From NCBI RefSeq assembly GCF_001678905.1, contig NZ_CP012117.1, positions 186,001 to 250,000 on the forward strand: 64,000 nt of DNA, written 5' to 3'. The stretch comes from Dermabacter vaginalis. GTDB lineage: Bacteria; Actinomycetota; Actinomycetes; Actinomycetales; Dermabacteraceae. Below the pieces are notes generated by a model. That model ran no database searches. It was not told the DNA's origin and saw only the letters and a list, made by a program, of their open reading frames with translations. Positions 1 through 64,000 of this stretch are shown here, in pieces (position 1 is the first letter of the stretch; every line of letters starts with the position of its first letter). Position numbers and translations under genes: made by a program.

Positions 1-1100
1 GCGAGTGGCTGCGCGACGAGCAAAACCACGAGTGCCCACGTGAGCGAGCGCTGCACCGCGGGGTCGGGCGTAAACACCTGGGGGAGCACGAACGACGCAA
101 GAAGGAGCACGGTGGCGACGGCGAGCCCGCCGACGAAAGACCAGCGCACGAGCGTACGCGTCACGGACTCGACGCTCTTGCGGTCGCCCGCCCCGAGATG
201 CTTGCCGGTGAGGGCTTGCGCCGCGATCGCGAGGGAATCGAGGGCGAGGGCCGTGAGGGAGAAAACGGAGTTCATGAGTTGATGCGCGGCGAGCGTGACC
301 TCGCCGAGCTTGATCGCGATAGCCGTGGCCGTGAGGAGCACGACGCGCATCGTGACCGAGCGGATGAACAGCCAGCGCCCTTCTTTCCACGCGGAGCTCA
401 CGCCCGAGAAGTTCGGGGCGAGGCTTACCGAGCGGCGTTGGGCTCCGCGCACAATGATCCCGATGTACCACGCCGCCATGCCCCACTGGCAGATGAGCGT
501 GCCGATCGCGGAGCCCGCGATACCGAGATCAAGGCCGAAGATCAGCGCCCAGTTGATGGGCACATTGAGCACCGCGCCCACGCCCGCGATGATGAGCGTG
601 ATGCGCGTGTCCTGGAGACCTCGCACGAGCCCGAGGGCCGCCTGGATCATGAGCATCGCTGGAAGGCCCGCAGTGGAAATGCGCAGGTAGGTGGCCGCCT
701 CGTGGGCGACCTCGGCGCGAGGCCCGAAAAGCCCGATCACGACGTCCGCGCCGAAGCCCAGCACGAGTGCGCACCCGAGGCCAATGAGGGCGGCGAGCCA
801 CGTGGCATCGATGCCCTTCGTGAGGGCGCGAGTCATGTTCCCAGCGCCCACAGCCCGCGCGACCGCCGCGGTCGTCGAGTACGCGAGGAAAATTGCGAGG
901 CCCACGACCGTCGTGAGGATCGTCGAGGCGATCGAGAGGCCGGCGAGAGCCGCCGTGGACACGTGCCCCACGAACGCCGAATCCACGAGAATAAACAGCG
1001 GTTCGGCAACGAGAGCGCCGAGGGCGGGAATCGCAAGTGCAAGGATTGCGCGCGCATCGGTTCGGGGCTGAGGCGAATCGGTGGGGGCAGAAGAACTCAC
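1..1100 (-). CDS. MATE-family multidrug/Na+ exporter (DinF-type), 3' end outside window
   Basis: The reading frame is open from a GTG at 1100 to the left edge, about 366 residues seen. The protein is strongly hydrophobic with MATE-type repeats: an N-terminal stretch IPALGALVAEPLFILVDSAF, then GHVSTAALAGLSIAS, and in the middle AGVGAVLNVPINWALI, which matches the family's LN-[IV]P-[LI]NW pattern. Further on, TLAAHQLMNSVFSL resembles the second-half repeat. Known MATE proteins of the DinF branch export drugs or cations in exchange for H+ or Na+ at the cytoplasmic membrane. The C-terminal quarter is missing because the window ends. The gene is transcribed away from tRNA-Ala and starts 120 bp from it. 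The substrate cannot be told from sequence. Confidence 0.9.
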   Translation of the reverse strand, partial: MSSSAPTDSPQPRTDARAILALAIPALGALVAEPLFILVDSAFVGHVSTAALAGLSIASTILTTVVGLAIFLAYSTTAAVARAVGAGNMTRALTKGIDATWLAALIGLGCALVLGFGADVVIGLFGPRAEVAHEAATYLRISTAGLPAMLMIQAALGLVRGLQDTRITLIIAGVGAVLNVPINWALIFGLDLGIAGSAIGTLICQWGMAAWYIGIIVRGAQRRSVSLAPNFSGVSSAWKEGRWLFIRSVTMRVVLLTATAIAIKLGEVTLAAHQLMNSVFSLTALALDSLAIAAQALTGKHLGAGDRKSVESVTRTLVRWSFVGGLAVATVLLLASFVLPQVFTPDPAVQRSLTWALVVLLVAQPL

Positions 1101-1220
1101 GCGTCGATGCTACGGTGCGCATCCGCGTCCACTCGAGCGCCAGGCGCGCCAAACGTGACGAGGAAGTCACGGCCTCAATTCGATGAGCGCTGCTTCGTGC
1201 GGTAAAGTGGATCCGGTTCA

Positions 1221-1293
1221 GGGGCTATAGCTCAGTTGGTAGAGCGTTTCGTTCGCAATGAAAAGGTCAGGGGTTCGATTCCCCTTAGCTCCA
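1221..1293 (+). tRNA. tRNA-Ala (anticodon CGC)
   Basis: A 73-nt cloverleaf can be drawn by eye. The acceptor stem GGGGCTA pairs with TAGCTCC and contains the G3:U70 pair that identifies alanine tRNAs. The D-arm is GCTC/GAGC, the anticodon loop TTCGCAA gives anticodon CGC (codon GCG), and the T-arm is AGGGG TTCGATT CCCCT. CCA is not encoded (the next bases are CTG). Confidence 0.97.
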
Positions 1294-1306
1294 CTGAAAC
1301 AAAGCG

Positions 1307-1345
1307 ACCTCCACCAGGACAAACACCCGGTGGGGGTTCTCTTTA
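1307..1345 (+). terminator. Likely intrinsic terminator of tRNA-Ala
   Basis: ACCTCCACC (1307-1315) pairs with GGTGGGGGT (1329-1337), allowing one G-T pair, across a 13-nt loop. The T-rich TTCTCTTT follows, 14 bases after the tRNA. Confidence 0.7.
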
Positions 1346-1368
1346 TCCAAACTGAAGCGGCGAGTTGC

Positions 1369-1391
1369 TACACATCTTGTTACACATCTTG
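1369..1391. repeat. Two tandem 11-bp units TACACATCTTG
   Basis: TACACATCTTG occurs at 1369-1379 and 1381-1391, a 12-bp period, between the tRNA-Ala terminator and the end of the tetR gene. The rest of 1346-1488 shows no convincing gene. Its role is unknown. Confidence 0.5.
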
Positions 1392-1488
1392 AAAAGTGCT
1401 CGACTCCGTTTGGTTTGTTTCCGTGCAAAAACTAACTGGTCCGGCCAGCGCCACCTGTCACGGCGGCCCCTGCGGGTTTTATGTGGCG

Positions 1489-2082
1489 TCACCGGCGCAG
1501 CAGCGCCAGGCCCGCTTCGAGGTCCGCGATGATGGCGTTGCGAGTCGCGTCCGGGTTGTTCAGGCTGTCGAGCGTGAGCCCGTTGACGAGGGCGGTGACA
1601 ATGCGGGCGCCGCGGGCCGGGGTGATGCCCTCCCGCAACTGACCCGATCGCGCGGCGATATCGAGGGCTGCCGCGGTTTGTTCCTGAAAGAAGTTCAGCT
1701 CCGCGGTGTAGAGCGCTGCGAGCCACTCCCGCGTTGAGGCGGCGGCGCCGATGATTACCCAGGTGGCCGCATCTTCGCGCTGTTCCGGGCCGATGGGGAG
1801 TAACTCAGCGAGTACCTCGACCAAGGAGGTTGCTGGAGTGGCGCGTTGCCGCGCTTCCTCGGCGCGGTGGACCTGACGCTGAATGGACCGAACGAAGGCT
1901 TTCGCGATTAGTTCATCGCGGGTACCCATGTGGTACTGCACGGTGCCGGGAGCGACGTTGGCCTGTGCGGCGACAGTGCGGACGCTGAGGGCATCGAAGC
2001 CGTCGCGGACGAGAACGGTGAGCGCGGCGTCAGCGATGTGTGCAGCTGCATGGCTGAAGCGGTGATCGCGCGTGATGTCCAT
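1489..2082 (-). CDS. TetR/AcrR-family transcriptional repressor
   Basis: 197 residues, the usual TetR length. The N-terminal helix-turn-helix lies around residues 30-55 (LSVRTVAAQANVAPGTVQYH), followed by the typical MGTRDELIAKAF segment. The C-terminal half is a helical ligand-binding domain of the TetR_C type (VEVLAELLPI...). I chose ATG 2082, giving MDITRDHRF; a TTG at 2106 is in frame but has no ribosome site. The gene is divergent from the membrane protein at 2167. The 85-bp gap holds a 28-bp palindrome overlapping a promoter, so autoregulation and repression of the neighbour are likely. The ligand is unknown. Confidence 0.9.
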   Translation of the reverse strand: MDITRDHRFSHAAAHIADAALTVLVRDGFDALSVRTVAAQANVAPGTVQYHMGTRDELIAKAFVRSIQRQVHRAEEARQRATPATSLVEVLAELLPIGPEQREDAATWVIIGAAASTREWLAALYTAELNFFQEQTAAALDIAARSGQLREGITPARGARIVTALVNGLTLDSLNNPDATRNAIIADLEAGLALLRR

Positions 2083-2099
2083 AGTGGATGCTCGTTTCC

Positions 2100-2128
2100 T
2101 TGACAAACGCGGGACTTATTCATACGAT
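2100..2128 (+). promoter_or_regulatory. Sigma-70-type promoter of the Sap-family gene
   Basis: TTGACA at 2100-2105, a 17-bp spacer and TACGAT at 2123-2128: a near-consensus promoter reading towards the gene at 2167. The -10 box lies inside the palindrome at 2123-2150, so a bound TetR protein would block it. Confidence 0.7.
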
Positions 2129-2150
2129 TGTACTACGTAATACGTTCGTA
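2123..2150. promoter_or_regulatory. 28-bp palindromic TetR operator
   Basis: An interrupted palindrome centred between 2136 and 2137. The arms TACGA..GTA and TAC..TCGTA flank a perfect TACGTA core; eleven of fourteen half-site positions pair. It lies between two divergent genes, one of them a TetR regulator, and overlaps the -10 box. Confidence 0.7.
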
Positions 2151-2166
2151 CGAGAAGGTTAGTTGT

Positions 2167-2853
2167 ATGTCGCTCCTTTCGCTGGTGGGGCTCGCCCTCG
2201 TCGATTCGCTGAGTGTGGGCACGCTCGTCATCCCACTGGGGCTCATCATCGTCTGGCGTGGGCTGAAGCCTCGCCTGTTTGGGACGTATTTGCTGACGAT
2301 CTTGATCGCTTACTTTGGGCTCGGGATGACGCTGCTGCTCGGGTTCACAGCACTCTCCTCCTTCATGGCCGAAGCGAGTAAGAGCAGAGGTTTCACCATT
2401 GTCATGCTCATCGTCGGTATCCTCCTTGCCGCGTACGGCATTCTGGCCCCCACCCCGAAACAGCGCGATCACACCGGCGACGACAGTCCGCAGATGACCA
2501 AGTTGCAGACCATCGCATCCGCTCCAGAGGCGATGGTGAGCCTTGCGCTGGGGGCTTGCGTCATCGAAGCCGCCACGATGCTGCCCTACCTTGCCGCCGT
2601 CGGCATCGTCGAATCCTTCGACTTGCCCTTTACCGTGAAGGCACTCATCATGGCCGGGTACTGCATCGTCATGATCGTGCCCGCACTCATTGCTGGCGTG
2701 CTGGCGCGCATCATGGGACCCACCATCACCCGCACCCTGACGCGCTGGCAACCCCGCCTTGAATACGAGGCCAAGGTCACACTGTTGTGGATCGCCGCGA
2801 TCGCCGGCATCATCATCGCCGTGAACAGCTTCGGTGCTCTGTCGCGCATGTGA
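2167..2853 (+). CDS. Polytopic membrane protein of the Sap/GAP (LysE-like) family
   Basis: 228 residues with about six predicted membrane segments, for example LLSLVGLALVDSLSVGTLVI at the start, a helix around ILIAYFGLGMTLLLGFTAL and a last one VTLLWIAAIAGIIIAVNSFG. The N-terminal pattern GLALVDSLSVGTL...P is typical of the Sap/GAP family found in Actinobacteria (named after a mycobacterial sulfolipid-addressing protein). A central hydrophilic loop follows the third segment. ATG 2167 is preceded by GAGAAGG at 2152-2158. An in-frame ATG at 2128 would put translation inside the operator and is less likely. A role as an exporter controlled by the divergent TetR gene is inference. Confidence 0.8.
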   Translation: MSLLSLVGLALVDSLSVGTLVIPLGLIIVWRGLKPRLFGTYLLTILIAYFGLGMTLLLGFTALSSFMAEASKSRGFTIVMLIVGILLAAYGILAPTPKQRDHTGDDSPQMTKLQTIASAPEAMVSLALGACVIEAATMLPYLAAVGIVESFDLPFTVKALIMAGYCIVMIVPALIAGVLARIMGPTITRTLTRWQPRLEYEAKVTLLWIAAIAGIIIAVNSFGALSRM

Positions 2854-2982
2854 CGTGGTCGAACCGGCCGCGCGTTGACTAATTTCTAGGGCCGCACAGT
2901 TTCCCCGCTGCCCATGGCGTCCCGCACCTTCTCCTGCAACCGACACCCTCCCCGCATCTTCCCCTTCATCTCCGGGCGCCTT

Positions 2983-3049
2983 GAAAGTGGTGAAAAATCG
3001 CCTCTAGACCCGAGAATTCGACTGCTGGGGGTCGTTTTTCACCACTTTC
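2983..3049. repeat. 15-bp perfect inverted repeat with 37-bp spacer
   Basis: GAAAGTGGTGAAAAA at 2983-2997 is the exact reverse complement of TTTTTCACCACTTTC at 3035-3049. It fills the middle of the 343-bp gap 2854-3196. The gap has no convincing gene; the rest looks like ordinary promoter/UTR DNA of the following lipoprotein gene. Confidence 0.7.
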
Positions 3050-3196
3050 GAAAAGGAGAGGCGAGGGCGGCTAGGTCCGGCGCCCGTGTTCCACCGCCCG
3101 TGGCCTGCCGCTCACATCGTGAACACTTTTCACGATTTTCGTCTCAGTTCCCATGGGTCCCGAGGCTTCTTCAACGGAAGGCGTCACAATAGCTCC

Positions 3197-3973
3197 ATGA
3201 CCAGTCCCAAGACTTCACACGAATCGGCCCTCAGCCGCCTTGTCACGACCCGCCGCGCCGCGCTTGCCGCGGGAGGCGCAACCGCTGCCGTGCTCCTGGC
3301 CGCATGCGGAAACTCCGGGAGCAAGGAAGGCAAGCAAGCGTCGGATTCTGGCGCTTCCGACGCCACCCCCGCTCTGCCCGAGCCCACGCAGAGCGCTGCC
3401 GTTAGCGTGCCGTTCGACGAATCGAAGCCCTACCTCGAGTTCAACCCCGATTCCGAGGGGCCGGTCGTCGAGTTGCTCGTTGACTACCGCTGCCCTCACT
3501 GCAAGCTCTTTGCCGAGGCGCAGGATAAGGACATTCGCGAACTCGTCGAGAAGGGCTACATCAACTACCGCGTCTACCCGCGCCCGATGCTCGACATGCG
3601 CACCGGCCTCAGCTTCTCGAACGATACGGCGAGCGCTGTCGTCGCCTCGTGGGTCGAGGATCCGAAGCTGTTCTGGGACATGAACGAGGCGATGTTCGCC
3701 CTTCAGCCGGAATCGCCCGAGGATCACACGCCCGACACCGCGGAGGTGGCCGAGGCAGCCGTCAAGGCCGGTGCGAGCGAAGAGGTCAAGAAGGCAGTTC
3801 TCGACGAGAAGTACCGCGACTACGTCGCGACTATCGAAGAGGTCGGCCAGGAACGCCAGGTTGGCACCCCGACCGTGTATATCGACGGCGAGGAGTGGAT
3901 GGGCGACGGCGAGCAGCCGGGAACGCTCAAGGTCGATCTCGTGAAGGCGATTGCCGCGAAGGCAAAGAAGTAA
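3197..3973 (+). CDS. DsbA-like thioredoxin-fold lipoprotein
   Basis: 258 residues. The start has a positively charged TRR pair and a hydrophobic stretch ending in the lipobox LLAAC, so the mature protein is probably a lipid-anchored outer-face protein, perhaps sent through Tat. After a Ser/Asp/Pro linker comes a DsbA/thioredoxin_4 domain with the redox motif CPHC (VDYRCPHCKLF) and the cis-Pro segment VGTPTVYIDGEEW near the C-terminus. It is expected to oxidise or isomerise disulfides in exported proteins, which may matter for the Cys-pair proteins encoded near 44-51 kb (inference). ATG 3197 lies 15 bases after GGAAGG. The linker codons KQASDS carry one copy of the dispersed 12-mer. Confidence 0.9.
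   Translation: MTSPKTSHESALSRLVTTRRAALAAGGATAAVLLAACGNSGSKEGKQASDSGASDATPALPEPTQSAAVSVPFDESKPYLEFNPDSEGPVVELLVDYRCPHCKLFAEAQDKDIRELVEKGYINYRVYPRPMLDMRTGLSFSNDTASAVVASWVEDPKLFWDMNEAMFALQPESPEDHTPDTAEVAEAAVKAGASEEVKKAVLDEKYRDYVATIEEVGQERQVGTPTVYIDGEEWMGDGEQPGTLKVDLVKAIAAKAKK
3334..3345 (+). repeat. Dispersed 12-mer, GCAAGCGTCGGA
   Basis: Exact copy inside the linker codons of the DsbA-like lipoprotein, within a 16-base identity (to TTCT) shared with the copy at 4131. Confidence 0.7.
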
Positions 3974-4003
3974 AAATTCCCGATTGATACCCTTCAGTCA
4001 TGG

Positions 4004-4043
4004 AAAAGCGAGCCGCGCACGAGGGTGATGTCGGCTCGCTTTT
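4004..4043 (+). terminator. Intrinsic terminator after the DsbA-like gene
   Basis: An 11-bp perfect stem, AAAAGCGAGCC (4004-4014) with GGCTCGCTTTT (4033-4043), ending in TTTT, 30 bases after the stop codon. It works on either strand by symmetry. Confidence 0.85.
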
Positions 4044-4053
4044 CACGTGGCAC

Positions 4054-5001
4054 GTGCCGCTTTTTGCGGTTGCCAATCGTCGAGCCTTCGCGCGCGAGCG
4101 GCGTGCACGCGTGGACGCGTGGTGTGCGGGGCAAGCGTCGGATTCTCTCGAAAGGCACCTGGTCGAGCTCGTGACTGCGCCCGAGGCGCCCTCGGCAGCG
4201 CTCTGCCATGCCGCCCTAGAAAGATCCGCTTCCGCCCCGGGGTTTTCGGGCCCTGACCAGTACCTTCGCGCCGCCTTGCTGCAGCGCTTTGCGCTCTCGG
4301 CAGTGGACCCGGGCGGCGCAGGCGGGGGTCGGCGGGCACGCGCATTTGGTCCGACGGATGCCTACGATGCCGCAGCAGAGGCGTTCGCGTGGTGTGAAGC
4401 CTCGGGGGAGAACGACGCCGTGGCCCGTGTTCCCGACGTTGCCGTTGAACTGGGCCTTACCCTCGTGCGCGCGGCACTCGTGGCTGAGCGCGGAGAGGCG
4501 GTGGAGCGACCTCTTGCCGTTGTGGCGGAGCTTGCGCCGAACGTCGAGGCTTCGCATGTGCGCTTCCATGCGTGGTCGTCGATCGCGATTGCACGCCTCG
4601 CTCTCGGTATTCCGGAGGAGGCGTTGATTCCCGTTAATCGCGCGAAGATTCTTGCGGATCGCGCAGGCGACCTCGCAGGGCAGTGGCACGGCGAGCGGAT
4701 CCGGGCGCAAGCGCTCGGCATGATGGGGCGGGAGCGGGCTGAAGTTGCCGCGCACGCTGAGCTCGCAGGCCTTGCCGAACGTGTCGCCGACGACCTCGAT
4801 AGCACTCCCGAGTTGCGGCGCGATGCGACGATTTCGGCACTTCAGGCCCGCGCGCACGTGCTCGCACACATGCGAGCCGATGGCCGGGACCGAGCCGCAG
4901 CGAACGAGATTGAGGCGATGCGACGTCGAATGGCACGCGCTCGCGCTGCGGGCGATGCGGACGATGCAGTTCTTGCTGAGTTCGAGGCTCTCGCGAGCTA
5001 A
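4054..5001 (+). CDS. Hypothetical helical protein
   Basis: I do not recognise this protein. The frame can start at ATG 4000, but that lies inside the upstream terminator, so the in-frame GTG 4054 (about 315 residues) or a later start is more likely; no clear ribosome site marks either. The sequence is rich in Ala, Arg and Glu and looks all-helical with TPR-like spacing (LALGIPEEALIPVNRAKILADRAGD, AEVAAHAELAGLAERVADD). It has no signal peptide and no membrane segment. It overlaps the convergent decarboxylase gene by 4 bp. One copy of the dispersed 12-mer lies near its start at 4131, with a one-mismatch copy at 4350. Confidence 0.6.
   Translation: MPLFAVANRRAFARERRARVDAWCAGQASDSLERHLVELVTAPEAPSAALCHAALERSASAPGFSGPDQYLRAALLQRFALSAVDPGGAGGGRRARAFGPTDAYDAAAEAFAWCEASGENDAVARVPDVAVELGLTLVRAALVAERGEAVERPLAVVAELAPNVEASHVRFHAWSSIAIARLALGIPEEALIPVNRAKILADRAGDLAGQWHGERIRAQALGMMGRERAEVAAHAELAGLAERVADDLDSTPELRRDATISALQARAHVLAHMRADGRDRAAANEIEAMRRRMARARAAGDADDAVLAEFEALAS
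4131..4142 (+). repeat. Dispersed 12-mer, GCAAGCGTCGGA
   Basis: Exact copy encoding QASDS-type codons in the gene at 4054, the same five residues as the copy at 3334. Confidence 0.7.
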
Positions 5002-6506
5002 GCCATCGTGTCGCGCAAGACTGCGATCACGCGGTCCGCTTCCGTGTCGGGGTTGACGAAGACAAGTCGCAGCACCGTTTCGCCGCCGTGCTTGGTGGGG
5101 ATGCACAGGATCACGCCGTCGCGGGCCATGCGCTGCGACCACTCGTGATACTGCTCGTCGGTCCAGCCGGGGCGGCGGAACACGAGAACGCTCAGCTCGG
5201 GTTCGATGACCATTTCGAGGTGGTCAATGTCGTCGATGCCGCGGCGCACCGCGCGCGAGGTCGAAAGGCACTTCTCGATCGCCTCGGAATACTTCGCCGT
5301 GCCGTGCGTCAGCAGCGAATACCACAGCGGGAGACCGCGGGTGCGTCGTGAGAGGTGGGCCGCGAGGTCGCTCGGGTTAGCGTCGGACCTCACGATCGAA
5401 TCCAAGTATTCGGCGTGCTGAGAATGCGCGCGGTAGGCGGGGCTCGGGTCCCGGTACACGAGGGCGCAGCAATCGTATGGGGCGAAGAGCCATTTGTGGG
5501 GGTCGACGATGAAGGAATCGGCTTGTTCGATGCCGTCGAAGCGCGGGCGGGCGCTCGGGGCAGCGAGGGCGGCGCCACCGTAAGCGCCATCGATGTGGAC
5601 CCACACGCCGCGTGCGTGAGCGACTTCGACCACGGAACGGATGTCGTCAACGATGCCCGCGTTAGTTGTGCCGCCCGAGGCGACGACTGCGAACACGCCC
5701 GGGTTCTCGTCGAGGGCACGCGCGAGATTCGGACCGCTCAGGTGGCCGCGCTCATCGACGGGAACGGTGACGACTTCGACGTCGAGAAGGCGCGCCGCGC
5801 TGCGGATCGACGAGTGGGCGCTGCTCGCGCACGCGACCTTGAAGCCCGTTGTGGGGCGGCCGTCCATGAACACGCCGCGGGCGGCCCATTCCTCGCGGGC
5901 TTTCTCGCGGGCCGTCGCGAGCGCCGAAAGGTTGCCGCTTGTGCCGCCCGAGACGAAGGCGCCAGCGGATTCTTCGGGCCAGCCGAGGAGATCCATAAGC
6001 CAGCGCAGTACCTGGTTTTCGGCCCAGATCGCGCCGGCGCCGGCCTCCCACACGCCACCGAACACGTTGGCGGCGCTCACGACGTTGTCGAAGGCAACGG
6101 CCGCGCGCGTGGGGGCGCCGGGGATGTAGGCGAGGTTCATGGGGTCATCGGCGGCGCGGGTCGCAGGGATGAGAATGTTTTCGTAGATCTCGAGGGCTCG
6201 ATCGGCGCCGATGCCCTCTTCGGTGATCATGTCGCCCGCCAGCGCCTTGACGGCTTCGTCAAGCTCGGCTGCGGAGCGTGCCGTCGCCTTCGGGTCATGG
6301 GCGAGAGCCGTGTGCTCGCGCGCCCACTTCTGTGCGGCCTCGACGGCGTGCTGCTCATCCCCCCACACGCTCGACAGCATGCGGCTGGGGCGTCGGGTGG
6401 CGTAGGCGGTGGAGGGGGATTCAGCGGGTGCGTTGGCATCCGGGTTGTCGTTCCGACGCTCGCCCGCGTCCTGTTGAAGCTCATTCTTCTGTTCGTTAGT
6501 GCTCAC
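4998..6506 (-). CDS. PLP-dependent group II (aromatic/glutamate-type) decarboxylase
   Basis: 502 residues, normal for the family. The PLP lysine is in SFIVDPHKWLFAPYDC (D-x-x-K-W). Upstream are the HIDGAYGG aspartate that contacts the pyridine ring and SGGTSGNLSALATAR, a cofactor-phosphate region. The family removes the carboxyl group of amino acids such as tyrosine, tryptophan, glutamate or aspartate in the cytoplasm; the substrate here is not clear. GTG 6506 gives MSTNEQKN and is preferred to an upstream ATG at 6608 that would add an Arg-rich, unrelated stretch. It ends 4 bp inside the convergent gene. A one-mismatch copy of the dispersed 12-mer lies at 6452, in the poorly conserved N-terminus. 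The gap 6507-6719 shows no gene. Confidence 0.9.
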   Translation of the reverse strand: MSTNEQKNELQQDAGERRNDNPDANAPAESPSTAYATRRPSRMLSSVWGDEQHAVEAAQKWAREHTALAHDPKATARSAAELDEAVKALAGDMITEEGIGADRALEIYENILIPATRAADDPMNLAYIPGAPTRAAVAFDNVVSAANVFGGVWEAGAGAIWAENQVLRWLMDLLGWPEESAGAFVSGGTSGNLSALATAREKAREEWAARGVFMDGRPTTGFKVACASSAHSSIRSAARLLDVEVVTVPVDERGHLSGPNLARALDENPGVFAVVASGGTTNAGIVDDIRSVVEVAHARGVWVHIDGAYGGAALAAPSARPRFDGIEQADSFIVDPHKWLFAPYDCCALVYRDPSPAYRAHSQHAEYLDSIVRSDANPSDLAAHLSRRTRGLPLWYSLLTHGTAKYSEAIEKCLSTSRAVRRGIDDIDHLEMVIEPELSVLVFRRPGWTDEQYHEWSQRMARDGVILCIPTKHGGETVLRLVFVNPDTEADRVIAVLRDTMA

Positions 6507-6719
6507 GCTCTCAATTTTAGGTGCGGCAGCCCGGAGCTGCCTCAGGTCAGCTGCGCCTCGTCGTTCTTCAACACGGGACGCTTCCCGCCCCTCGGACAAT
6601 CTCCACAATTGGCGTTGGTGTCCTCGCGCTCATGGCGGCGTGCCGCTTATGGCCGCACGGCCGCTTCCTCAGGCGCTCGATTCTGTCGCGAGCGTTCTTC
6701 CCCGTGTTTTTCAGGTTGC

Positions 6720-6781
6720 CTAACTGTCGTATCTGGGTGTGGCGCTGGTGTAGGTGCGCCCGCTCTGCGTGGTCCAAATGG
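6720..6781 (-). pseudogene. Detached 3' end of the HNH endonuclease gene
   Basis: Removing IS element 1 and one copy of ATGG joins this stretch in frame to the HNH gene. It then encodes a tail with TTQSGRTYTSATP and a TAG at 6720-6722, matching the TGHTY-S-P tails usual in this family. The restored gene is 2172 bp (723 residues), an exact multiple of three. Confidence 0.85.
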
Positions 6782-6841
6782 TGAGGTTACCCTCGTTTAG
6801 TGGACACCCTATTAGTGCGGATCTTGTGTCCGTAGGAGAGG

Positions 6842-7159
6842 ATGTTCATTGTGAGTCAACAGCGCAAGAAGTACACGCCGGAGTATCGGCGTGAAGCCGC
6901 GAACCTGGTAATAGAGTCGCGGCGTCCGATTGCTCATGTGGCTAAGAAGATTGGTGTGTCCGCCGGGCTTTTAGGCCGGTGGGTCAAACTCGAGCGTGAG
7001 CGCCGAGGAGCATCAGATGGGATGAGCGAGGCTGATCTTCGTGCTGAGAATGCTCGTCTTCGTCGGGAGCTGGCTGAAGCCAAGATGGATAACGAGTTTT
7101 TGTCAAAAGCGACAGCCTTCTTCGCTGCGAAGCAACGCGAGCAGAAAAGTTCGAATTGA
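6842..7159 (+). CDS. IS3-family transposase OrfA
   Basis: 105 residues. The N-terminal helix-turn-helix (KYTPEYRREAANLVIESRRP...VAKKIGVSAGLLGRWVK) is followed by a coiled-coil leucine-zipper segment (LRAENARLRRELAEAKMDNEFL) typical of IS3 OrfA. It recognises the IS ends. Its TGA overlaps the ATG of orfB (TGATG at 7157-7161), so orfB is made by coupling or by a -1 frameshift near the AAAAG run at 7146. It ends in KQREQKSSN. Confidence 0.9.
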   Translation: MFIVSQQRKKYTPEYRREAANLVIESRRPIAHVAKKIGVSAGLLGRWVKLERERRGASDGMSEADLRAENARLRRELAEAKMDNEFLSKATAFFAAKQREQKSSN

Positions 7160-8058
7160 TGCAGCAGGAGAAGGCGAACTACAGCATCAAGCGCATGGCA
7201 CGGCTTTTAAAAGTGTCTCGGTCTGGATACTACAAATGGGCCCATACGCAGCAGAAGCGACTATCGGGCGAAGATGATCGTGCAGCATTTTACGATGATG
7301 TTGACCGCAAGATTCACCGGATTTGGAAAGACTCCGATGAGGTTTATGGTGCGCCGCGGATCACCGCAGAACTTGCCGAGCGCTACCACATTGCGCTTAA
7401 CCGTAAGACTGTGGCTAAACGGATGTGCATGATGGGGATTGAGGGGATTTCACCGCGGGCCTTTGTCCCGGTGACAACGATTCAAGCTAAGCGTAAGTCC
7501 ACGCTTCCTGACCTGGTCAAGCGCATGTTTGATACTGGTGAGCTCAACCGGGTGTGGATGTCAGATATTACCTACTTGCGCACCGGTGAAGGCTGGTTGT
7601 ACTTGTGCGCGGTCCGCGATGGCCATTCCCGCCGGGTGCTGGGCTGGGCTATGGATAGCGTTCAAGATACTTCCCTGGTCGAGCGAGCCCTGCGGATGGC
7701 GCACACGTTGCGTGGTGACGTTCCTGATGGGCTGGTGTTTCACGCTGACCGCGGAGCTCAATTCACTAGCGAGCAGCTCTGGGAGGTTTGCCGCAGCCTG
7801 AGCATTGCTCAGTCCGTGGGGCGTACTGGTGTGTGCTTCGATAACGCGATGGCTGAGTCGTTCTGGTCGACGCTTAAAACCGAGTTCTACGACCGTAAGC
7901 GCTGGACGACCCGTGATGCTGCACGCAAGGCCGTTGCCTACTGGATTGAAGTCGTCTACAACCGTCGACGCCGACATTCCGCACTCGGTATGGTCAGCCC
8001 CGTCGACTTTGAGAACCAAATTGGTCTAATCACTAGCAGAAAAGGAATAGCTGCCTAA
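7159..8058 (+). CDS. IS3-family transposase OrfB (DDE integrase)
   Basis: 299 residues. An HTH_21-type region (HRIWKDSDEVYGAPRITAEL) precedes an rve catalytic core. The three acidic residues are visible: MSDITYL (first D), FHADRGAQF (second D) and NAMAESFWSTLK (E), with the usual YNRRRRHSALG tail. ATG 7159 overlaps the orfA stop. It is the strand-transfer enzyme of IS element 1. All catalytic residues are present, so the element may be active. Confidence 0.93.
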   Translation: MQQEKANYSIKRMARLLKVSRSGYYKWAHTQQKRLSGEDDRAAFYDDVDRKIHRIWKDSDEVYGAPRITAELAERYHIALNRKTVAKRMCMMGIEGISPRAFVPVTTIQAKRKSTLPDLVKRMFDTGELNRVWMSDITYLRTGEGWLYLCAVRDGHSRRVLGWAMDSVQDTSLVERALRMAHTLRGDVPDGLVFHADRGAQFTSEQLWEVCRSLSIAQSVGRTGVCFDNAMAESFWSTLKTEFYDRKRWTTRDAARKAVAYWIEVVYNRRRRHSALGMVSPVDFENQIGLITSRKGIAA

Positions 8059-8061
8059 CCA

Positions 8062-10218
8062 CTAGGTAGCTCCACTACGTGTCCACGATTTGCGGGTAAC
8101 CCCAATGGTGCTTGTGCTTGCGGTGGTTTCTGTGTTGGCGAGTGTGACGGTGAGGGCTTCTTTTGCGAGGTTGCAGCGAGCGCAGAGGCCTTGGGCGTTG
8201 GTGAGTGTGGTGGGTCCTCCTTGGGCGTGGCGTTGGATGTGGTCGATGTGGGTGATGGGGGCGTCGCAGTAGGGGCCGCGGCAGGTGCGGTCTCTGAGGC
8301 GAACGAGTTCGGCGAGGGCTTTGGGGAAGAGTCTGGAGCGGGAGTCCATGGCGAGGATTTCACCGGTGGTGGCGCTCGTGAAGATCCTTTTGTATTTGAC
8401 GAGGACGTCGTTGTCGAGCAGTTCGTTCAGGTAGTCGAATCCGGCTTTCGCGGTGATGGGGCCGGCGTCGGGGATGTAGGCGGTTGAGGTATCGGGGTTG
8501 ACGGGCACGAGTAGCCCGATTTCGAACCTGCGGGCGCGCTCTGATCCCCGAACCTGCAAGGTGGTGGTCTCGGGTTCGGTTGGGGTGGTTTCGGTTTCTC
8601 TGTGTGTTTCTGTTGGTGGTGTTTGTGGTGGGGGTGGAGTGTCTGGTAGCGGGTCTGTTTGCCTGGCGTTGCTGGTGTTGTGGGTGAGGTTCCCGTTGTT
8701 GGTGTGGGGGTGGGGTAGTGGTGTCCAGGGGTCGAGGGTGATGCCTGGGGCGGTGCTGGGTGGTGCGAGCTGTGTGGTGGGGTGGTTGGGGCGTGTGTTG
8801 AGGAGGGTCTCGACGAGGATGTCGATAGCGAGGTTGTTTTTCGTGTGCGCGGGTTTTTGGTAGTGGCCTCGCCATGCCCCACCACGTGGCTCTACGGTCA
8901 CGTCGTGTGTTCCGTCTTTGGTTTCTAAAATTTTGAGGTGGAGATTTTCCCGTTCAAGCATGGTTTTGAATTCGTGTGCTTTCTTGCGGGAAGCGTCGCC
9001 TGTTTTTTCCTGTTCGAAATGGTCAAGCGATCTGGGATGAGTGGCCTGATTGAGGAAGGCTCCTGGTGTGCGGTTGAAAGCGTTGAAGCTTTCGGGGGTG
9101 TGTGGGGTGTTTGTGAGGTGGTGGAGGGTGAAGTCGCCGTTTTCGAGGAGCGAGTGGAGTTTGGTGGTGGTGTGTTGGGCGTGGTTGTGGACTTTGCGTT
9201 TGGCGGTGGTGATTTCGTGTTGGTTGAGGGTGTTGTAGGCGCGGGCGGCGTGGTGGGTGAGCAGGTCGTGGATGCGTGTGGCGTCGAGGGTGCGCAGGGT
9301 GAGGGTGAGGCTGCTCATGCCGTTGCGTAAGGTTCTCAACGTGAGGCGGCGTGTGGTGAACGCTTTCTTTTCCCGCTCCAGCGCGGTTTGAGGATCAAGA
9401 GACAGGAGGGCGGTACTGGTGTAGTTGCGCCAGTGGGATTTTCCGGCGTGTGGGGAGCGTTCCAACTCCCGTGCAATCGGCGCATCCAACATCTGTGCGT
9501 GGGTGCTTGTGGCATCGCGCAGGCTGTTCGTGATCGCGTGGGTTTCGTTGATGGAGATGCGGCCTTGTTCAAGGTTCGAAAGGAGCGTCGGCAGATTCTT
9601 CGTGAGCATTCGTGCGCGGGCAATCTCGACGCTCGTCGCGTAAGGGGATTGTTTGAGGATCAACGACACCTCATGCGCGAGAGCCCGCCGCACAGCGAAC
9701 ACTCGTGCCCGATCCTTGTCACTGAGGGAATCTAGGCCCGCAGACGGATCAACCCCGGCAGCATCCTCGCTCGTGCTCTGGGCAGCGGCAGCGGCGGCAG
9801 AACGCTCGCAAGGCTCCGTGCGGGAGGGGGCACTGGTGGTGTTGGTAGCGATCTCTTTGCTGGAGAGGTGGCCGATCCCGTCGGTCTCGTCGAGCTCGGT
9901 GAGAATGTGCGCTTTGACTGCTTCGGTTAGTTCGGCGATCCGAGTCAACGACTCCAGCACGTCCAGGCGGATAAGGAGATCCGGACCGTCAAGGACACGC
10001 GCGGGCGTCGTTGCCGGGTGAGCCGGAGCGGCGGCATGGGAATTATTGGATGTGAGTGCCGTGGGGAAGGCTTCGAGCATGCCCGTCAGCGAGGCCTGCC
10101 AACCCTCGGAGCGGGCAAGGAGAAGGTTCAGCACGTCCGTGCGGGTCGGGGCATCCAAGCTCGCGACAATTGAAGCGCGTGAAGTGGTGGCGTTGTGCTC
10201 GGTGACTGTCGCGGTCAT
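8062..10218 (-). CDS. DUF222 / 13E12-type HNH endonuclease, C-terminus altered by IS insertion
   Basis: 718 residues as it stands. The N-terminal half is the helical DUF222 region (RVFAVRRALAHEVSLI, NLEQGRISINETHAI). After a long Thr/Pro-rich linker the C-terminus has an HNH nuclease with the metal-binding cysteines CRGPYC and CARCN and the HIDHIQRHAQGGPT core. Such genes are multicopy in actinobacteria and their role is not settled; nuclease activity is inferred from the fold. ATG 10218 is fixed by the strong GGAAGGAGG just upstream. IS element 1 cut off the native last 18 codons; the frame now runs 13 codons into the IS to a TAG at 8062. The HNH core is untouched, so the product may still work. 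Confidence 0.9.
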   Translation of the reverse strand: MTATVTEHNATTSRASIVASLDAPTRTDVLNLLLARSEGWQASLTGMLEAFPTALTSNNSHAAAPAHPATTPARVLDGPDLLIRLDVLESLTRIAELTEAVKAHILTELDETDGIGHLSSKEIATNTTSAPSRTEPCERSAAAAAAQSTSEDAAGVDPSAGLDSLSDKDRARVFAVRRALAHEVSLILKQSPYATSVEIARARMLTKNLPTLLSNLEQGRISINETHAITNSLRDATSTHAQMLDAPIARELERSPHAGKSHWRNYTSTALLSLDPQTALEREKKAFTTRRLTLRTLRNGMSSLTLTLRTLDATRIHDLLTHHAARAYNTLNQHEITTAKRKVHNHAQHTTTKLHSLLENGDFTLHHLTNTPHTPESFNAFNRTPGAFLNQATHPRSLDHFEQEKTGDASRKKAHEFKTMLERENLHLKILETKDGTHDVTVEPRGGAWRGHYQKPAHTKNNLAIDILVETLLNTRPNHPTTQLAPPSTAPGITLDPWTPLPHPHTNNGNLTHNTSNARQTDPLPDTPPPPQTPPTETHRETETTPTEPETTTLQVRGSERARRFEIGLLVPVNPDTSTAYIPDAGPITAKAGFDYLNELLDNDVLVKYKRIFTSATTGEILAMDSRSRLFPKALAELVRLRDRTCRGPYCDAPITHIDHIQRHAQGGPTTLTNAQGLCARCNLAKEALTVTLANTETTASTSTIGVTRKSWTRSGAT

Positions 10219-10650
10219 GATTTTGTTTCCTCCTTCCCCAATGAGGGCCCTCAATCTTGAGAGCTTTGTGTTCGATATTGATACCTCGAGCCTATAAAGG
10301 GGGTGAGACATTTAAACTCGACCAATCCCGAAAAAGAACCCTCGAATAGGCAGGGGATGTGGATAACTGAAAACCGCGAAACCGTAGCGTGTGAAAAACC
10401 TGAAATATTTGTGGATAAAAGCAGATTGTGGAGCACGAGCCACCGCATAAAACACCGCGACAACAAAACTCCGTCAACAGCGGACGGATTGGCGAATGTG
10501 GACAACCTCTCCAGAACTGAGAGTCCGACGGTTGCCCGGCAAGCGTCGGAACCGGACGGGCCAAGCGAGCAAGGCCCATCCCTCGAGATGCCCCGACCTG
10601 ATGACCCAAAAAAACTTTCGCAACCCTCACGTTCCTGCGACACTTGAGGC
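10219..10650. other. Divergent intergenic region, no gene seen
   Basis: 432 bp between the HNH gene (minus) and the acetyltransferase gene (plus). It is less GC-rich than its surroundings and should hold both promoters. The only structured piece is the inverted 12-mer pair at 10524-10550. Short open frames here have no ribosome site or recognisable product. Confidence 0.5.
10524..10550. repeat. Inverted pair of the dispersed 12-mer (hairpin)
   Basis: TCCGACGGTTGC (10524-10535), the spacer CCG, then GCAAGCGTCGGA (10539-10550). Apart from one G/G mismatch the two arms pair completely, forming a stem-loop between two divergent genes. Confidence 0.75.
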
Positions 10651-10935
10651 ATGGCTACCGTGACTCATTTTTCTGACCAACAGCGCTTCAGCGCCACGGA
10701 AGGTGGCGTGGAGGCTGGTTACCTCGAATACGACCGCGAGAGCGATGGCGCCGTGTTCGTCGCCACGCATGTCGTGACGGATCCGGAGTTTCGCGGGCGA
10801 GGCATCGCGGGCGAGGTGACCGCCGCGGCGTTCGAACATGCGCGCCGTCACGGCGTGAAGGTTCGTCCCGTGTGCCCCTACGTGCAGGGATGGCTTGAGA
10901 AGAACCCGGAAGCGCGCGACCTCGTTGCCGAGTAG
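10651..10935 (+). CDS. Small GNAT-type acetyltransferase (YjdJ-like)
   Basis: 94 residues, a compact single-domain protein. It contains HVVTDPEFRGRGIAGEVTAAA, the acetyl-CoA binding R-G-x-G-[IL]-A motif, and ends in RPVCPYVQGWLEKNPE, a signature of the short GCN5-related (Acetyltransf_CG) proteins related to YjdJ. It should bind acetyl-CoA in the cytoplasm; the acceptor is not known. A GAGG sits just before ATG 10651. It lies 72 bp upstream of dnaB in the same direction, with two small hairpins between them (10956-10982). Confidence 0.85.
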   Translation: MATVTHFSDQQRFSATEGGVEAGYLEYDRESDGAVFVATHVVTDPEFRGRGIAGEVTAAAFEHARRHGVKVRPVCPYVQGWLEKNPEARDLVAE

Positions 10936-11007
10936 CGCTTCGCGGTAGGATTCTGGGGCATTCATGCCCTGCCTCGGGGCAGCCACACCGAGACTTGAGG
11001 AGGTCGT

Positions 11008-12363
11008 ATGTCGAGCGCCCTTTTGGAGCCGGGTCCCGATCAGGGGATGGACCGCCTCCCGCCGCAGGATCTAGGTGCTGAGCAGGGCGTTCTTGGCGGC
11101 ATGATGCTGTCGAAGGATGCGATCGCCGACGTCGTCGAGAAGCTCCGCAGCAACGACTTTTACCGCCCCGCGCACGAACTCATTTACGAGGCGATCATCG
11201 ACCTTTACGGTCGCGGGGAGCCGGCCGACTTCGTGACGGTCGCCGATGCGCTGCGTGAGAAGGGCAACCTCGAGAAGGTTGGCGGAGCCCCGTACCTCGC
11301 CGATTTGATCGATGCGGTTCCGACGGCCGCCAACGCGGGGTTCTATGCCGAGATCGTCGCGGAGCGGGCCACGCTCCGTAGGCTCGTCGAGGCTGGCACG
11401 CGCATCGTGCAGCTTGGTTTCGCCGCGGATGGCGGCGAGGTTGATGCCGCCGTCAACGAAGCGCAGGCGCAGGTGTACTCGGTCACGGACCGCACGAAGT
11501 CCGAGGACTACGTGAAGCTTTCCGAAGTGATTGAGCCGACGATGGACTTCATCGAGATGCTCCAGTCCAGAGGCGGGCAGGTCAACGGCGTGCCCACGGG
11601 ATTCGCGGAGTTCGATGAGCTGACCCAGGGCCTGCATTCCGGGCAGATGATCATCTTCGCGGGGCGCCCTGCGATGGGTAAGACGACTCTCGGCATGGAC
11701 GTGATGAGGAGCGCCGCGATCCACAACGGGATGGCGTCGGCCATTTTCTCCCTGGAAATGGACCGCCAAGAGATCATGATGCGCATCATGGCTGCCGAAG
11801 CGCAGGTGCCGATGAGCCGCCTTCGCGACGGCACGGTGGATGATCAGGACTGGGAGCGCCTTGCGCGCGCCACGACTCGCTTCATGGATGCGCCGCTGTA
11901 TATCGACGATTCGGCGAACATGACCCTCATGGAGATTCGCGCGAAGTGCCGTCGCCTCAAGCAGAAGGCGGATCTCAAACTGGTCGTGATCGACTACCTG
12001 CAGCTCATGAGCTCCGGTAAGCGCGTCGAATCGCGCCAGCAGGAGGTTTCGGAATTCTCGCGTGCGCTCAAGCTCCTCGCGAAGGAGATCGAGGTGCCCG
12101 TGATCGCGATTTCGCAGCTCAACCGCGGGAACGAACAGCGCACCGATAAAAAGCCCATGATGAGTGACCTTCGCGAATCCGGCTCGATTGAGCAGGATGC
12201 GGACCTCATCGTTCTCATCCACCGCGAGGACTACTACGAGAAGGAATCGGCCCGCGCGGGCGAGGCGGACCTCATCGTCGCGAAGCACCGCAACGGCGCA
12301 ACGAAGACCATTCCCGTGGCGTTCGAGGGGCATTACTCGCGTTTCAAGGACATGGCGCAGTAG
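11008..12363 (+). CDS. dnaB: Replicative DNA helicase DnaB
   Basis: 451 residues. The N-terminal domain opens with DLGAEQGVLGGMMLSKDAI. The RecA-like C-terminal motor has Walker A GRPAMGKTTLG, Walker B LVVIDYLQLM, the SQLNRGNE and SDLRESGSIEQDAD motifs, and the arginine-finger region near KHRNGATK. It unwinds DNA at the replication fork as a hexamer. No intein is present, unlike several actinobacterial dnaB genes. ATG 11008 follows GAGGAGG. It is followed 6 bp later by an unknown gene coupled to a pseudokinase gene. Confidence 0.97.
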   Translation: MSSALLEPGPDQGMDRLPPQDLGAEQGVLGGMMLSKDAIADVVEKLRSNDFYRPAHELIYEAIIDLYGRGEPADFVTVADALREKGNLEKVGGAPYLADLIDAVPTAANAGFYAEIVAERATLRRLVEAGTRIVQLGFAADGGEVDAAVNEAQAQVYSVTDRTKSEDYVKLSEVIEPTMDFIEMLQSRGGQVNGVPTGFAEFDELTQGLHSGQMIIFAGRPAMGKTTLGMDVMRSAAIHNGMASAIFSLEMDRQEIMMRIMAAEAQVPMSRLRDGTVDDQDWERLARATTRFMDAPLYIDDSANMTLMEIRAKCRRLKQKADLKLVVIDYLQLMSSGKRVESRQQEVSEFSRALKLLAKEIEVPVIAISQLNRGNEQRTDKKPMMSDLRESGSIEQDADLIVLIHREDYYEKESARAGEADLIVAKHRNGATKTIPVAFEGHYSRFKDMAQ

Positions 12364-12369
12364 CGAACC

Positions 12370-12963
12370 ATGTCGACACTGATGGACGAACTCGGAGGTG
12401 AGGACGTGTCGCTGAGCGGGAATGAGCTGGCGGGCGCTGAGCCTGCACCGCTTCGCCGATCTTTGCCTGCGACAATCGCGGAACCGCTCGCCCGATTCGT
12501 GTCCCCCCTGACGCCCGCGGATGCACTGCGCAACCTCGTGTACGTGAGCGCGGCCGGGGCCGACGGTGAGCAGCTGTGCCGCGTGGATGCGGTGCTTGAC
12601 ATTCGTGGCGTGTGGGTCGCCCATCGAGGCATACCCGCCCCACTCGCCTCGGTGCAGGGACTCGAGGAACACCTCGCACCCGCGTGGGAGTACGCGCTCG
12701 AAGCGGCTCGCGAGGCCCAATACCCGGCGGTCACGGGTGTCGAGTTTCAGCTCGATCGCACTGGCGAGGCTCTCGCGCGGATTTTCGCCAGCGCCGCGCG
12801 CCCACCCGCGGATTCGGGCGCGGATTTTCACGTGTGGCATCTCGCGCCCGAGCTCGATGAGCTGTGGGAGCGCGTGAAGCCCGAGTCGTGGTGGGAGCGC
12901 AGGCTCGAGGATCTCCAGACCCTGTTAGGACGCGTGCGAACGCGGGGACAGGGGGGACTGTGA
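12370..12963 (+). CDS. Hypothetical protein between dnaB and the pseudokinase gene
   Basis: 197 residues; I do not recognise a family. It is acidic and soluble, with no signal peptide or membrane helix. It has a predicted mixed alpha/beta core (VDAVLDIRGVWVAHRG, YPAVTGVEFQLDRTGEALARIF) and a Trp-rich C-terminal part (WHLAPELDELWERVKPESWWERRLEDL). It begins 6 bp after dnaB, and its TGA overlaps the GTG of the next gene, so the three genes are probably one transcript and the last two translationally coupled. A shared role with the pseudokinase is plausible but unproven. Confidence 0.75.
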   Translation: MSTLMDELGGEDVSLSGNELAGAEPAPLRRSLPATIAEPLARFVSPLTPADALRNLVYVSAAGADGEQLCRVDAVLDIRGVWVAHRGIPAPLASVQGLEEHLAPAWEYALEAAREAQYPAVTGVEFQLDRTGEALARIFASAARPPADSGADFHVWHLAPELDELWERVKPESWWERRLEDLQTLLGRVRTRGQGGL

Positions 12964-14102
12964 GCGCGCGAAGCAAGCGTTTCATCCCGATCGATGTCAT
13001 CGCCTACTCGGGCACGGGTGAGGTCTGGCGTGCATGGGATTGCGAGCGTGAGGATCAGTGCGCGCTCAAGATTCTGGGTGCCGGGCAGTTGGTCCCGGCG
13101 AGGCGGATACTCGAAGATTCCGACGGCGCCTTTGCCCACGAACACCTCCTTCGACCGTATGCGCTGAGCGAGCACGAGTCGCTCATCGCGATGCCTCTCG
13201 TCTCCGGCGGCTCACTCGCGGAGGTCGTAAGCCTTCGTGGCACACTCGGGGAATCAGCAGCTCTTGCAGTTCTCACGCAAATGCTCGAGGCTCTCGCCAC
13301 GATGCATGAGGCAGGCTGGGTGCACCGCCGCGTGGGTGCCGACACGATCATGTTCCGCGAGGATCGCCCGCCCGTGTTTAGCGTTCTCGCAGGCATGAGC
13401 GCTGCGATCCCCGCCCACGAAGCCGCGGAGTTTCCCGTTCTCGACGCCGCGACCGTGGAGAACTTCCGCGCGCCCGAGGTTGTTTTGGGAAGCGTCGATA
13501 CGGCCGCGAGTGATGTCTACGCCCTCGCCGCGTCGATCCTGTTCGCGCTCGTCGGTCCTTCCGCGCTCAACGACACCACGGTTCCTGCACATCTTTCCCC
13601 CGCGCTTGCGCGCACGCTTTCCGCGATGCTCGCCGAGAGCTCCGACGAGCGCCCGAGCGCGCGGGAGGCCCTCGCGCAGATCCCGAGCGTGGAGCCCGGT
13701 TCCTCGGCTCTTCTTTCCGACGGTTCCCCGCTAGAAATTGTGGACCTCATGCCGGATATTCCGGAGGATTTCGATCCGTACGAGGGGGAGCCGCCCACCG
13801 TTGAGCCGGTGCCGTCGCCCGTGCCGCAGCGGCCCCCAAGCGCCGCGATTATCGAAGAAGTGGATGACGTCGAGGCGCCGTTCGATCCGCCCGAACCACG
13901 GATGCCTCCCGCGGTTTCACTCGTGCCGTCGAGCCCGGATGAGCACGACGTCGATATTCGCACCGGAAAGCGCGGGCTGGGTGAGCGTGCGCGCAGCTAT
14001 GACCGGATGACTCTCGTGGGGTGGGCCGCGATCATCGCGGGCATGACGATCGCGATCGGCGCTGGCGCCTTCGCCTCGCTCACGCTCATTGGCTTCCTGT
14101 AA
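12960..14102 (+). CDS. Membrane-anchored protein kinase-like protein, catalytically degenerate (pseudokinase)
   Basis: 380 residues. The N-terminal 250 or so residues follow the Ser/Thr kinase order: a partial Gly loop YSGTGEVWRAW, the ATP-lysine in CALKIL (residue 37), the hinge-like MPLVSGGSLAEVV and the catalytic-loop position WVHRRVGADTIMF. There the HRD aspartate is Arg and the following Asn is Thr. No DFG is present (FSVLAGM instead). The APE-like FRAPEVVLGS and DVYALAASI are kept. A Pro/Glu-rich linker and one C-terminal membrane helix (WAAIIAGMTIAIGAGAFASL) follow, so the kinase-like domain faces the cytoplasm. GTG 12960 overlaps the preceding stop (GTGA). A one-mismatch dispersed 12-mer lies at 13716. 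A scaffolding role is inferred. Confidence 0.85.
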   Translation: MSARSKRFIPIDVIAYSGTGEVWRAWDCEREDQCALKILGAGQLVPARRILEDSDGAFAHEHLLRPYALSEHESLIAMPLVSGGSLAEVVSLRGTLGESAALAVLTQMLEALATMHEAGWVHRRVGADTIMFREDRPPVFSVLAGMSAAIPAHEAAEFPVLDAATVENFRAPEVVLGSVDTAASDVYALAASILFALVGPSALNDTTVPAHLSPALARTLSAMLAESSDERPSAREALAQIPSVEPGSSALLSDGSPLEIVDLMPDIPEDFDPYEGEPPTVEPVPSPVPQRPPSAAIIEEVDDVEAPFDPPEPRMPPAVSLVPSSPDEHDVDIRTGKRGLGERARSYDRMTLVGWAAIIAGMTIAIGAGAFASLTLIGFL

Positions 14103-14114
14103 AGCGCGGCGGAG

Positions 14115-14945
14115 CTAAGCGCCGAGGACGTCCCGCCACGGCTCCACGACAGCGGGATGGGGCCCTAAGGCTCGTACGCGCGAGGCAATCTGCACAAAAT
14201 CCTCGCGAGCCGTGAGGGGGCCCGCCACGAGAATCGAGTTGCCCGTCGCACGGGAGTGCGCGACGTGAGTATCGGTGAGGATCCAGGGCTCGGGGTAGCC
14301 CCGCTCGGCGCACGCGGCGTGAAGCTCTCGCGCCTGCGCGTCGAGGAAGCGTTGGGGCTCGTCGTCGCCGATGTTGACGAGGAGCACTCCCGGATCTTCA
14401 GCTTCCGCGTCGAGCACGTCGAGTGCGGCGCCGTAAAAGTCAGCCGTTGCGAGGTGAGGCGCGGTCTCCTTCCCGCTGAACACATCGAGGACGGCGGCGT
14501 GGAACCGTCGGACCTCGCCGCTCGAGGCGGAGGCGGAGCCCGCGTGCTCTTGCGAGAGTGCACGCACCTGTGCGAGGGCATCGCCCACGCGGTGCTCGAG
14601 GCGCGTGCCCGCTGGAAGAGGCAGGTTCTCGAGCACGAACGTGACGAGGCGGGGTTCGATGTCGACCGCGAGCTGCATGCTTCCCGGGCGCGTGGCCTGC
14701 ACGTACCGCGCGAGTGTGAGCGCGCCCGCGCCGAGGTGGAGAATGGTGATCGGCGCGCCCGCCTCGAATCCTTCGTCAAGAACGTTCGCGATGCGCCTCA
14801 AGTACTCGTAGCGGATCTCTCGCGGATCGGCGGGATTGACGTGAGACTGCTCGTGCCCGCCGATCGTGAGGATCGTGCCGCCCCAGTCGAGATCGTCGAC
14901 CAGGGCGGCATCGAGGTCGCTCACCTCGAGGTGGATGTGCGGCAT
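14115..14945 (-). CDS. Spermidine synthase-like methyltransferase-fold protein
   Basis: 276 residues. The Rossmann motif ITILHLGAGALTLARYV is followed by the acidic end of strand beta-2 (LAVDIEPRLVTFV) and the AAVLDVFSGKETAPHL segment, the pattern of the spermine/spermidine synthase fold. The short N-terminal beta domain usual in true synthases is reduced. Actinobacterial homologues are often annotated as polyamine aminopropyltransferases without proof of substrate; the D-[VA]-[YF] catalytic region is only partly kept. It starts 5 bp after the serine hydrolase stop, on the same strand, and is probably co-transcribed with it. A one-mismatch dispersed 12-mer lies at 14511. Confidence 0.8.
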   Translation of the reverse strand: MPHIHLEVSDLDAALVDDLDWGGTILTIGGHEQSHVNPADPREIRYEYLRRIANVLDEGFEAGAPITILHLGAGALTLARYVQATRPGSMQLAVDIEPRLVTFVLENLPLPAGTRLEHRVGDALAQVRALSQEHAGSASASSGEVRRFHAAVLDVFSGKETAPHLATADFYGAALDVLDAEAEDPGVLLVNIGDDEPQRFLDAQARELHAACAERGYPEPWILTDTHVAHSRATGNSILVAGPLTAREDFVQIASRVRALGPHPAVVEPWRDVLGA

Positions 14946-14950
14946 GAGGC

Positions 14951-16582
14951 TCAGATTCCGATGGGTGCGGCGCCCGAGGCCTCACCCTTGTCTTTCGATT
15001 CACCCTTGATGTTGAGCGCCTGGATCTGGGAGTTCTTGCGCGGATCCATAAGCAGGTCGATGAGGACCTTCCCGCTTTCGCCCTCGAACGTGCACACCGC
15101 TTGGAACGGTGAAAGCACCTTCAGGCTCGCAGCCTTCTCGAGCGTGAGGTCGGCGCGGTCGAGGCCGGCGATCCGCAGGGCCGCGTCACGCAGACGCACG
15201 CGTTCGGCGCGCGAGACGTCCTGATCCATGTTGGTCGCAAACAGCGCGAGAAGCGGGTCGCTTTCCTCGCTCACGCCCTGCTCGGCGCGGTTCGCGAGCA
15301 CGGTGCGCGCCGAGCCGCTCGGCACGAGGGTCGTCGGCTGGCCCTCGAGCTCGACGTCGCGCAGCCACGCGAGAGCCCTCTCGAGGGCGTCGCGCGTGGT
15401 GGGCGCGAGTTCACGCTTTGGCGCTTCGACGAGCTCGGGCTGGTGGGTGCGGATCGCCTCGAGCGCGTCGAGCGAGCAGGGGATCGCGGGCGCGTACTTG
15501 GAGTTCGCGAGGGCGATCACGGTCAGGCCCGTGCCGCGCAGCCACACCATGTACGAGCCGTAGCCCGGATACCCACCGGAGTGGGAGATGACATCGCCGA
15601 GCTTCGGGAATTTCTCGACGACGAGGCCGTAGCCGTAGCCGCGAACGCGACCGAAACCGTTTCCATCCTCGAGAACCGGCCACTTTTGGATGCGGTGAAT
15701 CTCCTGCATTTCGCGGCGCGAAGCCGGCGAGAGCATCGCGCGCGAGTCGTCGTTGATGCCGTCGGCGCCATGCACGCCCACTTCAGCGAGGAACGCCGTC
15801 CACTTTGCGACGTCGGCGACGGTCGAGAAGAGTCCCGCCATTGCGCCGAAGGCGCCCGGAGTGTCGAAATCGACCTCTTCAAAGCGCTTCGCGCCCTCCC
15901 CGTCGCCCACGCGGTGACCCGTGAGCACGCGCGAGCGCTGGTCATCGGTCATCTCGGCGAGCGAGAACACCGTGTCCTTCATCCCGAGAGGATCGATAAA
16001 ACGACGGCGAATCTCGTCGCGGAAGCTCACGCCCGTGACCTCGTCGATCACGCGTCCAAGGAGAACGAAACCGGTATTCGAGTATTCGAATCCGCAGCCG
16101 GGTTCGGCGATGAGCGAGAGACCACCGGCGATGTATTCATCGAACTCGTCGGTGCTCATCGACTCCTGCCGGTCACCCCACGGGTTATCCGTCACGAAGC
16201 CAGCCGACATCGTGAGCGCGTGGCGAAGCGTGAGGGCGGGGGAATCCTCGCTCAACGATCCGATGTGCGCGGCGACAGGAACGTAGGTCGCGATCGGGTC
16301 ATCGAGGCGCAGCTTCCCCTCGTCACGAAGAGCGAGGATCGTCGCGGCCGTGAACGACTTCGTCATCGACGCAATGCGCGAGATTGAATCGACGCGAGGC
16401 GTGAAGGCACCCTCGGCCCTTTCGCCGCCCACGAGCGCGCTCGAACCCGCACCACCCGAGGCGAGCACCTCGCCGCCCGACGCAATGCCCCACGCGACAC
16501 CCGCCATGCGGTGCCCCGCGACAGCCTTGTCAAAAATCGCCGCGACGGCGTCAATCGTCTCCTGTGTCAGCTCGTGAGCCAT
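14951..16582 (-). CDS. Class C beta-lactamase-like serine hydrolase
   Basis: 543 residues. The three active-site elements of the beta-lactamase/DD-peptidase fold are visible: S-x-x-K in SMTKSFTAATI, Y-x-N in YSNTGFVLLG and H-S-G in VISHSGGYPGYGS (replacing KTG, as in esterase-like members). A C-terminal extension of about 170 residues follows the hydrolase domain. No signal peptide is seen, so it seems cytoplasmic, an esterase or peptidase more than a true lactamase. The ATG at 16582 overlaps the end of the SWIM gene by 32 bp. Confidence 0.88.
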   Translation of the reverse strand: MAHELTQETIDAVAAIFDKAVAGHRMAGVAWGIASGGEVLASGGAGSSALVGGERAEGAFTPRVDSISRIASMTKSFTAATILALRDEGKLRLDDPIATYVPVAAHIGSLSEDSPALTLRHALTMSAGFVTDNPWGDRQESMSTDEFDEYIAGGLSLIAEPGCGFEYSNTGFVLLGRVIDEVTGVSFRDEIRRRFIDPLGMKDTVFSLAEMTDDQRSRVLTGHRVGDGEGAKRFEEVDFDTPGAFGAMAGLFSTVADVAKWTAFLAEVGVHGADGINDDSRAMLSPASRREMQEIHRIQKWPVLEDGNGFGRVRGYGYGLVVEKFPKLGDVISHSGGYPGYGSYMVWLRGTGLTVIALANSKYAPAIPCSLDALEAIRTHQPELVEAPKRELAPTTRDALERALAWLRDVELEGQPTTLVPSGSARTVLANRAEQGVSEESDPLLALFATNMDQDVSRAERVRLRDAALRIAGLDRADLTLEKAASLKVLSPFQAVCTFEGESGKVLIDLLMDPRKNSQIQALNIKGESKDKGEASGAAPIGI

Positions 16583-17318
16583 CGCCCTGGCCCCGTCCTT
16601 TCGTCTCGATGTGCGGCACGTCGCCGCCTCTTTGTGCTTCAGCGTAGAACGCGGCCACGAGAGCCGCGGACTCTTCGCTCATTGCTCTCACCAGTATCTC
16701 GGACTCGAGCCGCGCGGGATCAAAACGGGTGCGGGTCTCCACGTGGGGATCTGGTCCGACGGTTGCCGGGGGAGCGTCGGACACTCCTTCCGTGAGGTGA
16801 AGCCTCTCCACGTCCAACCCCAGAAGCGCAAGGTAATCCGCCGGCGCCCGGTCGATGTGCTCGGTGAAGGCGACGGCGAGCGCCCACACGTGTTCGCACA
16901 CGTCGGGCCAGCGCAGGCACGTGCAGCCGAAGGAGAGGGGAAGTTCGGCGCTCGGGAGGAGGGAGAGGCCTTCGCGGTCGAGGGCGCGTTCGTCGGCGTT
17001 GTCGTAGGTGCCCGCGAGCACGGCGAGGATCTCGTGTGGGTCGCGCGCGGCGCGCGCGACGAGGGCGTCGATGTCGTGAGGCAGGCGCGGCCCGAAGTCG
17101 AGTTGCGGATGGGTGAGCGTCCCGTCGATCGCGGCGGAGACCTCAGCCTTCACGTGCCCGAGCGTCACGTCGAGCCATTGGACGGCGCCCGCGCGCGCGA
17201 GGCGCTTACCGGCCGCGAGTCGCGTGCGGCCGAGCTGCACCTCGGCGCGGGCGAGAAACTCGGTCGCGAGGAAGCTTTCGCCGATCGCGCCGCGCTTCGA
17301 GGCCATCTCGATGCTCAT
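16551..17318 (-). CDS. SWIM zinc-finger protein
   Basis: 255 residues. The SWIM motif is CTCLRWPDVCEHVWAL (C-x-C-x(n)-C-x-H), a Zn-binding module found beside SNF2 helicases in bacteria. The rest is a poorly conserved helical protein (LDFGPRLPHDIDALVARAARDPHEILAVL). The gene overlaps the preceding SNF2 gene by 4 bp (ATGA), so the two are translationally coupled and the proteins very likely act together on DNA or protein targets. A dispersed 12-mer lies near its 3' end at 16755, where codons are unconserved. Confidence 0.88.
   Translation of the reverse strand: MSIEMASKRGAIGESFLATEFLARAEVQLGRTRLAAGKRLARAGAVQWLDVTLGHVKAEVSAAIDGTLTHPQLDFGPRLPHDIDALVARAARDPHEILAVLAGTYDNADERALDREGLSLLPSAELPLSFGCTCLRWPDVCEHVWALAVAFTEHIDRAPADYLALLGLDVERLHLTEGVSDAPPATVGPDPHVETRTRFDPARLESEILVRAMSEESAALVAAFYAEAQRGGDVPHIETKGRGQGDGSRADTGDD
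16755..16766 (-). repeat. Dispersed 12-mer, TCCGACGGTTGC
   Basis: Exact copy inside the SWIM gene. A second, imperfect half (GGGAGCGTCGGA, 16770-16781) follows in opposite orientation, recalling the pair at 10524. Confidence 0.7.
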
Positions 17319-20300
17319 GGGCGTCTGTCCTTCCGCGCGTCGCCGAGCGAGACGATCTCGGCGAGTTTCTCATTGCTGAGTTCCGTGAGCCAGCCTTCGC
17401 CGGAGCGGACGGTGTGTTCTGCGAGCTCGAGTTTTGAGCGCAGCACATCGTCGATCTTCTCCTCGATCGTTCCGATCGAGATGAGCTTGTGGACGGAAAC
17501 GTCTCGGGTTTGGCCGATGCGGAAGGCGCGGTCGGTGGCCTGGTTTTCGACGGCGGGGTTCCACCAGCGATCGAGGTGGATCACGTGATTGGCGGCCGTG
17601 AGGGTGATGCCGGTGCCGCCTGCGCGGAGCGAAAGCAGCATCGCCCCGGGCATGCCGGGGGAGTTCTGGAACTCGCGCACCATCTCGTCGCGCTCGGCCT
17701 TCGAGATTCCGCCGTGGAGGAACGGCACGCGAATGCCGAATGTTTTTTCCCAGTGCTCGAGCATCGTGGGGGCAAACGCCGTGAACTGCGTGAAAATGAG
17801 GGCCTTCTCGCCGCTCGCGACGACAGAACCGAGGATCGTATCGAGCCGCTCAAGCTTTCCGCTTCTGTGCTCGCCAGTGGCATCCAGCAGGGGTGAGCCG
17901 TCGCCGAGGAAGTGCGCGGGATGCCCGAGGACCTGCTTCATTTTCATGATCGTGGTGCTCACGATCGTGCGGCGCCGGCGGTCGCGGGCGAGAGGGTCAG
18001 AAACTTTTGCGAGCTGCTCGAGCTCTTTCGTCATGTCCTCGACGAGCGCCTTGTACAGCCCGGCCTGCTCCTCGGTGATGTTGACGAGCTCGCGCTCCTC
18101 GCGCTTGTCGGGAAGATCCGAAATGATGCTGCGATCAGTCTTGACGCGCCGCAGGATGAAGGGGCGCGTCACCAGACTCAAGCGTTCCTGCACGGCCCGG
18201 TTGCCCTCGTTGATCGGCTTGACGAACCTCTCCCTAAACGCGGCCTCGCTCGGCAGCAGCCCCGGCGTTGTGATCGAGAGGATCGAGTGGAGATCCGTGA
18301 GGTCGTTCTCGACGGGCGTGCCCGTGAGAGCAAGCCGCCGCCCCTCGGGAAGGGCCTTGACGGCTTGCGTGACGCCGGTGTCGTGATTCTTGACGTGTTG
18401 CGCTTCGTCGAGGATTACGCGGTGGAACGTCGCGGAGGCGAGATCGTCGAAATCGCGTGCAACGAGTGCATAGGTCGTGAGGGTGAGGTGGGAAGCGCGA
18501 GCGCGCTCGCGGAACGCCTCGCCGTGGAGTCGATCGGGGCCGTGGTGGATGTGGACGTCGAGGCTGGGGAGCCAGCGCTCAGCCTCGCGCTGCCAGCTAC
18601 CGAGGACCGACATGGGACACACGAGAAGCGTGGGGCCGATCTGGGGGAGCTTCTCGCGTTCGCGCGCGAGGAACGCGAGAACCTGCATCGTTTTGCCGAG
18701 GCCCATGTCGTCGGCGAGGATCCCGCCGAGGCCGCGCGAATCGAGGAACGTGAGCCAGTCGAGGCCGCGCTTTTGATAGGGGCGAAGCGTCGCCTTGAGC
18801 GTGCGGGGGGCGGGGAGCGCGGGAACGGAAACCTTATCGGTGCCAAACAGCAGCTCGTCGCCGTTGTTCGTCGCGGCCTCGACGCTCAGGTCGAGATCCT
18901 CGAGGCCACTCTCCGTGAGGAGGCCGCGAAACTGCACGTCGGTGAGCGCCTCACGTTCCCTCTCGCGAGGGTTTGCCGCCGCCACCCGGCGCGCGCCCTG
19001 GAGGAATGCCGTCGCGGCACGGAGCGTCGAGGAATCGAGGCGCACCCACTGCCCGCGAATGTTCACGAGCTCGCGCTGCTCCTCGAGGAGTTCCTCGAGT
19101 TCCTCGGGGCTCAGCATCGACTCGCCGACGGCGATGCCAAACTCGAACGACGCCATCGCACCCGAGAGTCCCACCGACTTTGTGGGGCGATTCTCGGGGT
19201 CCTCCTGCGGCGTTGCCACCGTCGCGACCACGCTCACGCGCTGCTTCGTCCACTCGCGCGGCAGCATGACCGCGATCCCTTCGGTCTCGAGCACGGCCGC
19301 GTCATCGGTGAGGAAGCGCGAAAGCTCCTTCGTGGAGAGGTTCCACGTGAGCCCGCCCGGCTCGGCGTGGATCGCCGCAAGCGTCGGAGAAAGGCGGCGC
19401 ACGTGGGAGGCATGCTCGAGCGCACCTACGCTCGTCAGGTCGCCCGCGTTCACGAGTTCCCCGAGCAGGTGCACGCGGCCCGACGTTTCGGTGAGGCACA
19501 CCTCGACCTGCCAGCGGGCGGCACTGGAGTACACACGGAGTCCGACGGTTGCCGAGCCGGCGTCGTACCCCTTCTGTTGCGCCTCGCGCACGCGCACCGT
19601 GAGGCGTGGCTGCCTCTCGCTCAAGAGAACTCCGGCGAGCGCCGAATCCACGAAGGAATCGAGGGTTTTACGCACGCGGCGGTCGCTGACGGTGTCGAGC
19701 GCGAGGAGCGTGTCGCTGGTGTCGAGGGCATCGAGGAGCGCCGCGCCCACGGGGTCGAGGGCCGCGAGTTCCTCGGCGCCCGGGAGCTTTCCCGCCCGTT
19801 CGCGTTCCTTGCGCAAGCGCGTGAAAGCGACGCGTGCGTGGGCATCGACGAGGTGTTCGAGCGCGGGATGAACGGGGGAAGTGCCCACCGCGAGACCCGG
19901 GGCGAGGCGCCAGCGCACGCGAGAAGTGTCGTGGGCGCTCTCGGGCCCGGGAACGACGTCACGTCGGTCGACAATTTCTCTCGCGTGTGAATCGAGATTG
20001 AGGACCGCGAGGGTTTCGGGCGCGAGGAGGATTCCCTCACCGAGGTCGAGTGGGCGACCGGCCGCGGCGAGCTCACCGATGAGGCGGGTGATGCCCTCCG
20101 TGCTCGTATCTCTCGGCGTTGCCGACGTGCGTGCGAGGTGAGCGATGCGTGCGCGCAGAGCCGTGGTGAGCTCAGCGAGGTGCGCGCTTTCAAGCGCGAG
20201 GGTGCGCACGCGGGTGCGGCGGCCAAGGAGCTCGACCTCGATCACGTGACGCATGGGCCGCGCGAGCCACGCCCCGATCGGGGCAAGTGGCGCGGGTCGA

Positions 20301-20524
20301 CCGCTGTCGGGAGAAAGCGCCGTGAGTGCAGGTTCGAGAGCGTCGAGCGTATGCGCGCGGCGCTCGGAGTCGGTCACGTGGGCCCACAGGCTCACGCCGA
20401 GGGCGGTATCAGCGTGAAGGTGGAGCGTGCACGAACGATACGCGAGAGCGGGCCTCGGCTCCGCCTCGTGGGTGCCCGTGGTGCTCAGAGGCCGTCGGCG
20501 ACCGTCGCGGTTGCGCTCATCCAC
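17315..20524 (-). CDS. SNF2/Rad54-family DEAD-like helicase
   Basis: 1069 residues. After a long N-terminal region comes the two-lobed SNF2 motor: motif I in GGILADDMGLGKTMQVLAFL, motif II DEAQ (VILDEAQHVKNHDTG), motif III LTGTPVEN, motif V LRAGGTGITLTAANHV and motif VI QATDRAFRIGQTRDVSVHKL. Such proteins use ATP to move on double-stranded DNA and remodel bound proteins. I chose GTG 20524 because AAGGAG stands 11 bases before it; ATG 20557 lacks a ribosome site. Even so it overlaps the ParA-like gene by 40 bp. It is followed by a coupled SWIM gene, the common bacterial arrangement. Two exact dispersed 12-mers lie in the N-terminal half. Confidence 0.93.
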   Translation of the reverse strand: MDERNRDGRRRPLSTTGTHEAEPRPALAYRSCTLHLHADTALGVSLWAHVTDSERRAHTLDALEPALTALSPDSGRPAPLAPIGAWLARPMRHVIEVELLGRRTRVRTLALESAHLAELTTALRARIAHLARTSATPRDTSTEGITRLIGELAAAGRPLDLGEGILLAPETLAVLNLDSHAREIVDRRDVVPGPESAHDTSRVRWRLAPGLAVGTSPVHPALEHLVDAHARVAFTRLRKERERAGKLPGAEELAALDPVGAALLDALDTSDTLLALDTVSDRRVRKTLDSFVDSALAGVLLSERQPRLTVRVREAQQKGYDAGSATVGLRVYSSAARWQVEVCLTETSGRVHLLGELVNAGDLTSVGALEHASHVRRLSPTLAAIHAEPGGLTWNLSTKELSRFLTDDAAVLETEGIAVMLPREWTKQRVSVVATVATPQEDPENRPTKSVGLSGAMASFEFGIAVGESMLSPEELEELLEEQRELVNIRGQWVRLDSSTLRAATAFLQGARRVAAANPREREREALTDVQFRGLLTESGLEDLDLSVEAATNNGDELLFGTDKVSVPALPAPRTLKATLRPYQKRGLDWLTFLDSRGLGGILADDMGLGKTMQVLAFLAREREKLPQIGPTLLVCPMSVLGSWQREAERWLPSLDVHIHHGPDRLHGEAFRERARASHLTLTTYALVARDFDDLASATFHRVILDEAQHVKNHDTGVTQAVKALPEGRRLALTGTPVENDLTDLHSILSITTPGLLPSEAAFRERFVKPINEGNRAVQERLSLVTRPFILRRVKTDRSIISDLPDKREERELVNITEEQAGLYKALVEDMTKELEQLAKVSDPLARDRRRRTIVSTTIMKMKQVLGHPAHFLGDGSPLLDATGEHRSGKLERLDTILGSVVASGEKALIFTQFTAFAPTMLEHWEKTFGIRVPFLHGGISKAERDEMVREFQNSPGMPGAMLLSLRAGGTGITLTAANHVIHLDRWWNPAVENQATDRAFRIGQTRDVSVHKLISIGTIEEKIDDVLRSKLELAEHTVRSGEGWLTELSNEKLAEIVSLGDARKDRRP
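19377..19388 (+). repeat. Dispersed 12-mer, GCAAGCGTCGGA
   Basis: Exact copy inside the N-terminal, poorly conserved half of the SNF2 gene. Confidence 0.7.
19541..19552 (-). repeat. Dispersed 12-mer, TCCGACGGTTGC
   Basis: Exact copy inside the SNF2 gene, 152 bp from the copy at 19377 and in opposite orientation. The flanks AGTCCGACGGTTGCC match those at 10524. Confidence 0.7.
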
Positions 20525-21993
20525 GCCTCGCGCGTCTCCTTCGAGAGCTTGGCCCATTCGAGGCTTCCGCCATCCACGAAGTGCGGCTCGAACGGAACTT
20601 CGAGCACGGCGCGCGTGTGAGCGCCGAAGTGGTGAAGGAGACGCTTGCGCAGCACGCGGTCGATCTTGCCGCGCGAGGAGTGCGACAGGATCGTCACCGC
20701 GTTCTCGACCTGTTTCTTGTGGCCCGTCATGCGCAGTTCATCGATCATCCACGCCGCGGCGTTGAAGGTGTCCTCTCGAACCGTCGAGACGATCACGAGC
20801 TGATCGGCGCCTTCGACAGCGGCGAGCCAGTTCGAGGCGCGCACGTTATTGCCGGTGTCCACGACCTTGATGCGGTAGAAGCGCGAGAGCGTGTCGTTGA
20901 GGCGATTGAAAGCATCGCCATCGATCGACGCGGCCGAGCCCGGATCCTCATCGGAAGCAAGAATGTCGAAGTTCATGTCGCCTTGCGGGCGCACGTATTT
21001 ATCGAGGTCAGCCACGCGCGCATCCGTGCCCGCGAAGTGATCGAGGTTGTGGAGAAGATCGAGGGCCGTGAGGTGGTGCTCGCTCGGGATGCCGCGCCAG
21101 CCGAGGGTGCCTCGCGTTTCGTTGTTGTCCCACGCGAGCACGCTTCCCCCGCGGAACATGCCGAGGGTCGCGGCGAGCATGAGCACGCTCGTGGTTTTGT
21201 GGGCGCCGCCCTTGAGGTTCACGACCGCGATGTTCTTCGGTGCGTCAAGCCGCTTACGGATCCGCTCAATCTGATCGAGTTCGAGGCGCTCGGCGCGGCC
21301 GGGCCCGGGCTTAATGAGACCGAAGGTGGCCTGGCGGATGAACTTGTTGAAGCCTCGCGTGGCGACCGGCTTGCGGTGGGCGTCGTTGCCCGCGCGTAGG
21401 TCATCGAGCGTCGGCAGGTCGTCCTTGGGAAGCTCGCGCTTCGGTGCCACAACGGGCTCGTGCGGCTGTGCCGTCGAGGAGGGGGTGAGCTCGTCGCCAC
21501 CTGCGCGACGCGTGCCATCGAGGGCCTCGGGAGAGGACGTGGAATCAGCAGCGGGGCGTTCCTCCGCAGCGGCAAGGCGCTTCTGGAGATCGGCGAGAGC
21601 GGCGGCGGAGGCCGCGCTCGCGGAGCCAGGGGAGGAGGCGCTTGCGGGTCGCGGGGTGTTCCCGGAAGCCGGGCTCGTGGCACTCAGCGCCGAATGACGC
21701 CCTCGCTTTTGACCTGCGGCGGCAGGCATCGCGGCATTCGAGGCATACAGCGGGCGTGAGTCCGCCTCACGCGGCTGGATCCGGCCGTTGGGTTCCACGC
21801 GAAGATTGTGGGTTGCCGGGCCATCAAAAATGACGACATCGATCGGGCCGTCCTGCTTACGAGCTTCTGCGACGAAGGCGTGCTTGATGGCGGTGCGCAC
21901 CTCGTTCCTGCTCTCGCCTTCGATGCGTTCGGCGCGGTCGGCGAACTGAATCGTGGCGTCCTTCGCCGAAACGATGCGTGCGTGAGCAATCAT
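20485..21993 (-). CDS. ParA/MinD-like P-loop ATPase with long N-terminal extension
   Basis: 502 residues. An N-terminal region of about 100 residues (MIAHARIVSAKDATIQF...) and an Ala/Ser/Pro-rich linker precede a deviant Walker A, VNLKGGAHKTTSVLML (KGGxxKTT), LAWDNNETRGTLGW at the position of the A' motif, and KVVDTGNNVRASNW, the Walker B region. This is the SIMIBI/MinD class, similar in layout to the EspI-type proteins known in some actinobacteria. No ParB, centromere-like repeat or secretion genes are seen here, so partition is not supported. ATG 21993 follows AGGA. The downstream SNF2 and SWIM genes overlap in series, suggesting one operon. Confidence 0.85.
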   Translation of the reverse strand: MIAHARIVSAKDATIQFADRAERIEGESRNEVRTAIKHAFVAEARKQDGPIDVVIFDGPATHNLRVEPNGRIQPREADSRPLYASNAAMPAAAGQKRGRHSALSATSPASGNTPRPASASSPGSASAASAAALADLQKRLAAAEERPAADSTSSPEALDGTRRAGGDELTPSSTAQPHEPVVAPKRELPKDDLPTLDDLRAGNDAHRKPVATRGFNKFIRQATFGLIKPGPGRAERLELDQIERIRKRLDAPKNIAVVNLKGGAHKTTSVLMLAATLGMFRGGSVLAWDNNETRGTLGWRGIPSEHHLTALDLLHNLDHFAGTDARVADLDKYVRPQGDMNFDILASDEDPGSAASIDGDAFNRLNDTLSRFYRIKVVDTGNNVRASNWLAAVEGADQLVIVSTVREDTFNAAAWMIDELRMTGHKKQVENAVTILSHSSRGKIDRVLRKRLLHHFGAHTRAVLEVPFEPHFVDGGSLEWAKLSKETREAWMSATATVADGL

Positions 21994-22149
21994 GAAGGTC
22001 CTCGCTGCGAATGTGCGGATGCTGGTTAAAGGCGCCTGCGCGCCCTGACCCCCCATCGTAACGGCCCCACCTTAAACGAGGGGAGGCGAGGTGAATCACT
22101 CGTGGAGAACCCGCCGCCGTGAGGCGTCGATCTGAGTTCACTTTTACCC

Positions 22150-22410
22150 CAATGTGTTTTAGAATTGGAGTACCGGCGTTGCCCGCTCCGCGGCATTCCG
22201 GCGTCGCATGAGCGGCACAAGCACGGCACATGTGCCGGAACATAGCCGCCGCACAGCGCTCACCCCCTTGCGCGTGCGGCCCGGCGATCGGCAGTTCCCC
22301 CGAACCCGATCGCCGCTCCGCAGGGACCTCCCCCCTTCGTCCCGCGGAGCCAGCGAACGGACCGTGAGCCCCATCTGTGCGCGCTCCGGTCCGTTCGTCT
22401 GTTAATCCCG
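22150..22410. other. Hairpin-rich intergenic region, candidate structured RNA
   Basis: The gap 21994-22427 has no credible gene but several strong stems. CGGCGATCGG (22282-22291) pairs with CCGATCGCCG (22306-22315), helped by an inner GTTC/GAAC. CTCCGC-GGGAC (22316-22327) pairs with GTCCC-GCGGAG (22339-22349). CGAACGGACCG (22354-22364) pairs with CGGTCCGTTCG (22387-22397). Upstream lie TTCCGGC/GCCGGAA and the palindrome CGGCACATGTGCCG (22224-22237). A TAGAAT box stands at 22160-22165 on the plus strand. It may be a plus-strand small RNA or the leader of the ParA-like gene. Confidence 0.45.
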
Positions 22411-22427
22411 GTGCTTGCGCAGGCTCT

Positions 22428-23150
22428 CTACTTCGTTCCCAAAAGCGCGACATCGCTCCCAAGCTCGAGCCGGTAACCCGAACCTCGCACGGTCGAAATG
22501 AGCTTCCGGTAGCGCCCCAGCTTGTTGCGCACACGGCGAATATGCACGTCAACGGTGCGCTCGCCCGCCTCGCTGCCCGCCGAGTTCCACACCTCGCTCA
22601 TGAGTTCTTCGCGCGAAACGATGCAGCGCGCCTTGCGGGCAAGATACGCCAATAGCTCGAATTCGCGATGCGTGAGGTCCACGTCCTCACCGTCGATCCG
22701 TACGCGGCGCCCAAAGAGGTCGATCACGAGTGAGGGCTGTGCGAGGCGGGCACCCCGGCGCCCGGGAAGTGATGGGCTCGCGGGGCTGAGCGCGCTCGCA
22801 GCCCCCGGAGCACTTACCGGACTCACCGAGCGTGACTGAAGCAGACGCAAACGCGCAGCTTCGGCATCGCGCCTCGCGGGAGCGTTCGGTGACACGACTC
22901 CGGCTTTGCGCGGGCGCAGCGCTTGCGGTTTGCCTGCGGGGCGCGGCGGGATCGAAGCGGTCGCGCTCTGGCCGGGCACGGCGGTAAAACGGGCGGGGCG
23001 GGGTCCGGGTTCCGACGCCACCTGCACGTGCGCGGTTCCACCTTTGGCGGTGGCGAGCGAGTGGGCGTGGGCACGCAGCGAATCCGCGAGAAGCGTGACC
23101 TCACGCGGATGGCTCGTAGCGGGAAGCTCAACGGTGAGCGTCACGCTCAC
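22428..23150 (-). CDS. Winged-helix (OmpR/PhoB-type) DNA-binding regulator without receiver domain
   Basis: About 240 residues. The C-terminal 95 residues are a classic Trans_reg_C domain (VDLTHREFELLAYLARK, CIVSREELMSEVWN, ERTVDVHIRRVRNKLG, the wing ISTVRGSGYRL). The N-terminal part lacks the phosphoreceiver aspartate domain and is instead Ala/Pro-rich. Similar receiver-less winged-helix proteins occur in actinobacteria. The GTG 23150 is the first usual start, but the frame stays open upstream and reads plausibly (ITVAFDRPLAS...) after a GGAG, without ATG/GTG/TTG, so the true start may be upstream. Target genes are unknown; the hairpin region lies directly downstream. Confidence 0.85.
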   Translation of the reverse strand: MSVTLTVELPATSHPREVTLLADSLRAHAHSLATAKGGTAHVQVASEPGPRPARFTAVPGQSATASIPPRPAGKPQALRPRKAGVVSPNAPARRDAEAARLRLLQSRSVSPVSAPGAASALSPASPSLPGRRGARLAQPSLVIDLFGRRVRIDGEDVDLTHREFELLAYLARKARCIVSREELMSEVWNSAGSEAGERTVDVHIRRVRNKLGRYRKLISTVRGSGYRLELGSDVALLGTK

Positions 23151-23296
23151 CGTCCGGGTCGAAGTGGAAGCGAGGGGGCGATCAAAAGCAACGGTGATGG
23201 CGATTCTCCAGGATGCGGCGCCGCGTGGCGCAAAAAGATGAGGAATCCGAGATCTCGCGGGGGAGTGAAGTGAACTCGCGTGCGAGGCGTGCTCCC

Positions 23297-23344
23297 GGTG
23301 GGCACCTGGAGCCCACGCCCAGTGGCCGGCTCCTGTCAGCCGGC
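23297..23344. terminator. Two adjacent hairpins between divergent/convergent genes
   Basis: GTGGGC/GCCCAC (23298-23316) and GCCGGCT/AGCCGGC (23325-23344), the second followed by TCTTTG. They sit in the 452-bp gap 23151-23602 that is otherwise empty apart from a possible small gene. The second could end transcription coming from either side. Confidence 0.45.
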
Positions 23345-23358
23345 TCTTTGCAGTGCGC

Positions 23359-23478
23359 TTAGAGGCGCGGCTGACCCTGCATCATGGACATCGCCATGTC
23401 CATCATCATGCCGCGCATCATGAAACGGGAGACCGAACGGGTCCCCTCGTTGATGGTCGATGCGGCATGGAATGTCAT
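23359..23478 (-). CDS. Possible Met-rich 39-residue small protein
   Basis: MTFHAASTINEG followed by a run in which about one residue in three is Met (SRFMMRGMMMDMAMSMMQG). No ribosome site precedes ATG 23478, so it would need a leaderless message; longer in-frame starts exist (up to 23640) but overlap the end of upp. It is placed between the winged-helix gene and upp. Met-rich short proteins can bind copper, but nothing here shows that. It may be chance. Confidence 0.3.
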   Translation of the reverse strand: MTFHAASTINEGTRSVSRFMMRGMMMDMAMSMMQGQPRL

Positions 23479-23602
23479 GCCACAAGTGTGAAACATGAAT
23501 GACGCCGGCGCAAGTGGGCGTTCACATACTGAAACACTCGGGGGATTCAGCCCGTGGGGAACGCGCGCCGCGCCGGCGCCGTGCACAAGAGAAGAGTGGT
23601 GC

Positions 23603-24241
23603 TTAGTCGACGACTCCGAAGAGGCGATCGCCCGCATCACCGAGGCCCGGAACGATGTAGTTCTTTTCGTTGAGTTTCTCGTCGATCGCCGCGGTCACCA
23701 CCGTAATGTTGGCGTTCTTATCGAGCTTCTGCTCCATCGTGGCGATGCCCTCGGGGGCCGAGAGGAGAGTGACGCACGTGATGTCGCGAGCGCCCTTTTC
23801 GAGCAAGTAGTTCACGGAGGCGATGAGGGTGTGGCCCGTGGCGAGCATCGGATCCACCACGAAGCACTGGCGGCCCGTGAGGTCATCGGGGAGGCGGTTT
23901 GCGTAGGTCGTGACCTCGAGGGTTTCGTCATTGCGCACCATGCCGAGGAAGCCCACCTCGGCCGTGGGAAGCAAGCGAGTGATGCCATCGAGCATGCCGA
24001 GGCCCGCGCGGAGAATCGGCACAACCATGGGCTTTGGATCCGTGAGCTTACGGCCAACCGTCGTCGCGACAGGGGTCTCGACCTCCGCGGGAGCAACGGC
24101 GACATTGCGAGTCGCCTCGTACGCGAGGAGGGTGACGAGCTCATCGGCGAGCTGGCGGAAAACGGAACTCGGAGTGTTCTTATCGCGAAGGACGGTGAGC
24201 TTATGGGCAACGAGCGGGTGGTCAATGTTCAATACGCGCAT
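23603..24241 (-). CDS. upp: Uracil phosphoribosyltransferase
   Basis: 212 residues, full length. The PRPP loop is [20 protein letters not shown] (D-P-M-L-A-T-G), preceded by [12 protein letters not shown], and the end is [12 protein letters not shown], the typical UPRT C-terminus. It makes UMP from uracil and PRPP in the cytoplasm (pyrimidine salvage). It is divergent from tadA, with 70 bp between the two starts, the frequent actinobacterial pairing. Confidence 0.97.
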
Positions 24242-24311
24242 GAGGCCAGCCTATTACGATGAAAGCCGATCCGGCGCGGCCACAGGGCCCAAACATGAAA
24301 GCGAGGCGCGC

Positions 24312-24809
24312 ATGACACACGCGGTTCTCGAATTGGACCAGCTCATGCAGCCCGCGATCAACGAAGCGCGCACCGCCTCGACGCCACCGCGCCGCGACAT
24401 TCCCATCGGTGCCGCCGTGTACGACGAAGAGGGAAGGCTACTCGCGAGCGCCGGCAACCGTCGGGAAGCGGATGAAGACCCCACCGCCCACGCCGAAATC
24501 CTTGCCCTTCGCGAAGCGGCCCGCGTGCGCGGGCGCTGGAACCTGAGCGGCTGTACCCTCGCCGTGACCCTCGAGCCCTGCACGATGTGCGCGGGTGCGA
24601 TTGTGCTTGCTCGCATCAAACACCTTGTCGTGGGCGCGATGGATCCCAAAGCGGGAGCGGCCGGGTCGCTCTACGACCTCGTTCGTGAAGAGAGGCTCAA
24701 TCACCGAGTGGAACTCACCACGGGCGTGAGAGCCGAAGAATGCGGCGATATGCTCCGCGATTTTTTTCGCGCCTTGCGTGAACGACGCAAGGGGCTACGC
24801 GAAGGGTAA
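24312..24809 (+). CDS. tadA: tRNA-specific adenosine deaminase
   Basis: 165 residues. The Zn-binding cytidine/adenosine deaminase motifs are intact: HAE in DPTAHAEILAL and PCTMC in LEPCTMCAGAI. TadA converts A34 to inosine in the tRNA-Arg(ACG) anticodon. The end (FFRALRERRK) is the usual Arg-rich helix. ATG 24312 is chosen because upstream in-frame codons are not conserved-looking. Ends 77 bp before the next gene. Confidence 0.95.
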   Translation: MTHAVLELDQLMQPAINEARTASTPPRRDIPIGAAVYDEEGRLLASAGNRREADEDPTAHAEILALREAARVRGRWNLSGCTLAVTLEPCTMCAGAIVLARIKHLVVGAMDPKAGAAGSLYDLVREERLNHRVELTTGVRAEECGDMLRDFFRALRERRKGLREG

Positions 24810-24886
24810 AAAGTCCCGTACGATGATGCCCGTGACACACGCGTAAAAAGAGGACGAGCGCGTGCGCCGACGAGCAAGGAATCGAC

Positions 24887-27055
24887 ATGTCAGAAAACCC
24901 CCCGCAGCAGAATGTGCCTCAAGGCGACGGCCAGGGCACTCCCTCGAATGTTCCGCCTTCGGCGCCCTCGGCCCCGGCGGCACCGAACGCCCAGCAGGCG
25001 TCGGAATCTGTGCCATCCGCCCCCCAGTACCAGGCACCTCAGTACCCGCAGAGCCAGCCGAGCGCGCCGCAGTACCCGCAGGGGCAGCCGAGCGCGCCGC
25101 AGCAGTACCCGCAGGGTCAGCCGAGCGCGCAGCAGGGCTACCCGCAGTTCCAGCCGCACCAGGGGCAATTCCAGACGGGTCAGCAGAACCCGCAGAATCA
25201 CCAGGGCCAACAGGGCCAACAGGGACAACAGGGCCCCGATTTTGGCAAGCAGCTTGGCCAGGCCGCGTCATTTATCGGTAATCCGCTGCCTACGCTGGGC
25301 GCTGCCTTCGCCTCGTACGTCACCGGCCTCATCGTGGCCGCGATCGTAGTGGGCCTGCCCATTCTCGGGTCGATGGTTCTCGACATGCCGAGCATCGTTC
25401 CCGACCCGAAGACCGGCCTCACCTCCGCCGCCGGCGGCCAAGTGGATCCGGACACCCCCGAGTTCCTCTACATTCTCGGCGCTCCCTTCCAGGTCGTGTC
25501 GATGGCTTTCCTTGGCTCGTACACGAATAGCTCGACCGTCAAAGGGAACTTCGCCGGTCAGGACGACGCGACCCTCACCGCCTACTCGCACCTCGGACTC
25601 GTGCCATTCCTGGTTCTCGCTGCCGTGCTCGTCGGCGCTTTCTTCGCGTCGCGCTTCGTTGCCAAACGTAGGCCGAACGAAGGCGCTGTCGCGATCTGGG
25701 TTCAAGCCGTGATGGCGAGCTTTGCCGTTGCGCTCGTGTCGACCCTTCTCACGTGGGCTCTTGCCGTGCGGGCGAGCGACAAGACGGATGCCTACGGCAT
25801 GAAATATGAGTCGCACTTGAGTATTCACGCAGCCGGGATCCTTCCGTTCCTCGGCATCCTCGTGCTCCTCACTCTCGCGCTTGTGGCTGGCCGCTACAGC
25901 GTGCGCGCCCTGCCGAAGAAGTGGCCGCTTGTGAGTGAATACTTCGATGCAGCGAAGCTTGTGCTTCTGTACGCCGTGACGGCAGCGATCGTGGGGTCGC
26001 TGAGCAGCGTAATTGTTGTGCTCATCACCGCCATCAACGACGGGCACTTCGGCGACACGCTCAAGTCGCTCGTCATGCTCGTCCTTACGCTTCCAGCCAC
26101 ACTCTTGACGGTACTTTTCACCCACTTCGGCCTCGTGACTTTCTCGCCCGTGAACTACGCTGCGGGCAACGGTCAATACGCCGGCCTCTTGCTCAACCAT
26201 GAAGACGACATGGTTTCCGTGTTTACCCTCCCGCACTGGTGGATGATCCTTCCCGCGATCCCGTTCGCGTTTGTGCTCATGTTCGTCTTTGCGGGTGTAT
26301 GGGCGAAGTCCCGCCGCCGAGTGCAGGGCAACATGCTCGCCACCGTGACCTCATGGGCTGCGCTCCCCGCCGTGTTCTTCGTGCTGAGCGTCATCGGCAT
26401 CATTTTTGCGACGATCAACACGAGCTACGGCGCAAGCGGCGCAAAAGAGGTGTTGGAGGCCGCCGGCCTCACGAACTTTGAGGGCGATGCGCACGCGGGT
26501 GTAAGCCTCGCGACGCCGTTCATCGCCGCGATCGTGGGCATCCTGATCGAGGTCATCTCTCGCTTCATCGCCCCGTTCTACTCAGCGTTTGTGCCCGCCG
26601 TTGTGGGCGGTTTTGTGCACAAGCAGCACGGTGCGAACGAGGAATATCCCGCAACCGAGGTGCAGCAGAAAAAGGTGGACTTCGCTGCCCTCGCGGCGAA
26701 CGTGCAGAACCAGGCGCAGAACTTCGGGCAGCAGGCTCAGCAGGGGCAGCCGGGTGCTCCGCAGGGACAGCCGAGTGCTCCGCAGCAGAATCAGGCACCG
26801 CAGTACGGCCAGCAGCCGAGCGGGCAGGGTTACCCGCAGGGCCAGCCGAGTGCTCCTCAGCAGGGTTATTCGCAGGGCCAGCCGAGCGCTCCGCAGTACG
26901 GTCAGCAGCTGAACCAGCAGCAAGGGGCGCCCCAGCAGGGTTACCCGCAGAGTCAGCCGAGCGCCCCTCAGGCGCCCGGATTCACCCCCGAACAGGCCTA
27001 CGGCTACGGGCAGGGCAACCAGCAGAACGAGCAGCAGCCGCCCCAGAATCAGTAG
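24887..27055 (+). CDS. Large polytopic membrane protein with Pro/Gln-rich repeat tails
   Basis: 722 residues; function not recognised. Residues 1-120 and about 610-722 are low-complexity and built from imperfect repeats of YPQGQPSAPQ. Between them lie about eight to ten membrane helices (TLGAAFASYVTGLIVAAIVVG, LGLVPFLVLAAVLVGAFFAS, HAAGILPFLGILVLLTLALV and others). Both tails should lie on the same side if the helix number is even, most simply in the cytoplasm. Such tails often mediate weak protein-protein contacts. The style resembles the N-terminal tails of the paralogue family at 43.8-50.8 kb, without clear homology. A one-mismatch dispersed 12-mer lies in the tail at 24994. ATG 24887 follows AAGGA. 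Confidence 0.8.
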   Translation: MSENPPQQNVPQGDGQGTPSNVPPSAPSAPAAPNAQQASESVPSAPQYQAPQYPQSQPSAPQYPQGQPSAPQQYPQGQPSAQQGYPQFQPHQGQFQTGQQNPQNHQGQQGQQGQQGPDFGKQLGQAASFIGNPLPTLGAAFASYVTGLIVAAIVVGLPILGSMVLDMPSIVPDPKTGLTSAAGGQVDPDTPEFLYILGAPFQVVSMAFLGSYTNSSTVKGNFAGQDDATLTAYSHLGLVPFLVLAAVLVGAFFASRFVAKRRPNEGAVAIWVQAVMASFAVALVSTLLTWALAVRASDKTDAYGMKYESHLSIHAAGILPFLGILVLLTLALVAGRYSVRALPKKWPLVSEYFDAAKLVLLYAVTAAIVGSLSSVIVVLITAINDGHFGDTLKSLVMLVLTLPATLLTVLFTHFGLVTFSPVNYAAGNGQYAGLLLNHEDDMVSVFTLPHWWMILPAIPFAFVLMFVFAGVWAKSRRRVQGNMLATVTSWAALPAVFFVLSVIGIIFATINTSYGASGAKEVLEAAGLTNFEGDAHAGVSLATPFIAAIVGILIEVISRFIAPFYSAFVPAVVGGFVHKQHGANEEYPATEVQQKKVDFAALAANVQNQAQNFGQQAQQGQPGAPQGQPSAPQQNQAPQYGQQPSGQGYPQGQPSAPQQGYSQGQPSAPQYGQQLNQQQGAPQQGYPQSQPSAPQAPGFTPEQAYGYGQGNQQNEQQPPQNQ

Positions 27056-27060
27056 GCGTC

Positions 27061-27085
27061 TGCGCGCCCCGGCCAAGGCCGGCGC
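27061..27085 (+). terminator. Possible terminator hairpin after the membrane protein gene
   Basis: The strong GC stem CGCGCC-GGCC / GGCCGGCGCG (two bulged bases, AA loop) begins about 10 bases after the stop codon. There is no T-run. Confidence 0.4.
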
Positions 27086-27154
27086 GTGTGAACTGTGTGT
27101 CCTTTCATGAACTGACATCTGCCATCGCGCCGCGTTTCACGGATACTGGAGCGC

Positions 27155-28164
27155 GTGATCACACTTGACGGACTCACCAAAGTTTTCCCCGGCACCGGCG
27201 GTGCCGAGGTTCGCGCCCTCGACGGCATTTCACTTGATGTCGCCGACGGCGAGATCCACGGCATCGTCGGCCGCTCCGGCGCCGGTAAATCAACGCTCAT
27301 TCGCTGCCTCACGGGCCTCGAGAAGCCCACGAGCGGCACCGTGCGGATCGGCGACACCGATATCGCCGCCCTCAACGGGCCCCAATTGCGGGCCGCGCGA
27401 CGGAAGATCGGCATGGTTTTCCAGCACGCAAACCTGCTCGATTCCCGCACTGCCGCACGCAATATTGCGCATCCGCTTGAGATCGCCGGCTGGTCTCGCG
27501 GAAAGATTCGCGAGCGCGTCGCGGAACTCGTGACACTCGTGGGCCTCGAAGGTCGCGAAAACAACTACCCGGCGCAGCTCTCCGGCGGGCAGATCCAACG
27601 CGTCGGGATCGCACGCGGCCTCGCGGCCCGTCCCCAGGTGCTTTTGTGCGATGAGCCCACGAGCGCGCTCGATCCGGGGACGACGCGCCAGATCCTGTCC
27701 CTCATCAAGAACCTCAACCGCCGCCTCGGCATTACGGTTCTTCTCATCACCCACGAGATGAGCACCGTGCGCGAAATCTGCGATCACGTGACACTCCTCG
27801 ACGCCGGAAAAGTTGTGCAGACCGGAACGCTTCTCGACGTCGCTTCCGACCCATTCGGTCGCCTCGCAAAAGAACTCATTCCGCTGCCGCCCGCACCCAC
27901 GGGTGTCGATGCGAAGATCGTCAACCTGGATTACGGCAAATCACCAGCGGTCAAGAATGTGAATGACATCGTGCGCTTCACCGAAAAGCACGACGCTCTC
28001 GCCGAGGTCGTCGCCGCGTCGATCGAAACGATCCAGGGCCAGCAGATCGGCCGCGTGCAGCTCGCGCTCCGCAACGCCGATAACAGTCCCATTAGCGCGC
28101 CGGGCTTCGCCAAGTTCGTGCAGGACTGTGCCGACAACAACATCGTCGCCGTGGAGGTGCAGCC

Positions 28165-28168
<4 letters not shown>
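27155..28168 (+). CDS. metN: Methionine ABC importer, ATP-binding protein
   Basis: 337 residues. Walker A GRSGAGKSTLIRC, the Q-loop VFQHANLL, signature LSGGQIQRVGIA and Walker B VLLCDEPTSALDP are all present. The last 80 residues are a NIL domain (ALAEVVAASIETIQGQQIGRVQLAL), the methionine-sensing module that feeds back on transport. It starts at GTG 27155 and overlaps metI by 4 bp. With metI and metQ it forms a complete D/L-methionine importer. No SAM riboswitch is visible in the 99 bp upstream. Confidence 0.96.
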
Positions 28169-28869
<701 letters not shown>

Positions 28870-29022
28870 TGCACGCGCAAACGGTTGAGGGCAGTCCGAC
28901 GTCGGACCCCGCCCCAACGCGCCCGGCACCCGCGCCAATGTCACGAACCGTCACATTTCTCGCGCCAAGGTGCGCACGCACTGCAAGCTAGAGCCAATCG
29001 AGAACAGCAAAAGGAGATCATC

Positions 29023-29877
29023 ATGACCAACCTCAACCGTCGCACCCTTCTCACCTCGGCCGCTGGCCTCGCGGGGCTCGGATTCTTGAGCGCGTGCGTG
29101 TCGAACTCGCCGGGTACCGGGGGCAAGAGCGGTGAAGCGAGCGTGGACTCGTCGCTCAAGATCGGTGCGTCACCGGTTCCCCACGCGGAGATTCTCCAGT
29201 TTGTGAAGGACGAGCTCGCGAAAGACGCGGGCATTGACATCGAGATCGTCGAATACACCGACTACATCCTGCCGAACAAGGACCTCGAGGCGGGCGACAC
29301 CGACGCGAACTTCTACCAGACCCCGAACTTCCTCAAGAACGAGATTGAAGAAAACGGCTACAAGTTCACGGCCGGCAAGGGCGTGCACATCGAGCCTCTT
29401 GGCCTGTATTCGGAGAAGGCGAAGAGCGTCGAGGAGATCGCCGAGAGTGGCGAAATCGCGCTCAACAGCGATCCCGCGAACACCGCGCGTGGCCTGAGGC
29501 TTCTCGAATCGGCGGGACTCATCTCGCTCGGTGACGCCCCCGAGGACGCACTCGTCAAGCCCGAGGATGTCAAGGAGAACCCCAAGAACCTCAAGTTCAC
29601 CGAGCTCGAGGGGGGCCAGATCCCACGTTCGCTCGGAGACTTTGCCGCCGCCGTGATCAACGGCAACTTCGCGCTCGAGGCAGGCCTCAAGCCGAACGAA
29701 GATTCGATTTTCCTTGAGCCGGGCGAAGACAGCCCCTATGCGAACCTCCTCGTATGGCGAAGCGAGGATGACGGAAACGAGTACCTCAAGAAGCTCGAGG
29801 AGCTCCTGCACTCGGACGAGGTGAAGGCCTTCATTGAGAAGACCTACACCGACGGTTCCGTCATCCCCGCTTTCTAA
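29023..29877 (+). CDS. metQ: Methionine-binding lipoprotein
   Basis: 284 residues. Signal peptide with RR and lipobox LSAC (residues about 5-24), so a lipid-anchored binding protein on the outer face. The NlpA/MetQ domain shows VDSSLKIGASPVPHAEIL, EYTDYILPNKDLEAGDTDANFYQTP and NSDPANTARGLRLLESAGLI. ATG 29023 is fixed by AAGGAG at 29011-29016. It lies 153 bp after metI, with a palindrome GTCCGACGTCGGAC in between. Confidence 0.95.
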   Translation: MTNLNRRTLLTSAAGLAGLGFLSACVSNSPGTGGKSGEASVDSSLKIGASPVPHAEILQFVKDELAKDAGIDIEIVEYTDYILPNKDLEAGDTDANFYQTPNFLKNEIEENGYKFTAGKGVHIEPLGLYSEKAKSVEEIAESGEIALNSDPANTARGLRLLESAGLISLGDAPEDALVKPEDVKENPKNLKFTELEGGQIPRSLGDFAAAVINGNFALEAGLKPNEDSIFLEPGEDSPYANLLVWRSEDDGNEYLKKLEELLHSDEVKAFIEKTYTDGSVIPAF

Positions 29878-29883
29878 GGGGAA

Positions 29884-32067
29884 TTAGATCAGCTCGGTCG
29901 CCCCGAGCTGATCGAGCACGAAGGCGTATTCCTCGGCGCGCTGCTCCCACCGGGCGTAGCGCCCCGAGCGGCCACCGTGGCCAGCGACCATCTCGCACTT
30001 GAAGAGGATCGGGTGAGCGGGAATCGCCTCGCCGCCCTCATAGTTGCGGGTCTCTTCGCGAAGGCGAGCCACCCACTTGGCGGGCTCCACATAAAACACG
30101 CGGATGTCGTTGAGACTCGTTGTCGCGAGGATGGCCGGGTACTGCACATTTCGGATGTTTTCGTACGGTGTGTACTCCTTCATGTACTGGTACACCTCGG
30201 GATCCTCGAGCGGGTTGCCCCACTCCTCCCACTCGCCGACCGTGAGCGGGAGGCTCGGGTCGAGGATCGTCGTGAGCGCATCCACGAACGGCACGCCGGC
30301 GACGATGACGCGGAACGTTTCGGGCGAGAGGTTCGCTACCGCACCCATGAGCAGGCCGCCCGCGCTTCCACCATTTGCCGCGATGCGGTTCTTGTCGAAC
30401 CAGCCTTCGCTCGCGAGGAACTGTGCGGATTCCACGAAATCACTGAATGTGTTCTTTTTTGCGAGCTTTTTGCCGTTCTCGTACCACTCACGGCCCATCT
30501 CGCCTCCGCCACGGATGTGCGCGATGGCGACGACCACGCCGCGGTCCATGAGGCTCAGCCAAAACACCGAAAGCGTTGGATCACTGGGGATTTCGTAGCT
30601 CCCGTAGCCGTAGAGGAAGCCGGGGTTCGTGCCGTCGGGTTCGACGTCGGCGCGTGCCATGAGCGAGATCGGGATCTTCGTGCCGTCATGAGCCGTCGCC
30701 CACAGGCGCTTCTCTACGTACTTCGTGCGATCGAAGTTCGGGACGGGAGTTTCCTTGAGGATCTCCGGTTCGCCACCCGAGGCGGGAATCTGTGCGACGG
30801 TCGTGGGTGTGAGCATCGAGTCGAGCGTGTAGCGAATCGTCTCCTCGTCCCAATTGCGATTGTGAGCAAGATAGACCGCATCGAGTTCGCCGCCGTGCGA
30901 AATGTCGAATGCGGAGGCGGTATCCCACCCCGTGCTGCTTTCGGTGTTCTGCTCGCCGCTCACCTGATCGCGCTGCAGTACGCGCACGGTGGGCAGCCCT
31001 GCTGCGCGCATGGTGATCGCGACGTGGCTCTCGAAAGCGTCGGCCGCCTCGATGCGCTCGCCCTCTGCGGGGGCGAGGATCTCGCGCCAGGTTTCTTGCG
31101 CCTCGGCGCCGCTCGCATCGAGCTCCTGGCGCGCAAGGGCAAATCCCTTGTGGTCGCGGTTGTGGATGACGAGGTAGTGGTCGCCCGCGTGCTCGACCGA
31201 GTACTCGACGCCTTCGACGCGGCCGGCAATCGAGCGAGGCTCCTGAATGGGGCTCTCGAGTGACGTCACGAGCGCCTCAGCCGTGACGCGCGAGGCAGTC
31301 TCGATGATGAGGGCCTTCCGGTTGCGGCTCGCCCCGGCTGCAGTCGTGAACTTTTCGTCGTCCTCCCGGAACAGAAGGCGGTCGTCCGACGCCTGCGTGC
31401 CTACCGTATGCACCCAAATTTCGCATTGACGCCAGGCTTCGTCGTTTTTCGCGTAGACGATTTCCGAGCCGTCGAGCGAGAACGCCAGACCGTAGGCAAC
31501 GTCCTTGACGGAATCGTCGATCACGTCGCCCGAAGCGAGGTCCACGATGCGAAGCGCATACACCTCGCCGCCAGAAGTATCCACGCTGTAGGCGAGGCGG
31601 TTCGATTCGTCGTTGAGGGTGATGCCGCCGAGCTGGAAAAATTCCGTGCCCTCCGAGAGCGCTTGTGCATCGAGATAAACGTGCTCGCCTGGAAGCAGTT
31701 CGTCGTTTTCGGCATCGACAACGGGACGCTCGGGGCTATCCGCGAGGGCGATGCGGCTAAAGCGCGGGTAGTTGTCGCCCTCCCGCGTGCGCGAGATGTA
31801 CCAGTAGTCCCCATCGCGAAACGGAACCGAGCTATCGGTCTCCTGCGTGTGGCTCTTGATCTCCGAGACGATCTGATCGCGGAGCGGGTGAAGCGGCTCG
31901 AGAATTTGGTCAGCGTAGGCGTTCTCGGCATTCAGGTGGTCGAGGACCTCCTGGCTTTCCTTGTCACGCAACCAGTCAAAATTGTCCACGACCGTGTCGC
32001 CGTGATGTGTGCGCTCGATGGGCTTCTTCGCCGGTACCGGCGGCTTCATGAAAGTGTTGTCAGTCAT
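29884..32067 (-). CDS. ptrB: Oligopeptidase B (S9A prolyl oligopeptidase family)
   Basis: 727 residues. The N-terminal beta-propeller is followed by the alpha/beta-hydrolase domain. The nucleophile is in ANGGSAGGLLMGAVANL (G-G-S-A-G-G) and the catalytic His in KCEMVAGHGGRSGRY near the C-terminus. The family cuts short peptides after Arg or Lys in the cytoplasm. ATG 32067 gives MTDNTFMKPPVPAKKP, a normal oligopeptidase B start; a longer frame to 32367 overlaps tRNA-Ser and is not credible. The gene converges on metQ, with 6 bp between the stops. A one-mismatch dispersed 12-mer lies at 31385. Confidence 0.95.
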   Translation of the reverse strand: MTDNTFMKPPVPAKKPIERTHHGDTVVDNFDWLRDKESQEVLDHLNAENAYADQILEPLHPLRDQIVSEIKSHTQETDSSVPFRDGDYWYISRTREGDNYPRFSRIALADSPERPVVDAENDELLPGEHVYLDAQALSEGTEFFQLGGITLNDESNRLAYSVDTSGGEVYALRIVDLASGDVIDDSVKDVAYGLAFSLDGSEIVYAKNDEAWRQCEIWVHTVGTQASDDRLLFREDDEKFTTAAGASRNRKALIIETASRVTAEALVTSLESPIQEPRSIAGRVEGVEYSVEHAGDHYLVIHNRDHKGFALARQELDASGAEAQETWREILAPAEGERIEAADAFESHVAITMRAAGLPTVRVLQRDQVSGEQNTESSTGWDTASAFDISHGGELDAVYLAHNRNWDEETIRYTLDSMLTPTTVAQIPASGGEPEILKETPVPNFDRTKYVEKRLWATAHDGTKIPISLMARADVEPDGTNPGFLYGYGSYEIPSDPTLSVFWLSLMDRGVVVAIAHIRGGGEMGREWYENGKKLAKKNTFSDFVESAQFLASEGWFDKNRIAANGGSAGGLLMGAVANLSPETFRVIVAGVPFVDALTTILDPSLPLTVGEWEEWGNPLEDPEVYQYMKEYTPYENIRNVQYPAILATTSLNDIRVFYVEPAKWVARLREETRNYEGGEAIPAHPILFKCEMVAGHGGRSGRYARWEQRAEEYAFVLDQLGATELI

Positions 32068-32254
32068 AGGCACAACCCTATAGGGGCCTGAGCCGTCGGA
32101 CCTGCGGGTTCCGAGATGCGTACCGAGGGCCCTTGCACTCGTGCTCTTTCGGTGGCCGCTTCGCGAGTCGTTTTCCCTTGCACGCCACGTGACCTGCCTC
32201 CCACCAGGTAGCCTCAACTTTGACGTAAGGCGACGAATCGGTAAAGTGTTCCGC

Positions 32255-32342
32255 GGTAGCGTGTCCGAGCGGCCGAAGGTGCAACACTCGAAATGTTGTG
32301 TACGGTAACCCCGTACCGCGGGTTCAAATCCCGCCGCTACCG
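32255..32342 (+). tRNA. tRNA-Ser (anticodon CGA)
   Basis: 88 nt, class II with a long variable arm (GTACGGTAACCCCGTAC). The acceptor GGTAGCG pairs with CGCTACC. The anticodon loop CTCGAAA gives CGA (codon UCG), and the T-arm is CGGGTTCAAATCCCG. Discriminator G at 32342; CCA (32343-32345) is encoded. Confidence 0.97.
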
Positions 32343-32446
32343 CCACGAAAACGAGCCGTAGCCTCAAGCTTTGGGGTTGCGGCTCGTTTGTTCATCCGGC
32401 CCGGGGTGCGAGCGGCGGCTCGTGCGCGACAACGAGGTGGCGAGAA

Positions 32447-33448
32447 ATGGCCAGAACCGATCGTCACGGTTTGACCGTGAGGGATCGACTCGCCCTCGAT
32501 GCGGCCAAGCTCTACTATTCGGGACTTTCGCAAGCCGAAGTCGCCGAGCGTCTTTTCGTTAATCGCGCGACCGTGTCGAAGCTTCTCTCGACTGCCCGAC
32601 GCAAGGGGCTCGTTCGTACGGTGATTCGTGATCCAAGGGAAATGGACACGGAACTGTACGGAGCGCTCAACGCCGCCTACGATCTCTCGAGCCTGCGCCT
32701 CGTGGTGCCGGTGGGCCGCGGCCCCATGGATAAACGCCATGCACTCGGTGTCGCGGGCGCCGAACTCCTCGAAGGGCTCGTGCAAGTCTCCGACACCCTC
32801 GGGATGTGGTGGTCGCAGACGACGTGCGAAGTTGCGCGCGCATTCCGTCGCACGGCAACCCGAGGAGTGAGAATTGTGGGGCTCAACGGCAGCGACGATT
32901 CGGCGCACGACCTCGCGGCGTGGGAATCCGCCCGCGAGCACATTGAACGGGAGCTCGGGTGGGAGACCGTGGCCGCGCGCAGCCCGCACATTTACTCGAG
33001 CCTCAGTGACAAGCTCGAGAGTGAGCGCACCCCCGAGGCGAGGGCGGTGCGCGCCGCCCAGAACGCGTGCCGCATCACCGTGTTCAGCACCAGCAGCGCG
33101 CACGCACTCATGGCGCGCCTGCCGGACACGCTGAGTGAAGACGAACGTGCGAGGATCGAGTGCACGTCCGTTGGGCACATATGCGGCCACTTCATCGATG
33201 CCGATGCGCGGATATGCGAGCCGATCGTCAATCAGCGCACCTCGGGTCTCCCGCTGGCAACGCTCCGTAACGTCGAGCAGAAAGTCCTCGTGGCATGCGG
33301 GCCCGACAAGGTTGCCGCCATGGATGCGATCCTCGCCAACAGGTACGCGAACCACCTCGTGACCGACATCGACACGGCACGCGATCTCGTGCGCATGAGC
33401 GAGGACCGTCAGCGAACCCGCGCGGATTCGCCAACCGCCGAGCCCTAA
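32447..33448 (+). CDS. SorC/DeoR-type sugar-sensing transcriptional regulator of the deo operon
   Basis: 333 residues. The N-terminal helix-turn-helix is YYSGLSQAEVAERLFVNRATVSKLL. The remainder is the sugar-binding domain of SorC-family regulators (LGVAGAELLEGLVQVSDTLGMWWSQTTCEVA; a later VACGPDKVAAMDAIL). It probably senses deoxyribose 5-phosphate or a related sugar and controls the downstream deoC operon. It is followed by a 16-bp perfect palindrome right after its stop and then by deoC, in the same direction. Confidence 0.88.
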   Translation: MARTDRHGLTVRDRLALDAAKLYYSGLSQAEVAERLFVNRATVSKLLSTARRKGLVRTVIRDPREMDTELYGALNAAYDLSSLRLVVPVGRGPMDKRHALGVAGAELLEGLVQVSDTLGMWWSQTTCEVARAFRRTATRGVRIVGLNGSDDSAHDLAAWESAREHIERELGWETVAARSPHIYSSLSDKLESERTPEARAVRAAQNACRITVFSTSSAHALMARLPDTLSEDERARIECTSVGHICGHFIDADARICEPIVNQRTSGLPLATLRNVEQKVLVACGPDKVAAMDAILANRYANHLVTDIDTARDLVRMSEDRQRTRADSPTAEP

Positions 33449-33464
33449 TGGCACATATGTGCCA
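33449..33464. promoter_or_regulatory. 16-bp palindrome, likely deo operator
   Basis: TGGCACATATGTGCCA is a perfect palindrome directly after the regulator's TAA and 67 bp before the deoC start. A TAACCT -10-like box lies at 33497-33502, so the site would be about 40-50 bp upstream of transcription start, compatible with activation or upstream repression. Confidence 0.65.
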
Positions 33465-33530
33465 AATCGGCCTCCCGAACGGTGCGAGCGCGTCCCTAAC
33501 CTAGTGCTCTCTTCACACAAAGGAGTGAGC

Positions 33531-34184
33531 ATGACTACACCGAACCAGATTGTGGACCACACTCTCCTGGCACCCACGGCAACGCCTGACGAAATCGAGG
33601 CCCTTTGCCGCGATGCGCGCGACAACCGCTTCTACTCGGTATGCGTGAGCCCCACCTATGTTGCACAAGCAGCGAGCCTGGTTGAGGGGAGTGACGTGCA
33701 CGTGTGCACAGTCGTTGGCTTCCCGTCGGGCGCTCACACGAGCGCCGTGAAGGCCTACGAAACTCGCGCCGCAGTCGAGGACGGGGCTGACGAGATCGAC
33801 ATGGTCATGAACCTCGCATCCGCAAAGGCCCACGACTGGGCCGCGGTCGAGAACGACATCCGCGCAGTCGTCGAGGCGGCTCAGGGGCGAGTCGTTAAAG
33901 TCATCCTTGAAACGTGCGTCCTTGAGGACGACGAGATCGTCGCGGCGTGCACCGCCGCGCGCGCTGCCGGCGCCGACTTCGTCAAGACCTCAACGGGATT
34001 CGCGGGCGGGGGAGCAACCACCCACGCGGTTCAACTCATGCGCGAGACCGTCGGACCCGACATGGGCGTCAAGGCCTCAGGCGGCATTCGCACAGCGGCA
34101 GACCTCGACGCGATGGTCGCCGCAGGCGCAACACGCATCGGATCCTCCGCAGGCGCCGCTCTCCTGACCGCGCAGGGTAACTAA
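33531..34184 (+). CDS. deoC: Deoxyribose-phosphate aldolase
   Basis: 217 residues. The Schiff-base lysine is in ADFVKTSTGF, the second active-site lysine in MGVKASGGIRTA, and the first strand has VDHTLLAP. It splits 2-deoxy-D-ribose 5-phosphate into glyceraldehyde 3-phosphate and acetaldehyde. ATG 33531 follows AAAGGAG. First gene of the deoxyribose-use operon. Confidence 0.97.
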   Translation: MTTPNQIVDHTLLAPTATPDEIEALCRDARDNRFYSVCVSPTYVAQAASLVEGSDVHVCTVVGFPSGAHTSAVKAYETRAAVEDGADEIDMVMNLASAKAHDWAAVENDIRAVVEAAQGRVVKVILETCVLEDDEIVAACTAARAAGADFVKTSTGFAGGGATTHAVQLMRETVGPDMGVKASGGIRTAADLDAMVAAGATRIGSSAGAALLTAQGN

Positions 34185-34216
34185 CACACCACAATTGACG
34201 AAAGAGGAGGTCACCG

Positions 34217-35608
34217 GTGACTTCACCACAGACGACGAACGTCGACCAAGGGGTTCCCAACACGAGCTGGGGGCTCATTAAAGATCCGACCCGACAGCTA
34301 CGCGACGGGTACTTGACGAAAACCCCAATCTTCCAATTCATTCTGCTGTCGATCTGCTTCCCCATGTGGGGCGCCGCGGCAAGTATGAACGACATCCTGA
34401 TCACGCAATTCAAAGCCGTCTTCGACCTTTCGGACGTTGCCTCGGCATTCGTGCAGTCGGCGTTCTACGGTGGCTACTTCGTCATCGCGATTCCCGCTTC
34501 TCGCGTCATTCGACGCACCTCGTACAAGACCGGCCTCCTCATTGGCCTTACGGTTTACATCGCGGGCTGCATGCTCTTCTTCCCCGCGTCGACGATGGCG
34601 ACATACACAGTGTTCCTTGCCTCGCTGTTCGCGATCGCCATTGGCCTTTCCTTCCTCGAGACGTCCGCCAACACCTATTCCTCGCTCATTGGCGATAGGA
34701 AACACGCGACGCTTCGCCTCAACATCTCCCAGACCTTCACCGCGCTGGGGTTCCTGTCGGGCGCCGTTATGGGCAAGTTCCTCGTCTTTGAAGACGGAGA
34801 TGCTCTCCATAGCCGCATCGCCGCGGCAGGCTCCGAAGCCGCACGTATGGAAATCACCGAAGCCGCACTCGGTCGAACCCTCGGCCCCTACAAGATCATC
34901 CTCGCGATCCTCGTCGTCCTCGTCGTGCTTATTGCGATCACGCAGTACCCGCACTGCAAACCGCTCAATAGCGACGCGAAAGAGGCCGAAGCTTCCATCG
35001 GCGAAACACTTGCCTACCTTGTGAAGAACAAGATGTTCATCGGCGGCATCATCACTCAGTTCTTCTACGTTGGCATGCAGACCGCCCTGTGGTCGTTCAC
35101 GATTCGACTCGCGCTCAATCTCGACCACTCGCTCAATGAGAAGACTGCCGCGAACTACTTGATCGCCACGTTCATCGCCTTCTTCATCGGCAAGATCATC
35201 GCTAACGTTCTCATGACCAAGATTAACGAGGACGTCGTGCTGCTCATCTACTCGGGTCTCGGCATGATCACGATTCTCTACATCGTTCTCGCGCCGAACT
35301 TCACGAGCGTCTACGCGGCGATCGTCGCCTCCGCACTCCTCGGCCCGGGCTGGGCAACGATCTACGCACGTAACCTCGACACGATCAAAGACAAGCGCTT
35401 CACCGAAACGGGCGGCGCCATCATCGTCATGTCGATCATCGGCGGCGCGGTCATTCCTGTCGTCCAGGGCTTCATTTCCGATTCGACGGGCTCCATGCGC
35501 TTCAGCTTCATCGTGAACTTCGTGTGCTTCCTCGCGATCTTCATCTACTTTGTTGCGCAGTACAGGTCTTCCCACAAGGAATCGCTCACGACGGAGGCAA
35601 CGAAATGA
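34217..35608 (+). CDS. deoP: MFS sugar permease (FucP/DeoP-like), probable deoxyribose transporter
   Basis: 463 residues with twelve membrane helices. Sequence of the FucP subfamily (FLETSANTYSSLIG, IALLGPGWATIYA-type segments, a long central loop QYPHCKPLNSDAKEAE). The position between deoC and a mutarotase plus kinase implies deoxyribose-H+ symport (inference). GTG 34217 follows GAGGAGG. Its stop overlaps the next start (ATGA). Confidence 0.88.
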   Translation: MTSPQTTNVDQGVPNTSWGLIKDPTRQLRDGYLTKTPIFQFILLSICFPMWGAAASMNDILITQFKAVFDLSDVASAFVQSAFYGGYFVIAIPASRVIRRTSYKTGLLIGLTVYIAGCMLFFPASTMATYTVFLASLFAIAIGLSFLETSANTYSSLIGDRKHATLRLNISQTFTALGFLSGAVMGKFLVFEDGDALHSRIAAAGSEAARMEITEAALGRTLGPYKIILAILVVLVVLIAITQYPHCKPLNSDAKEAEASIGETLAYLVKNKMFIGGIITQFFYVGMQTALWSFTIRLALNLDHSLNEKTAANYLIATFIAFFIGKIIANVLMTKINEDVVLLIYSGLGMITILYIVLAPNFTSVYAAIVASALLGPGWATIYARNLDTIKDKRFTETGGAIIVMSIIGGAVIPVVQGFISDSTGSMRFSFIVNFVCFLAIFIYFVAQYRSSHKESLTTEATK

Positions 35609-36657
35609 CCCTGACAATCCCGCTCAGCGAGGCGCAGTTTCCGCAGAGTCCGCACACCCTCTGCGCGAACGAGTCGTTCACCGTAGAAGCATTCCGCTAC
35701 CCGAACGGCGTCGCCTCCATCACCCTTCGAAACTCGCGAGGCTCGCTGGAGATCCTGCCGTTCATGGGCCAGATCATCTGGGGAGCCGAGTTCGACGGCA
35801 TCGACCTCACGATGACCAACATGTTCGAGCAGCCCATGCCGGCACGCGAGATCGTGGACACCTACGGGTGCTTCGCTTTCCACTCCGGCCTGCTCGCTAA
35901 CGGGTGCCCGAGCCCCGAGGACGACCACCCGCTGCACGGAGAATTCCCGTGCCTGCCGATGGCGAGTGCCGGCCTGGACATTGACGACGACGCTCTCTCG
36001 CTCGTCTCCGTCGGCGAATACGTCAAGGGATTTGGGTATCACTACCGGGCGGAGCCCCGCGTGACACTGCGAAAGGACAGCGCGATCTTCGACATCGGCA
36101 TGGCCGTCACGAACCTGTCCGCGTACCAACCGATGCCTCTTCAGTACATGTGCCACATGAACTACGCCTTCGTGCCGGAGGGGCAGATGTCGCAAAACCT
36201 CCCCGAGGGCGCCTTCAAGCTGAGGTCCACGGTTCCCGCACACGTGACACCGACCCCGGCATGGGAGGCCATTAACGCCAGCATCACGCGAGGCGAAGTC
36301 GACGCAGACTCCTTGCACGGCGCCGAAGCCTTCGATCCAGAGATCGTGTATTTCGCTGACGACCTCGCGCAGTACGGAGAACGCGTGCACTGCGAACTGG
36401 CGTTGCCCTCCGGCCCCCGGTTCGCGACGGAATTTTCGAGCGAGGAGTTTTCCACGGCCACGCGGTGGATCCTCCATAATCCTGATCAGAAAGTCGCCGC
36501 CTTCGTGCTCCCCGGCACGTCACGGCCGGAAGGCTTTATGGCGGCAAAGGCCCAGGGGACGCTCATCCAACTGGAAGCCGGACAAACGCGCGAATTCTGC
36601 GTGAGGACCGGGCTACTTGCCGAGAACGAAACACTTGACGAAGGAGAACTGTCGTGA
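35605..36657 (+). CDS. deoM: DUF4432/aldose-1-epimerase-like mutarotase, probable deoxyribose mutarotase
   Basis: 350 residues, galactose mutarotase-like beta-sandwich (ASITLRNSRGSLEILPFMGQIIWGAEFDG; PLQYMCHMNYAFVPEG with the conserved His region; HGEFPCLPM). Members next to deo genes interconvert anomers of deoxyribose before phosphorylation. It overlaps the permease by 4 bp and the kinase by 4 bp, so the unit is translated as a coupled block. The assignment of substrate rests on context. Confidence 0.8.
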   Translation: MTLTIPLSEAQFPQSPHTLCANESFTVEAFRYPNGVASITLRNSRGSLEILPFMGQIIWGAEFDGIDLTMTNMFEQPMPAREIVDTYGCFAFHSGLLANGCPSPEDDHPLHGEFPCLPMASAGLDIDDDALSLVSVGEYVKGFGYHYRAEPRVTLRKDSAIFDIGMAVTNLSAYQPMPLQYMCHMNYAFVPEGQMSQNLPEGAFKLRSTVPAHVTPTPAWEAINASITRGEVDADSLHGAEAFDPEIVYFADDLAQYGERVHCELALPSGPRFATEFSSEEFSTATRWILHNPDQKVAAFVLPGTSRPEGFMAAKAQGTLIQLEAGQTREFCVRTGLLAENETLDEGELS

Positions 36658-37607
36658 GCATCGCTGTCGTGGGGTCGAACATGGTTGACCTCATTTCGTA
36701 CATCGACCGCATGCCTGCCGAGGGCGAAACCGTCGAAGCCCCGAACTTCACAATGGGGTGCGGCGGTAAAGGTGCCAATCAAGCCGTTGCGTGCTCGCGT
36801 CTCGGCTCGAACGTCACCATGGTGACGAGGGTTGGCAACGACATCTTTGCCGAGAACACGATCCGGAATTTCCAGGACAACGGCATCGACACCACCCACG
36901 TGCTCACGACCGAGGCGACGAGTGGCGTGGCCCCAATCTTCGTTGATCCTGATTCGAAAAACTCGATCATCATCGTCAAAGGGGCGAACGCGCACCTGAC
37001 CCCGCAAGACGTGGAGAATGCACGCGAGGACATTGCGAAGTGCAGCCTCATCATGCTTCAACTCGAGATCGAGCTGGAGACCGTGTACTCCACGATTGAG
37101 CTCGGTAACGAACTCGGAATCCCCGTTCTCGTCAACCCCGCACCGGCATCTCCCGAGCTGCGCCTCGACAAGATCCGCGGGGCCGAGTTCGTCGTGCCGA
37201 ACGAAACGGAGCTTTCGCTTCTGTCAGGTATGCCCGTCGACGACATGGACGATGTGTTGAAGGCTGCTCAGGTGCTCCTCAACGTCGGTATTCGCAACGT
37301 GATCGTGACCCTCGGCCGAAAGGGTGCCGTGTGGGTCCACGAGGGTGGCTCGACGTACGTCGATGGACGTGCGGTTGATGCGGTCGACACCACGGGTGCG
37401 GGTGATGCATTCATCGGGTGCTTCTCCCACTACTGGGTTGAAACCGGAGACATCGAATATGCCATGCGCATGGCGCGCCTGTATGCCTCCGACTCCGTGA
37501 CGCGGCACGGCACTCAGACGTCCTACGCCACGGGGGAGGACTTCCGTGGCCGTCTGGCAGGTGACATCGCCGAGGTGAACCTTCCGGGCGCGGCCGACGA
37601 GAAGTAG
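36654..37607 (+). CDS. deoK: PfkB-family sugar kinase, probable deoxyribokinase
   Basis: 317 residues. PfkB signatures: the N-terminal GGKGANQAVACSRLG and the ATP-binding/catalytic DTTGAGDAFIGCF with the base Asp. The family phosphorylates ribose-like sugars at O5. With DeoC in the same operon, 2-deoxyribose is the likely substrate, ribose the alternative. GTG 36654 overlaps the preceding stop (GTGA). A strong terminator follows at 37641. Confidence 0.88.
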   Translation: MSIAVVGSNMVDLISYIDRMPAEGETVEAPNFTMGCGGKGANQAVACSRLGSNVTMVTRVGNDIFAENTIRNFQDNGIDTTHVLTTEATSGVAPIFVDPDSKNSIIIVKGANAHLTPQDVENAREDIAKCSLIMLQLEIELETVYSTIELGNELGIPVLVNPAPASPELRLDKIRGAEFVVPNETELSLLSGMPVDDMDDVLKAAQVLLNVGIRNVIVTLGRKGAVWVHEGGSTYVDGRAVDAVDTTGAGDAFIGCFSHYWVETGDIEYAMRMARLYASDSVTRHGTQTSYATGEDFRGRLAGDIAEVNLPGAADEK

Positions 37608-37640
37608 GCGTAGCGACGAAGATCCCCTTCGTAAACCCGC

Positions 37641-37678
37641 GGGGACTACGGGCGGTCGGCTCGTAGTCCCCGTCTTTT
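37641..37678 (+). terminator. Terminator of the deo operon
   Basis: GGGGACTACG (37641-37650) pairs with CGTAGTCCCC (37662-37671), 11-nt loop, then GTCTTTT. It lies 34 bp after deoK and isolates the rRNA operon from it. Confidence 0.9.
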
Positions 37679-37921
37679 ATGTGACCTAAGGCCCTAAAAC
37701 CGAGTCAAATGAGCGGCTTTTTGGGTTGTTTTATGGTGTGGGCCACGAGTTGGGGTGTGTGGTTTGCGCAGGGGGGGGTGTGGGGCGTAGTATTTTTCCT
37801 CGTTGCCCCGGAAGGGATGCGGCGGATGCGGACCGGTTGAGACTGGTTTGCATGTGGCGCATTTTGGCTTGGTGGGCTGGGTTTTCACTCTTGTTGGTGT
37901 TGCGGATCACGTGGCATGGAT

Positions 37922-37950
37922 TTGACGGGGTGGGCCTGGTTCGGTAAGTT
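37922..37950 (+). promoter_or_regulatory. rRNA operon promoter
   Basis: TTGACG (37922-37927), a 17-bp spacer, TAAGTT (37945-37950), followed at +7 or so by a purine. It stands about 190 bp before 16S, a usual distance. The rest of 37680-38146 is leader DNA of lower GC without a credible gene. Confidence 0.65.
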
Positions 37951-38007
37951 GTAGGGGTTGCTCCAAAACGAAGTGCTCTGGTGGGTGCGGGTGTTTGGGT
38001 GCGCATG

Positions 38008-38034
38008 TTGTTTGATATCTCAATAGTGTGTCTG
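38008..38034 (+). promoter_or_regulatory. rRNA leader antitermination-like element
   Basis: TTGTTTGATATCTCAATAGTG in the leader resembles TTGTTTGTCAACTGCATAGT at 39943 in the 16S-23S spacer. Such paired boxes in actinobacterial rrn operons are proposed NUS/boxA sites. Inferred from position and similarity. Confidence 0.5.
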
Positions 38035-38146
38035 TTTATTGATGCCAATTTTTTTTGGCAGGAACATTGAATTTCTTGTTCAATTTCTGGATGGTCAGCG
38101 TAATGTTGATTGTTTTGTTTCTGCTGGGTTTAGATTTTTCTGTTTT

Positions 38147-39670
<1,524 letters not shown>

Positions 39671-39942
39671 AGTTTACTTTTGCCCTGCACTGCCACGTTT
39701 GTGGTGGTGTGCGTGTTCTGTGCCGAGTGTGTGCAGCGCGTATGGGCTGGGTGGAACATCAATAAAAGACGTGTTGCTTTGTGCTGGTGCTGAGTACGCC
39801 CCTCGTGTTTGTGGGGTTGGAATGGTGCTGGTTTCGAGGTGGCGTGTTGTGGGCACACTATTGGGGTGTGAGACTGCATGTGCGGTCTTTCCCCCCCTGG
39901 GGCTGCTGGCTTTGTGGTTGGTGGTTTTCGGGTGTGGGGGTG

Positions 39943-39968
39943 TTGTTTGTCAACTGCATAGTGGACGC
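39943..39968 (+). promoter_or_regulatory. Spacer antitermination/processing box
   Basis: TTGTTTGTCAACTGCATAGT in the 374-bp 16S-23S spacer (39667-40040). It shares its pattern with the leader element at 38008. No tRNA gene is in the spacer, and the open frames there are not convincing. Confidence 0.5.
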
Positions 39969-40040
39969 GAGCATCTTGTAAGCAATTTTTTGTTACAGAT
40001 AGTTCAATGATTTTTGGTCTATGTGTTCATTTTCGAGTGT

Positions 40041-43103
<3,063 letters not shown>

Positions 43104-43213
43104 ACTCTTCATGGTTGTTTGTTTGTGTGTTCGCGTTCACTGTGTGGTTGACATTCCACACCCCCTTTTTTTTCCTGGCCCCGTTTGTTTGGGTTTGGGG
43201 GGGTTGGTTGGTT

Positions 43214-43333
43214 GTTTCGGTGGTCATTGCGTTGGGGAAACGCCCGGTTCCATTCCGAACCCGGAAGCTAAGCTCAACTGCGCCGATGGTACTGCACTCG
43301 GGAGGGTGTGGGAGAGTAGGACACCGCCGAACT
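43214..43333 (+). rRNA. 5S ribosomal RNA
   Basis: About 120 nt: GTTTCGGTGGTCATTGCGTT at the 5' end, CCATTCCGAACCCGGAAGCT in the middle and CCGCCGAAC at the 3' end pairing with the start. The 23S-5S spacer is 110 bp, without a tRNA. Confidence 0.96.
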
Positions 43334-43347
43334 ACTCGTTGTGGGTT

Positions 43348-43374
43348 GAGCCCCGGCCGTCACGGCCGGGGCTC
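43348..43374 (+). terminator. Terminator of the rRNA operon
   Basis: A 12-bp perfect GC-rich stem, GAGCCCCGGCCG with CGGCCGGGGCTC, loop TCA, 15 bp after 5S. A second T-rich stretch (CCTTCTTTTTGTC) follows near 43420. Confidence 0.85.
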
Positions 43375-43540
43375 CCCGCATTTAAAGTCACGAGAACCCC
43401 CGACCTTAGGCGTGGGGCCTTCTTTTTGTCTAGCTGCCGACGTTCGCGTCACCCTCATGTTTCCAACGACGTTGTCTACCTGAGGGAGAGCCGGCCAGCT
43501 GATCGCATGAGCTCTTGCGGTCGTGGGACCCGATCGGCCG

Positions 43541-43747
43541 TTAGTGCATCGAGGAGAGAAGCTGATCGCCCCACCTTGCAACCGACGCGAGATCTTCCGT
43601 CCCTGAGACGATAATGAGCACTCCCGCGCACGAAGACACCGCCAGCAGCGGCGAGCACGAGGAGGGTTTCACGCCAAGCCCCAGAGCTACCCAAAGCGCA
43701 GTTTCGGGAGCTTGGCGTTTGACCCGCCCTGAATAGTCATCGTCGTT
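43541..43747 (-). pseudogene. Remnant of an eighth member of the Cys-pair membrane protein family
   Basis: One frame reads NDDYSGRVKRQAPETALWVA, continues LGLGV into a damaged membrane segment, then CAGVLIIVSG and TEDLASVARWGDQLLSSMH with a TAA at 43541-43543. ALWVALGLGV matches the start of the membrane helix of the neighbours. SVARWGDQLLSSM matches their C-terminal block (AAWGDQLLSQM). The missing part of the helix (LLVLAAAGGVFV) is present in the +1 frame, so a frameshift lies near 43665, and the whole stalk and the first domain half are deleted. No start codon is in frame (TAG at 43748-43750). Confidence 0.7.
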
Positions 43748-43787
43748 CTATTTCGCTATGCACGACCTAGGTGATGAGATGAGCGCC

Positions 43788-44714
43788 TTACCCCATCTTC
43801 GAAATGAATTCGTCGCCCCAGGCGGTAACGTCTTCTGCGCTCAGTGTCCCGGTGTTCGCGCCGATGATGTAAACGAGTGCGCCGGAAGAATTCTGTTTGA
43901 AGCACGTTTGGGTGTTGTCGGAGACGGATTGGCACGTCCAGCTGCCTACGGTCTTCTTTTCCCCACTTCCGTACTTTGTCAACATTTCCTGGGTTTCCTT
44001 ATCGCTGATGATCGAAGCGGTGTAAACGAGGGTCATACCCTGGGCGACGTAGGTTCCGCCAGCGTCACCGATTCCGGTATCGCCGAACGAAGGATCGAGA
44101 GTTGTCGAGCCAACCTGTTGAGGAAGGTTCCCCGACGCTGCTTTGCCTCCACCGCCGGGCTGCGGAGCGTCTCCACCGCCTTGTCCCGGCTGGGGGTTAT
44201 CCCCGCCGCCTCCGGGCTGTGGAGCGTTTCCACCACCAAGTCCCGGCTGGGGGTTATCCTCGCCGTCCCCGGGTTGCGGGTTGTTGCCCCCTGCGCCAGG
44301 CTGAGGGATGTTCTTTCCGCCGGGCGCGGGATTCGGAGCAGGGTCCTCACCCCCGTTGCCATTCTTATTGCCCTTGTCGCCCTTGCCACCGCCGGAGCTT
44401 TTGAGGTCCTTTTCCGCGGAGCTCACTTCTGAGGCGGGAACCTCTTTTTTGTCGTTGCCGTTTAGGAGCGTGTATGCGAGGACGCCTCCACCGACCAGGA
44501 GAGCGAGCAGGAGGAGAACACCGCAGCCGATTCCAACCCACAGTCCAGTCTTGCTCTTCTTCTGTGGAGGCATACCGCCACCGGGGTATGTCGCGGGCTG
44601 GTTGTATTGCCCCTGGAGGTTGCCCTGATCGTATGCAGGCGGCTGGTTGTAGCCCTGGTTGCCGTTCCGATTTGCACTCGAAGCGGCACCTGGCTGCCAT
44701 TCGTTGTTGCTCAT
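43788..44714 (-). CDS. Array protein A: single-pass membrane protein with Cys-pair/WGD domain
   Basis: 308 residues; no known function. Layout: Asn/Gln/Pro-rich cytoplasmic tail (1-50) ending in MPPQKKSKTGLW, a membrane helix (VGIGCGVLLLLALLVGGGVLAYTLL), a charged patch, a stalk with repeated NPQPG/APQPG and GGGG units, then an outer domain of about 110 residues. That domain has GSWTCQSVSDNTQTC (two Cys nine residues apart) and ends TAWGDEFISKMG. Lys-rich just before the helix puts the N-terminus inside. The Cys pair could form a disulfide outside the cell. It has its own upstream element at 44803-44827. Last complete gene of the array. Confidence 0.85.
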   Translation of the reverse strand: MSNNEWQPGAASSANRNGNQGYNQPPAYDQGNLQGQYNQPATYPGGGMPPQKKSKTGLWVGIGCGVLLLLALLVGGGVLAYTLLNGNDKKEVPASEVSSAEKDLKSSGGGKGDKGNKNGNGGEDPAPNPAPGGKNIPQPGAGGNNPQPGDGEDNPQPGLGGGNAPQPGGGGDNPQPGQGGGDAPQPGGGGKAASGNLPQQVGSTTLDPSFGDTGIGDAGGTYVAQGMTLVYTASIISDKETQEMLTKYGSGEKKTVGSWTCQSVSDNTQTCFKQNSSGALVYIIGANTGTLSAEDVTAWGDEFISKMG

Positions 44715-44802
44715 GTATGTTCTTTCTACTGTGCTGGGTCGCGAAGGTGCGAGGTGCGGATGGGACGTGTCGCTGGCGCAAATATAGGCGCAGCTGTCGG
44801 TG

Positions 44803-44827
44803 AGTATTACACATCACAGCGAAGGAA
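44803..44827 (-). promoter_or_regulatory. Conserved 25-bp element upstream of array gene A
   Basis: AGTATTACACATCACA-G-CGAAGGAA (plus-strand reading) is identical but for one base to 50195-50219. It lies 88 bp before the ATG of gene A. Read on the minus strand it includes TGTGTAATACT, a possible -10 region. Also between A and B is a 9-bp inverted repeat AAGCCTAGG/CCTAGGCTT (44826 and 44909). Confidence 0.6.
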
Positions 44828-44962
44828 GCCTAGGGGTGGCCGCGTCGAGTTTGCGCTGGGAGAACGAGGAACCGAACGGCGAGGTCGAGTGGACTCCCGT
44901 CAGCCTTGCCTAGGCTTCGCATATAACGCGATGCGTGTTGACGTGGTGGTCGATGTTGTGCG

Positions 44963-44974
44963 GCAACCGTCGGA
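44963..44974 (+). repeat. Dispersed 12-mer, GCAACCGTCGGA
   Basis: Exact copy one base outside the stop codon of array gene B, in the 261-bp gap between B and A. Confidence 0.7.
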
Positions 44975-44975
44975 A

Positions 44976-45587
44976 CTAGTCTTTGTTTTTAGTGCCTTTC
45001 AGCATCTCGGCTACGAATGCATCGCACCACCTCGACGATTCGATCGACGCAATGCTCGTGGAGTGCACAACGATGAGCCCTATCCCTTCGACCGTTCCTA
45101 CGCACCCACTGCCAGTAGCGTCTACGCCACATTCAAGACGCCCAAGTTTGTGGCGGTCCTCGAGCGAATCGAGAAGCGCCTGACCCGAGCCGTCGTCCTC
45201 GTTTTTGACACCGACGTTGTACCTAGTTCCGTTCGGGTGTTCGTAGACTGCATCGATGTCGTACCCGTTTTGGCTTTGCCCCGGAGGTACGGAAGTCACG
45301 AGAGTTGTGGACCACACGGCTGCGGGCTCACCTGCCTGCGGCTCAACCTGGGGATGGATCGTGCCGCCGATCGATGTTGCCGGGGCCTCGGCGGCAGGAT
45401 CGCTGCTCTGAGCGTGCACCGGGGTGGCCGTACCCGCGCCCTCGTTCTTGCCTTGGGTGGCAAGAGCCCACACGAGTCCTCCGCTTGCAAGTACGAGGAC
45501 GAGGAGCAATACCGCGAGCGCTAGCGCGAGCCAGAGACTCAGGCGTGAGTGCCTGGGCGATGAGACTTGCCGATAAACGTTGTTCAT
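44976..45587 (-). CDS. Array protein B: divergent member of the Cys-pair family
   Basis: 203 residues. N-terminal tail short (1-17), then a membrane helix (LSLWLALALAVLLLVLVLASGGLVWAL), a short stalk and an outer domain. The domain keeps GRLECGVDATGSGC, with Cys eight residues apart, but Trp of the G-x-W-x-C motif is Leu. The C-terminal block is SRWCDAFVAEML, where the Gly of WGD is Cys. It has no Pro repeats. The ATG overlaps the stop of gene C by 4 bp, so it is translated with C. The third Cys sets it apart from the others. Confidence 0.8.
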   Translation of the reverse strand: MNNVYRQVSSPRHSRLSLWLALALAVLLLVLVLASGGLVWALATQGKNEGAGTATPVHAQSSDPAAEAPATSIGGTIHPQVEPQAGEPAAVWSTTLVTSVPPGQSQNGYDIDAVYEHPNGTRYNVGVKNEDDGSGQALLDSLEDRHKLGRLECGVDATGSGCVGTVEGIGLIVVHSTSIASIESSRWCDAFVAEMLKGTKNKD

Positions 45588-46351
45588 TCGATGGGCTTCT
45601 GCGATTCTTCCGCGAGTTGATCGCCGAACTGTGCAATCTCGTTGAGGTCCTTTACTCCGGAAGCCATGATAAGCACGATTGCGCCTTCGGGACCTTGCGC
45701 GTAGCAGTCGCCACCGCTGTCAGCGAAGGCATCTTCTTGGCATTTCCAGTTCCCGATTTGCGTGCCGGTCGCGTCGATGTCTTGGACCCAAATTTTGCCG
45801 TTTTCAGGATCGTTGAATACTTGGACCCAGAAAGATGCGGTGCTGTTCGGCGAGGAGTAAGCCTTTTCCGTGTCCCCGAAATTGAACGGCGGCAGGGTGG
45901 AATCGACTTTGAACTCACCTACCTGATCCGGCGGCACATAGCCGCCGCCAGCGTTCGGCCCAGGGGCGGGATCTGGACCACCCGGTTTCGGGTTCGGTCC
46001 CGGGTTCGGCTGTGGTGCCGGATCGGGCCCTGGAGCCGGTGCCGGGTTTGGCCCTGGAGCCGGTGCCGGGTTGGGATTTGGTTGGGATCCGCCGGGGTTC
46101 GGTTGAGGTTTCGGAGCCGGCTCATCCCCACCGTTATCGCTTGCCGGGGGCTTGGGCTTTGGCTGCGGAGCGGGTGCGCTTGTGCTGGTTCCTTCTTTCG
46201 GTTCCGACGCTTTCTTGTCCTTACCGTTCAAGAGCATGAAGGCGAGAATCCCGCCCGCGATGAGAAGAAGAACGAACACGATCCCCATCCCGATCGCGAC
46301 CCACACGAGGGTCTTACTTTTTTGTGGTGCCGCGCTGTTTGGGTACGTCAT
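45584..46351 (-). CDS. Array protein C: Cys-pair membrane protein with long Pro stalk
   Basis: 255 residues. Tail MTYPNSAAPQKSKTLVW, one membrane helix (GMGIVFVLLLIAGGILAFMLL), then about 80 residues of PAP/PNP repeats forming a stiff stalk, and the outer domain with IGNWKCQEDAFADSGGDC (Cys eleven apart) and AQFGDQLAEES (Phe for Trp). Followed directly by gene B (4-bp overlap), and 34 bp after the end of gene D. A one-mismatch dispersed 12-mer sits just after the helix (codons KKASEPK, 46203). Confidence 0.83.
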   Translation of the reverse strand: MTYPNSAAPQKSKTLVWVAIGMGIVFVLLLIAGGILAFMLLNGKDKKASEPKEGTSTSAPAPQPKPKPPASDNGGDEPAPKPQPNPGGSQPNPNPAPAPGPNPAPAPGPDPAPQPNPGPNPKPGGPDPAPGPNAGGGYVPPDQVGEFKVDSTLPPFNFGDTEKAYSSPNSTASFWVQVFNDPENGKIWVQDIDATGTQIGNWKCQEDAFADSGGDCYAQGPEGAIVLIMASGVKDLNEIAQFGDQLAEESQKPIE

Positions 46352-47119
46352 CGTGTTCTCCCTGTGTGATGGCTGTGGCGTGCGACTACTTCATTTGAGA
46401 AAGGAGCTGGTCGCCCCAGGCAGCCACGTTCTCCATCGGAAGGCCGCTTGCGGCCCCGGCACTGATGTACACCAGCTTGCCATTGGGCCCGGTCGCGTAA
46501 CAGCTGCCGCTGATATCGGAGGTTTGGGCGCACTGCCAATTTCCGATGGCTTTCATTTCACCGGTCGAATATTTGGTGAGCATCTCTTGCATGTCGGAGT
46601 CGGTCACGATCGACACGATATACACCGTTTGTTTGTCGGGCGACATGTACGTGGCCTCCTCTTCACCGAGACCCATCTCGGACATCGACGAGTCTGCTGT
46701 CATGTCGCCGACCTTCGGCGGGAGACTTCCCATGCCCGCGCTGCCGCCCCCGTTACCGCCGGGGTCTGGAGCTGGGTTGCCGCCGGGGTCTGGGGCGGGG
46801 ACGCCGCCGGGGTCTGGGGCCGGGACGCCGCCGGGGTCTGGGGCGGGGTTGGCACCGGGGTCCGGTGCAGGGGCCGGTTTGGGGGTGTCGCCGCCTGTGT
46901 CGCTTCCGCCGGCGTTTGGTGCAGGGGCGGGTGCGGCGGCACTCGTGGTGGTGTCATCTTTGGGTTCCGACGCTTCCTTGTCTTTACCGCTCAACAGCAC
47001 AAAGGCGAGCACGCCACCTGCGATGAGGAGCAGAATCAAGAGAGCACCGCACCCGAGTGAACTGCTCCCCATTAGTTGGACTGAGAAATCAGTTACCGAC
47101 TAGTGGGGAGTAGTTTTCT

Positions 47120-47602
47120 TTGAGAGCACGAAGTTCGCTGAGTGAGCATCAGCGCGAGCAGCTGGTTGAACTGTTTGAGCAAGGCATGGGCTCTCAAGCC
47201 GCTGCGAATGCTCTTGGTGTCTCCAAATACGCCGTCCGTAAGTTCTATCGTCGGTTTAAGCTGCATGGCAGGCTATGTCTTGTGGAGAAACCGACTAAGC
47301 AGCAGTATTCGTTCGACATCAAGAAGGAAGTTGCCGAGCGCCACCTTGCTGGTGAGACAGCGATGGATCTTGCGCGCGAATTTGGACTGTCATCAGAGCA
47401 GTTAGTCAGAGCGTGGTCGTGGAAATGGCGCAAAGGTGGCGATGAGGCACTAATGCCGAAGCCGAAGGGCAGGCCCAAAGGCTCGGTCGCGCCGAAGCCG
47501 CTCTCGGAGGAAGAGAAGCTGCGTCGCCAGATCGCACGGTTGGAAGCGGAAAACGCCTATCTAAAAAAATTGCGGGACTTGAGGAATCAGGGACGCGCCT
47601 GA
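47120..47602 (+). CDS. IS element 2 transposase OrfA (helix-turn-helix)
   Basis: 160 residues. Two HTH_28-like helix-turn-helix units (GMGSQAAANALGVSKYAVRKFY and TAMDLAREFGLSSEQLVRAW) and a coiled coil at the end (KLRRQIARLEAENAYLKKL), as in IS150-type OrfA. A seven-A run at 47563-47569 (codons CTA AAA AAA) is placed just before the end, where a -1 shift would join the frame to orfB. Confidence 0.9.
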   Translation: MRARSSLSEHQREQLVELFEQGMGSQAAANALGVSKYAVRKFYRRFKLHGRLCLVEKPTKQQYSFDIKKEVAERHLAGETAMDLAREFGLSSEQLVRAWSWKWRKGGDEALMPKPKGRPKGSVAPKPLSEEEKLRRQIARLEAENAYLKKLRDLRNQGRA

Positions 47603-47652
47603 AAGTCCAGGCGATTGTCATCCTCAAGTCACAGCATCCTCTGCAATACCTT

Positions 47653-48462
47653 TTGGATGCGGCAGATATGCCGAGATCGACGTTCTTCTACCACCAGAAA
47701 CGCCTCAGCGAGCCGGATAAGCACGCTGCGCTCAAAGACGCGATCCGGGAAAGCTTCGAGCGTAACAAGTATCGCTACGGCTACCGGCGAGTGCTACTTG
47801 ACCTGCGCAACCAGGGGTGGGTGGTCAACCACAAGCTCGTCTACAAACTCATGTGCGAGATGGGGCTTCGAGCGAAAGTCCGCCAGCGCAGGCCATATGT
47901 GTCCTACAGCGGGACGAGCAGCCACATTGCCGACAACACGCTTGACCGCAAGTTCACCCCAGATAAGCCCAATACCGTCTTTGCCAGCGACGTCACCGAG
48001 TTCAGGGTCGCAGGCCGCAAGGTCTACCTGTCACCGGTGATGGATCTGTTCGACCGTTCAATCGTTGCCCACACCGTGGCTACATCGCCGTCGACAGCGT
48101 TCACCGCCGATTCGTTAGCTAAGACGATTAACACGTGTGCGCCTGAACCTGGGTGGATGATCCACACCGATCAAGGTTTCCAGTACCAGCATTCGACCTG
48201 GCGCAACCTCATTCATGACAACGGTGGTGTTCAGTCGATGTCGCGTAAAGCCAACTGTTACGACAACGCGGTCATGGAGAATTTCTTCGGGCACTTGAAA
48301 ACCGAGATGTACCACGGAGAAGTCTTCGACACCGTCGCAAAGTTCAACCAGGCGATCGACGAGTACATCCAGTGGTACAACACCGAACGCATCCAACAAC
48401 GACTCAAGGGCCTGACCCCGATGCAATATCGAAATCAGACCCTTGAAGCCCTAACCGCCTAG
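47653..48462 (+). CDS. IS element 2 transposase OrfB (DDE integrase)
   Basis: 269 residues from the first ATG, but the frame is open and sensible from the A7 run (IAGLEESGTRLKVQAIVILK...), so the real product is an OrfAB fusion by -1 frameshift. The rve core shows FASDVTEF (D), IHTDQGFQYQH (D) and NAVMENFFGHLKTEM (E), and the QRLKGLTPMQYR tail. All catalytic residues are intact. It mobilises IS element 2. Confidence 0.93.
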   Translation: MDAADMPRSTFFYHQKRLSEPDKHAALKDAIRESFERNKYRYGYRRVLLDLRNQGWVVNHKLVYKLMCEMGLRAKVRQRRPYVSYSGTSSHIADNTLDRKFTPDKPNTVFASDVTEFRVAGRKVYLSPVMDLFDRSIVAHTVATSPSTAFTADSLAKTINTCAPEPGWMIHTDQGFQYQHSTWRNLIHDNGGVQSMSRKANCYDNAVMENFFGHLKTEMYHGEVFDTVAKFNQAIDEYIQWYNTERIQQRLKGLTPMQYRNQTLEALTA

Positions 48463-48644
48463 AATTAAACCAGTCCAACTTTCGGGGGCCAGTTCAGAGA
48501 CCGATCCACAGGCCCGTTTTGTTTTTCTTCTCGGGAGGCATCCCGTTCGCATACCCCATCGAGGACGCGTCATTGGGTATTTGATACTGGGGTGGCTGCT
48601 GGTATTGAGGTGCCTGGCCCGTGGGATCGGGCGCTTGCTGCCAA

Positions 48645-49361
48645 TCATTGTTGCTCATTGAGTGCTCCTATAAATTGATCGCCCCATGCGGCGAGAGTTT
48701 TGAGGTCACTGGTTATGCTCGCGATTGCGACATAGCCGTGAGTGTCGTCTTGTGTCACGCATCCGGAGAGCGATCCGTTTTCTTCGGTAACGCATGTCCA
48801 CCTGCCGATCTTCTGGGCGCCGGGGAGGTCCTTCGTCACGCTCGCGGCGGTGCGGTCGGCGTTCTTACCAGCCCCAACTTCGACCTGGGTACCGTCGGAT
48901 TTCTCGTAAAGCGCGTGAATGTCAAAGTTTTGCGGCGGCTGGTGCGGTTCGTCCGACTGGACGAGGACAAAGTCTGCGAACTGTTGGGGCTCCCCACCTC
49001 GCGCTTCGACGGGCGTGGGTTCGCCGTCGGGGCCGGGTTCTGGTTGCGGTGCGGGCGCAGGTGTGGGGTCCGTTTCGTTGCCGCCGTCGTTCGGGCCGGG
49101 CGCTGGTGTCGAACTTTCGCCACCGCTGGTCTCGCTGGGATTCGGGGCGGGAGCCTCAGCGGAGGTCGTTGCCGTCTCGCTCTCCTGTGACTTCTTTGAG
49201 TCGTCGCCACCCATGAGGGTGAGGGCGAGGGCTATGCCGCCCACAATGAGGGCCAGCAGCACGAGGCAGCCGCAGCCGAGGCCGATCCACAGGCCGGTTT
49301 TGCTCTTTTGGGTCGGTGGCATGCTTTGCGGAAGGCCGCTGTAAGGTGAGGGTTGCGCCAT
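48645..49361 (-). CDS. Array protein E: Cys-pair/WGD membrane protein
   Basis: 238 residues. Short tail MAQPSPYSGLPQSMPPTQ-KSKTGLW, helix IGLGCGCLVLLALIVGGIALAL with two Cys, an acidic Pro-rich stalk (about 65 residues), and the outer domain with IGRWTCVTEENGSLSGC (Cys ten apart) and AAWGDQFIGAL. Start overlaps the F stop by one base (TGATG). Stop lies inside the start of D. It belongs to the F-E-D-C-B unit. Confidence 0.85.
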   Translation of the reverse strand: MAQPSPYSGLPQSMPPTQKSKTGLWIGLGCGCLVLLALIVGGIALALTLMGGDDSKKSQESETATTSAEAPAPNPSETSGGESSTPAPGPNDGGNETDPTPAPAPQPEPGPDGEPTPVEARGGEPQQFADFVLVQSDEPHQPPQNFDIHALYEKSDGTQVEVGAGKNADRTAASVTKDLPGAQKIGRWTCVTEENGSLSGCVTQDDTHGYVAIASITSDLKTLAAWGDQFIGALNEQQ

Positions 49362-50113
49362 CAGCTCGCGCCTCCCGCGGAGATGAACTGCTCGCCAAAG
49401 TTCGCGAGAGTTTGTGCGTCTGCATCACCGATGACCTTGATGACGTTCGTGCCATTGGTGGATTTCACGCAGATGCTCTCGTTGCCCGACGCACCCCCAT
49501 AGAAGGGGCCGCACGTCCAGCCGCTGATCTCCTGGGCGCTTCCGCTCAGGGTCAGCATATCTATCTCGTCTTCGATCGGTGCGAGGGGGTTCTCAGCACC
49601 GGAGACGATGATTTGGCCGGTCGAGGAAGTATAGGTGGCGCCGTAGTCGGCGCCGACGACGTTGTCTGTTGCGACTTCACCCAGGGTGTATTCTCCAACC
49701 TGCTGAGGCAGATTGGAGTTGCCGCCATCAGGGGCCGGCGCAGGGTTGTCGCCGCCACCGTTCGGGGCAGGAGCGGGATTGGGTGCTGGGTTGTCGCCGC
49801 CGCCGTTGGGAGCGGGGTCGGGAGCTGGGTTGTCGCCGCCGCCGTTGTTCTGGCCGGGTGCCGGGGCCGCGGCCGATGTGGTTGTGCCGCCGTCGCCCGA
49901 ATCCTTCGGGTCGTCCCCGCCCATGAGCATCACTGCGAGCGCGATGACGCCGATCAGGAGCGCCAGGAGTACGAGGCAGCCGCAGCCGAGGCCGACGTAC
50001 AGGCCAGTTTTGCTCTTTTTCTCCGGAGGCATCGCACCCGGGTACCCCATAGGCGGTTGCCCTTGCGGCGCTCCTTGACCGGCTGGAGCCTGGTTCCACT
50101 GATTGCTCGACAT
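49361..50113 (-). CDS. Array protein F: Cys-pair membrane protein, first gene of the F-E-D-C-B unit
   Basis: 250 residues. Tail MSSNQWNQAPAGQGAPQGQP ending in MPPEKKSKTGLY, helix VGLGCGCLVLLALLIGVIALAV, a stalk of NPAP/GGGDNPAP repeats and the domain with ISGWTCGPFYGGASGNESIC (Cys thirteen apart, the longest loop) and ANFGEQFISAG, where Trp-Gly-Asp is Phe-Gly-Glu. ATG 50113 is preferred over 50209, since MSSNQW matches the MSNN starts of A and D. The conserved element lies 81 bp upstream. Confidence 0.83.
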   Translation of the reverse strand: MSSNQWNQAPAGQGAPQGQPPMGYPGAMPPEKKSKTGLYVGLGCGCLVLLALLIGVIALAVMLMGGDDPKDSGDGGTTTSAAAPAPGQNNGGGDNPAPDPAPNGGGDNPAPNPAPAPNGGGDNPAPAPDGGNSNLPQQVGEYTLGEVATDNVVGADYGATYTSSTGQIIVSGAENPLAPIEDEIDMLTLSGSAQEISGWTCGPFYGGASGNESICVKSTNGTNVIKVIGDADAQTLANFGEQFISAGGAS

Positions 50114-50194
50114 ATGCGTAATCCTCATCGGATGGGGCGGTCTGCGCACGCGCACAAGGGATAGCGCAGCACACTGTAATGCAGGCCGTGCGTC

Positions 50195-50219
50195 AGTATT
50201 ACACATCACACCGAAGGAA
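50195..50219 (-). promoter_or_regulatory. Conserved 25-bp element upstream of array gene F
   Basis: AGTATTACACATCACA-C-CGAAGGAA, one mismatch to 44803-44827 and at almost the same distance (81 bp) from the gene start. Probably a shared promoter or regulator site for the two transcription units of the array. Confidence 0.6.
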
Positions 50220-50274
50220 TACTAGGGTTGCCCTAAATCTCTGCCGCGGTGTCGATGGGCGAGGTCCCCCTCGG

Positions 50275-50835
50275 CTATTTGAGTTGCTCCATGAACTCAT
50301 CGCCCCAGGCTGCAATGGTGCTGAGGTCGGCGTCTGAATCAAGCGGAACGAGGAGAACTCTTCCGCGTTCGTCGTCGGCCATGCACACGTTCATCTCGTA
50401 TTGCGTTCCGCACGACCAACGCCCAATGGTCTGTGGGTTCGTGAGGTCGGCGACGTCCTCTTCGAATGTGCGACCCGGATCGTTCTCGATTCCAATCTCG
50501 TATCCGTCGCCGCTCTCATCTTCGTAGCGAGCGCGCACGACGTAGTCGAACTTTGGATCTTCGCCGCGGGCCTCGGACATGACGAGGCGTGTATTGCCCA
50601 CCGTCTCGGGCTCACCCGATTTGGGGGTGACAGCCTCGGAGTGTGAAGTGCCCGAGGAGCCCGACGTTTGCTCGCCCGTATTGTTCAGCAGCACATAGGC
50701 GAGGATCCCGGCGCCCGCGAGTGCCGCGAGCACAGCGAACATGCCACCGCAGCCAAGTAGCACCCAAAGAAGAGTGTTGTTCTTGCGTGCCGGGGATGCA
50801 GAGGGGGGATTGAGGTGACCCATTGGTGGTTGCAT
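50275..50835 (-). CDS. Array protein G: short Cys-pair/WGD membrane protein
   Basis: 186 residues, the shortest intact copy. Tail MQPPMGHLNPPSASPARKNN, helix LLWVLLGCGGMFAVLAALAGAGILAYVLL, a short Ser/Thr stalk in place of the Pro repeats, and the domain with IGRWSCGTQYEMNVC (Cys eight apart) and AAWGDEFMEQLK. It is separated from F by a gap of 161 bp that holds the shared element. First gene of the array by position, at the edge facing the DUF981 gene. Confidence 0.83.
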   Translation of the reverse strand: MQPPMGHLNPPSASPARKNNTLLWVLLGCGGMFAVLAALAGAGILAYVLLNNTGEQTSGSSGTSHSEAVTPKSGEPETVGNTRLVMSEARGEDPKFDYVVRARYEDESGDGYEIGIENDPGRTFEEDVADLTNPQTIGRWSCGTQYEMNVCMADDERGRVLLVPLDSDADLSTIAAWGDEFMEQLK

Positions 50836-51030
50836 GGCACAAGGCTAAAGGGAAACGGTGTTGCTCTCGCAGTGACGCGCACGAGTCTTTCGAAATCGCC
50901 GATATTTGATGACGCTTCGAGGCGATTGCTGAGCTTTTGACCCGCTTGGCACCCTCCAAACCTAGTCCTCTAGGATAAAACCTGCAGGCAGATGCTAGTT
51001 TGAGCAAAATCCACCTTTCAAGGAGGACCA

Positions 51031-51819
51031 ATGGGAACATTTTTCACCGGTGAGAGCACGCCGGGGCTCATCGACTGGTCGTCGATGCCTACTTACAACA
51101 CGATCATGGCGGTCGCCGCTGGTGCGACCCTATTCGCACTCGTACTTTTCGTACGGGGACTCGCGAAGCGCAGTGCACTCTCGCGCACTGAGGCATTCGC
51201 GGAAGGAACCGAGGAACGCCGCGAGCTCGCTGCTTTTCTCGACGGTTATGCCGTTGCCTTTGGGGTATTCGGTCTCATTCTTTTTGCGACCGGCCTCCAC
51301 ATGATCCTGACGTGGCCGCTCGCAGAGGGCGGCTTCCCGTTCGACAACATCGTCTTTGGTGAAACATGCGTGCCGCTCGGTGCCCTCGCTCTCGGACTCT
51401 CAATCTATTTGTGGCGCCGCCGCGATAGCGTGCTCGAGGCTCCGAACCCGCTCGTGCATCTTGCGCGCGTCGCGAGTCCTGTCGGGTTCTTTACGATCCT
51501 CCTGGGCCTTGCACTGATCGGCATCGCGCTTGCGGGTCTCGTTTATCAGCTGTTCGCAGCGCCCCCGCAAGAACCGATTTCGGGTGCGTTTTCGAACATG
51601 CCCATGCTCGAAAACGGTGCACTCGCGATTCTTTTCTGTCTTGTCGCCTTCGGTGCGATCTGCTTCCCCTTCATCACTAAGCAGATTCGTGACACAGGAA
51701 CTCTCACGCCCCTCGCAACGGCCGCTGGTTGGTGTCTTGCGATTGCTGGCATCGCGTGGGGCCTTTTTGGCGCGATGAACTTCTACACCCACATTGGGCT
51801 CATCGTGAACACCATGTGA
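51031..51819 (+). CDS. DUF981-type membrane protein
   Basis: 262 residues, about seven membrane helices (NTIMAVAAGATLFALVLFV, YAVAFGVFGLILFATGLHMIL, VPLGALALGLSIYLW, GFFTILLGLALIGIALAGL and others). The region NIVFGETCVPLGALALGLS carries the N-x(2)-FGE pattern that marks DUF981 proteins. Function unknown; located in the cytoplasmic membrane. ATG 51031 follows AAGGAGG. Divergent from array gene G by 195 bp, convergent with the DUF1846 gene. Confidence 0.8.
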   Translation: MGTFFTGESTPGLIDWSSMPTYNTIMAVAAGATLFALVLFVRGLAKRSALSRTEAFAEGTEERRELAAFLDGYAVAFGVFGLILFATGLHMILTWPLAEGGFPFDNIVFGETCVPLGALALGLSIYLWRRRDSVLEAPNPLVHLARVASPVGFFTILLGLALIGIALAGLVYQLFAAPPQEPISGAFSNMPMLENGALAILFCLVAFGAICFPFITKQIRDTGTLTPLATAAGWCLAIAGIAWGLFGAMNFYTHIGLIVNTM

Positions 51820-51839
51820 GCACCAGTCCTCGATAGTGA

Positions 51840-51872
51840 AGGCGGGCCGACTCGTTGAGGGTCGGCCCGCCT
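51840..51872. terminator. Bidirectional terminator between convergent genes
   Basis: AGGCGGGCCGAC (51840-51851) pairs perfectly with GTCGGCCCGCCT (51861-51872), 9-nt loop, between the DUF981 and DUF1846 stops. Confidence 0.88.
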
Positions 51873-51885
51873 ATCCTTCTACTCG

Positions 51886-53373
51886 CTATTTGTGGAAAAG
51901 GCTCTTTTTGCCGAAGACCGGCTCGCTCGTGACGAGCACGCCAAGCGCGCGGAACACCGATTCATCCACCGAGCCGAGGATCGTCGTGGTGTGCACGTCG
52001 CAGCCGCGCAGATTTTTAATCTGTGCGAGTGCCGCGGCGGCATTTTCGTCGCTGCCTGCCGAGACCGAAAGGGCGATGAGCACCTCGTCGGTGTGCAGGC
52101 GCGGGTTGCGTGACCCAAGGTGATCGACCTTGAGGGTCTGGATTGGCTTGATCGATTCGGGGGACAGCAACAGCGCATCCTCGGGAATTCCCGCGAGATG
52201 CTTGAGCGCGTTGAGGAGCATGGCAGCGGAAGCACCGAGCAGATTTGAGGTCTTTCCTGTAATCAGGGTGCCGTCGGAAAGTTCAAGACACGAAGCGGGC
52301 GCACCGGTTTTTTCGGCAAGCGCGAGCGCGGGTTGCACGGTGGGGCGGATCGTTTCCTCCACGCCGAGTTTGGCCATCACGAGCTTGATGCGCTGCGATT
52401 CGTTTGCGGGTAGTTCGAGCTTCTTTTCGGAGACCCGAGCCTTGTAGTAGCGGCGCACGACCTCTTGCGTGGCAGCCTCGCGGCACGCGTCATCGTCGGT
52501 GATCGCGTAGCCCGCCATATTGACGCCCATGTCGGTAGGGGAGGAGTAGGGGCATTCGCCAAGGATGCGCTCAAGGAGGATCCTGAGCAGCGGAAAAGCC
52601 TCAATATCGCGGTTGTAGTTCACGGCCTTTTCGCCGTAGGTTTCGAGGTGGAACGGGTCAATGAGGTTCACGTCGTCGAGATCCGCCGTTGCCGCCTCAT
52701 AGGCGAGGTTCACGGGGTGCTCGAGCGGAAGATTCCAAATCGGGAACGTCTCAAACTTTGCGTAGCTTGAATCGATCCCGCGCTTGTGATCGTGGTAGAT
52801 CTGCGACAGGCACGTCGCGAGCTTGCCTGACCCCGGCCCCGGCGCCGTCACGATAATGAGGTCGCGCTCGGTTTTCGCCCACTCGTTTTGACCAAGCCCC
52901 TCCTCGGACACGACGAGGGTCGGGTCCGGGTAGCCTTTGATCGTGCGGTGGCGCACGACCGTCAGACCGAGCCGCTCCATGCGAGTTTTAAACTGCGACG
53001 CCGCCTCGTTACGATCGTCCATTTGCGTGAGCACGATCGTGTTGACGAGGAAACCGCGCTCGCGGAACACATCCACGAGGCGCAGAACGTCCTCCTCATA
53101 CGTGATGCCGAGGTCGGCTCGCATCTTGTCGTGTTCAATATCGTGGGCGTTGATGGCGATAAGGATCTCGAGCTCATCCTTCAGCTCGTAGAGCATCGCG
53201 ATCTTGTTATCGGGTGTGAACCCGGGAAGAACCCTCGAAGCGTGCAGGTCGTCGAAAAGCTTGCCGCCCATCTCGAGATACAGCTTCCCGCCGATCTGAG
53301 CGCGCCTTTCGGCGATGTGCTTCGACTGCAGCTCGATGTACTTCTTCGGATCAAAACCTTGCGTGCGTGCCAC
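51886..53373 (-). CDS. DUF1846 (UPF0371) family protein
   Basis: 495 residues, full length. Family blocks include [38 protein letters not shown] (the latter near-invariant), [20 protein letters not shown] (a P-loop-like GPGSGK) and [18 protein letters not shown]. Structures of the family show a nucleotide-binding-like fold, but the reaction is not established. GTG 53373 is placed after CAGGAGG. Confidence 0.92.
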
Positions 53374-53540
53374 GCGAGCCTCCTGCGATGAGATGAGAAA
53401 AATGAGGGGGCCGGTGGCATACGACCTGCATGTGCAGCCCTCGGCATTCTAGGGTAAAAATTCGGCGATTTCCGGGACCGTTGAGAGCCGACGGCCCCGC
53501 GCGCACCCGCGAGGCCTACTTTCTCGTGGAGGTTCCGCTC

Positions 53541-54371
53541 TCAGCCCTTCACGGAACCGCTCATCATGCCCGAAATGAAGTACTTCGATAGCAGGATGTA
53601 CACGACGAGGGTGGGAGCCGAGGCGAGAAGTGCGCCAGCCATCGACACCCCGTAATTGGTCAGCAACGCGCCGTTGGCGAGGTTGTTGAGGGCGAGGGTT
53701 ACCGGGCCGTTCATCGGCGTCGCGAAGAACACCGCGAAAAGGAAGTCGTTCCACGCATTCGTGAATTGCCAGATCATGACCACCACGAAACCGGGAATCG
53801 AGATGGGCAGCGCGACGGACCAGAACGTGCGGAGCATCCCCGCGCCATCAACCTTGGCGGCTTCGATGAGCGATTCGGGAACCGTCTCGAAGTAGTTGCG
53901 GAAGATAAGCGTGCAGATCGGGATACCGAACACGACGTGCACGAGAATAAGCGAGGGAACGCCCGAGTCGATGGGTAGAGCAAGCACGAGCGAGAGCAGG
54001 GGGATCATCACGGCCTGGTAGGGCAAGAACATGCCAAACAGGAGGAAGGTGAAGACCAGATCCGCCCCGGGGAAACGCCAGCGAGATAGCACGAAGCCGT
54101 TCATGCATCCGAGAGCCGAGGAGATGATCGTCGAGGGGATGACCATCGCAAACGAACGCCCCATCGCAGGCGAAAGCGTTTCCCAGGCTTCCGCCCAGTT
54201 CTCAAGCGTCCACTCGCTCGGCAGCGCCCATGCGCGGGCGGCTGAGGCATCGCCGCTCGTTTTGAAGCTCGTGACGATGAGGACGTAGACGGGAATCAGG
54301 ACAAGGACGACGCCGATGAGGAGAAGGGCAAGGCGGACGTACCGCCACGGGGAAACCGAGGAGGTGTTCAC
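53541..54371 (-). CDS. Carbohydrate ABC importer permease (MalG-type)
   Basis: 276 residues, six helices. The coupling-helix EAA motif is ESLIEAAKVDGAGMLRTFWSVALP. Ends in SGMMSGSVKG as MalG-type permeases do. GTG start overlaps the stop of the partner permease (GTGA). Pairs with the gene at 54368 and the binding protein at 55350. No ATPase is encoded here; such importers in actinobacteria share an MsiK-type ATPase. Confidence 0.93.
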   Translation of the reverse strand: MNTSSVSPWRYVRLALLLIGVVLVLIPVYVLIVTSFKTSGDASAARAWALPSEWTLENWAEAWETLSPAMGRSFAMVIPSTIISSALGCMNGFVLSRWRFPGADLVFTFLLFGMFLPYQAVMIPLLSLVLALPIDSGVPSLILVHVVFGIPICTLIFRNYFETVPESLIEAAKVDGAGMLRTFWSVALPISIPGFVVVMIWQFTNAWNDFLFAVFFATPMNGPVTLALNNLANGALLTNYGVSMAGALLASAPTLVVYILLSKYFISGMMSGSVKG

Positions 54372-55312
54372 GACTGACGCTCCCTGTGTTGCTGGATGAG
54401 ATAAGGAACGATGAGGACGCCCACGATGATGAGAAGAATCGTGCCGACGGCAGCCGCGTTCGCGTAGTCGAAGCTCGACTTAAACACGAACATGTCCACG
54501 GCGGGGATCTTGGTTTGGTAGTTCGAGGGTTTCGAGATCGACATGATGAGGTCGAAGCTCTTGAGGCTCATGTGCGCGATAATTACGAGAGCACTCATGA
54601 TGATGGGGGTAAGCTGCGGGAAAATCACGTGGCGGTAGATCTGCCACTCGCTCGCGCCATCCATGCGTCCCGCTTCGCGAAGCTCATCGGGAACGCCGCG
54701 GAAGCCAGCGAGAAAGAGCGCCATGACATAGCCGCTCAGCTGCCAAATCGCCGGAAGGGCGATCGCGGCGATGCCCCACGTAATGTTGTTCCACCAAGGG
54801 TTTTGGAGAAAGCCGAGCCCCACCATCTGAAAGAGGCGGTTAAGACCGCTAGCACTCTCGCCCTGGTTGGAGTTGAGGAGCCAGCGCCACACCACGCCCG
54901 AGGCCACGAAGGACACGGCCATGGGGAAAAGGTAGATGGTTTGGAACACTCGACCACCTTTGATGGGGCGGTCGAGAAGCCACGCCCACACGAATCCGGT
55001 GATCATCGCGCCGCCCAAGAACACCGCCGTGAAAATCACGAGGTTCATGAGTGAGTGGCGAAAATCGGGGCTCGAGAGAAGAGCGATGTAGTTATCGAGG
55101 CCCACGAACTTACTGGGTTGCACGCCGTTTGTTTGCGCTGCCGTGTGGTTGTCCGTGAGAGAGGTCCATACGTTCTGCGCCATAAGCACGTAGACGAAGA
55201 TCCCCACGAGAATGAGCGAAGGCGAGATGAGCAGCAGTGGCGCCGCATACTTTTTCATGCCTGGTCCTAGGGTGAAGGTGGCATCGGTGGGGGCCGGGCG
55301 AGCGTCGGACAT
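54368..55312 (-). CDS. Carbohydrate ABC importer permease (MalF-type)
   Basis: 314 residues, six helices, EAA motif DELREAGRMDGASEWQIYRHVIFPQL, first helix LLLISPSLILVGIFVYVLMAQ. Translated with the MalG-type partner. The first codons MSDARPAP contain a one-mismatch dispersed 12-mer at 55298. Confidence 0.93.
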   Translation of the reverse strand: MSDARPAPTDATFTLGPGMKKYAAPLLLISPSLILVGIFVYVLMAQNVWTSLTDNHTAAQTNGVQPSKFVGLDNYIALLSSPDFRHSLMNLVIFTAVFLGGAMITGFVWAWLLDRPIKGGRVFQTIYLFPMAVSFVASGVVWRWLLNSNQGESASGLNRLFQMVGLGFLQNPWWNNITWGIAAIALPAIWQLSGYVMALFLAGFRGVPDELREAGRMDGASEWQIYRHVIFPQLTPIIMSALVIIAHMSLKSFDLIMSISKPSNYQTKIPAVDMFVFKSSFDYANAAAVGTILLIIVGVLIVPYLIQQHRERQS

Positions 55313-55349
55313 GAGATCCCCGGCCCCGAAACCGATGTGAAAGCGGAGC

Positions 55350-56642
55350 TTACTTCTTCATATTCGATTCGGCAGCGGACACGAGCTCGGCCTGGAACGC
55401 CTTGGCGTCGGTCGCGCCGGAGGTGAACTTGCTCGTTGCGTCGGAAATGGCGTTGAGCCACGCGACCGAAGTTGCCGCACCGTGGGCGATCGAGGCGCAG
55501 ATCTTGTCGTGTGCGAAGGACTCGAGCGCAGACTGCTGATACGCCGGGAACTTCGAGACATCAGCGTCGGTGCGCGCGGGGATCGAGCCCTTGGCGAGGT
55601 TGAAGGCTTCCTGGCCCTCAACGGACGAGATGGTCTTGAGCCACGCCTTTGCATTGTCGGGGTGCGGTGCGCCCACGGGCAGGGTGAAGGAGTCCGCGAG
55701 GAAGCCGAAGATCTTGTCGCCAGAGGCGGCCGAGGGCACCTCGAAGTAGACATAGTCCTTCATGTCTTCCTTGCCGGCTTCCTGGAATGCCGCAACGGCC
55801 CAGTCGCCCATGACGTTGTAGGCGGCCTTCTCGTCGATCACAAGGGCGGTCGCTTCGGGCCAATCGAGTGAATCTCGATCGGAGTTGGTGTAGCCCACGA
55901 GCTTCTCGAACGCCGCGATCGCAGTGGCGACCTCCGCACCTGCCCAGTCAGTCGAGCCGTCGAACAGACCGTTATAGGCGTCCGTGCCGAGGTGGGACAT
56001 GAGCACTGCTTCAAGCAGGTTGACCTGCGTCCACGGTGCCGCGAGAGAAAGCGCGGTGACACCCGCAGCCTTTGCCTTTTCGAGGTCAGCGAGCCAGGCA
56101 TCGAACGTCTCGGGAACAGCCTTCGGGTCGATACCGGCCTTTTCGAGCACGGCTGTCGAGGCCCACACGACATTCGAACGGTGAATGTTGGACGGCACCG
56201 AGTAGATCTTGCCATCCACCGTCAGGAGCTCGACCAAGCTGTCAGGGAAGGCCTTGCGAAGGTCGAATTCGTCGTAGAGTCCAGAGACGTCCTCGATCTG
56301 GCCAGCATTGATGTAATCGGTCAGCTCGCCACCGGCGTGCGCCTGGAAAGTGTCGGGCGGATTCTTGGTCTGCAGGCGCGACTGGAGCATGTCTTTTGCG
56401 GCGCTGCCCGCGCCACCCGCGACGGAGCCATTGACGAACTTAATCTTGGGGTTTTGTTCGTTGAATACCTTGACGAGAGCATCGAGGCCAGCCTTCTCCG
56501 AGCCCTGGGCCCACCACGTGAACACCTCGACGGAGTCGTCCCCGCCAGCGGAACCGCCACCGGAGGAGTTGGAACATGCCGCGAGCGCGCCAAGCGCAAT
56601 ACCAGCGGACGTGAGAGTGAGGAAAGTCCTCCGTGCGATCAT
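55350..56642 (-). CDS. Carbohydrate-binding lipoprotein of the first ABC importer
   Basis: 430 residues. Signal peptide with RR and lipobox LAAC (MIARRTFL...ALGALAAC), a Gly/Ser linker, then an SBP_bac_1 domain (VFTWWAQGSEKAGLDALVKVF, DVSGLYDEFDLRKAFPDSL, FGFLADSFTLPVGAPHPDNA). It holds the sugar outside the cell for the two permeases 38 bp downstream. The ligand cannot be told. Divergent from ptsI by 219 bp. Confidence 0.92.
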   Translation of the reverse strand: MIARRTFLTLTSAGIALGALAACSNSSGGGSAGGDDSVEVFTWWAQGSEKAGLDALVKVFNEQNPKIKFVNGSVAGGAGSAAKDMLQSRLQTKNPPDTFQAHAGGELTDYINAGQIEDVSGLYDEFDLRKAFPDSLVELLTVDGKIYSVPSNIHRSNVVWASTAVLEKAGIDPKAVPETFDAWLADLEKAKAAGVTALSLAAPWTQVNLLEAVLMSHLGTDAYNGLFDGSTDWAGAEVATAIAAFEKLVGYTNSDRDSLDWPEATALVIDEKAAYNVMGDWAVAAFQEAGKEDMKDYVYFEVPSAASGDKIFGFLADSFTLPVGAPHPDNAKAWLKTISSVEGQEAFNLAKGSIPARTDADVSKFPAYQQSALESFAHDKICASIAHGAATSVAWLNAISDATSKFTSGATDAKAFQAELVSAAESNMKK

Positions 56643-56861
56643 TGCTGTTCTCCTTTAAACAACAGGGGCGTCATTGCCGAGTGCCGCGAGGCGGCGGCCT
56701 CATTGTAGTCACACTGTGGCCTATGATCCAATCCTCACGGTTGGAATGTTGTAAGTGCCGGTCCCGCGCGGGCGCGGCGCATCGGCGTGTTTACGATGAG
56801 GTGGCATCGTCAGTAGAGAACAGAGACCGCGTCCGCCTAGGGCGCAAGAGGGAGAGAGAGC

Positions 56862-58580
56862 GTGACGACATACCGAGGTGTTGCCGTAAGTGCCGGCCGC
56901 GTCATCGACCCGGTCAAGGTCATGGCTCCTCCCGTGTCTGAGCCGGAACGCGGTGCGGCTATTGCCGAAGGCGAGCCCCGTGAGTTGGAGGCTTCCCGCA
57001 TTACCGAAGCAGCTGCCGCGGTGAAGGCTGATCTCGAGGCCCGTGCCGCACGCGCAAGCGGCGACGGCAAGGCCGTTCTCGAAGCAACGGCACAAATGGC
57101 GGCAGACCCAACTTTGACCACGAGCGCCGAGCAGCTCGTACGCGGCCAGGGCCTCAGTGCCGAGCGAGCCGTGTGGGAGGCCGGTGACCAGGTCTCGGCG
57201 ATGCTCGAAAGCCTGGGCGGCTACATGGCCGAGCGCGCGAGTGACGTCAAGGACGTGCGCGCACGCATCGTTGCGCAGCTTCGCGGCGTTGAAGCCCCCG
57301 GCATTCCCGTTTCCAAGGAGCGCTTTGTTCTCGTGGCGCACGACCTCGCCCCCGCCGACACTGCGATGCTCGACCCGAACATCGTGTCCGCCCTCGTTAC
57401 AGTCGACGGTGGCCCGCAGTCCCACACGGCAATCCTCGCGCGCCAGCTCGGCATTCCCGCCGTGGTCGCCGCGAAGGGGGTCGATGAGATCGAGCCGGGA
57501 ACCGTCGTGTACGTCGATGGCGCCGCCGGAATCGTCACGAGTGAGTTTGGCGAGCGCGAGCGGGAACTTTCCGCAGCTTGGTGCGAGCTCGTGAAAAACC
57601 CGCTCACGTACTCCGGTGGGGGAGCGGAGCTTTCCGACGGTACTCGCGTTCCACTGCTTGCCAACGTGGGAGGTGAGAAGGACGCCGCCTTCGCCGCCGA
57701 AGCCAACGCCGATGGCGTGGGGCTTTTCCGTACCGAATTTTGCTTCCTCGACCGTGATGAGGAGCCGAGCATTGACGAGCAGGCTGAGGCGTATGCGGGG
57801 GTGCTTCGTGAGTTCCCCGGCAAAAAAGTCGTGATCCGCACGCTCGACGCGGGAGCCGATAAGCCCCTGCCGTTTCTCACGGACGCCGAAGAGCCGAACC
57901 CTGCACTCGGTGTGCGCGCCTACCGCACGTCGTGGGAGAAGCGCTCCGTGCTTGAGAATCAGTTGAAGGCGATCGCTCAGGCGAGCGCCATGACCGATGC
58001 TGAGCCGTGGGTGATGGCCCCGATGATCTCGACGCTCGAGGACACCGAAGACTTCGTGTCGATGGCACGCTCCGCTGGGGTGGAGTGCGCCGGCATCATG
58101 GTCGAAACTCCGAGTGCGGCACTCACAAGTGATCACCTCATGACCGTCGCCGACTTCGCCTCGATCGGCACGAACGATCTCACGCAATACACGATGGCCG
58201 CCGATCGCATGCTCGGCTCGCTCGCGAAACTCAATGACCCGTGGCAGCCCGCCGTGCTTGCGCTCGTGGGCGCAACGGCGAGCGGTGCGCGCCTTGCCGG
58301 TGGTGACCCCGAAGCGTTTGGCGACGGTGCGAACAAACCCGTAGGCGTATGTGGCGAAGCTGCGGGTGATCCCGCGCTCGCGGTTGTTCTCGTGGGGCTC
58401 GGCGTGAACTCGCTATCGATGACGCCGCGCTCCCTGCCCGCGGTGGCAAAGGTTCTTTCGACCGTGTCGCTCGATCAGGCGCGCGAGCTCGCTCGCCTCG
58501 CCGTGAGCGCACCGACTGCGGCCGAAGGCAAGCAAACCGTGCGCGCGAAACTTCCCATCATTGACGAGCTTGGGCTGTAG
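56862..58580 (+). CDS. ptsI: PTS enzyme I (phosphoenolpyruvate-protein phosphotransferase)
   Basis: 572 residues, full length. The phosphorylated His is in VDGGPQSHTAILARQLGIPAV. The PEP-binding barrel shows GVGLFRTEFCFLDR, LDAGADKPLPFL, GIMVETPSAAL and IGTNDLTQYTMAADR, and VGVCGEAAGDP with the catalytic Cys. Enzyme I passes phosphate from PEP to HPr, encoded convergently at 58660. GTG 56862 after GAGGGAGAGAG. Confidence 0.97.
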   Translation: MTTYRGVAVSAGRVIDPVKVMAPPVSEPERGAAIAEGEPRELEASRITEAAAAVKADLEARAARASGDGKAVLEATAQMAADPTLTTSAEQLVRGQGLSAERAVWEAGDQVSAMLESLGGYMAERASDVKDVRARIVAQLRGVEAPGIPVSKERFVLVAHDLAPADTAMLDPNIVSALVTVDGGPQSHTAILARQLGIPAVVAAKGVDEIEPGTVVYVDGAAGIVTSEFGERERELSAAWCELVKNPLTYSGGGAELSDGTRVPLLANVGGEKDAAFAAEANADGVGLFRTEFCFLDRDEEPSIDEQAEAYAGVLREFPGKKVVIRTLDAGADKPLPFLTDAEEPNPALGVRAYRTSWEKRSVLENQLKAIAQASAMTDAEPWVMAPMISTLEDTEDFVSMARSAGVECAGIMVETPSAALTSDHLMTVADFASIGTNDLTQYTMAADRMLGSLAKLNDPWQPAVLALVGATASGARLAGGDPEAFGDGANKPVGVCGEAAGDPALAVVLVGLGVNSLSMTPRSLPAVAKVLSTVSLDQARELARLAVSAPTAAEGKQTVRAKLPIIDELGL

Positions 58581-58595
58581 ACGCCCTCATGAACG

Positions 58596-58635
58596 AAAGA
58601 GAAAGGGCACGCCGTGTGACGTGCCCATTCTCTTT
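58596..58635. terminator. Bidirectional terminator between ptsI and ptsH
   Basis: AAAGAGAAAGGGCACG (58596-58611) pairs with CGTGCCCATTCTCTTT (58620-58635) with one mismatch, giving A-rich and T-rich flanks on both strands. Confidence 0.88.
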
Positions 58636-58659
58636 GCAGTGGAAGTATGCGGTGCCTTA

Positions 58660-58932
58660 TTAGGCCTGCGCGTCGAGATCCGTCTCGAGGAGTTCCGCAA
58701 GAGCGTTGATTGACTCCTCCGCGCCATCGCCCTCGGCGCGCAGCACGACCTCGTCGCCGTGGCCAGCTCCGAGTGTCATGAGCATAAGGATCGAGGAAGC
58801 ATCGATCGGCGCACCGCCGACCTTCTCGATCGTCACCTTTGCGGGCTGCTCACCCGCGGCCTTCGAAAAAATAGCGGCGGGGCGGGCGTGGAGCCCGGAA
58901 GCGGCCGCAATCTTGACGGTGCGTTCTGCCAT
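58660..58932 (-). CDS. ptsH: PTS phosphocarrier protein HPr
   Basis: 90 residues. The active-site His is in AASGLHARPAAIF; the regulatory serine region is DASSILMLMTLGAGHGDEV. ATG 58932 follows AAAGG. It shuttles phosphate between enzyme I and sugar-specific EIIA proteins such as the one at 59055. The Ser-containing loop is kept, but no HPr kinase is seen in the window. Confidence 0.97.
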   Translation of the reverse strand: MAERTVKIAAASGLHARPAAIFSKAAGEQPAKVTIEKVGGAPIDASSILMLMTLGAGHGDEVVLRAEGDGAEESINALAELLETDLDAQA

Positions 58933-59054
58933 GATGTGCCTTTCGACGAGCCGGGATGCCGCACGGGCAAACACCAGCGGAAAAAGTTGAGTGAGGCCAC
59001 CCTACCGAATGACGCTGCGGGCGGCCTTGTCGGGGATATCAAGAGGGGCCACAC

Positions 59055-59615
59055 TCATAGCCCGCGGATCTCCTCGAAGTCAGGATCAAAAACCGCAAGG
59101 ATCTCCAGGGGAGCCTCCGCCTCGCTTAACGCTCGGCGACGATCCTCCTCGGCGAAGACCTGCGAGATCGCCTGAAGGAGCATGAGATGGTCATCGCCGA
59201 TGCCCGCAATCGCCACGACATAGGAAACCTTTTCCTCGCCATCGTCGCCCCACGGAATCGGCTCGTCATACTTCACGACGCTCATCGCGGTGCGGTGAAT
59301 GCTGCGCTTTGCCTCGCTCGTTGCGTGAGGCACCGCGACGCCGTGCCCCATGAACGTCGAAACCTCGACCTCGCGCTCATGCATCGCCTCGACGTACGCG
59401 GGATCAATTGCCTCAAGCTCGACGAGAAGGTCGCCCGCCTCCTCGATCGCTTCGCTCTGAGTGCGTGCAAGGCCCGGAACCCGAATGGCATTGGGCGATA
59501 AGATCACCGCCTCGCCCGAGGCCGAGGGGGAGCCCTTCCCGAGATCGCGCGTGACATCGCATACCCACCGGGGGGCTTCGTGCTCCGATCCTTCACGTCG
59601 TTGTGAAATGTTCAT
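59055..59615 (-). CDS. PTS EIIA component (mannitol/fructose type)
   Basis: 186 residues. PTS_EIIA_2 domain with the phosphorylated His in FMGHGVAVPHATSEAK and the flanks MHEREVEVSTF and VVAIAGIGDDHLMLLQAISQVF. Probably mannitol-specific, by similarity of the FMGHGVA-PH motif to MtlF; no EIIBC membrane partner is found nearby. About 40 extra residues stand before the domain. Lies 122 bp upstream of ptsH on the same strand. Confidence 0.9.
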   Translation of the reverse strand: MNISQRREGSEHEAPRWVCDVTRDLGKGSPSASGEAVILSPNAIRVPGLARTQSEAIEEAGDLLVELEAIDPAYVEAMHEREVEVSTFMGHGVAVPHATSEAKRSIHRTAMSVVKYDEPIPWGDDGEEKVSYVVAIAGIGDDHLMLLQAISQVFAEEDRRRALSEAEAPLEILAVFDPDFEEIRGL

Positions 59616-59650
59616 GATCCACGCCTTTCAAAAGAAGCTTCACCACAAGT

Positions 59651-60136
59651 CTAGGTGGCGTCGGACCCCTTCGCCTCCGGAAAAACGAACCGGCCATACG
59701 TGAAGTACCGGAACGTCGTGGACACCACCTGACCGATGAACGTGCCGCTCACGTTATCCGCGAGGGCCGAATCGAGCCCAAGAATGTAGCGAGAAAATCC
59801 CAGGCAACCGAGCTGCAGCGCGCTCGCGATCACATTCACGATAATGAACGCGACAATCGATTTCGCCGTGTGCGGCTTACCGCGATCCCCGTACGTCCAA
59901 AAGCGATTTCCAAGATAGGTGAGGCAGCTGGCCGCGGCAATCGTCACGATCTTCGCGAGGATCGGCTGGCCATGCATGAGGCCCTCGCCCCAGCCGTGCG
60001 TCGGGCTCCAAAACACGAGCACGTTGTACATCGCCGCATCAAAGAAGAACACGAGGCCGCCCACGATGAGAAACTTCGAGCCCCGCAACGCATGGGCGAG
60101 GGCAGCAGTTCTCGACGGGGAATCCTTCACGGTCAC
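59651..60136 (-). CDS. GtrA-family membrane protein
   Basis: 161 residues with four membrane helices (FLIVGGLVFFFDAAMYNVLVF, ILAKIVTIAAASCLTYLGNRFWTY and two more). The LGNRFWTYGDR segment after helix 2 and FRYFTYGRFVF at the end are GtrA signatures. The family is linked to polyprenyl-linked sugar transfer across the membrane in cell-surface polysaccharide synthesis. GTG start 60136. A copy of the dispersed word, with two mismatches, is near the stop codon. Confidence 0.88.
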   Translation of the reverse strand: MTVKDSPSRTAALAHALRGSKFLIVGGLVFFFDAAMYNVLVFWSPTHGWGEGLMHGQPILAKIVTIAAASCLTYLGNRFWTYGDRGKPHTAKSIVAFIIVNVIASALQLGCLGFSRYILGLDSALADNVSGTFIGQVVSTTFRYFTYGRFVFPEAKGSDAT

Positions 60137-60189
60137 GAAGCAAGGGTACAGGCCGTGCCGGAGTGAGAGAATGCGGCTAGGGTGGGCTC

Positions 60190-61062
60190 ATGGGACGAGT
60201 GACAGCATCGACGCGGCTAACGCGCATACGAATCCGGGACGGCAAGCTCTACCGCTCCGAACGGCCCGATAACGTGGCGGTCGAAGAACCGCTCGACATT
60301 CGCCTCAACGGCCAGCAGCTTTCGATGACGATGCGCACCCCCGGCCACGACGTTGAACTCATTCACGGGTTCCTTCATGCCGAGGGGTACATTACGAGCC
60401 GCGAGGATGTGCGTGAAGCCCGCTATTGTGACGGGGCCGTTGTCGAGGATGATTCCGGTTTCGAACGCAACACCTATAACGTCATGGACTTCACCACCCG
60501 CACCATCACCACAGCCCCGGTGATCACGAAGCCGTTCCTGACCTCGAGCGCGTGCGGCGTGTGCGGGTCCGCTTCGATTGACCAGGTCACGAAACGAGTG
60601 CGGCACGAATTCGTTCCGACGTTTGCCATGCAGCCATCGCACCTTCTTCGCGCGCAGCGTGAGCTAGGTGACGGACAAGCGGCGTTCTCCAAGACTGGTG
60701 GTGTGCACGCCGCGGCGCTCCTCACCCCCGAAGGGGAGCGTCTGGTGCTGCGCGAAGATGTGGGCCGCCACAACGCCGTCGACAAGGTCATCGGCTGGGC
60801 GCTCCTCGAAGATCGCCTTCCACTCAGCGACACCGTGCTCCTTGTGAGCTCTCGCGCCTCTTTCGAAATCGTGCAGAAAGCCGCCATGGCCGGCATCGGT
60901 CTCATCGCGTGCGTGAGCGCCCCGTCCTCCCTCGCGATCGACACCGCCGCACGCCTCGGCATCACCCTGTGTGGGTTCGTGCGCGGTGAAGACGACATCG
61001 ATGGGCGCTTCAATGTGTACTGCGGAATCGAGCGGATTGATCTTTCGGGCAGCGAGAGCTGA
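60190..61062 (+). CDS. fdhD: Formate dehydrogenase accessory sulfurtransferase FdhD
   Basis: 290 residues. The persulfide-carrying Cys pair is in TSSACGVCGSASID (CGxCG). Also LREDVGRHNAVDKVIGWAL and SRASFEIVQKAAMAGIGLIA. FdhD passes sulfur from a cysteine desulfurase to the Mo-bisMGD cofactor of formate dehydrogenase. No formate dehydrogenase gene lies in the window. ATG 60190. Confidence 0.95.
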   Translation: MGRVTASTRLTRIRIRDGKLYRSERPDNVAVEEPLDIRLNGQQLSMTMRTPGHDVELIHGFLHAEGYITSREDVREARYCDGAVVEDDSGFERNTYNVMDFTTRTITTAPVITKPFLTSSACGVCGSASIDQVTKRVRHEFVPTFAMQPSHLLRAQRELGDGQAAFSKTGGVHAAALLTPEGERLVLREDVGRHNAVDKVIGWALLEDRLPLSDTVLLVSSRASFEIVQKAAMAGIGLIACVSAPSSLAIDTAARLGITLCGFVRGEDDIDGRFNVYCGIERIDLSGSES

Positions 61063-61132
61063 CAGTCGGGTTCTCTCCAGCACCGAGTGCCACGATGGGC
61101 GTGTCCATAGACATCCCCTTGGAGGAGGAACC

Positions 61133-61513
61133 ATGAAGAACAAGCTCATTCTTGCGACTGGCATCGCCATCGGTTTCGTGATCGGCTCGAAGATGGGCCG
61201 TGAGCCCTACGAGAAGCTCGAGGCCACCGCTAAGCAGTATGTTGATGATCCGCGCGTGCAGGAGAAGGTTGGCCAGGCGCGCGAGACCGTGTCGAAGGTG
61301 GCGAAGGACGCGGCCGAGACGGTGAAGGATAAGGCCCCCGAGGTTGCCGAGCAGGCGAAGACCGCCGCGAAGGGTGCCGCCTCGACCGCGAAAGATAAGG
61401 CGAATGAGGTTCGCGCCTCGCACAAGGCCGATACCCCGAAGGTGAAGGCCACAGACACCTCGAGCGACTCGAGTGTGGCCGGCGGCGACGCCGAGGTGCA
61501 CGAGGCGAAGTAA
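61133..61513 (+). CDS. YtxH-like small membrane-tethered helical protein
   Basis: 126 residues. One N-terminal helix (KLILATGIAIGFVIGSKMGREPYEKL) with the G-F-x-I-G-S-x-x-G-R-E-P-Y signature common in actinobacterial YtxH-like proteins, followed by a Lys/Ala/Glu-rich amphipathic stretch (KVAKDAAETVKDKAPEVAEQ) resembling LEA repeats. Function unknown, often linked with envelope stress. ATG 61133 follows GGAGGAGG. Confidence 0.8.
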   Translation: MKNKLILATGIAIGFVIGSKMGREPYEKLEATAKQYVDDPRVQEKVGQARETVSKVAKDAAETVKDKAPEVAEQAKTAAKGAASTAKDKANEVRASHKADTPKVKATDTSSDSSVAGGDAEVHEAK

Positions 61514-61544
61514 CTCGCCTCGCGGCACCCACCACCGCATATAT

Positions 61545-61583
61545 GAAGAGCGCTCCCGGCCATCGAGGCCGGGAGCGCTCTTC
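61545..61583. terminator. Bidirectional terminator
   Basis: A 17-bp perfect stem, GAAGAGCGCTCCCGGCC with GGCCGGGAGCGCTCTTC, 5-nt loop, between convergent genes. Confidence 0.9.
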
Positions 61584-61591
61584 AGGTTAAA

Positions 61592-61603
61592 GCAACCGTC
61601 GGA
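61592..61603 (+). repeat. Dispersed 12-mer, GCAACCGTCGGA
   Basis: Exact copy between the terminator at 61545 and the stop of the permease gene at 61608. Confidence 0.7.
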
Positions 61604-61607
61604 CCAC

Positions 61608-62492
61608 CTAGCCCTTGACGCCGCCCGCCGCAGCGAACCCGGTGCCGAGGCTGCGACCGAGCGCCAAATACAGCACGACGATCGGCGCGGAGTAGAAGAT
61701 CGAGAACGCCGCGAGCTGGCCGTACGCCACCTGGCCGTACTGGGACGAGAACGTGTACAGGGTGACGGCTGCCGGGAGTTTCTCGGGGCTGAGCAAAAGC
61801 ATGAACGGCACGAAGAAGTTGCCCCACATGCCCACGAACGTGAAAATCGTGGCGACGGCGAGGCCCGACTTCATGAGTGGAAGAACGACCGAGAGGATCG
61901 TGCGCACCACACCCGCGCCTTCCGTCCACGCGCTTTCCTCAATCTCGACGGGCACCGAATCGATGAACCCTTTCGTGAGGAAGATGGCGTAGGGAAGGGA
62001 CGACGTGGCAAGGAACAGAATCGCGGCGGGCATCGAGTCCACGAGATTGACCTGCACAAACATCGAATACACGGGGATCATAATCGCCGTGATCGGCAGA
62101 CCAGTGGAGAACAGGATGCCCATGAGAAGTGGGCGGCGGGCGCGGAAGCGGTAACGCGAGAACGCGTACGCGCACAGAACCGCGACTGTCATCGTGATAA
62201 TCGTGGCAAAGCCGCACAGCACGAGCGAATTGAGAAGCGGGCGGAAAGTCGTTTGCTCGTTCCAGATTGCCTGGTAGTTGCCGAGGCTCCAGTTCTTTGG
62301 GGCCTTCACGGCGAGAGTCGCTTCGGTGTCGAAGGACGCGAGCACGACCCACAGAATCGGGATCGCGAAGCTCACGCTGATCAATGCGATGACGATGGAT
62401 GAGAGAACGGATGCGAGGCGCCCGCGCGCCGTGTGCGGCTTGTCGAGGCGGTCGTTCTGCGCGCGAGTTTTCGTAGGGGCTGCGGTGGTCAT
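61608..62492 (-). CDS. Carbohydrate ABC importer permease (MalG-type), second system
   Basis: 294 residues, six helices. EAA motif PVEIEESAWTEGAGVVRTILSVVLPL. Ends GGVKG. N-terminal 40 residues are charged and cytoplasmic. Overlaps the partner permease by 4 bp. Distinct in sequence from the pair at 53.5-55.3 kb, so a separate importer and not a recent duplication. Confidence 0.93.
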   Translation of the reverse strand: MTTAAPTKTRAQNDRLDKPHTARGRLASVLSSIVIALISVSFAIPILWVVLASFDTEATLAVKAPKNWSLGNYQAIWNEQTTFRPLLNSLVLCGFATIITMTVAVLCAYAFSRYRFRARRPLLMGILFSTGLPITAIMIPVYSMFVQVNLVDSMPAAILFLATSSLPYAIFLTKGFIDSVPVEIEESAWTEGAGVVRTILSVVLPLMKSGLAVATIFTFVGMWGNFFVPFMLLLSPEKLPAAVTLYTFSSQYGQVAYGQLAAFSIFYSAPIVVLYLALGRSLGTGFAAAGGVKG

Positions 62493-63433
62493 CGCTTGTC
62501 CTCCTCGGGCAGAAGCTTCAGATAGATGAGTGAGGCGATCGCCCCGATCGCGAGCAGGATGAGGGCGATGGCGGTGCCGTAGCCGAGCTGGCCGTACGAG
62601 AACGCCTGCTCATACATGTACAGGGGAAGAGTTTGGCTGCGACCGGAAGGCCCACCACCGGTCATGATGAAGATCAAACCGAAAACGGAAAGGGTCTGCA
62701 GCGTAATGAGCATGAGGTTTGTGGCGATCGCGGTGCGCATGAGCGGAATGGTGATGCGCATCAGTCGCGTGAACGCCCCGGCGCCGTCAATCTCCGCTGA
62801 TTCGTACACGTCCTTGGGAATCGACGTGAGAGCCGCCGAGTAGATGAGCATCGTGAACGCTGTTCCGCGCCAAATATTCGCGAATGACACCGCGAGGATC
62901 GGCGCGCTAAAGAGCCAATCCTGCCCGGGAAGCCCGATGCTCGTGAGGAGCGTGTTGAGGGAGCCCTGATCGGCGAAGAAGGTGTACAGGAGGTAGCCCG
63001 CGACGACTTCTGGGAGGATCCACGCGAGAATCACGACCGACGTGCCAATAAAGGTCACGATGCGGTTGGCCTTCTCCATGAGGAGTGCGAGAACCATGCC
63101 GAGGAGATTTTGGCCGATCACCGCGGATATCAGAGTGAAAATCAGGGTGAGGACGACGGCGTTCCAGAACCGATCGTCGCTGAAGGCCGTGATGAAGTTG
63201 TCCAGCGCGACGAACTCCACGGATTTCGCGTTCTCGCCGCGCACGGCTTTATTCGTAAACGCGAGATAGATCGAATAGACGATCGGGCCGAGCATGAAAA
63301 TCGCGATGAGCACGAACGCGGGAACCATGAGGAGGCCGCGGCGGGCTGTGAGGCGATTGCCGAGCGGGCCTTGCTTACGCTTCGGTGCTGCGTGTGGCGG
63401 GGGAGTGGTCACGGTATCGACTGAAGTACTCAT
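62489..63433 (-). CDS. Carbohydrate ABC importer permease (MalF-type), second system
   Basis: 314 residues, six helices, EAA motif PKDVYESAEIDGAGAFTRLMRITIPL. N-terminus MSTSVDTVTTPPPHAAPKRKQ is cytoplasmic. Its ATG overlaps the stop of the binding-protein gene (ATGA). No ATPase gene in the unit. Confidence 0.93.
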   Translation of the reverse strand: MSTSVDTVTTPPPHAAPKRKQGPLGNRLTARRGLLMVPAFVLIAIFMLGPIVYSIYLAFTNKAVRGENAKSVEFVALDNFITAFSDDRFWNAVVLTLIFTLISAVIGQNLLGMVLALLMEKANRIVTFIGTSVVILAWILPEVVAGYLLYTFFADQGSLNTLLTSIGLPGQDWLFSAPILAVSFANIWRGTAFTMLIYSAALTSIPKDVYESAEIDGAGAFTRLMRITIPLMRTAIATNLMLITLQTLSVFGLIFIMTGGGPSGRSQTLPLYMYEQAFSYGQLGYGTAIALILLAIGAIASLIYLKLLPEEDKR

Positions 63434-64000
63434 GCCTTACGCACCTCGATGTTTTCCTTGCCTACAAGCTCGGTGAGCTTGGAGTCGTACCAGGCTGCGG
63501 CCTGCTCGGGCGTTTTATCGCCCACCATCACGGTGTCCATCGCATCTTGGAGGGCGGAGGACACTTCAGGGTAAATCGCGAACGCGGGTCGGTAAAAAGC
63601 GGTCTCGAAAATGTCGGTGAAAAATCCGACGGTTGGCGAATAGGTCCGGTACTCCTCATTTTTCGCGACGTCTTTCCTTGTCGTGAGGTTGGCGGCACTT
63701 TTGTTGCGGTAGACGAGGCTCTCGAGTGTGCACAGTTCCTTAATGAGCTCGAAGGAAAGCTCGCGATCGCGCGCGTGCGTGGGGATCGTCCAACCCCAGC
63801 CGCCAGCGAGGGTCGTGGAGCCCGGGTCTTCCCCGTTTTGCGTGGGCATCTGTGCGAGGCCTACGTCGTCCTGCCAGGTGGGCCACGGCGCGGGGCCGTC
63901 TTCAGCCCACTGATTGGAAATCCACGAGCCGTCGATGAGGATCCCGAGCTTGCCTGAGGGGAATACCGTCGATTGGATCGCCTCGGCGATATTTGGGTCG
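63430..64000 (-). CDS. Carbohydrate-binding protein of the second ABC importer, 5' end outside window
   Basis: The last 189 codons only; the frame is open to the right edge (DPNIAEAIQSTVFPSGKLGI, LIDGSWISNQWAED, then GGWGWTIPTHARDRELSFEL). The C-terminus is of the SBP_bac_1/extracellular sugar-binding type, with QDAMDTVMVGDKTPEQAAAW. A one-mismatch dispersed 12-mer (TCCGACGGTTGG) is at 63625. Confidence 0.9.
   Translation of the reverse strand, partial: DPNIAEAIQSTVFPSGKLGILIDGSWISNQWAEDGPAPWPTWQDDVGLAQMPTQNGEDPGSTTLAGGWGWTIPTHARDRELSFELIKELCTLESLVYRNKSAANLTTRKDVAKNEEYRTYSPTVGFFTDIFETAFYRPAFAIYPEVSSALQDAMDTVMVGDKTPEQAAAWYDSKLTELVGKENIEVRKA

Follow-up and report, generated by a model that had tools for sequence, protein, structure and literature searches.

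Why would a skin bacterium encode seven related membrane proteins side by side, and what might their outer parts bind? In Dermabacter vaginalis, seven paralogous genes and one remnant occupy the minus strand at positions 43541-50835 of the window (the whole stretch of 64,000 nucleotides that was analysed). An initial annotation, made from the letters of the sequence, had placed the seven genes and the remnant there, and inspection of the reading frames of the window bears this out (Table 1).

The array and its surroundings

Table 1. Features of the array and its neighbours, with positions in the window. Letters in brackets are the gene names of the initial annotation.
Feature	Position	Strand	Description
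g1 (G)	50275-50835	minus	186 aa; short tail, membrane helix (TM), 29-residue stalk; outer domain 50275-50613
g2 (F)	49361-50113	minus	250 aa; outer domain 49361-49705; end motif FGE
g3 (E)	48645-49361	minus	238 aa; outer domain 48645-48986; one-base overlap of its start with the stop of g2
g4 (D)	46386-48658	minus	split by insertion: 5' piece 48497-48658, 3' piece 46386-47056; outer domain 46386-46724
g5 (C)	45584-46351	minus	255 aa; 103-residue Pro-rich stalk; outer domain 45584-45925; end motif FGD
g6 (B)	44976-45587	minus	203 aa; most divergent anchor; outer domain 44976-45320; end motif WCD; 4-base overlap with g5
g7 (A)	43788-44714	minus	308 aa; 118-residue stalk with NPQPG repeats; outer domain 43788-44123
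Remnant (decayed eighth copy)	about 43541-43747	minus	anchor-like stretch (by eye) fused to last part of outer domain
IS3-type element inside g4	47057-48496	plus	1440 bp; frames 47120-47602 and 47653-48462
Conserved element CTTCGNTGTGATGTGTAATAC before g2	50196-50216	minus	from alignment
Same element before g7	44804-44824	minus	from alignment
DUF1846 gene	51886-53373	minus	conserved upstream neighbour; same place in two other species
rRNA operon (16S, 23S, 5S)	38147-43332	plus	downstream neighbour, convergent with the array

All the genes of the array have the same direction, and a profile search finds the array as a single locus in the genome. A weak additional hit of g7 (E 0.06, at C1:1865577) was discarded, since by eye the open reading frame there resembles another exported protein. 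The array contains gaps of 161, 261 and 34 bases and its remaining genes overlap; that g2 to g6 overlap or are closely spaced suggests that they are expressed together. Each of the three Dermabacter genomes that carry the array has two instances of the conserved upstream element, and the fourth has none. The element was not flagged by a scan for consensus promoters, and our view of it as a promoter is a guess.

The IS3-type element that splits g4 encodes rve and HTH (transposase-type) domains, is flanked by a 3-bp target repeat (CTC) and has two further copies in the same genome (1440 and 1439 bases, 100% identity). Over its final 28 codons (43544-43627), the remnant matches the outer-domain profile with an E-value of 0.003. 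From the rRNA operon to the DUF1846 gene, no toxin gene is seen within or beside the array, the genes further out having been judged mainly from lists of open reading frames; no recombinase gene is seen beside it either, though an insertion element lies inside it. The 5S gene adjoins the array in Dermabacter indicis too, and the contig of D. hominis stops short of that point.

Anchor, membrane helix and stalk

Each protein consists of a cytosolic tail, one membrane helix (predicted in all copies), a stalk and an outer domain. The tail is short, is rich in Pro, Gln and Asn in the longer cases, and contains no Pfam domain. The two motifs that were first described at the membrane are shared by some of the copies: MPPxKKSKTGLW is exact in g7 and off by one residue in g2, g3 and the 5' piece of g4, g1, g5 and g6 departing further from it; GxGCG is intact in g2, g3 and g7, cut by the insertion in g4, replaced by LLGCG in g1 and AIGMG in g5, and absent from g6. 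The stalks, which are Pro-rich in most copies, had been given as under 30 to about 80 residues, but they measure 29 (g1) to 118 residues (g7) with the TM boundaries used here. Their length shifts between species, the g7 proteins having 308, 268 and 296 amino acids.

The net charge of the 15 residues that precede the TM is +2 or +3 in the six copies where this part is in place, and that of the 15 residues that follow it is -3 to +1. We place the C-terminal domain outside the membrane because forms of the same domain with a lipoprotein signal exist; these homologs and the charges make this location probable. Such forms are found in D. hominis (h0, L022) and, outside that genome, at six loci (L027, L028, L029, L048, L049 and L050), the lipobox being read by eye. 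In a few related genomes the lipoprotein form is single-copy, and this singleton lies near the same ptsI-type gene in 3 of the 8 loci examined.

The outer domain

The outer domain has about 112 residues, is acidic and contains an invariant Cys pair. The seven outer domains are homologous, far beyond chance: the similarity claimed in the initial annotation is confirmed by held-out profile tests, in which every member of each of the seven left-out groups is recovered with E-values of 1e-22 to 1.9e-8, the best of 1000 shuffles per run reaching 0.016. The end motif is WGD in g1, g3, g4, g7 and the remnant, with WCD in g6 and FGE in g2 as was first reported, to which the FGD of g5 has to be added as an exception. 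Since a Tyr and the two Cys are the only invariant positions across 22 outer domains, there is no conserved catalytic set, and the alignment points to a non-catalytic domain. Exactly two Cys are present in 24 of 25 outer domains (g6 has three), and the pair presumably forms a disulfide. The net charge is negative in all 25, from -6 to -24.

The domain had not been recognised from the sequence, and indeed no relative of it was found in Pfam, NCBIfam or PHROGs or among PDB sequences. The Pfam matches are scattered and single, the best being BIg21 (0.011, below its cut-off); the best NCBIfam match is TIGR03066 (E 0.057) and the best PHROGs match has an E-value of 0.039. A profile search of all PDB chain sequences up to E 10 returns a titin chain only, TipC2 (6DHX) being unmatched: at the sequence level, this search shows no similarity to TipC. 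A class-wide profile search among 394 genomes finds the domain in its own genome only. No viral relative was found for g7 in viral contigs or for g5 in phage records. When whole proteins are searched, the matches in Pfam, NCBIfam and PADLOC fall mostly on the anchor and the Pro-rich stalk (E-values of 0.0016 for OAD_gamma, 2e-5 for GltJ, 5e-4 for TonB, 4e-4 for FliL and 4e-6 for PD-T4-6), and the PADLOC matches of g3 and g5 to PD-T4-6 (4e-6 and 4e-5) are confined to these parts.

Two identities were rejected. PknH_C (PF14032) is not among the Pfam matches of 17 members, its hhalign probability is 0.6%, and its two further invariant Cys (in 16 of 16 aligned members) are missing here. As for Ltp (PF07553), neither the array nor the four Dermabacter genomes contain an Ltp repeat.

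Two outer domains were modelled with AlphaFold (pLDDT 92.1 for g7, and 91.6), and both models are predicted to be alpha/beta, with seven strands and two helices. Foldseek gives no match at E ≤0.001, in the PDB for model 1 or among viral models for model 2. Among the matches listed to solved structures, all have Z below 8 with both models, and such matches may reflect a common arrangement. The C-domain of RseB is the top or tied-top match of both models (Z 7.8 and 7.9 for models 1 and 2, 82 and 88 residues aligned, 9-11% identity), and MucB has Z 7.1 with model 2. DcrB has Z 7.2 and 6.3, TiME (7cu8) 7.4 and 5.3, and PsbP up to 7.0 and 4.6. Two solved immunity proteins are also among the matches listed, Tsi3 (7.8 and 5.9) and Smlt3025 (5.7 and 5.8). 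The PknH sensor (4esq, Z 7.6) and two members of the PsbP fold group, Mog1 (6.6) and LpqN (5.1), match model 1 and are absent among the best 50 listed for model 2.

Distribution and evolution of the copies

The array is found at the same place in D. indicis and D. hominis, with other copy numbers, and a fourth Dermabacter genome is without it, one genome being compared per species. The g1 outer domain has counterparts with 90% and 85% identity in two further species of the genus. Between species, gene order differs, copies are lost (some are missing in D. hominis) or broken (frames in D. indicis), and one is duplicated (g5 type, D. indicis), all of which fits the birth-and-death evolution that was first suggested. 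In the sister genus, five genomes carry the outer domain, three of them less than 90% complete.

Immune-driven rapid diversification, which had been considered along with birth and death, is not what the substitution rates indicate. Over the whole genes g1, g2, g5, g6 and g7, dN/dS between species is about 0.14-0.31 (dS being near saturation for g6), compared with 0.03-0.05 for the neighbouring DUF1846 gene: the array genes are under purifying selection, about 3-10 times looser than DUF1846.

The five types present in more than one species group by type rather than by species, so the types are older than these species. The trees of the anchors and of the outer domains disagree. The outer-domain data reject the g2+g3+g7 clade of the anchors (p 0.002) and the anchors reject g1+g3 (p 0.001), these contrasts having been named after the trees were seen; 3 of the 5 contrasts reject and 2 are undecided; g2+g3 is not rejected by the outer tree (p 0.21). 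These tests are limited by short anchors, long branches and the post hoc choice of contrasts. The placement of g4 changes from g5, weakly, in the 17-row outer tree (66/74) to g7 in the 25-row tree (93/90). At silent sites, pS is lower in the anchor than in the outer domain for g2-g3 (0.48 vs 0.67) and g4-g5 (0.51 vs 0.71), and g1-g2 is not far from this pattern (0.54 vs 0.63). Because the anchors have 39-51 codons and g1-g2 behaves similarly, we do not rely on silent sites to argue for homogenisation of the anchors, and the tree tests were used instead.

A repertoire of binding heads?

We tentatively propose that the array encodes membrane-tethered, non-catalytic binding domains, and that it may be an outward-facing homogeneous polyimmunity locus, which by analogy would work like TipC arrays. 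In each protein, a stalk would carry a small alpha/beta domain, acidic and with a Cys pair, on the outer side of the membrane. Several paralogs, probably co-produced and each with its own conserved outer domain, would make up a repertoire of different binding heads, and these heads would neutralise hostile proteins that reach the envelope. Co-expression, binding, the target and the immunity role are inferences, and the least secure element is that the partners are toxins. A narrower version is unlikely as it stands: a new outward immunity family, in which an actinobacterial polyimmunity array on Pro-rich stalks would face type VII-delivered envelope effectors of rivals, the heads being re-sorted onto conserved anchors by recombination.

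The type VII secretion gene EccD is present in the three array-bearing Dermabacter genomes and absent from the array-less fourth. With four genomes, this co-occurrence may be one event. The sister genus does not have the same link: the five domain-bearing genomes have no EccD match and three EccD genomes have no domain match. In the four large ESX substrates of this genome no toxin domain is recognised, and three of them can be aligned with one another over their whole length, which is not the pattern of polymorphic toxins; they are therefore not presented as established toxins of that kind. The WXG100 matches that had first suggested it all fall below the family cut-off.

The outer domains may instead belong to envelope sensors or chaperone-like accessory proteins that bind lipid, wall fragments or peptides, as RseB, LpqN and the PknH sensor do, with copies tuned to different ligands. 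We regard this as somewhat unlikely. It would suit the RseB C-domain and DcrB matches of both models, the PknH, TiME and PsbP matches of model 1, the lipoprotein nature of the singleton form and its ptsI-type neighbour, and purifying selection; but the cytosolic part is just a short tail devoid of any Pfam domain, no profile links the family to PknH_C, Z values below 8 may reflect a common arrangement, and the loss of single genes and the lack of the array in one congener make an essential role less likely. In the fold comparison, RseB, PknH and other proteins are placed no lower than the immunity proteins. A housekeeping role, too, would be compatible with purifying selection and one-to-one orthologs. 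Mostly dispensable expansion, by duplication of a singleton lipoprotein near ptsI, with extra copies now decaying, would explain the split gene and the remnant here, the broken frames and missing copies of the two relatives and the empty fourth genome, but purifying selection acts on the copies that are still whole, and the species have retained the ortholog groups; we consider this explanation improbable.

Surface phage exclusion, in the manner of Ltp lipoproteins that block DNA injection, is improbable. In the sister genus, tail-plus-TM anchors like those of the array bear Ltp repeats in 3 of 9 proteins scanned (E down to 6.6e-74). The cited description gives Ltp the same plan, an anchor followed by a spacer and a head, and finds its negative charges to be important (PMC3952083); the outer domains here are consistently negative. 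Against it stand the lack of Ltp repeats in the four Dermabacter genomes, the lack of viral relatives for g5 and g7 in the records cited above, and the restriction of the PD-T4-6 matches to anchor and stalk. Moreover, acidic surfaces are common among exported actinobacterial proteins. A role as adhesins, or as surface proteins whose antigens vary under pressure from the host or through use as phage receptors, is similarly improbable. Probable surface display, tandem copies, one insertion, one remnant and stalks that change length between species would agree with it, but ordinary slippage in Pro-rich repeats may account for the changing stalks, dN/dS is low, and the likeness to adhesins or phage receptors raised in the initial annotation found no evidence: Pfam gives no known adhesin domain and the NCBIfam matches are low-scoring only. 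The genes overlap and are probably co-expressed, and the joint production of g2 to g6 that this suggests does not suit antigenic switching.

The outer domain is a coherent family, absent from the libraries searched and with a confident predicted structure, and is ready to be named and tested. Should the array prove to confer immunity, the proteins would be external shields of a skin actinobacterium and would point to rival effectors so far unknown. The system is compact, with one locus, a congener that is without it, and an ESX locus in those genomes that do have the array, which makes a clean comparison possible.

Comparison with known systems

The PknH sensor domain is anchored behind one TM. 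PknH_C and TiME resemble the outer domain in fold, with model 1, and in a W-x-C before the last strands, but PknH_C has an extra invariant Cys pair and the array has no kinase. The C-terminal domain of RseB/MucB is the best or tied-best match of both predicted models, but RseB is a two-domain periplasmic protein of Gram-negative bacteria. Ltp proteins share the succession of anchor, spacer and head, but their repeats are another domain.

Homogeneous polyimmunity loci (SUKH and Imm families) are described, in the part of the source used here, as single loci of distant paralogs in the same direction, devoid of toxins, whose number varies between relatives (PMC3482391). The array is likewise a single locus with one orientation, overlaps or short gaps and no toxin gene inside, and its copy number differs between close relatives (three species compared). 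The described cases concern other domain families, and immunity is assigned here by analogy.

The closest parallel to the reading that we prefer is TipC of Streptococcus, linked to type VII secretion. According to the cited sections, TipC is an immunity protein of seven strands that is anchored by its N-terminus and faces outward; its paralogs occur in strings and recombine through conserved blocks at their ends (PMC6193138, PMC9484751). The array differs in its long Pro-rich stalk, its Cys pair and its actinobacterial host, and no telC-like gene is seen beside it from the rRNA operon to DUF1846. The TipC crescent has seven strands and three helices and the array models seven and two, and TipC is not among the best 50 fold matches listed for either model, which does not speak against a shared fold. 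What the two would share, as far as these sources describe TipC, is an N-terminal TM or lipoprotein signal followed by an outward alpha/beta domain (the topology of the array being predicted), seven strands in both array models, and strings of paralogs with copy-number change and recombination at conserved parts.

Layout and surroundings of the array

The initial annotation described a local array of seven paralogous genes plus one remnant, and this array is present as claimed on the minus strand of the window, bounded by an rRNA operon and a DUF1846 gene; the source genome is a single contig of 2.39 Mb. The genes are numbered g1 to g7 in the order of transcription. The pairs g2–g3, g3–g4 and g5–g6 overlap and g4 is spaced from g5 by 34 bases, while wider gaps occur between g1 and g2 (161 bases) and between g6 and g7 (261 bases). 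The element CTTCGNTGTGATGTGTAATAC is common to both wider gaps, that is, 5' of g2 and of g7. With up to three mismatches, it occurs twice per genome, before g2 and g7, in all three array-bearing Dermabacter genomes, and it has no occurrence in the fourth Dermabacter genome. We read the pair as two putative promoters of common descent; a simple promoter scan did not flag the element.

An IS3-type element splits g4, with a target repeat of 3 bp. Two further copies are found in the same genome (100% identity), a partial copy in D. hominis (93%), and matches at 82–93% in three Corynebacterium plasmids; the element is likely to have been recently shared among skin bacteria.

Around the array, neither D. 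indicis nor D. hominis has room for the DUF981 gene at the corresponding position. The ABC-type transporter between DUF1846 and ptsI, which includes a solute-binding protein (SBP_bac_1), is present in D. hominis and missing from this position in D. indicis, where DUF1846 is followed directly by ptsI. Elsewhere in the window, a 722-aa ORF, polytopic by eye, has long Pro/Gln-rich tails at both ends, which resemble enlarged cytosolic tails of the array proteins.

Array features and other genes discussed, in window positions
Feature	Position	Strand	Remark
722-aa ORF	24887-27055
rRNA operon	38147-43332		array neighbour
Array	43541-50835	minus
Remnant	~43541-43747	minus
g7	43788-44714	minus	last in transcription order
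IS3-type element	47057-48496		interrupts g4
g1	50275-50835	minus	first in transcription order
DUF981 membrane protein gene	51031-51819	opposite to array	between g1 and DUF1846
DUF1846 gene	51886-53373		array neighbour on g1 side
ABC-type transporter	53541-56642		between DUF1846 and ptsI

Outer domains, stalks and anchors

The proposed mutual similarity of the outer domains is borne out by held-out profiles: each of the seven outer-domain groups was left out in turn, and a profile of the remaining six was run against it and 1000 shuffles; all held-out members were recovered (E 1e-22 to 1.9e-8; best shuffle over seven runs 0.016). With the seven-group model, E was 0.013 for the D. hominis lipoprotein h0 (0.55 for the best shuffle), between 2.4e-5 and 0.0083 for five lipoproteins present as single copies elsewhere (3.9 for the best shuffle), 1.7e-7 for the protein L026 and 0.037 for the protein L051; these scores are weaker than those of array members, yet each is better than all its own shuffles. 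Only one Tyr and two Cys are invariant in an alignment of 22 outer domains, and the net charge is negative in 25 of the 25 domains counted (-6 to -24).

In the six copies where the respective parts are intact, the cytosolic tails are 17–59 residues long and net positive (+2 or +3) beside the transmembrane helix, the stalks span 29–118 residues, the longer ones consisting mostly of Pro, Gly, Asn, Asp, Gln and Glu, and the first 15 stalk residues have a net charge of -3 to +1. The stalk repeat unit differs from copy to copy. Judged by eye, the domain has a lipoprotein signal in h0, L027, L028, L029, L048, L049 and L050, and is apparently transmembrane-anchored in L026 and L051. The lipoprotein homologs therefore place the domain, as predicted from sequence, outside the membrane.

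The tail-plus-helix anchor is not exclusive to the array, since similar anchors bear other domains in the sister genus (17 loci; Pfam scans of nine proteins gave Ltp repeats in three and DUF4352 in one). The three with Ltp repeats (PF07553), L004 (three repeats), L008 and L016, are possible chromosomal phage-exclusion proteins.

Predicted fold

A fold prediction had been proposed as a check, and AlphaFold2 gave two confident models of outer domains, from g7 (model 1; pLDDT 92.1, pTM 0.86) and g1 (model 2; 91.6, 0.85). Both have seven strands, a short helix after strand 3 and a long C-terminal helix that contains the W/F-G/C-D/E motif. The Cys pair of the g7 model lies on adjacent strands of one hairpin, the two residues nearly opposite each other as judged by strand register, a placement that suits the predicted disulfide. 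Foldseek returned no match at E <=0.001 (PDB for model 1, viral models for model 2). The best VIA-align Z scores were 7.8 and 7.9; the RseB C-domain and TM1622 were matched by both models, Tsi3, DIP2269, the PknH sensor, TiME, DcrB and PsbP were highest with model 1 and lower or unlisted with model 2, and profilins were also among the matches listed for model 2. With all Z below 8, these matches may reflect a common arrangement only.

Distribution and evolution

At family level the domain is found in 7 of 47 genomes (E up to 0.01), namely three of the four in Dermabacter and another four in the sister genus, probably Brachybacterium. At the wider levels, in even draws from larger groups where a loose first look limits sensitivity, 7 of 396 genomes of the order matched at E 0.001, including one further sister-genus genome and three of other families, and 1 of 394 of the class, the source genome itself. 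No outer domain was found in the fourth Dermabacter genome, whose DUF1846 gene lies 200 bases from a contig end, so that absence of the array is more likely than a failure to assemble it.

We compared the window with D. indicis and D. hominis NBRC 106157. The D. indicis array holds types g1, g2, g6, g7, two g5 types and, by eye, a g3 remnant, several of its genes having broken frames (assembly errors are possible); that of D. hominis holds g1, g2, g5, g7 and, by eye, a g6 remnant, plus h0 at the DUF1846 end. In trees, the five types present in more than one species group by type, and these paralogs are therefore, on the sequence evidence, older than the species split. Whole array genes have dN/dS of about 0.14–0.31, and the DUF1846 gene 0.03–0.05.

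Identities of anchors and outer domains diverge (g2–g3, 67 vs 28%; g4–g5, 62 vs 31%; g4–g7, 45 vs 40%). Tested with the outer-domain sequences, the clade g2+g3+g7 from the anchor tree is rejected (p 0.002); tested with the anchors, so are g1+g3 (p 0.001) and g4+g7 (p 0.01). All contrasts were chosen after inspection of the trees, and two more gave no decision. Read most simply, the results point to a re-sorting of anchors and heads (the outer domains).

Of eight loci inspected in other genomes, three (L105, L107, L111) have the singleton lipoprotein 1–3 kb from a gene with PEP-utilising enzyme domains, which we take to be ptsI; this gene lies 6 kb from g1 in the window and immediately past DUF1846 in D. 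indicis. This shared proximity suggests that the array expanded from such a singleton.

Possible functions

Among the titles and abstract starts listed from open-access literature on Dermabacter genome, surface or membrane proteins, none described the array. Several heads are probably made together; displayed jointly and each maintained by selection, they would act as a repertoire of binding domains, a candidate function that fits the lack of a conserved catalytic set, the selection and the absence of some heads from some species.

The same genome carries an ESX type VII locus (G000:C1:114001-133000), to which WXG100 matches below the family cut-off pointed. EccD is above the Pfam cut-off and under that of NCBIfam, and EccC was identified in the D. 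indicis copy of the locus. Each of four tandem units has a near-identical 102-aa ESAT-6-like gene (NF035935, one scanned), and a second small Esx-like gene; a block of 300 bp is 100% identical across the four units, and a large, diverged gene for a substrate follows. The D. indicis locus holds two such units. EccD occurs in all three array-bearing Dermabacter genomes and was not found in the fourth, which is without the array. Several points argue against ESX-linked immunity: in the sister genus, EccD had no match in the five genomes with the domain (three of them less than 90% complete) and the domain none in genomes with EccD; no toxin domain was found in the large substrates; three of these four align to each other end to end; and no toxin gene lies beside the array. 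We therefore hold immunity to be a tentative reading, rather less likely than not, and a ligand-binding or sensor role of the outer domains to be almost as likely.

Polyimmunity loci, as described in PMC3482391, have the same layout as the array. According to PMC6193138 and PMC9484751, TipC is a membrane-anchored, outward-facing protein that neutralises a wall-acting type VII toxin and forms strings of up to 15 paralogs recombining at conserved ends. On that account, TipC arrays would be the closest working model for the Dermabacter array.
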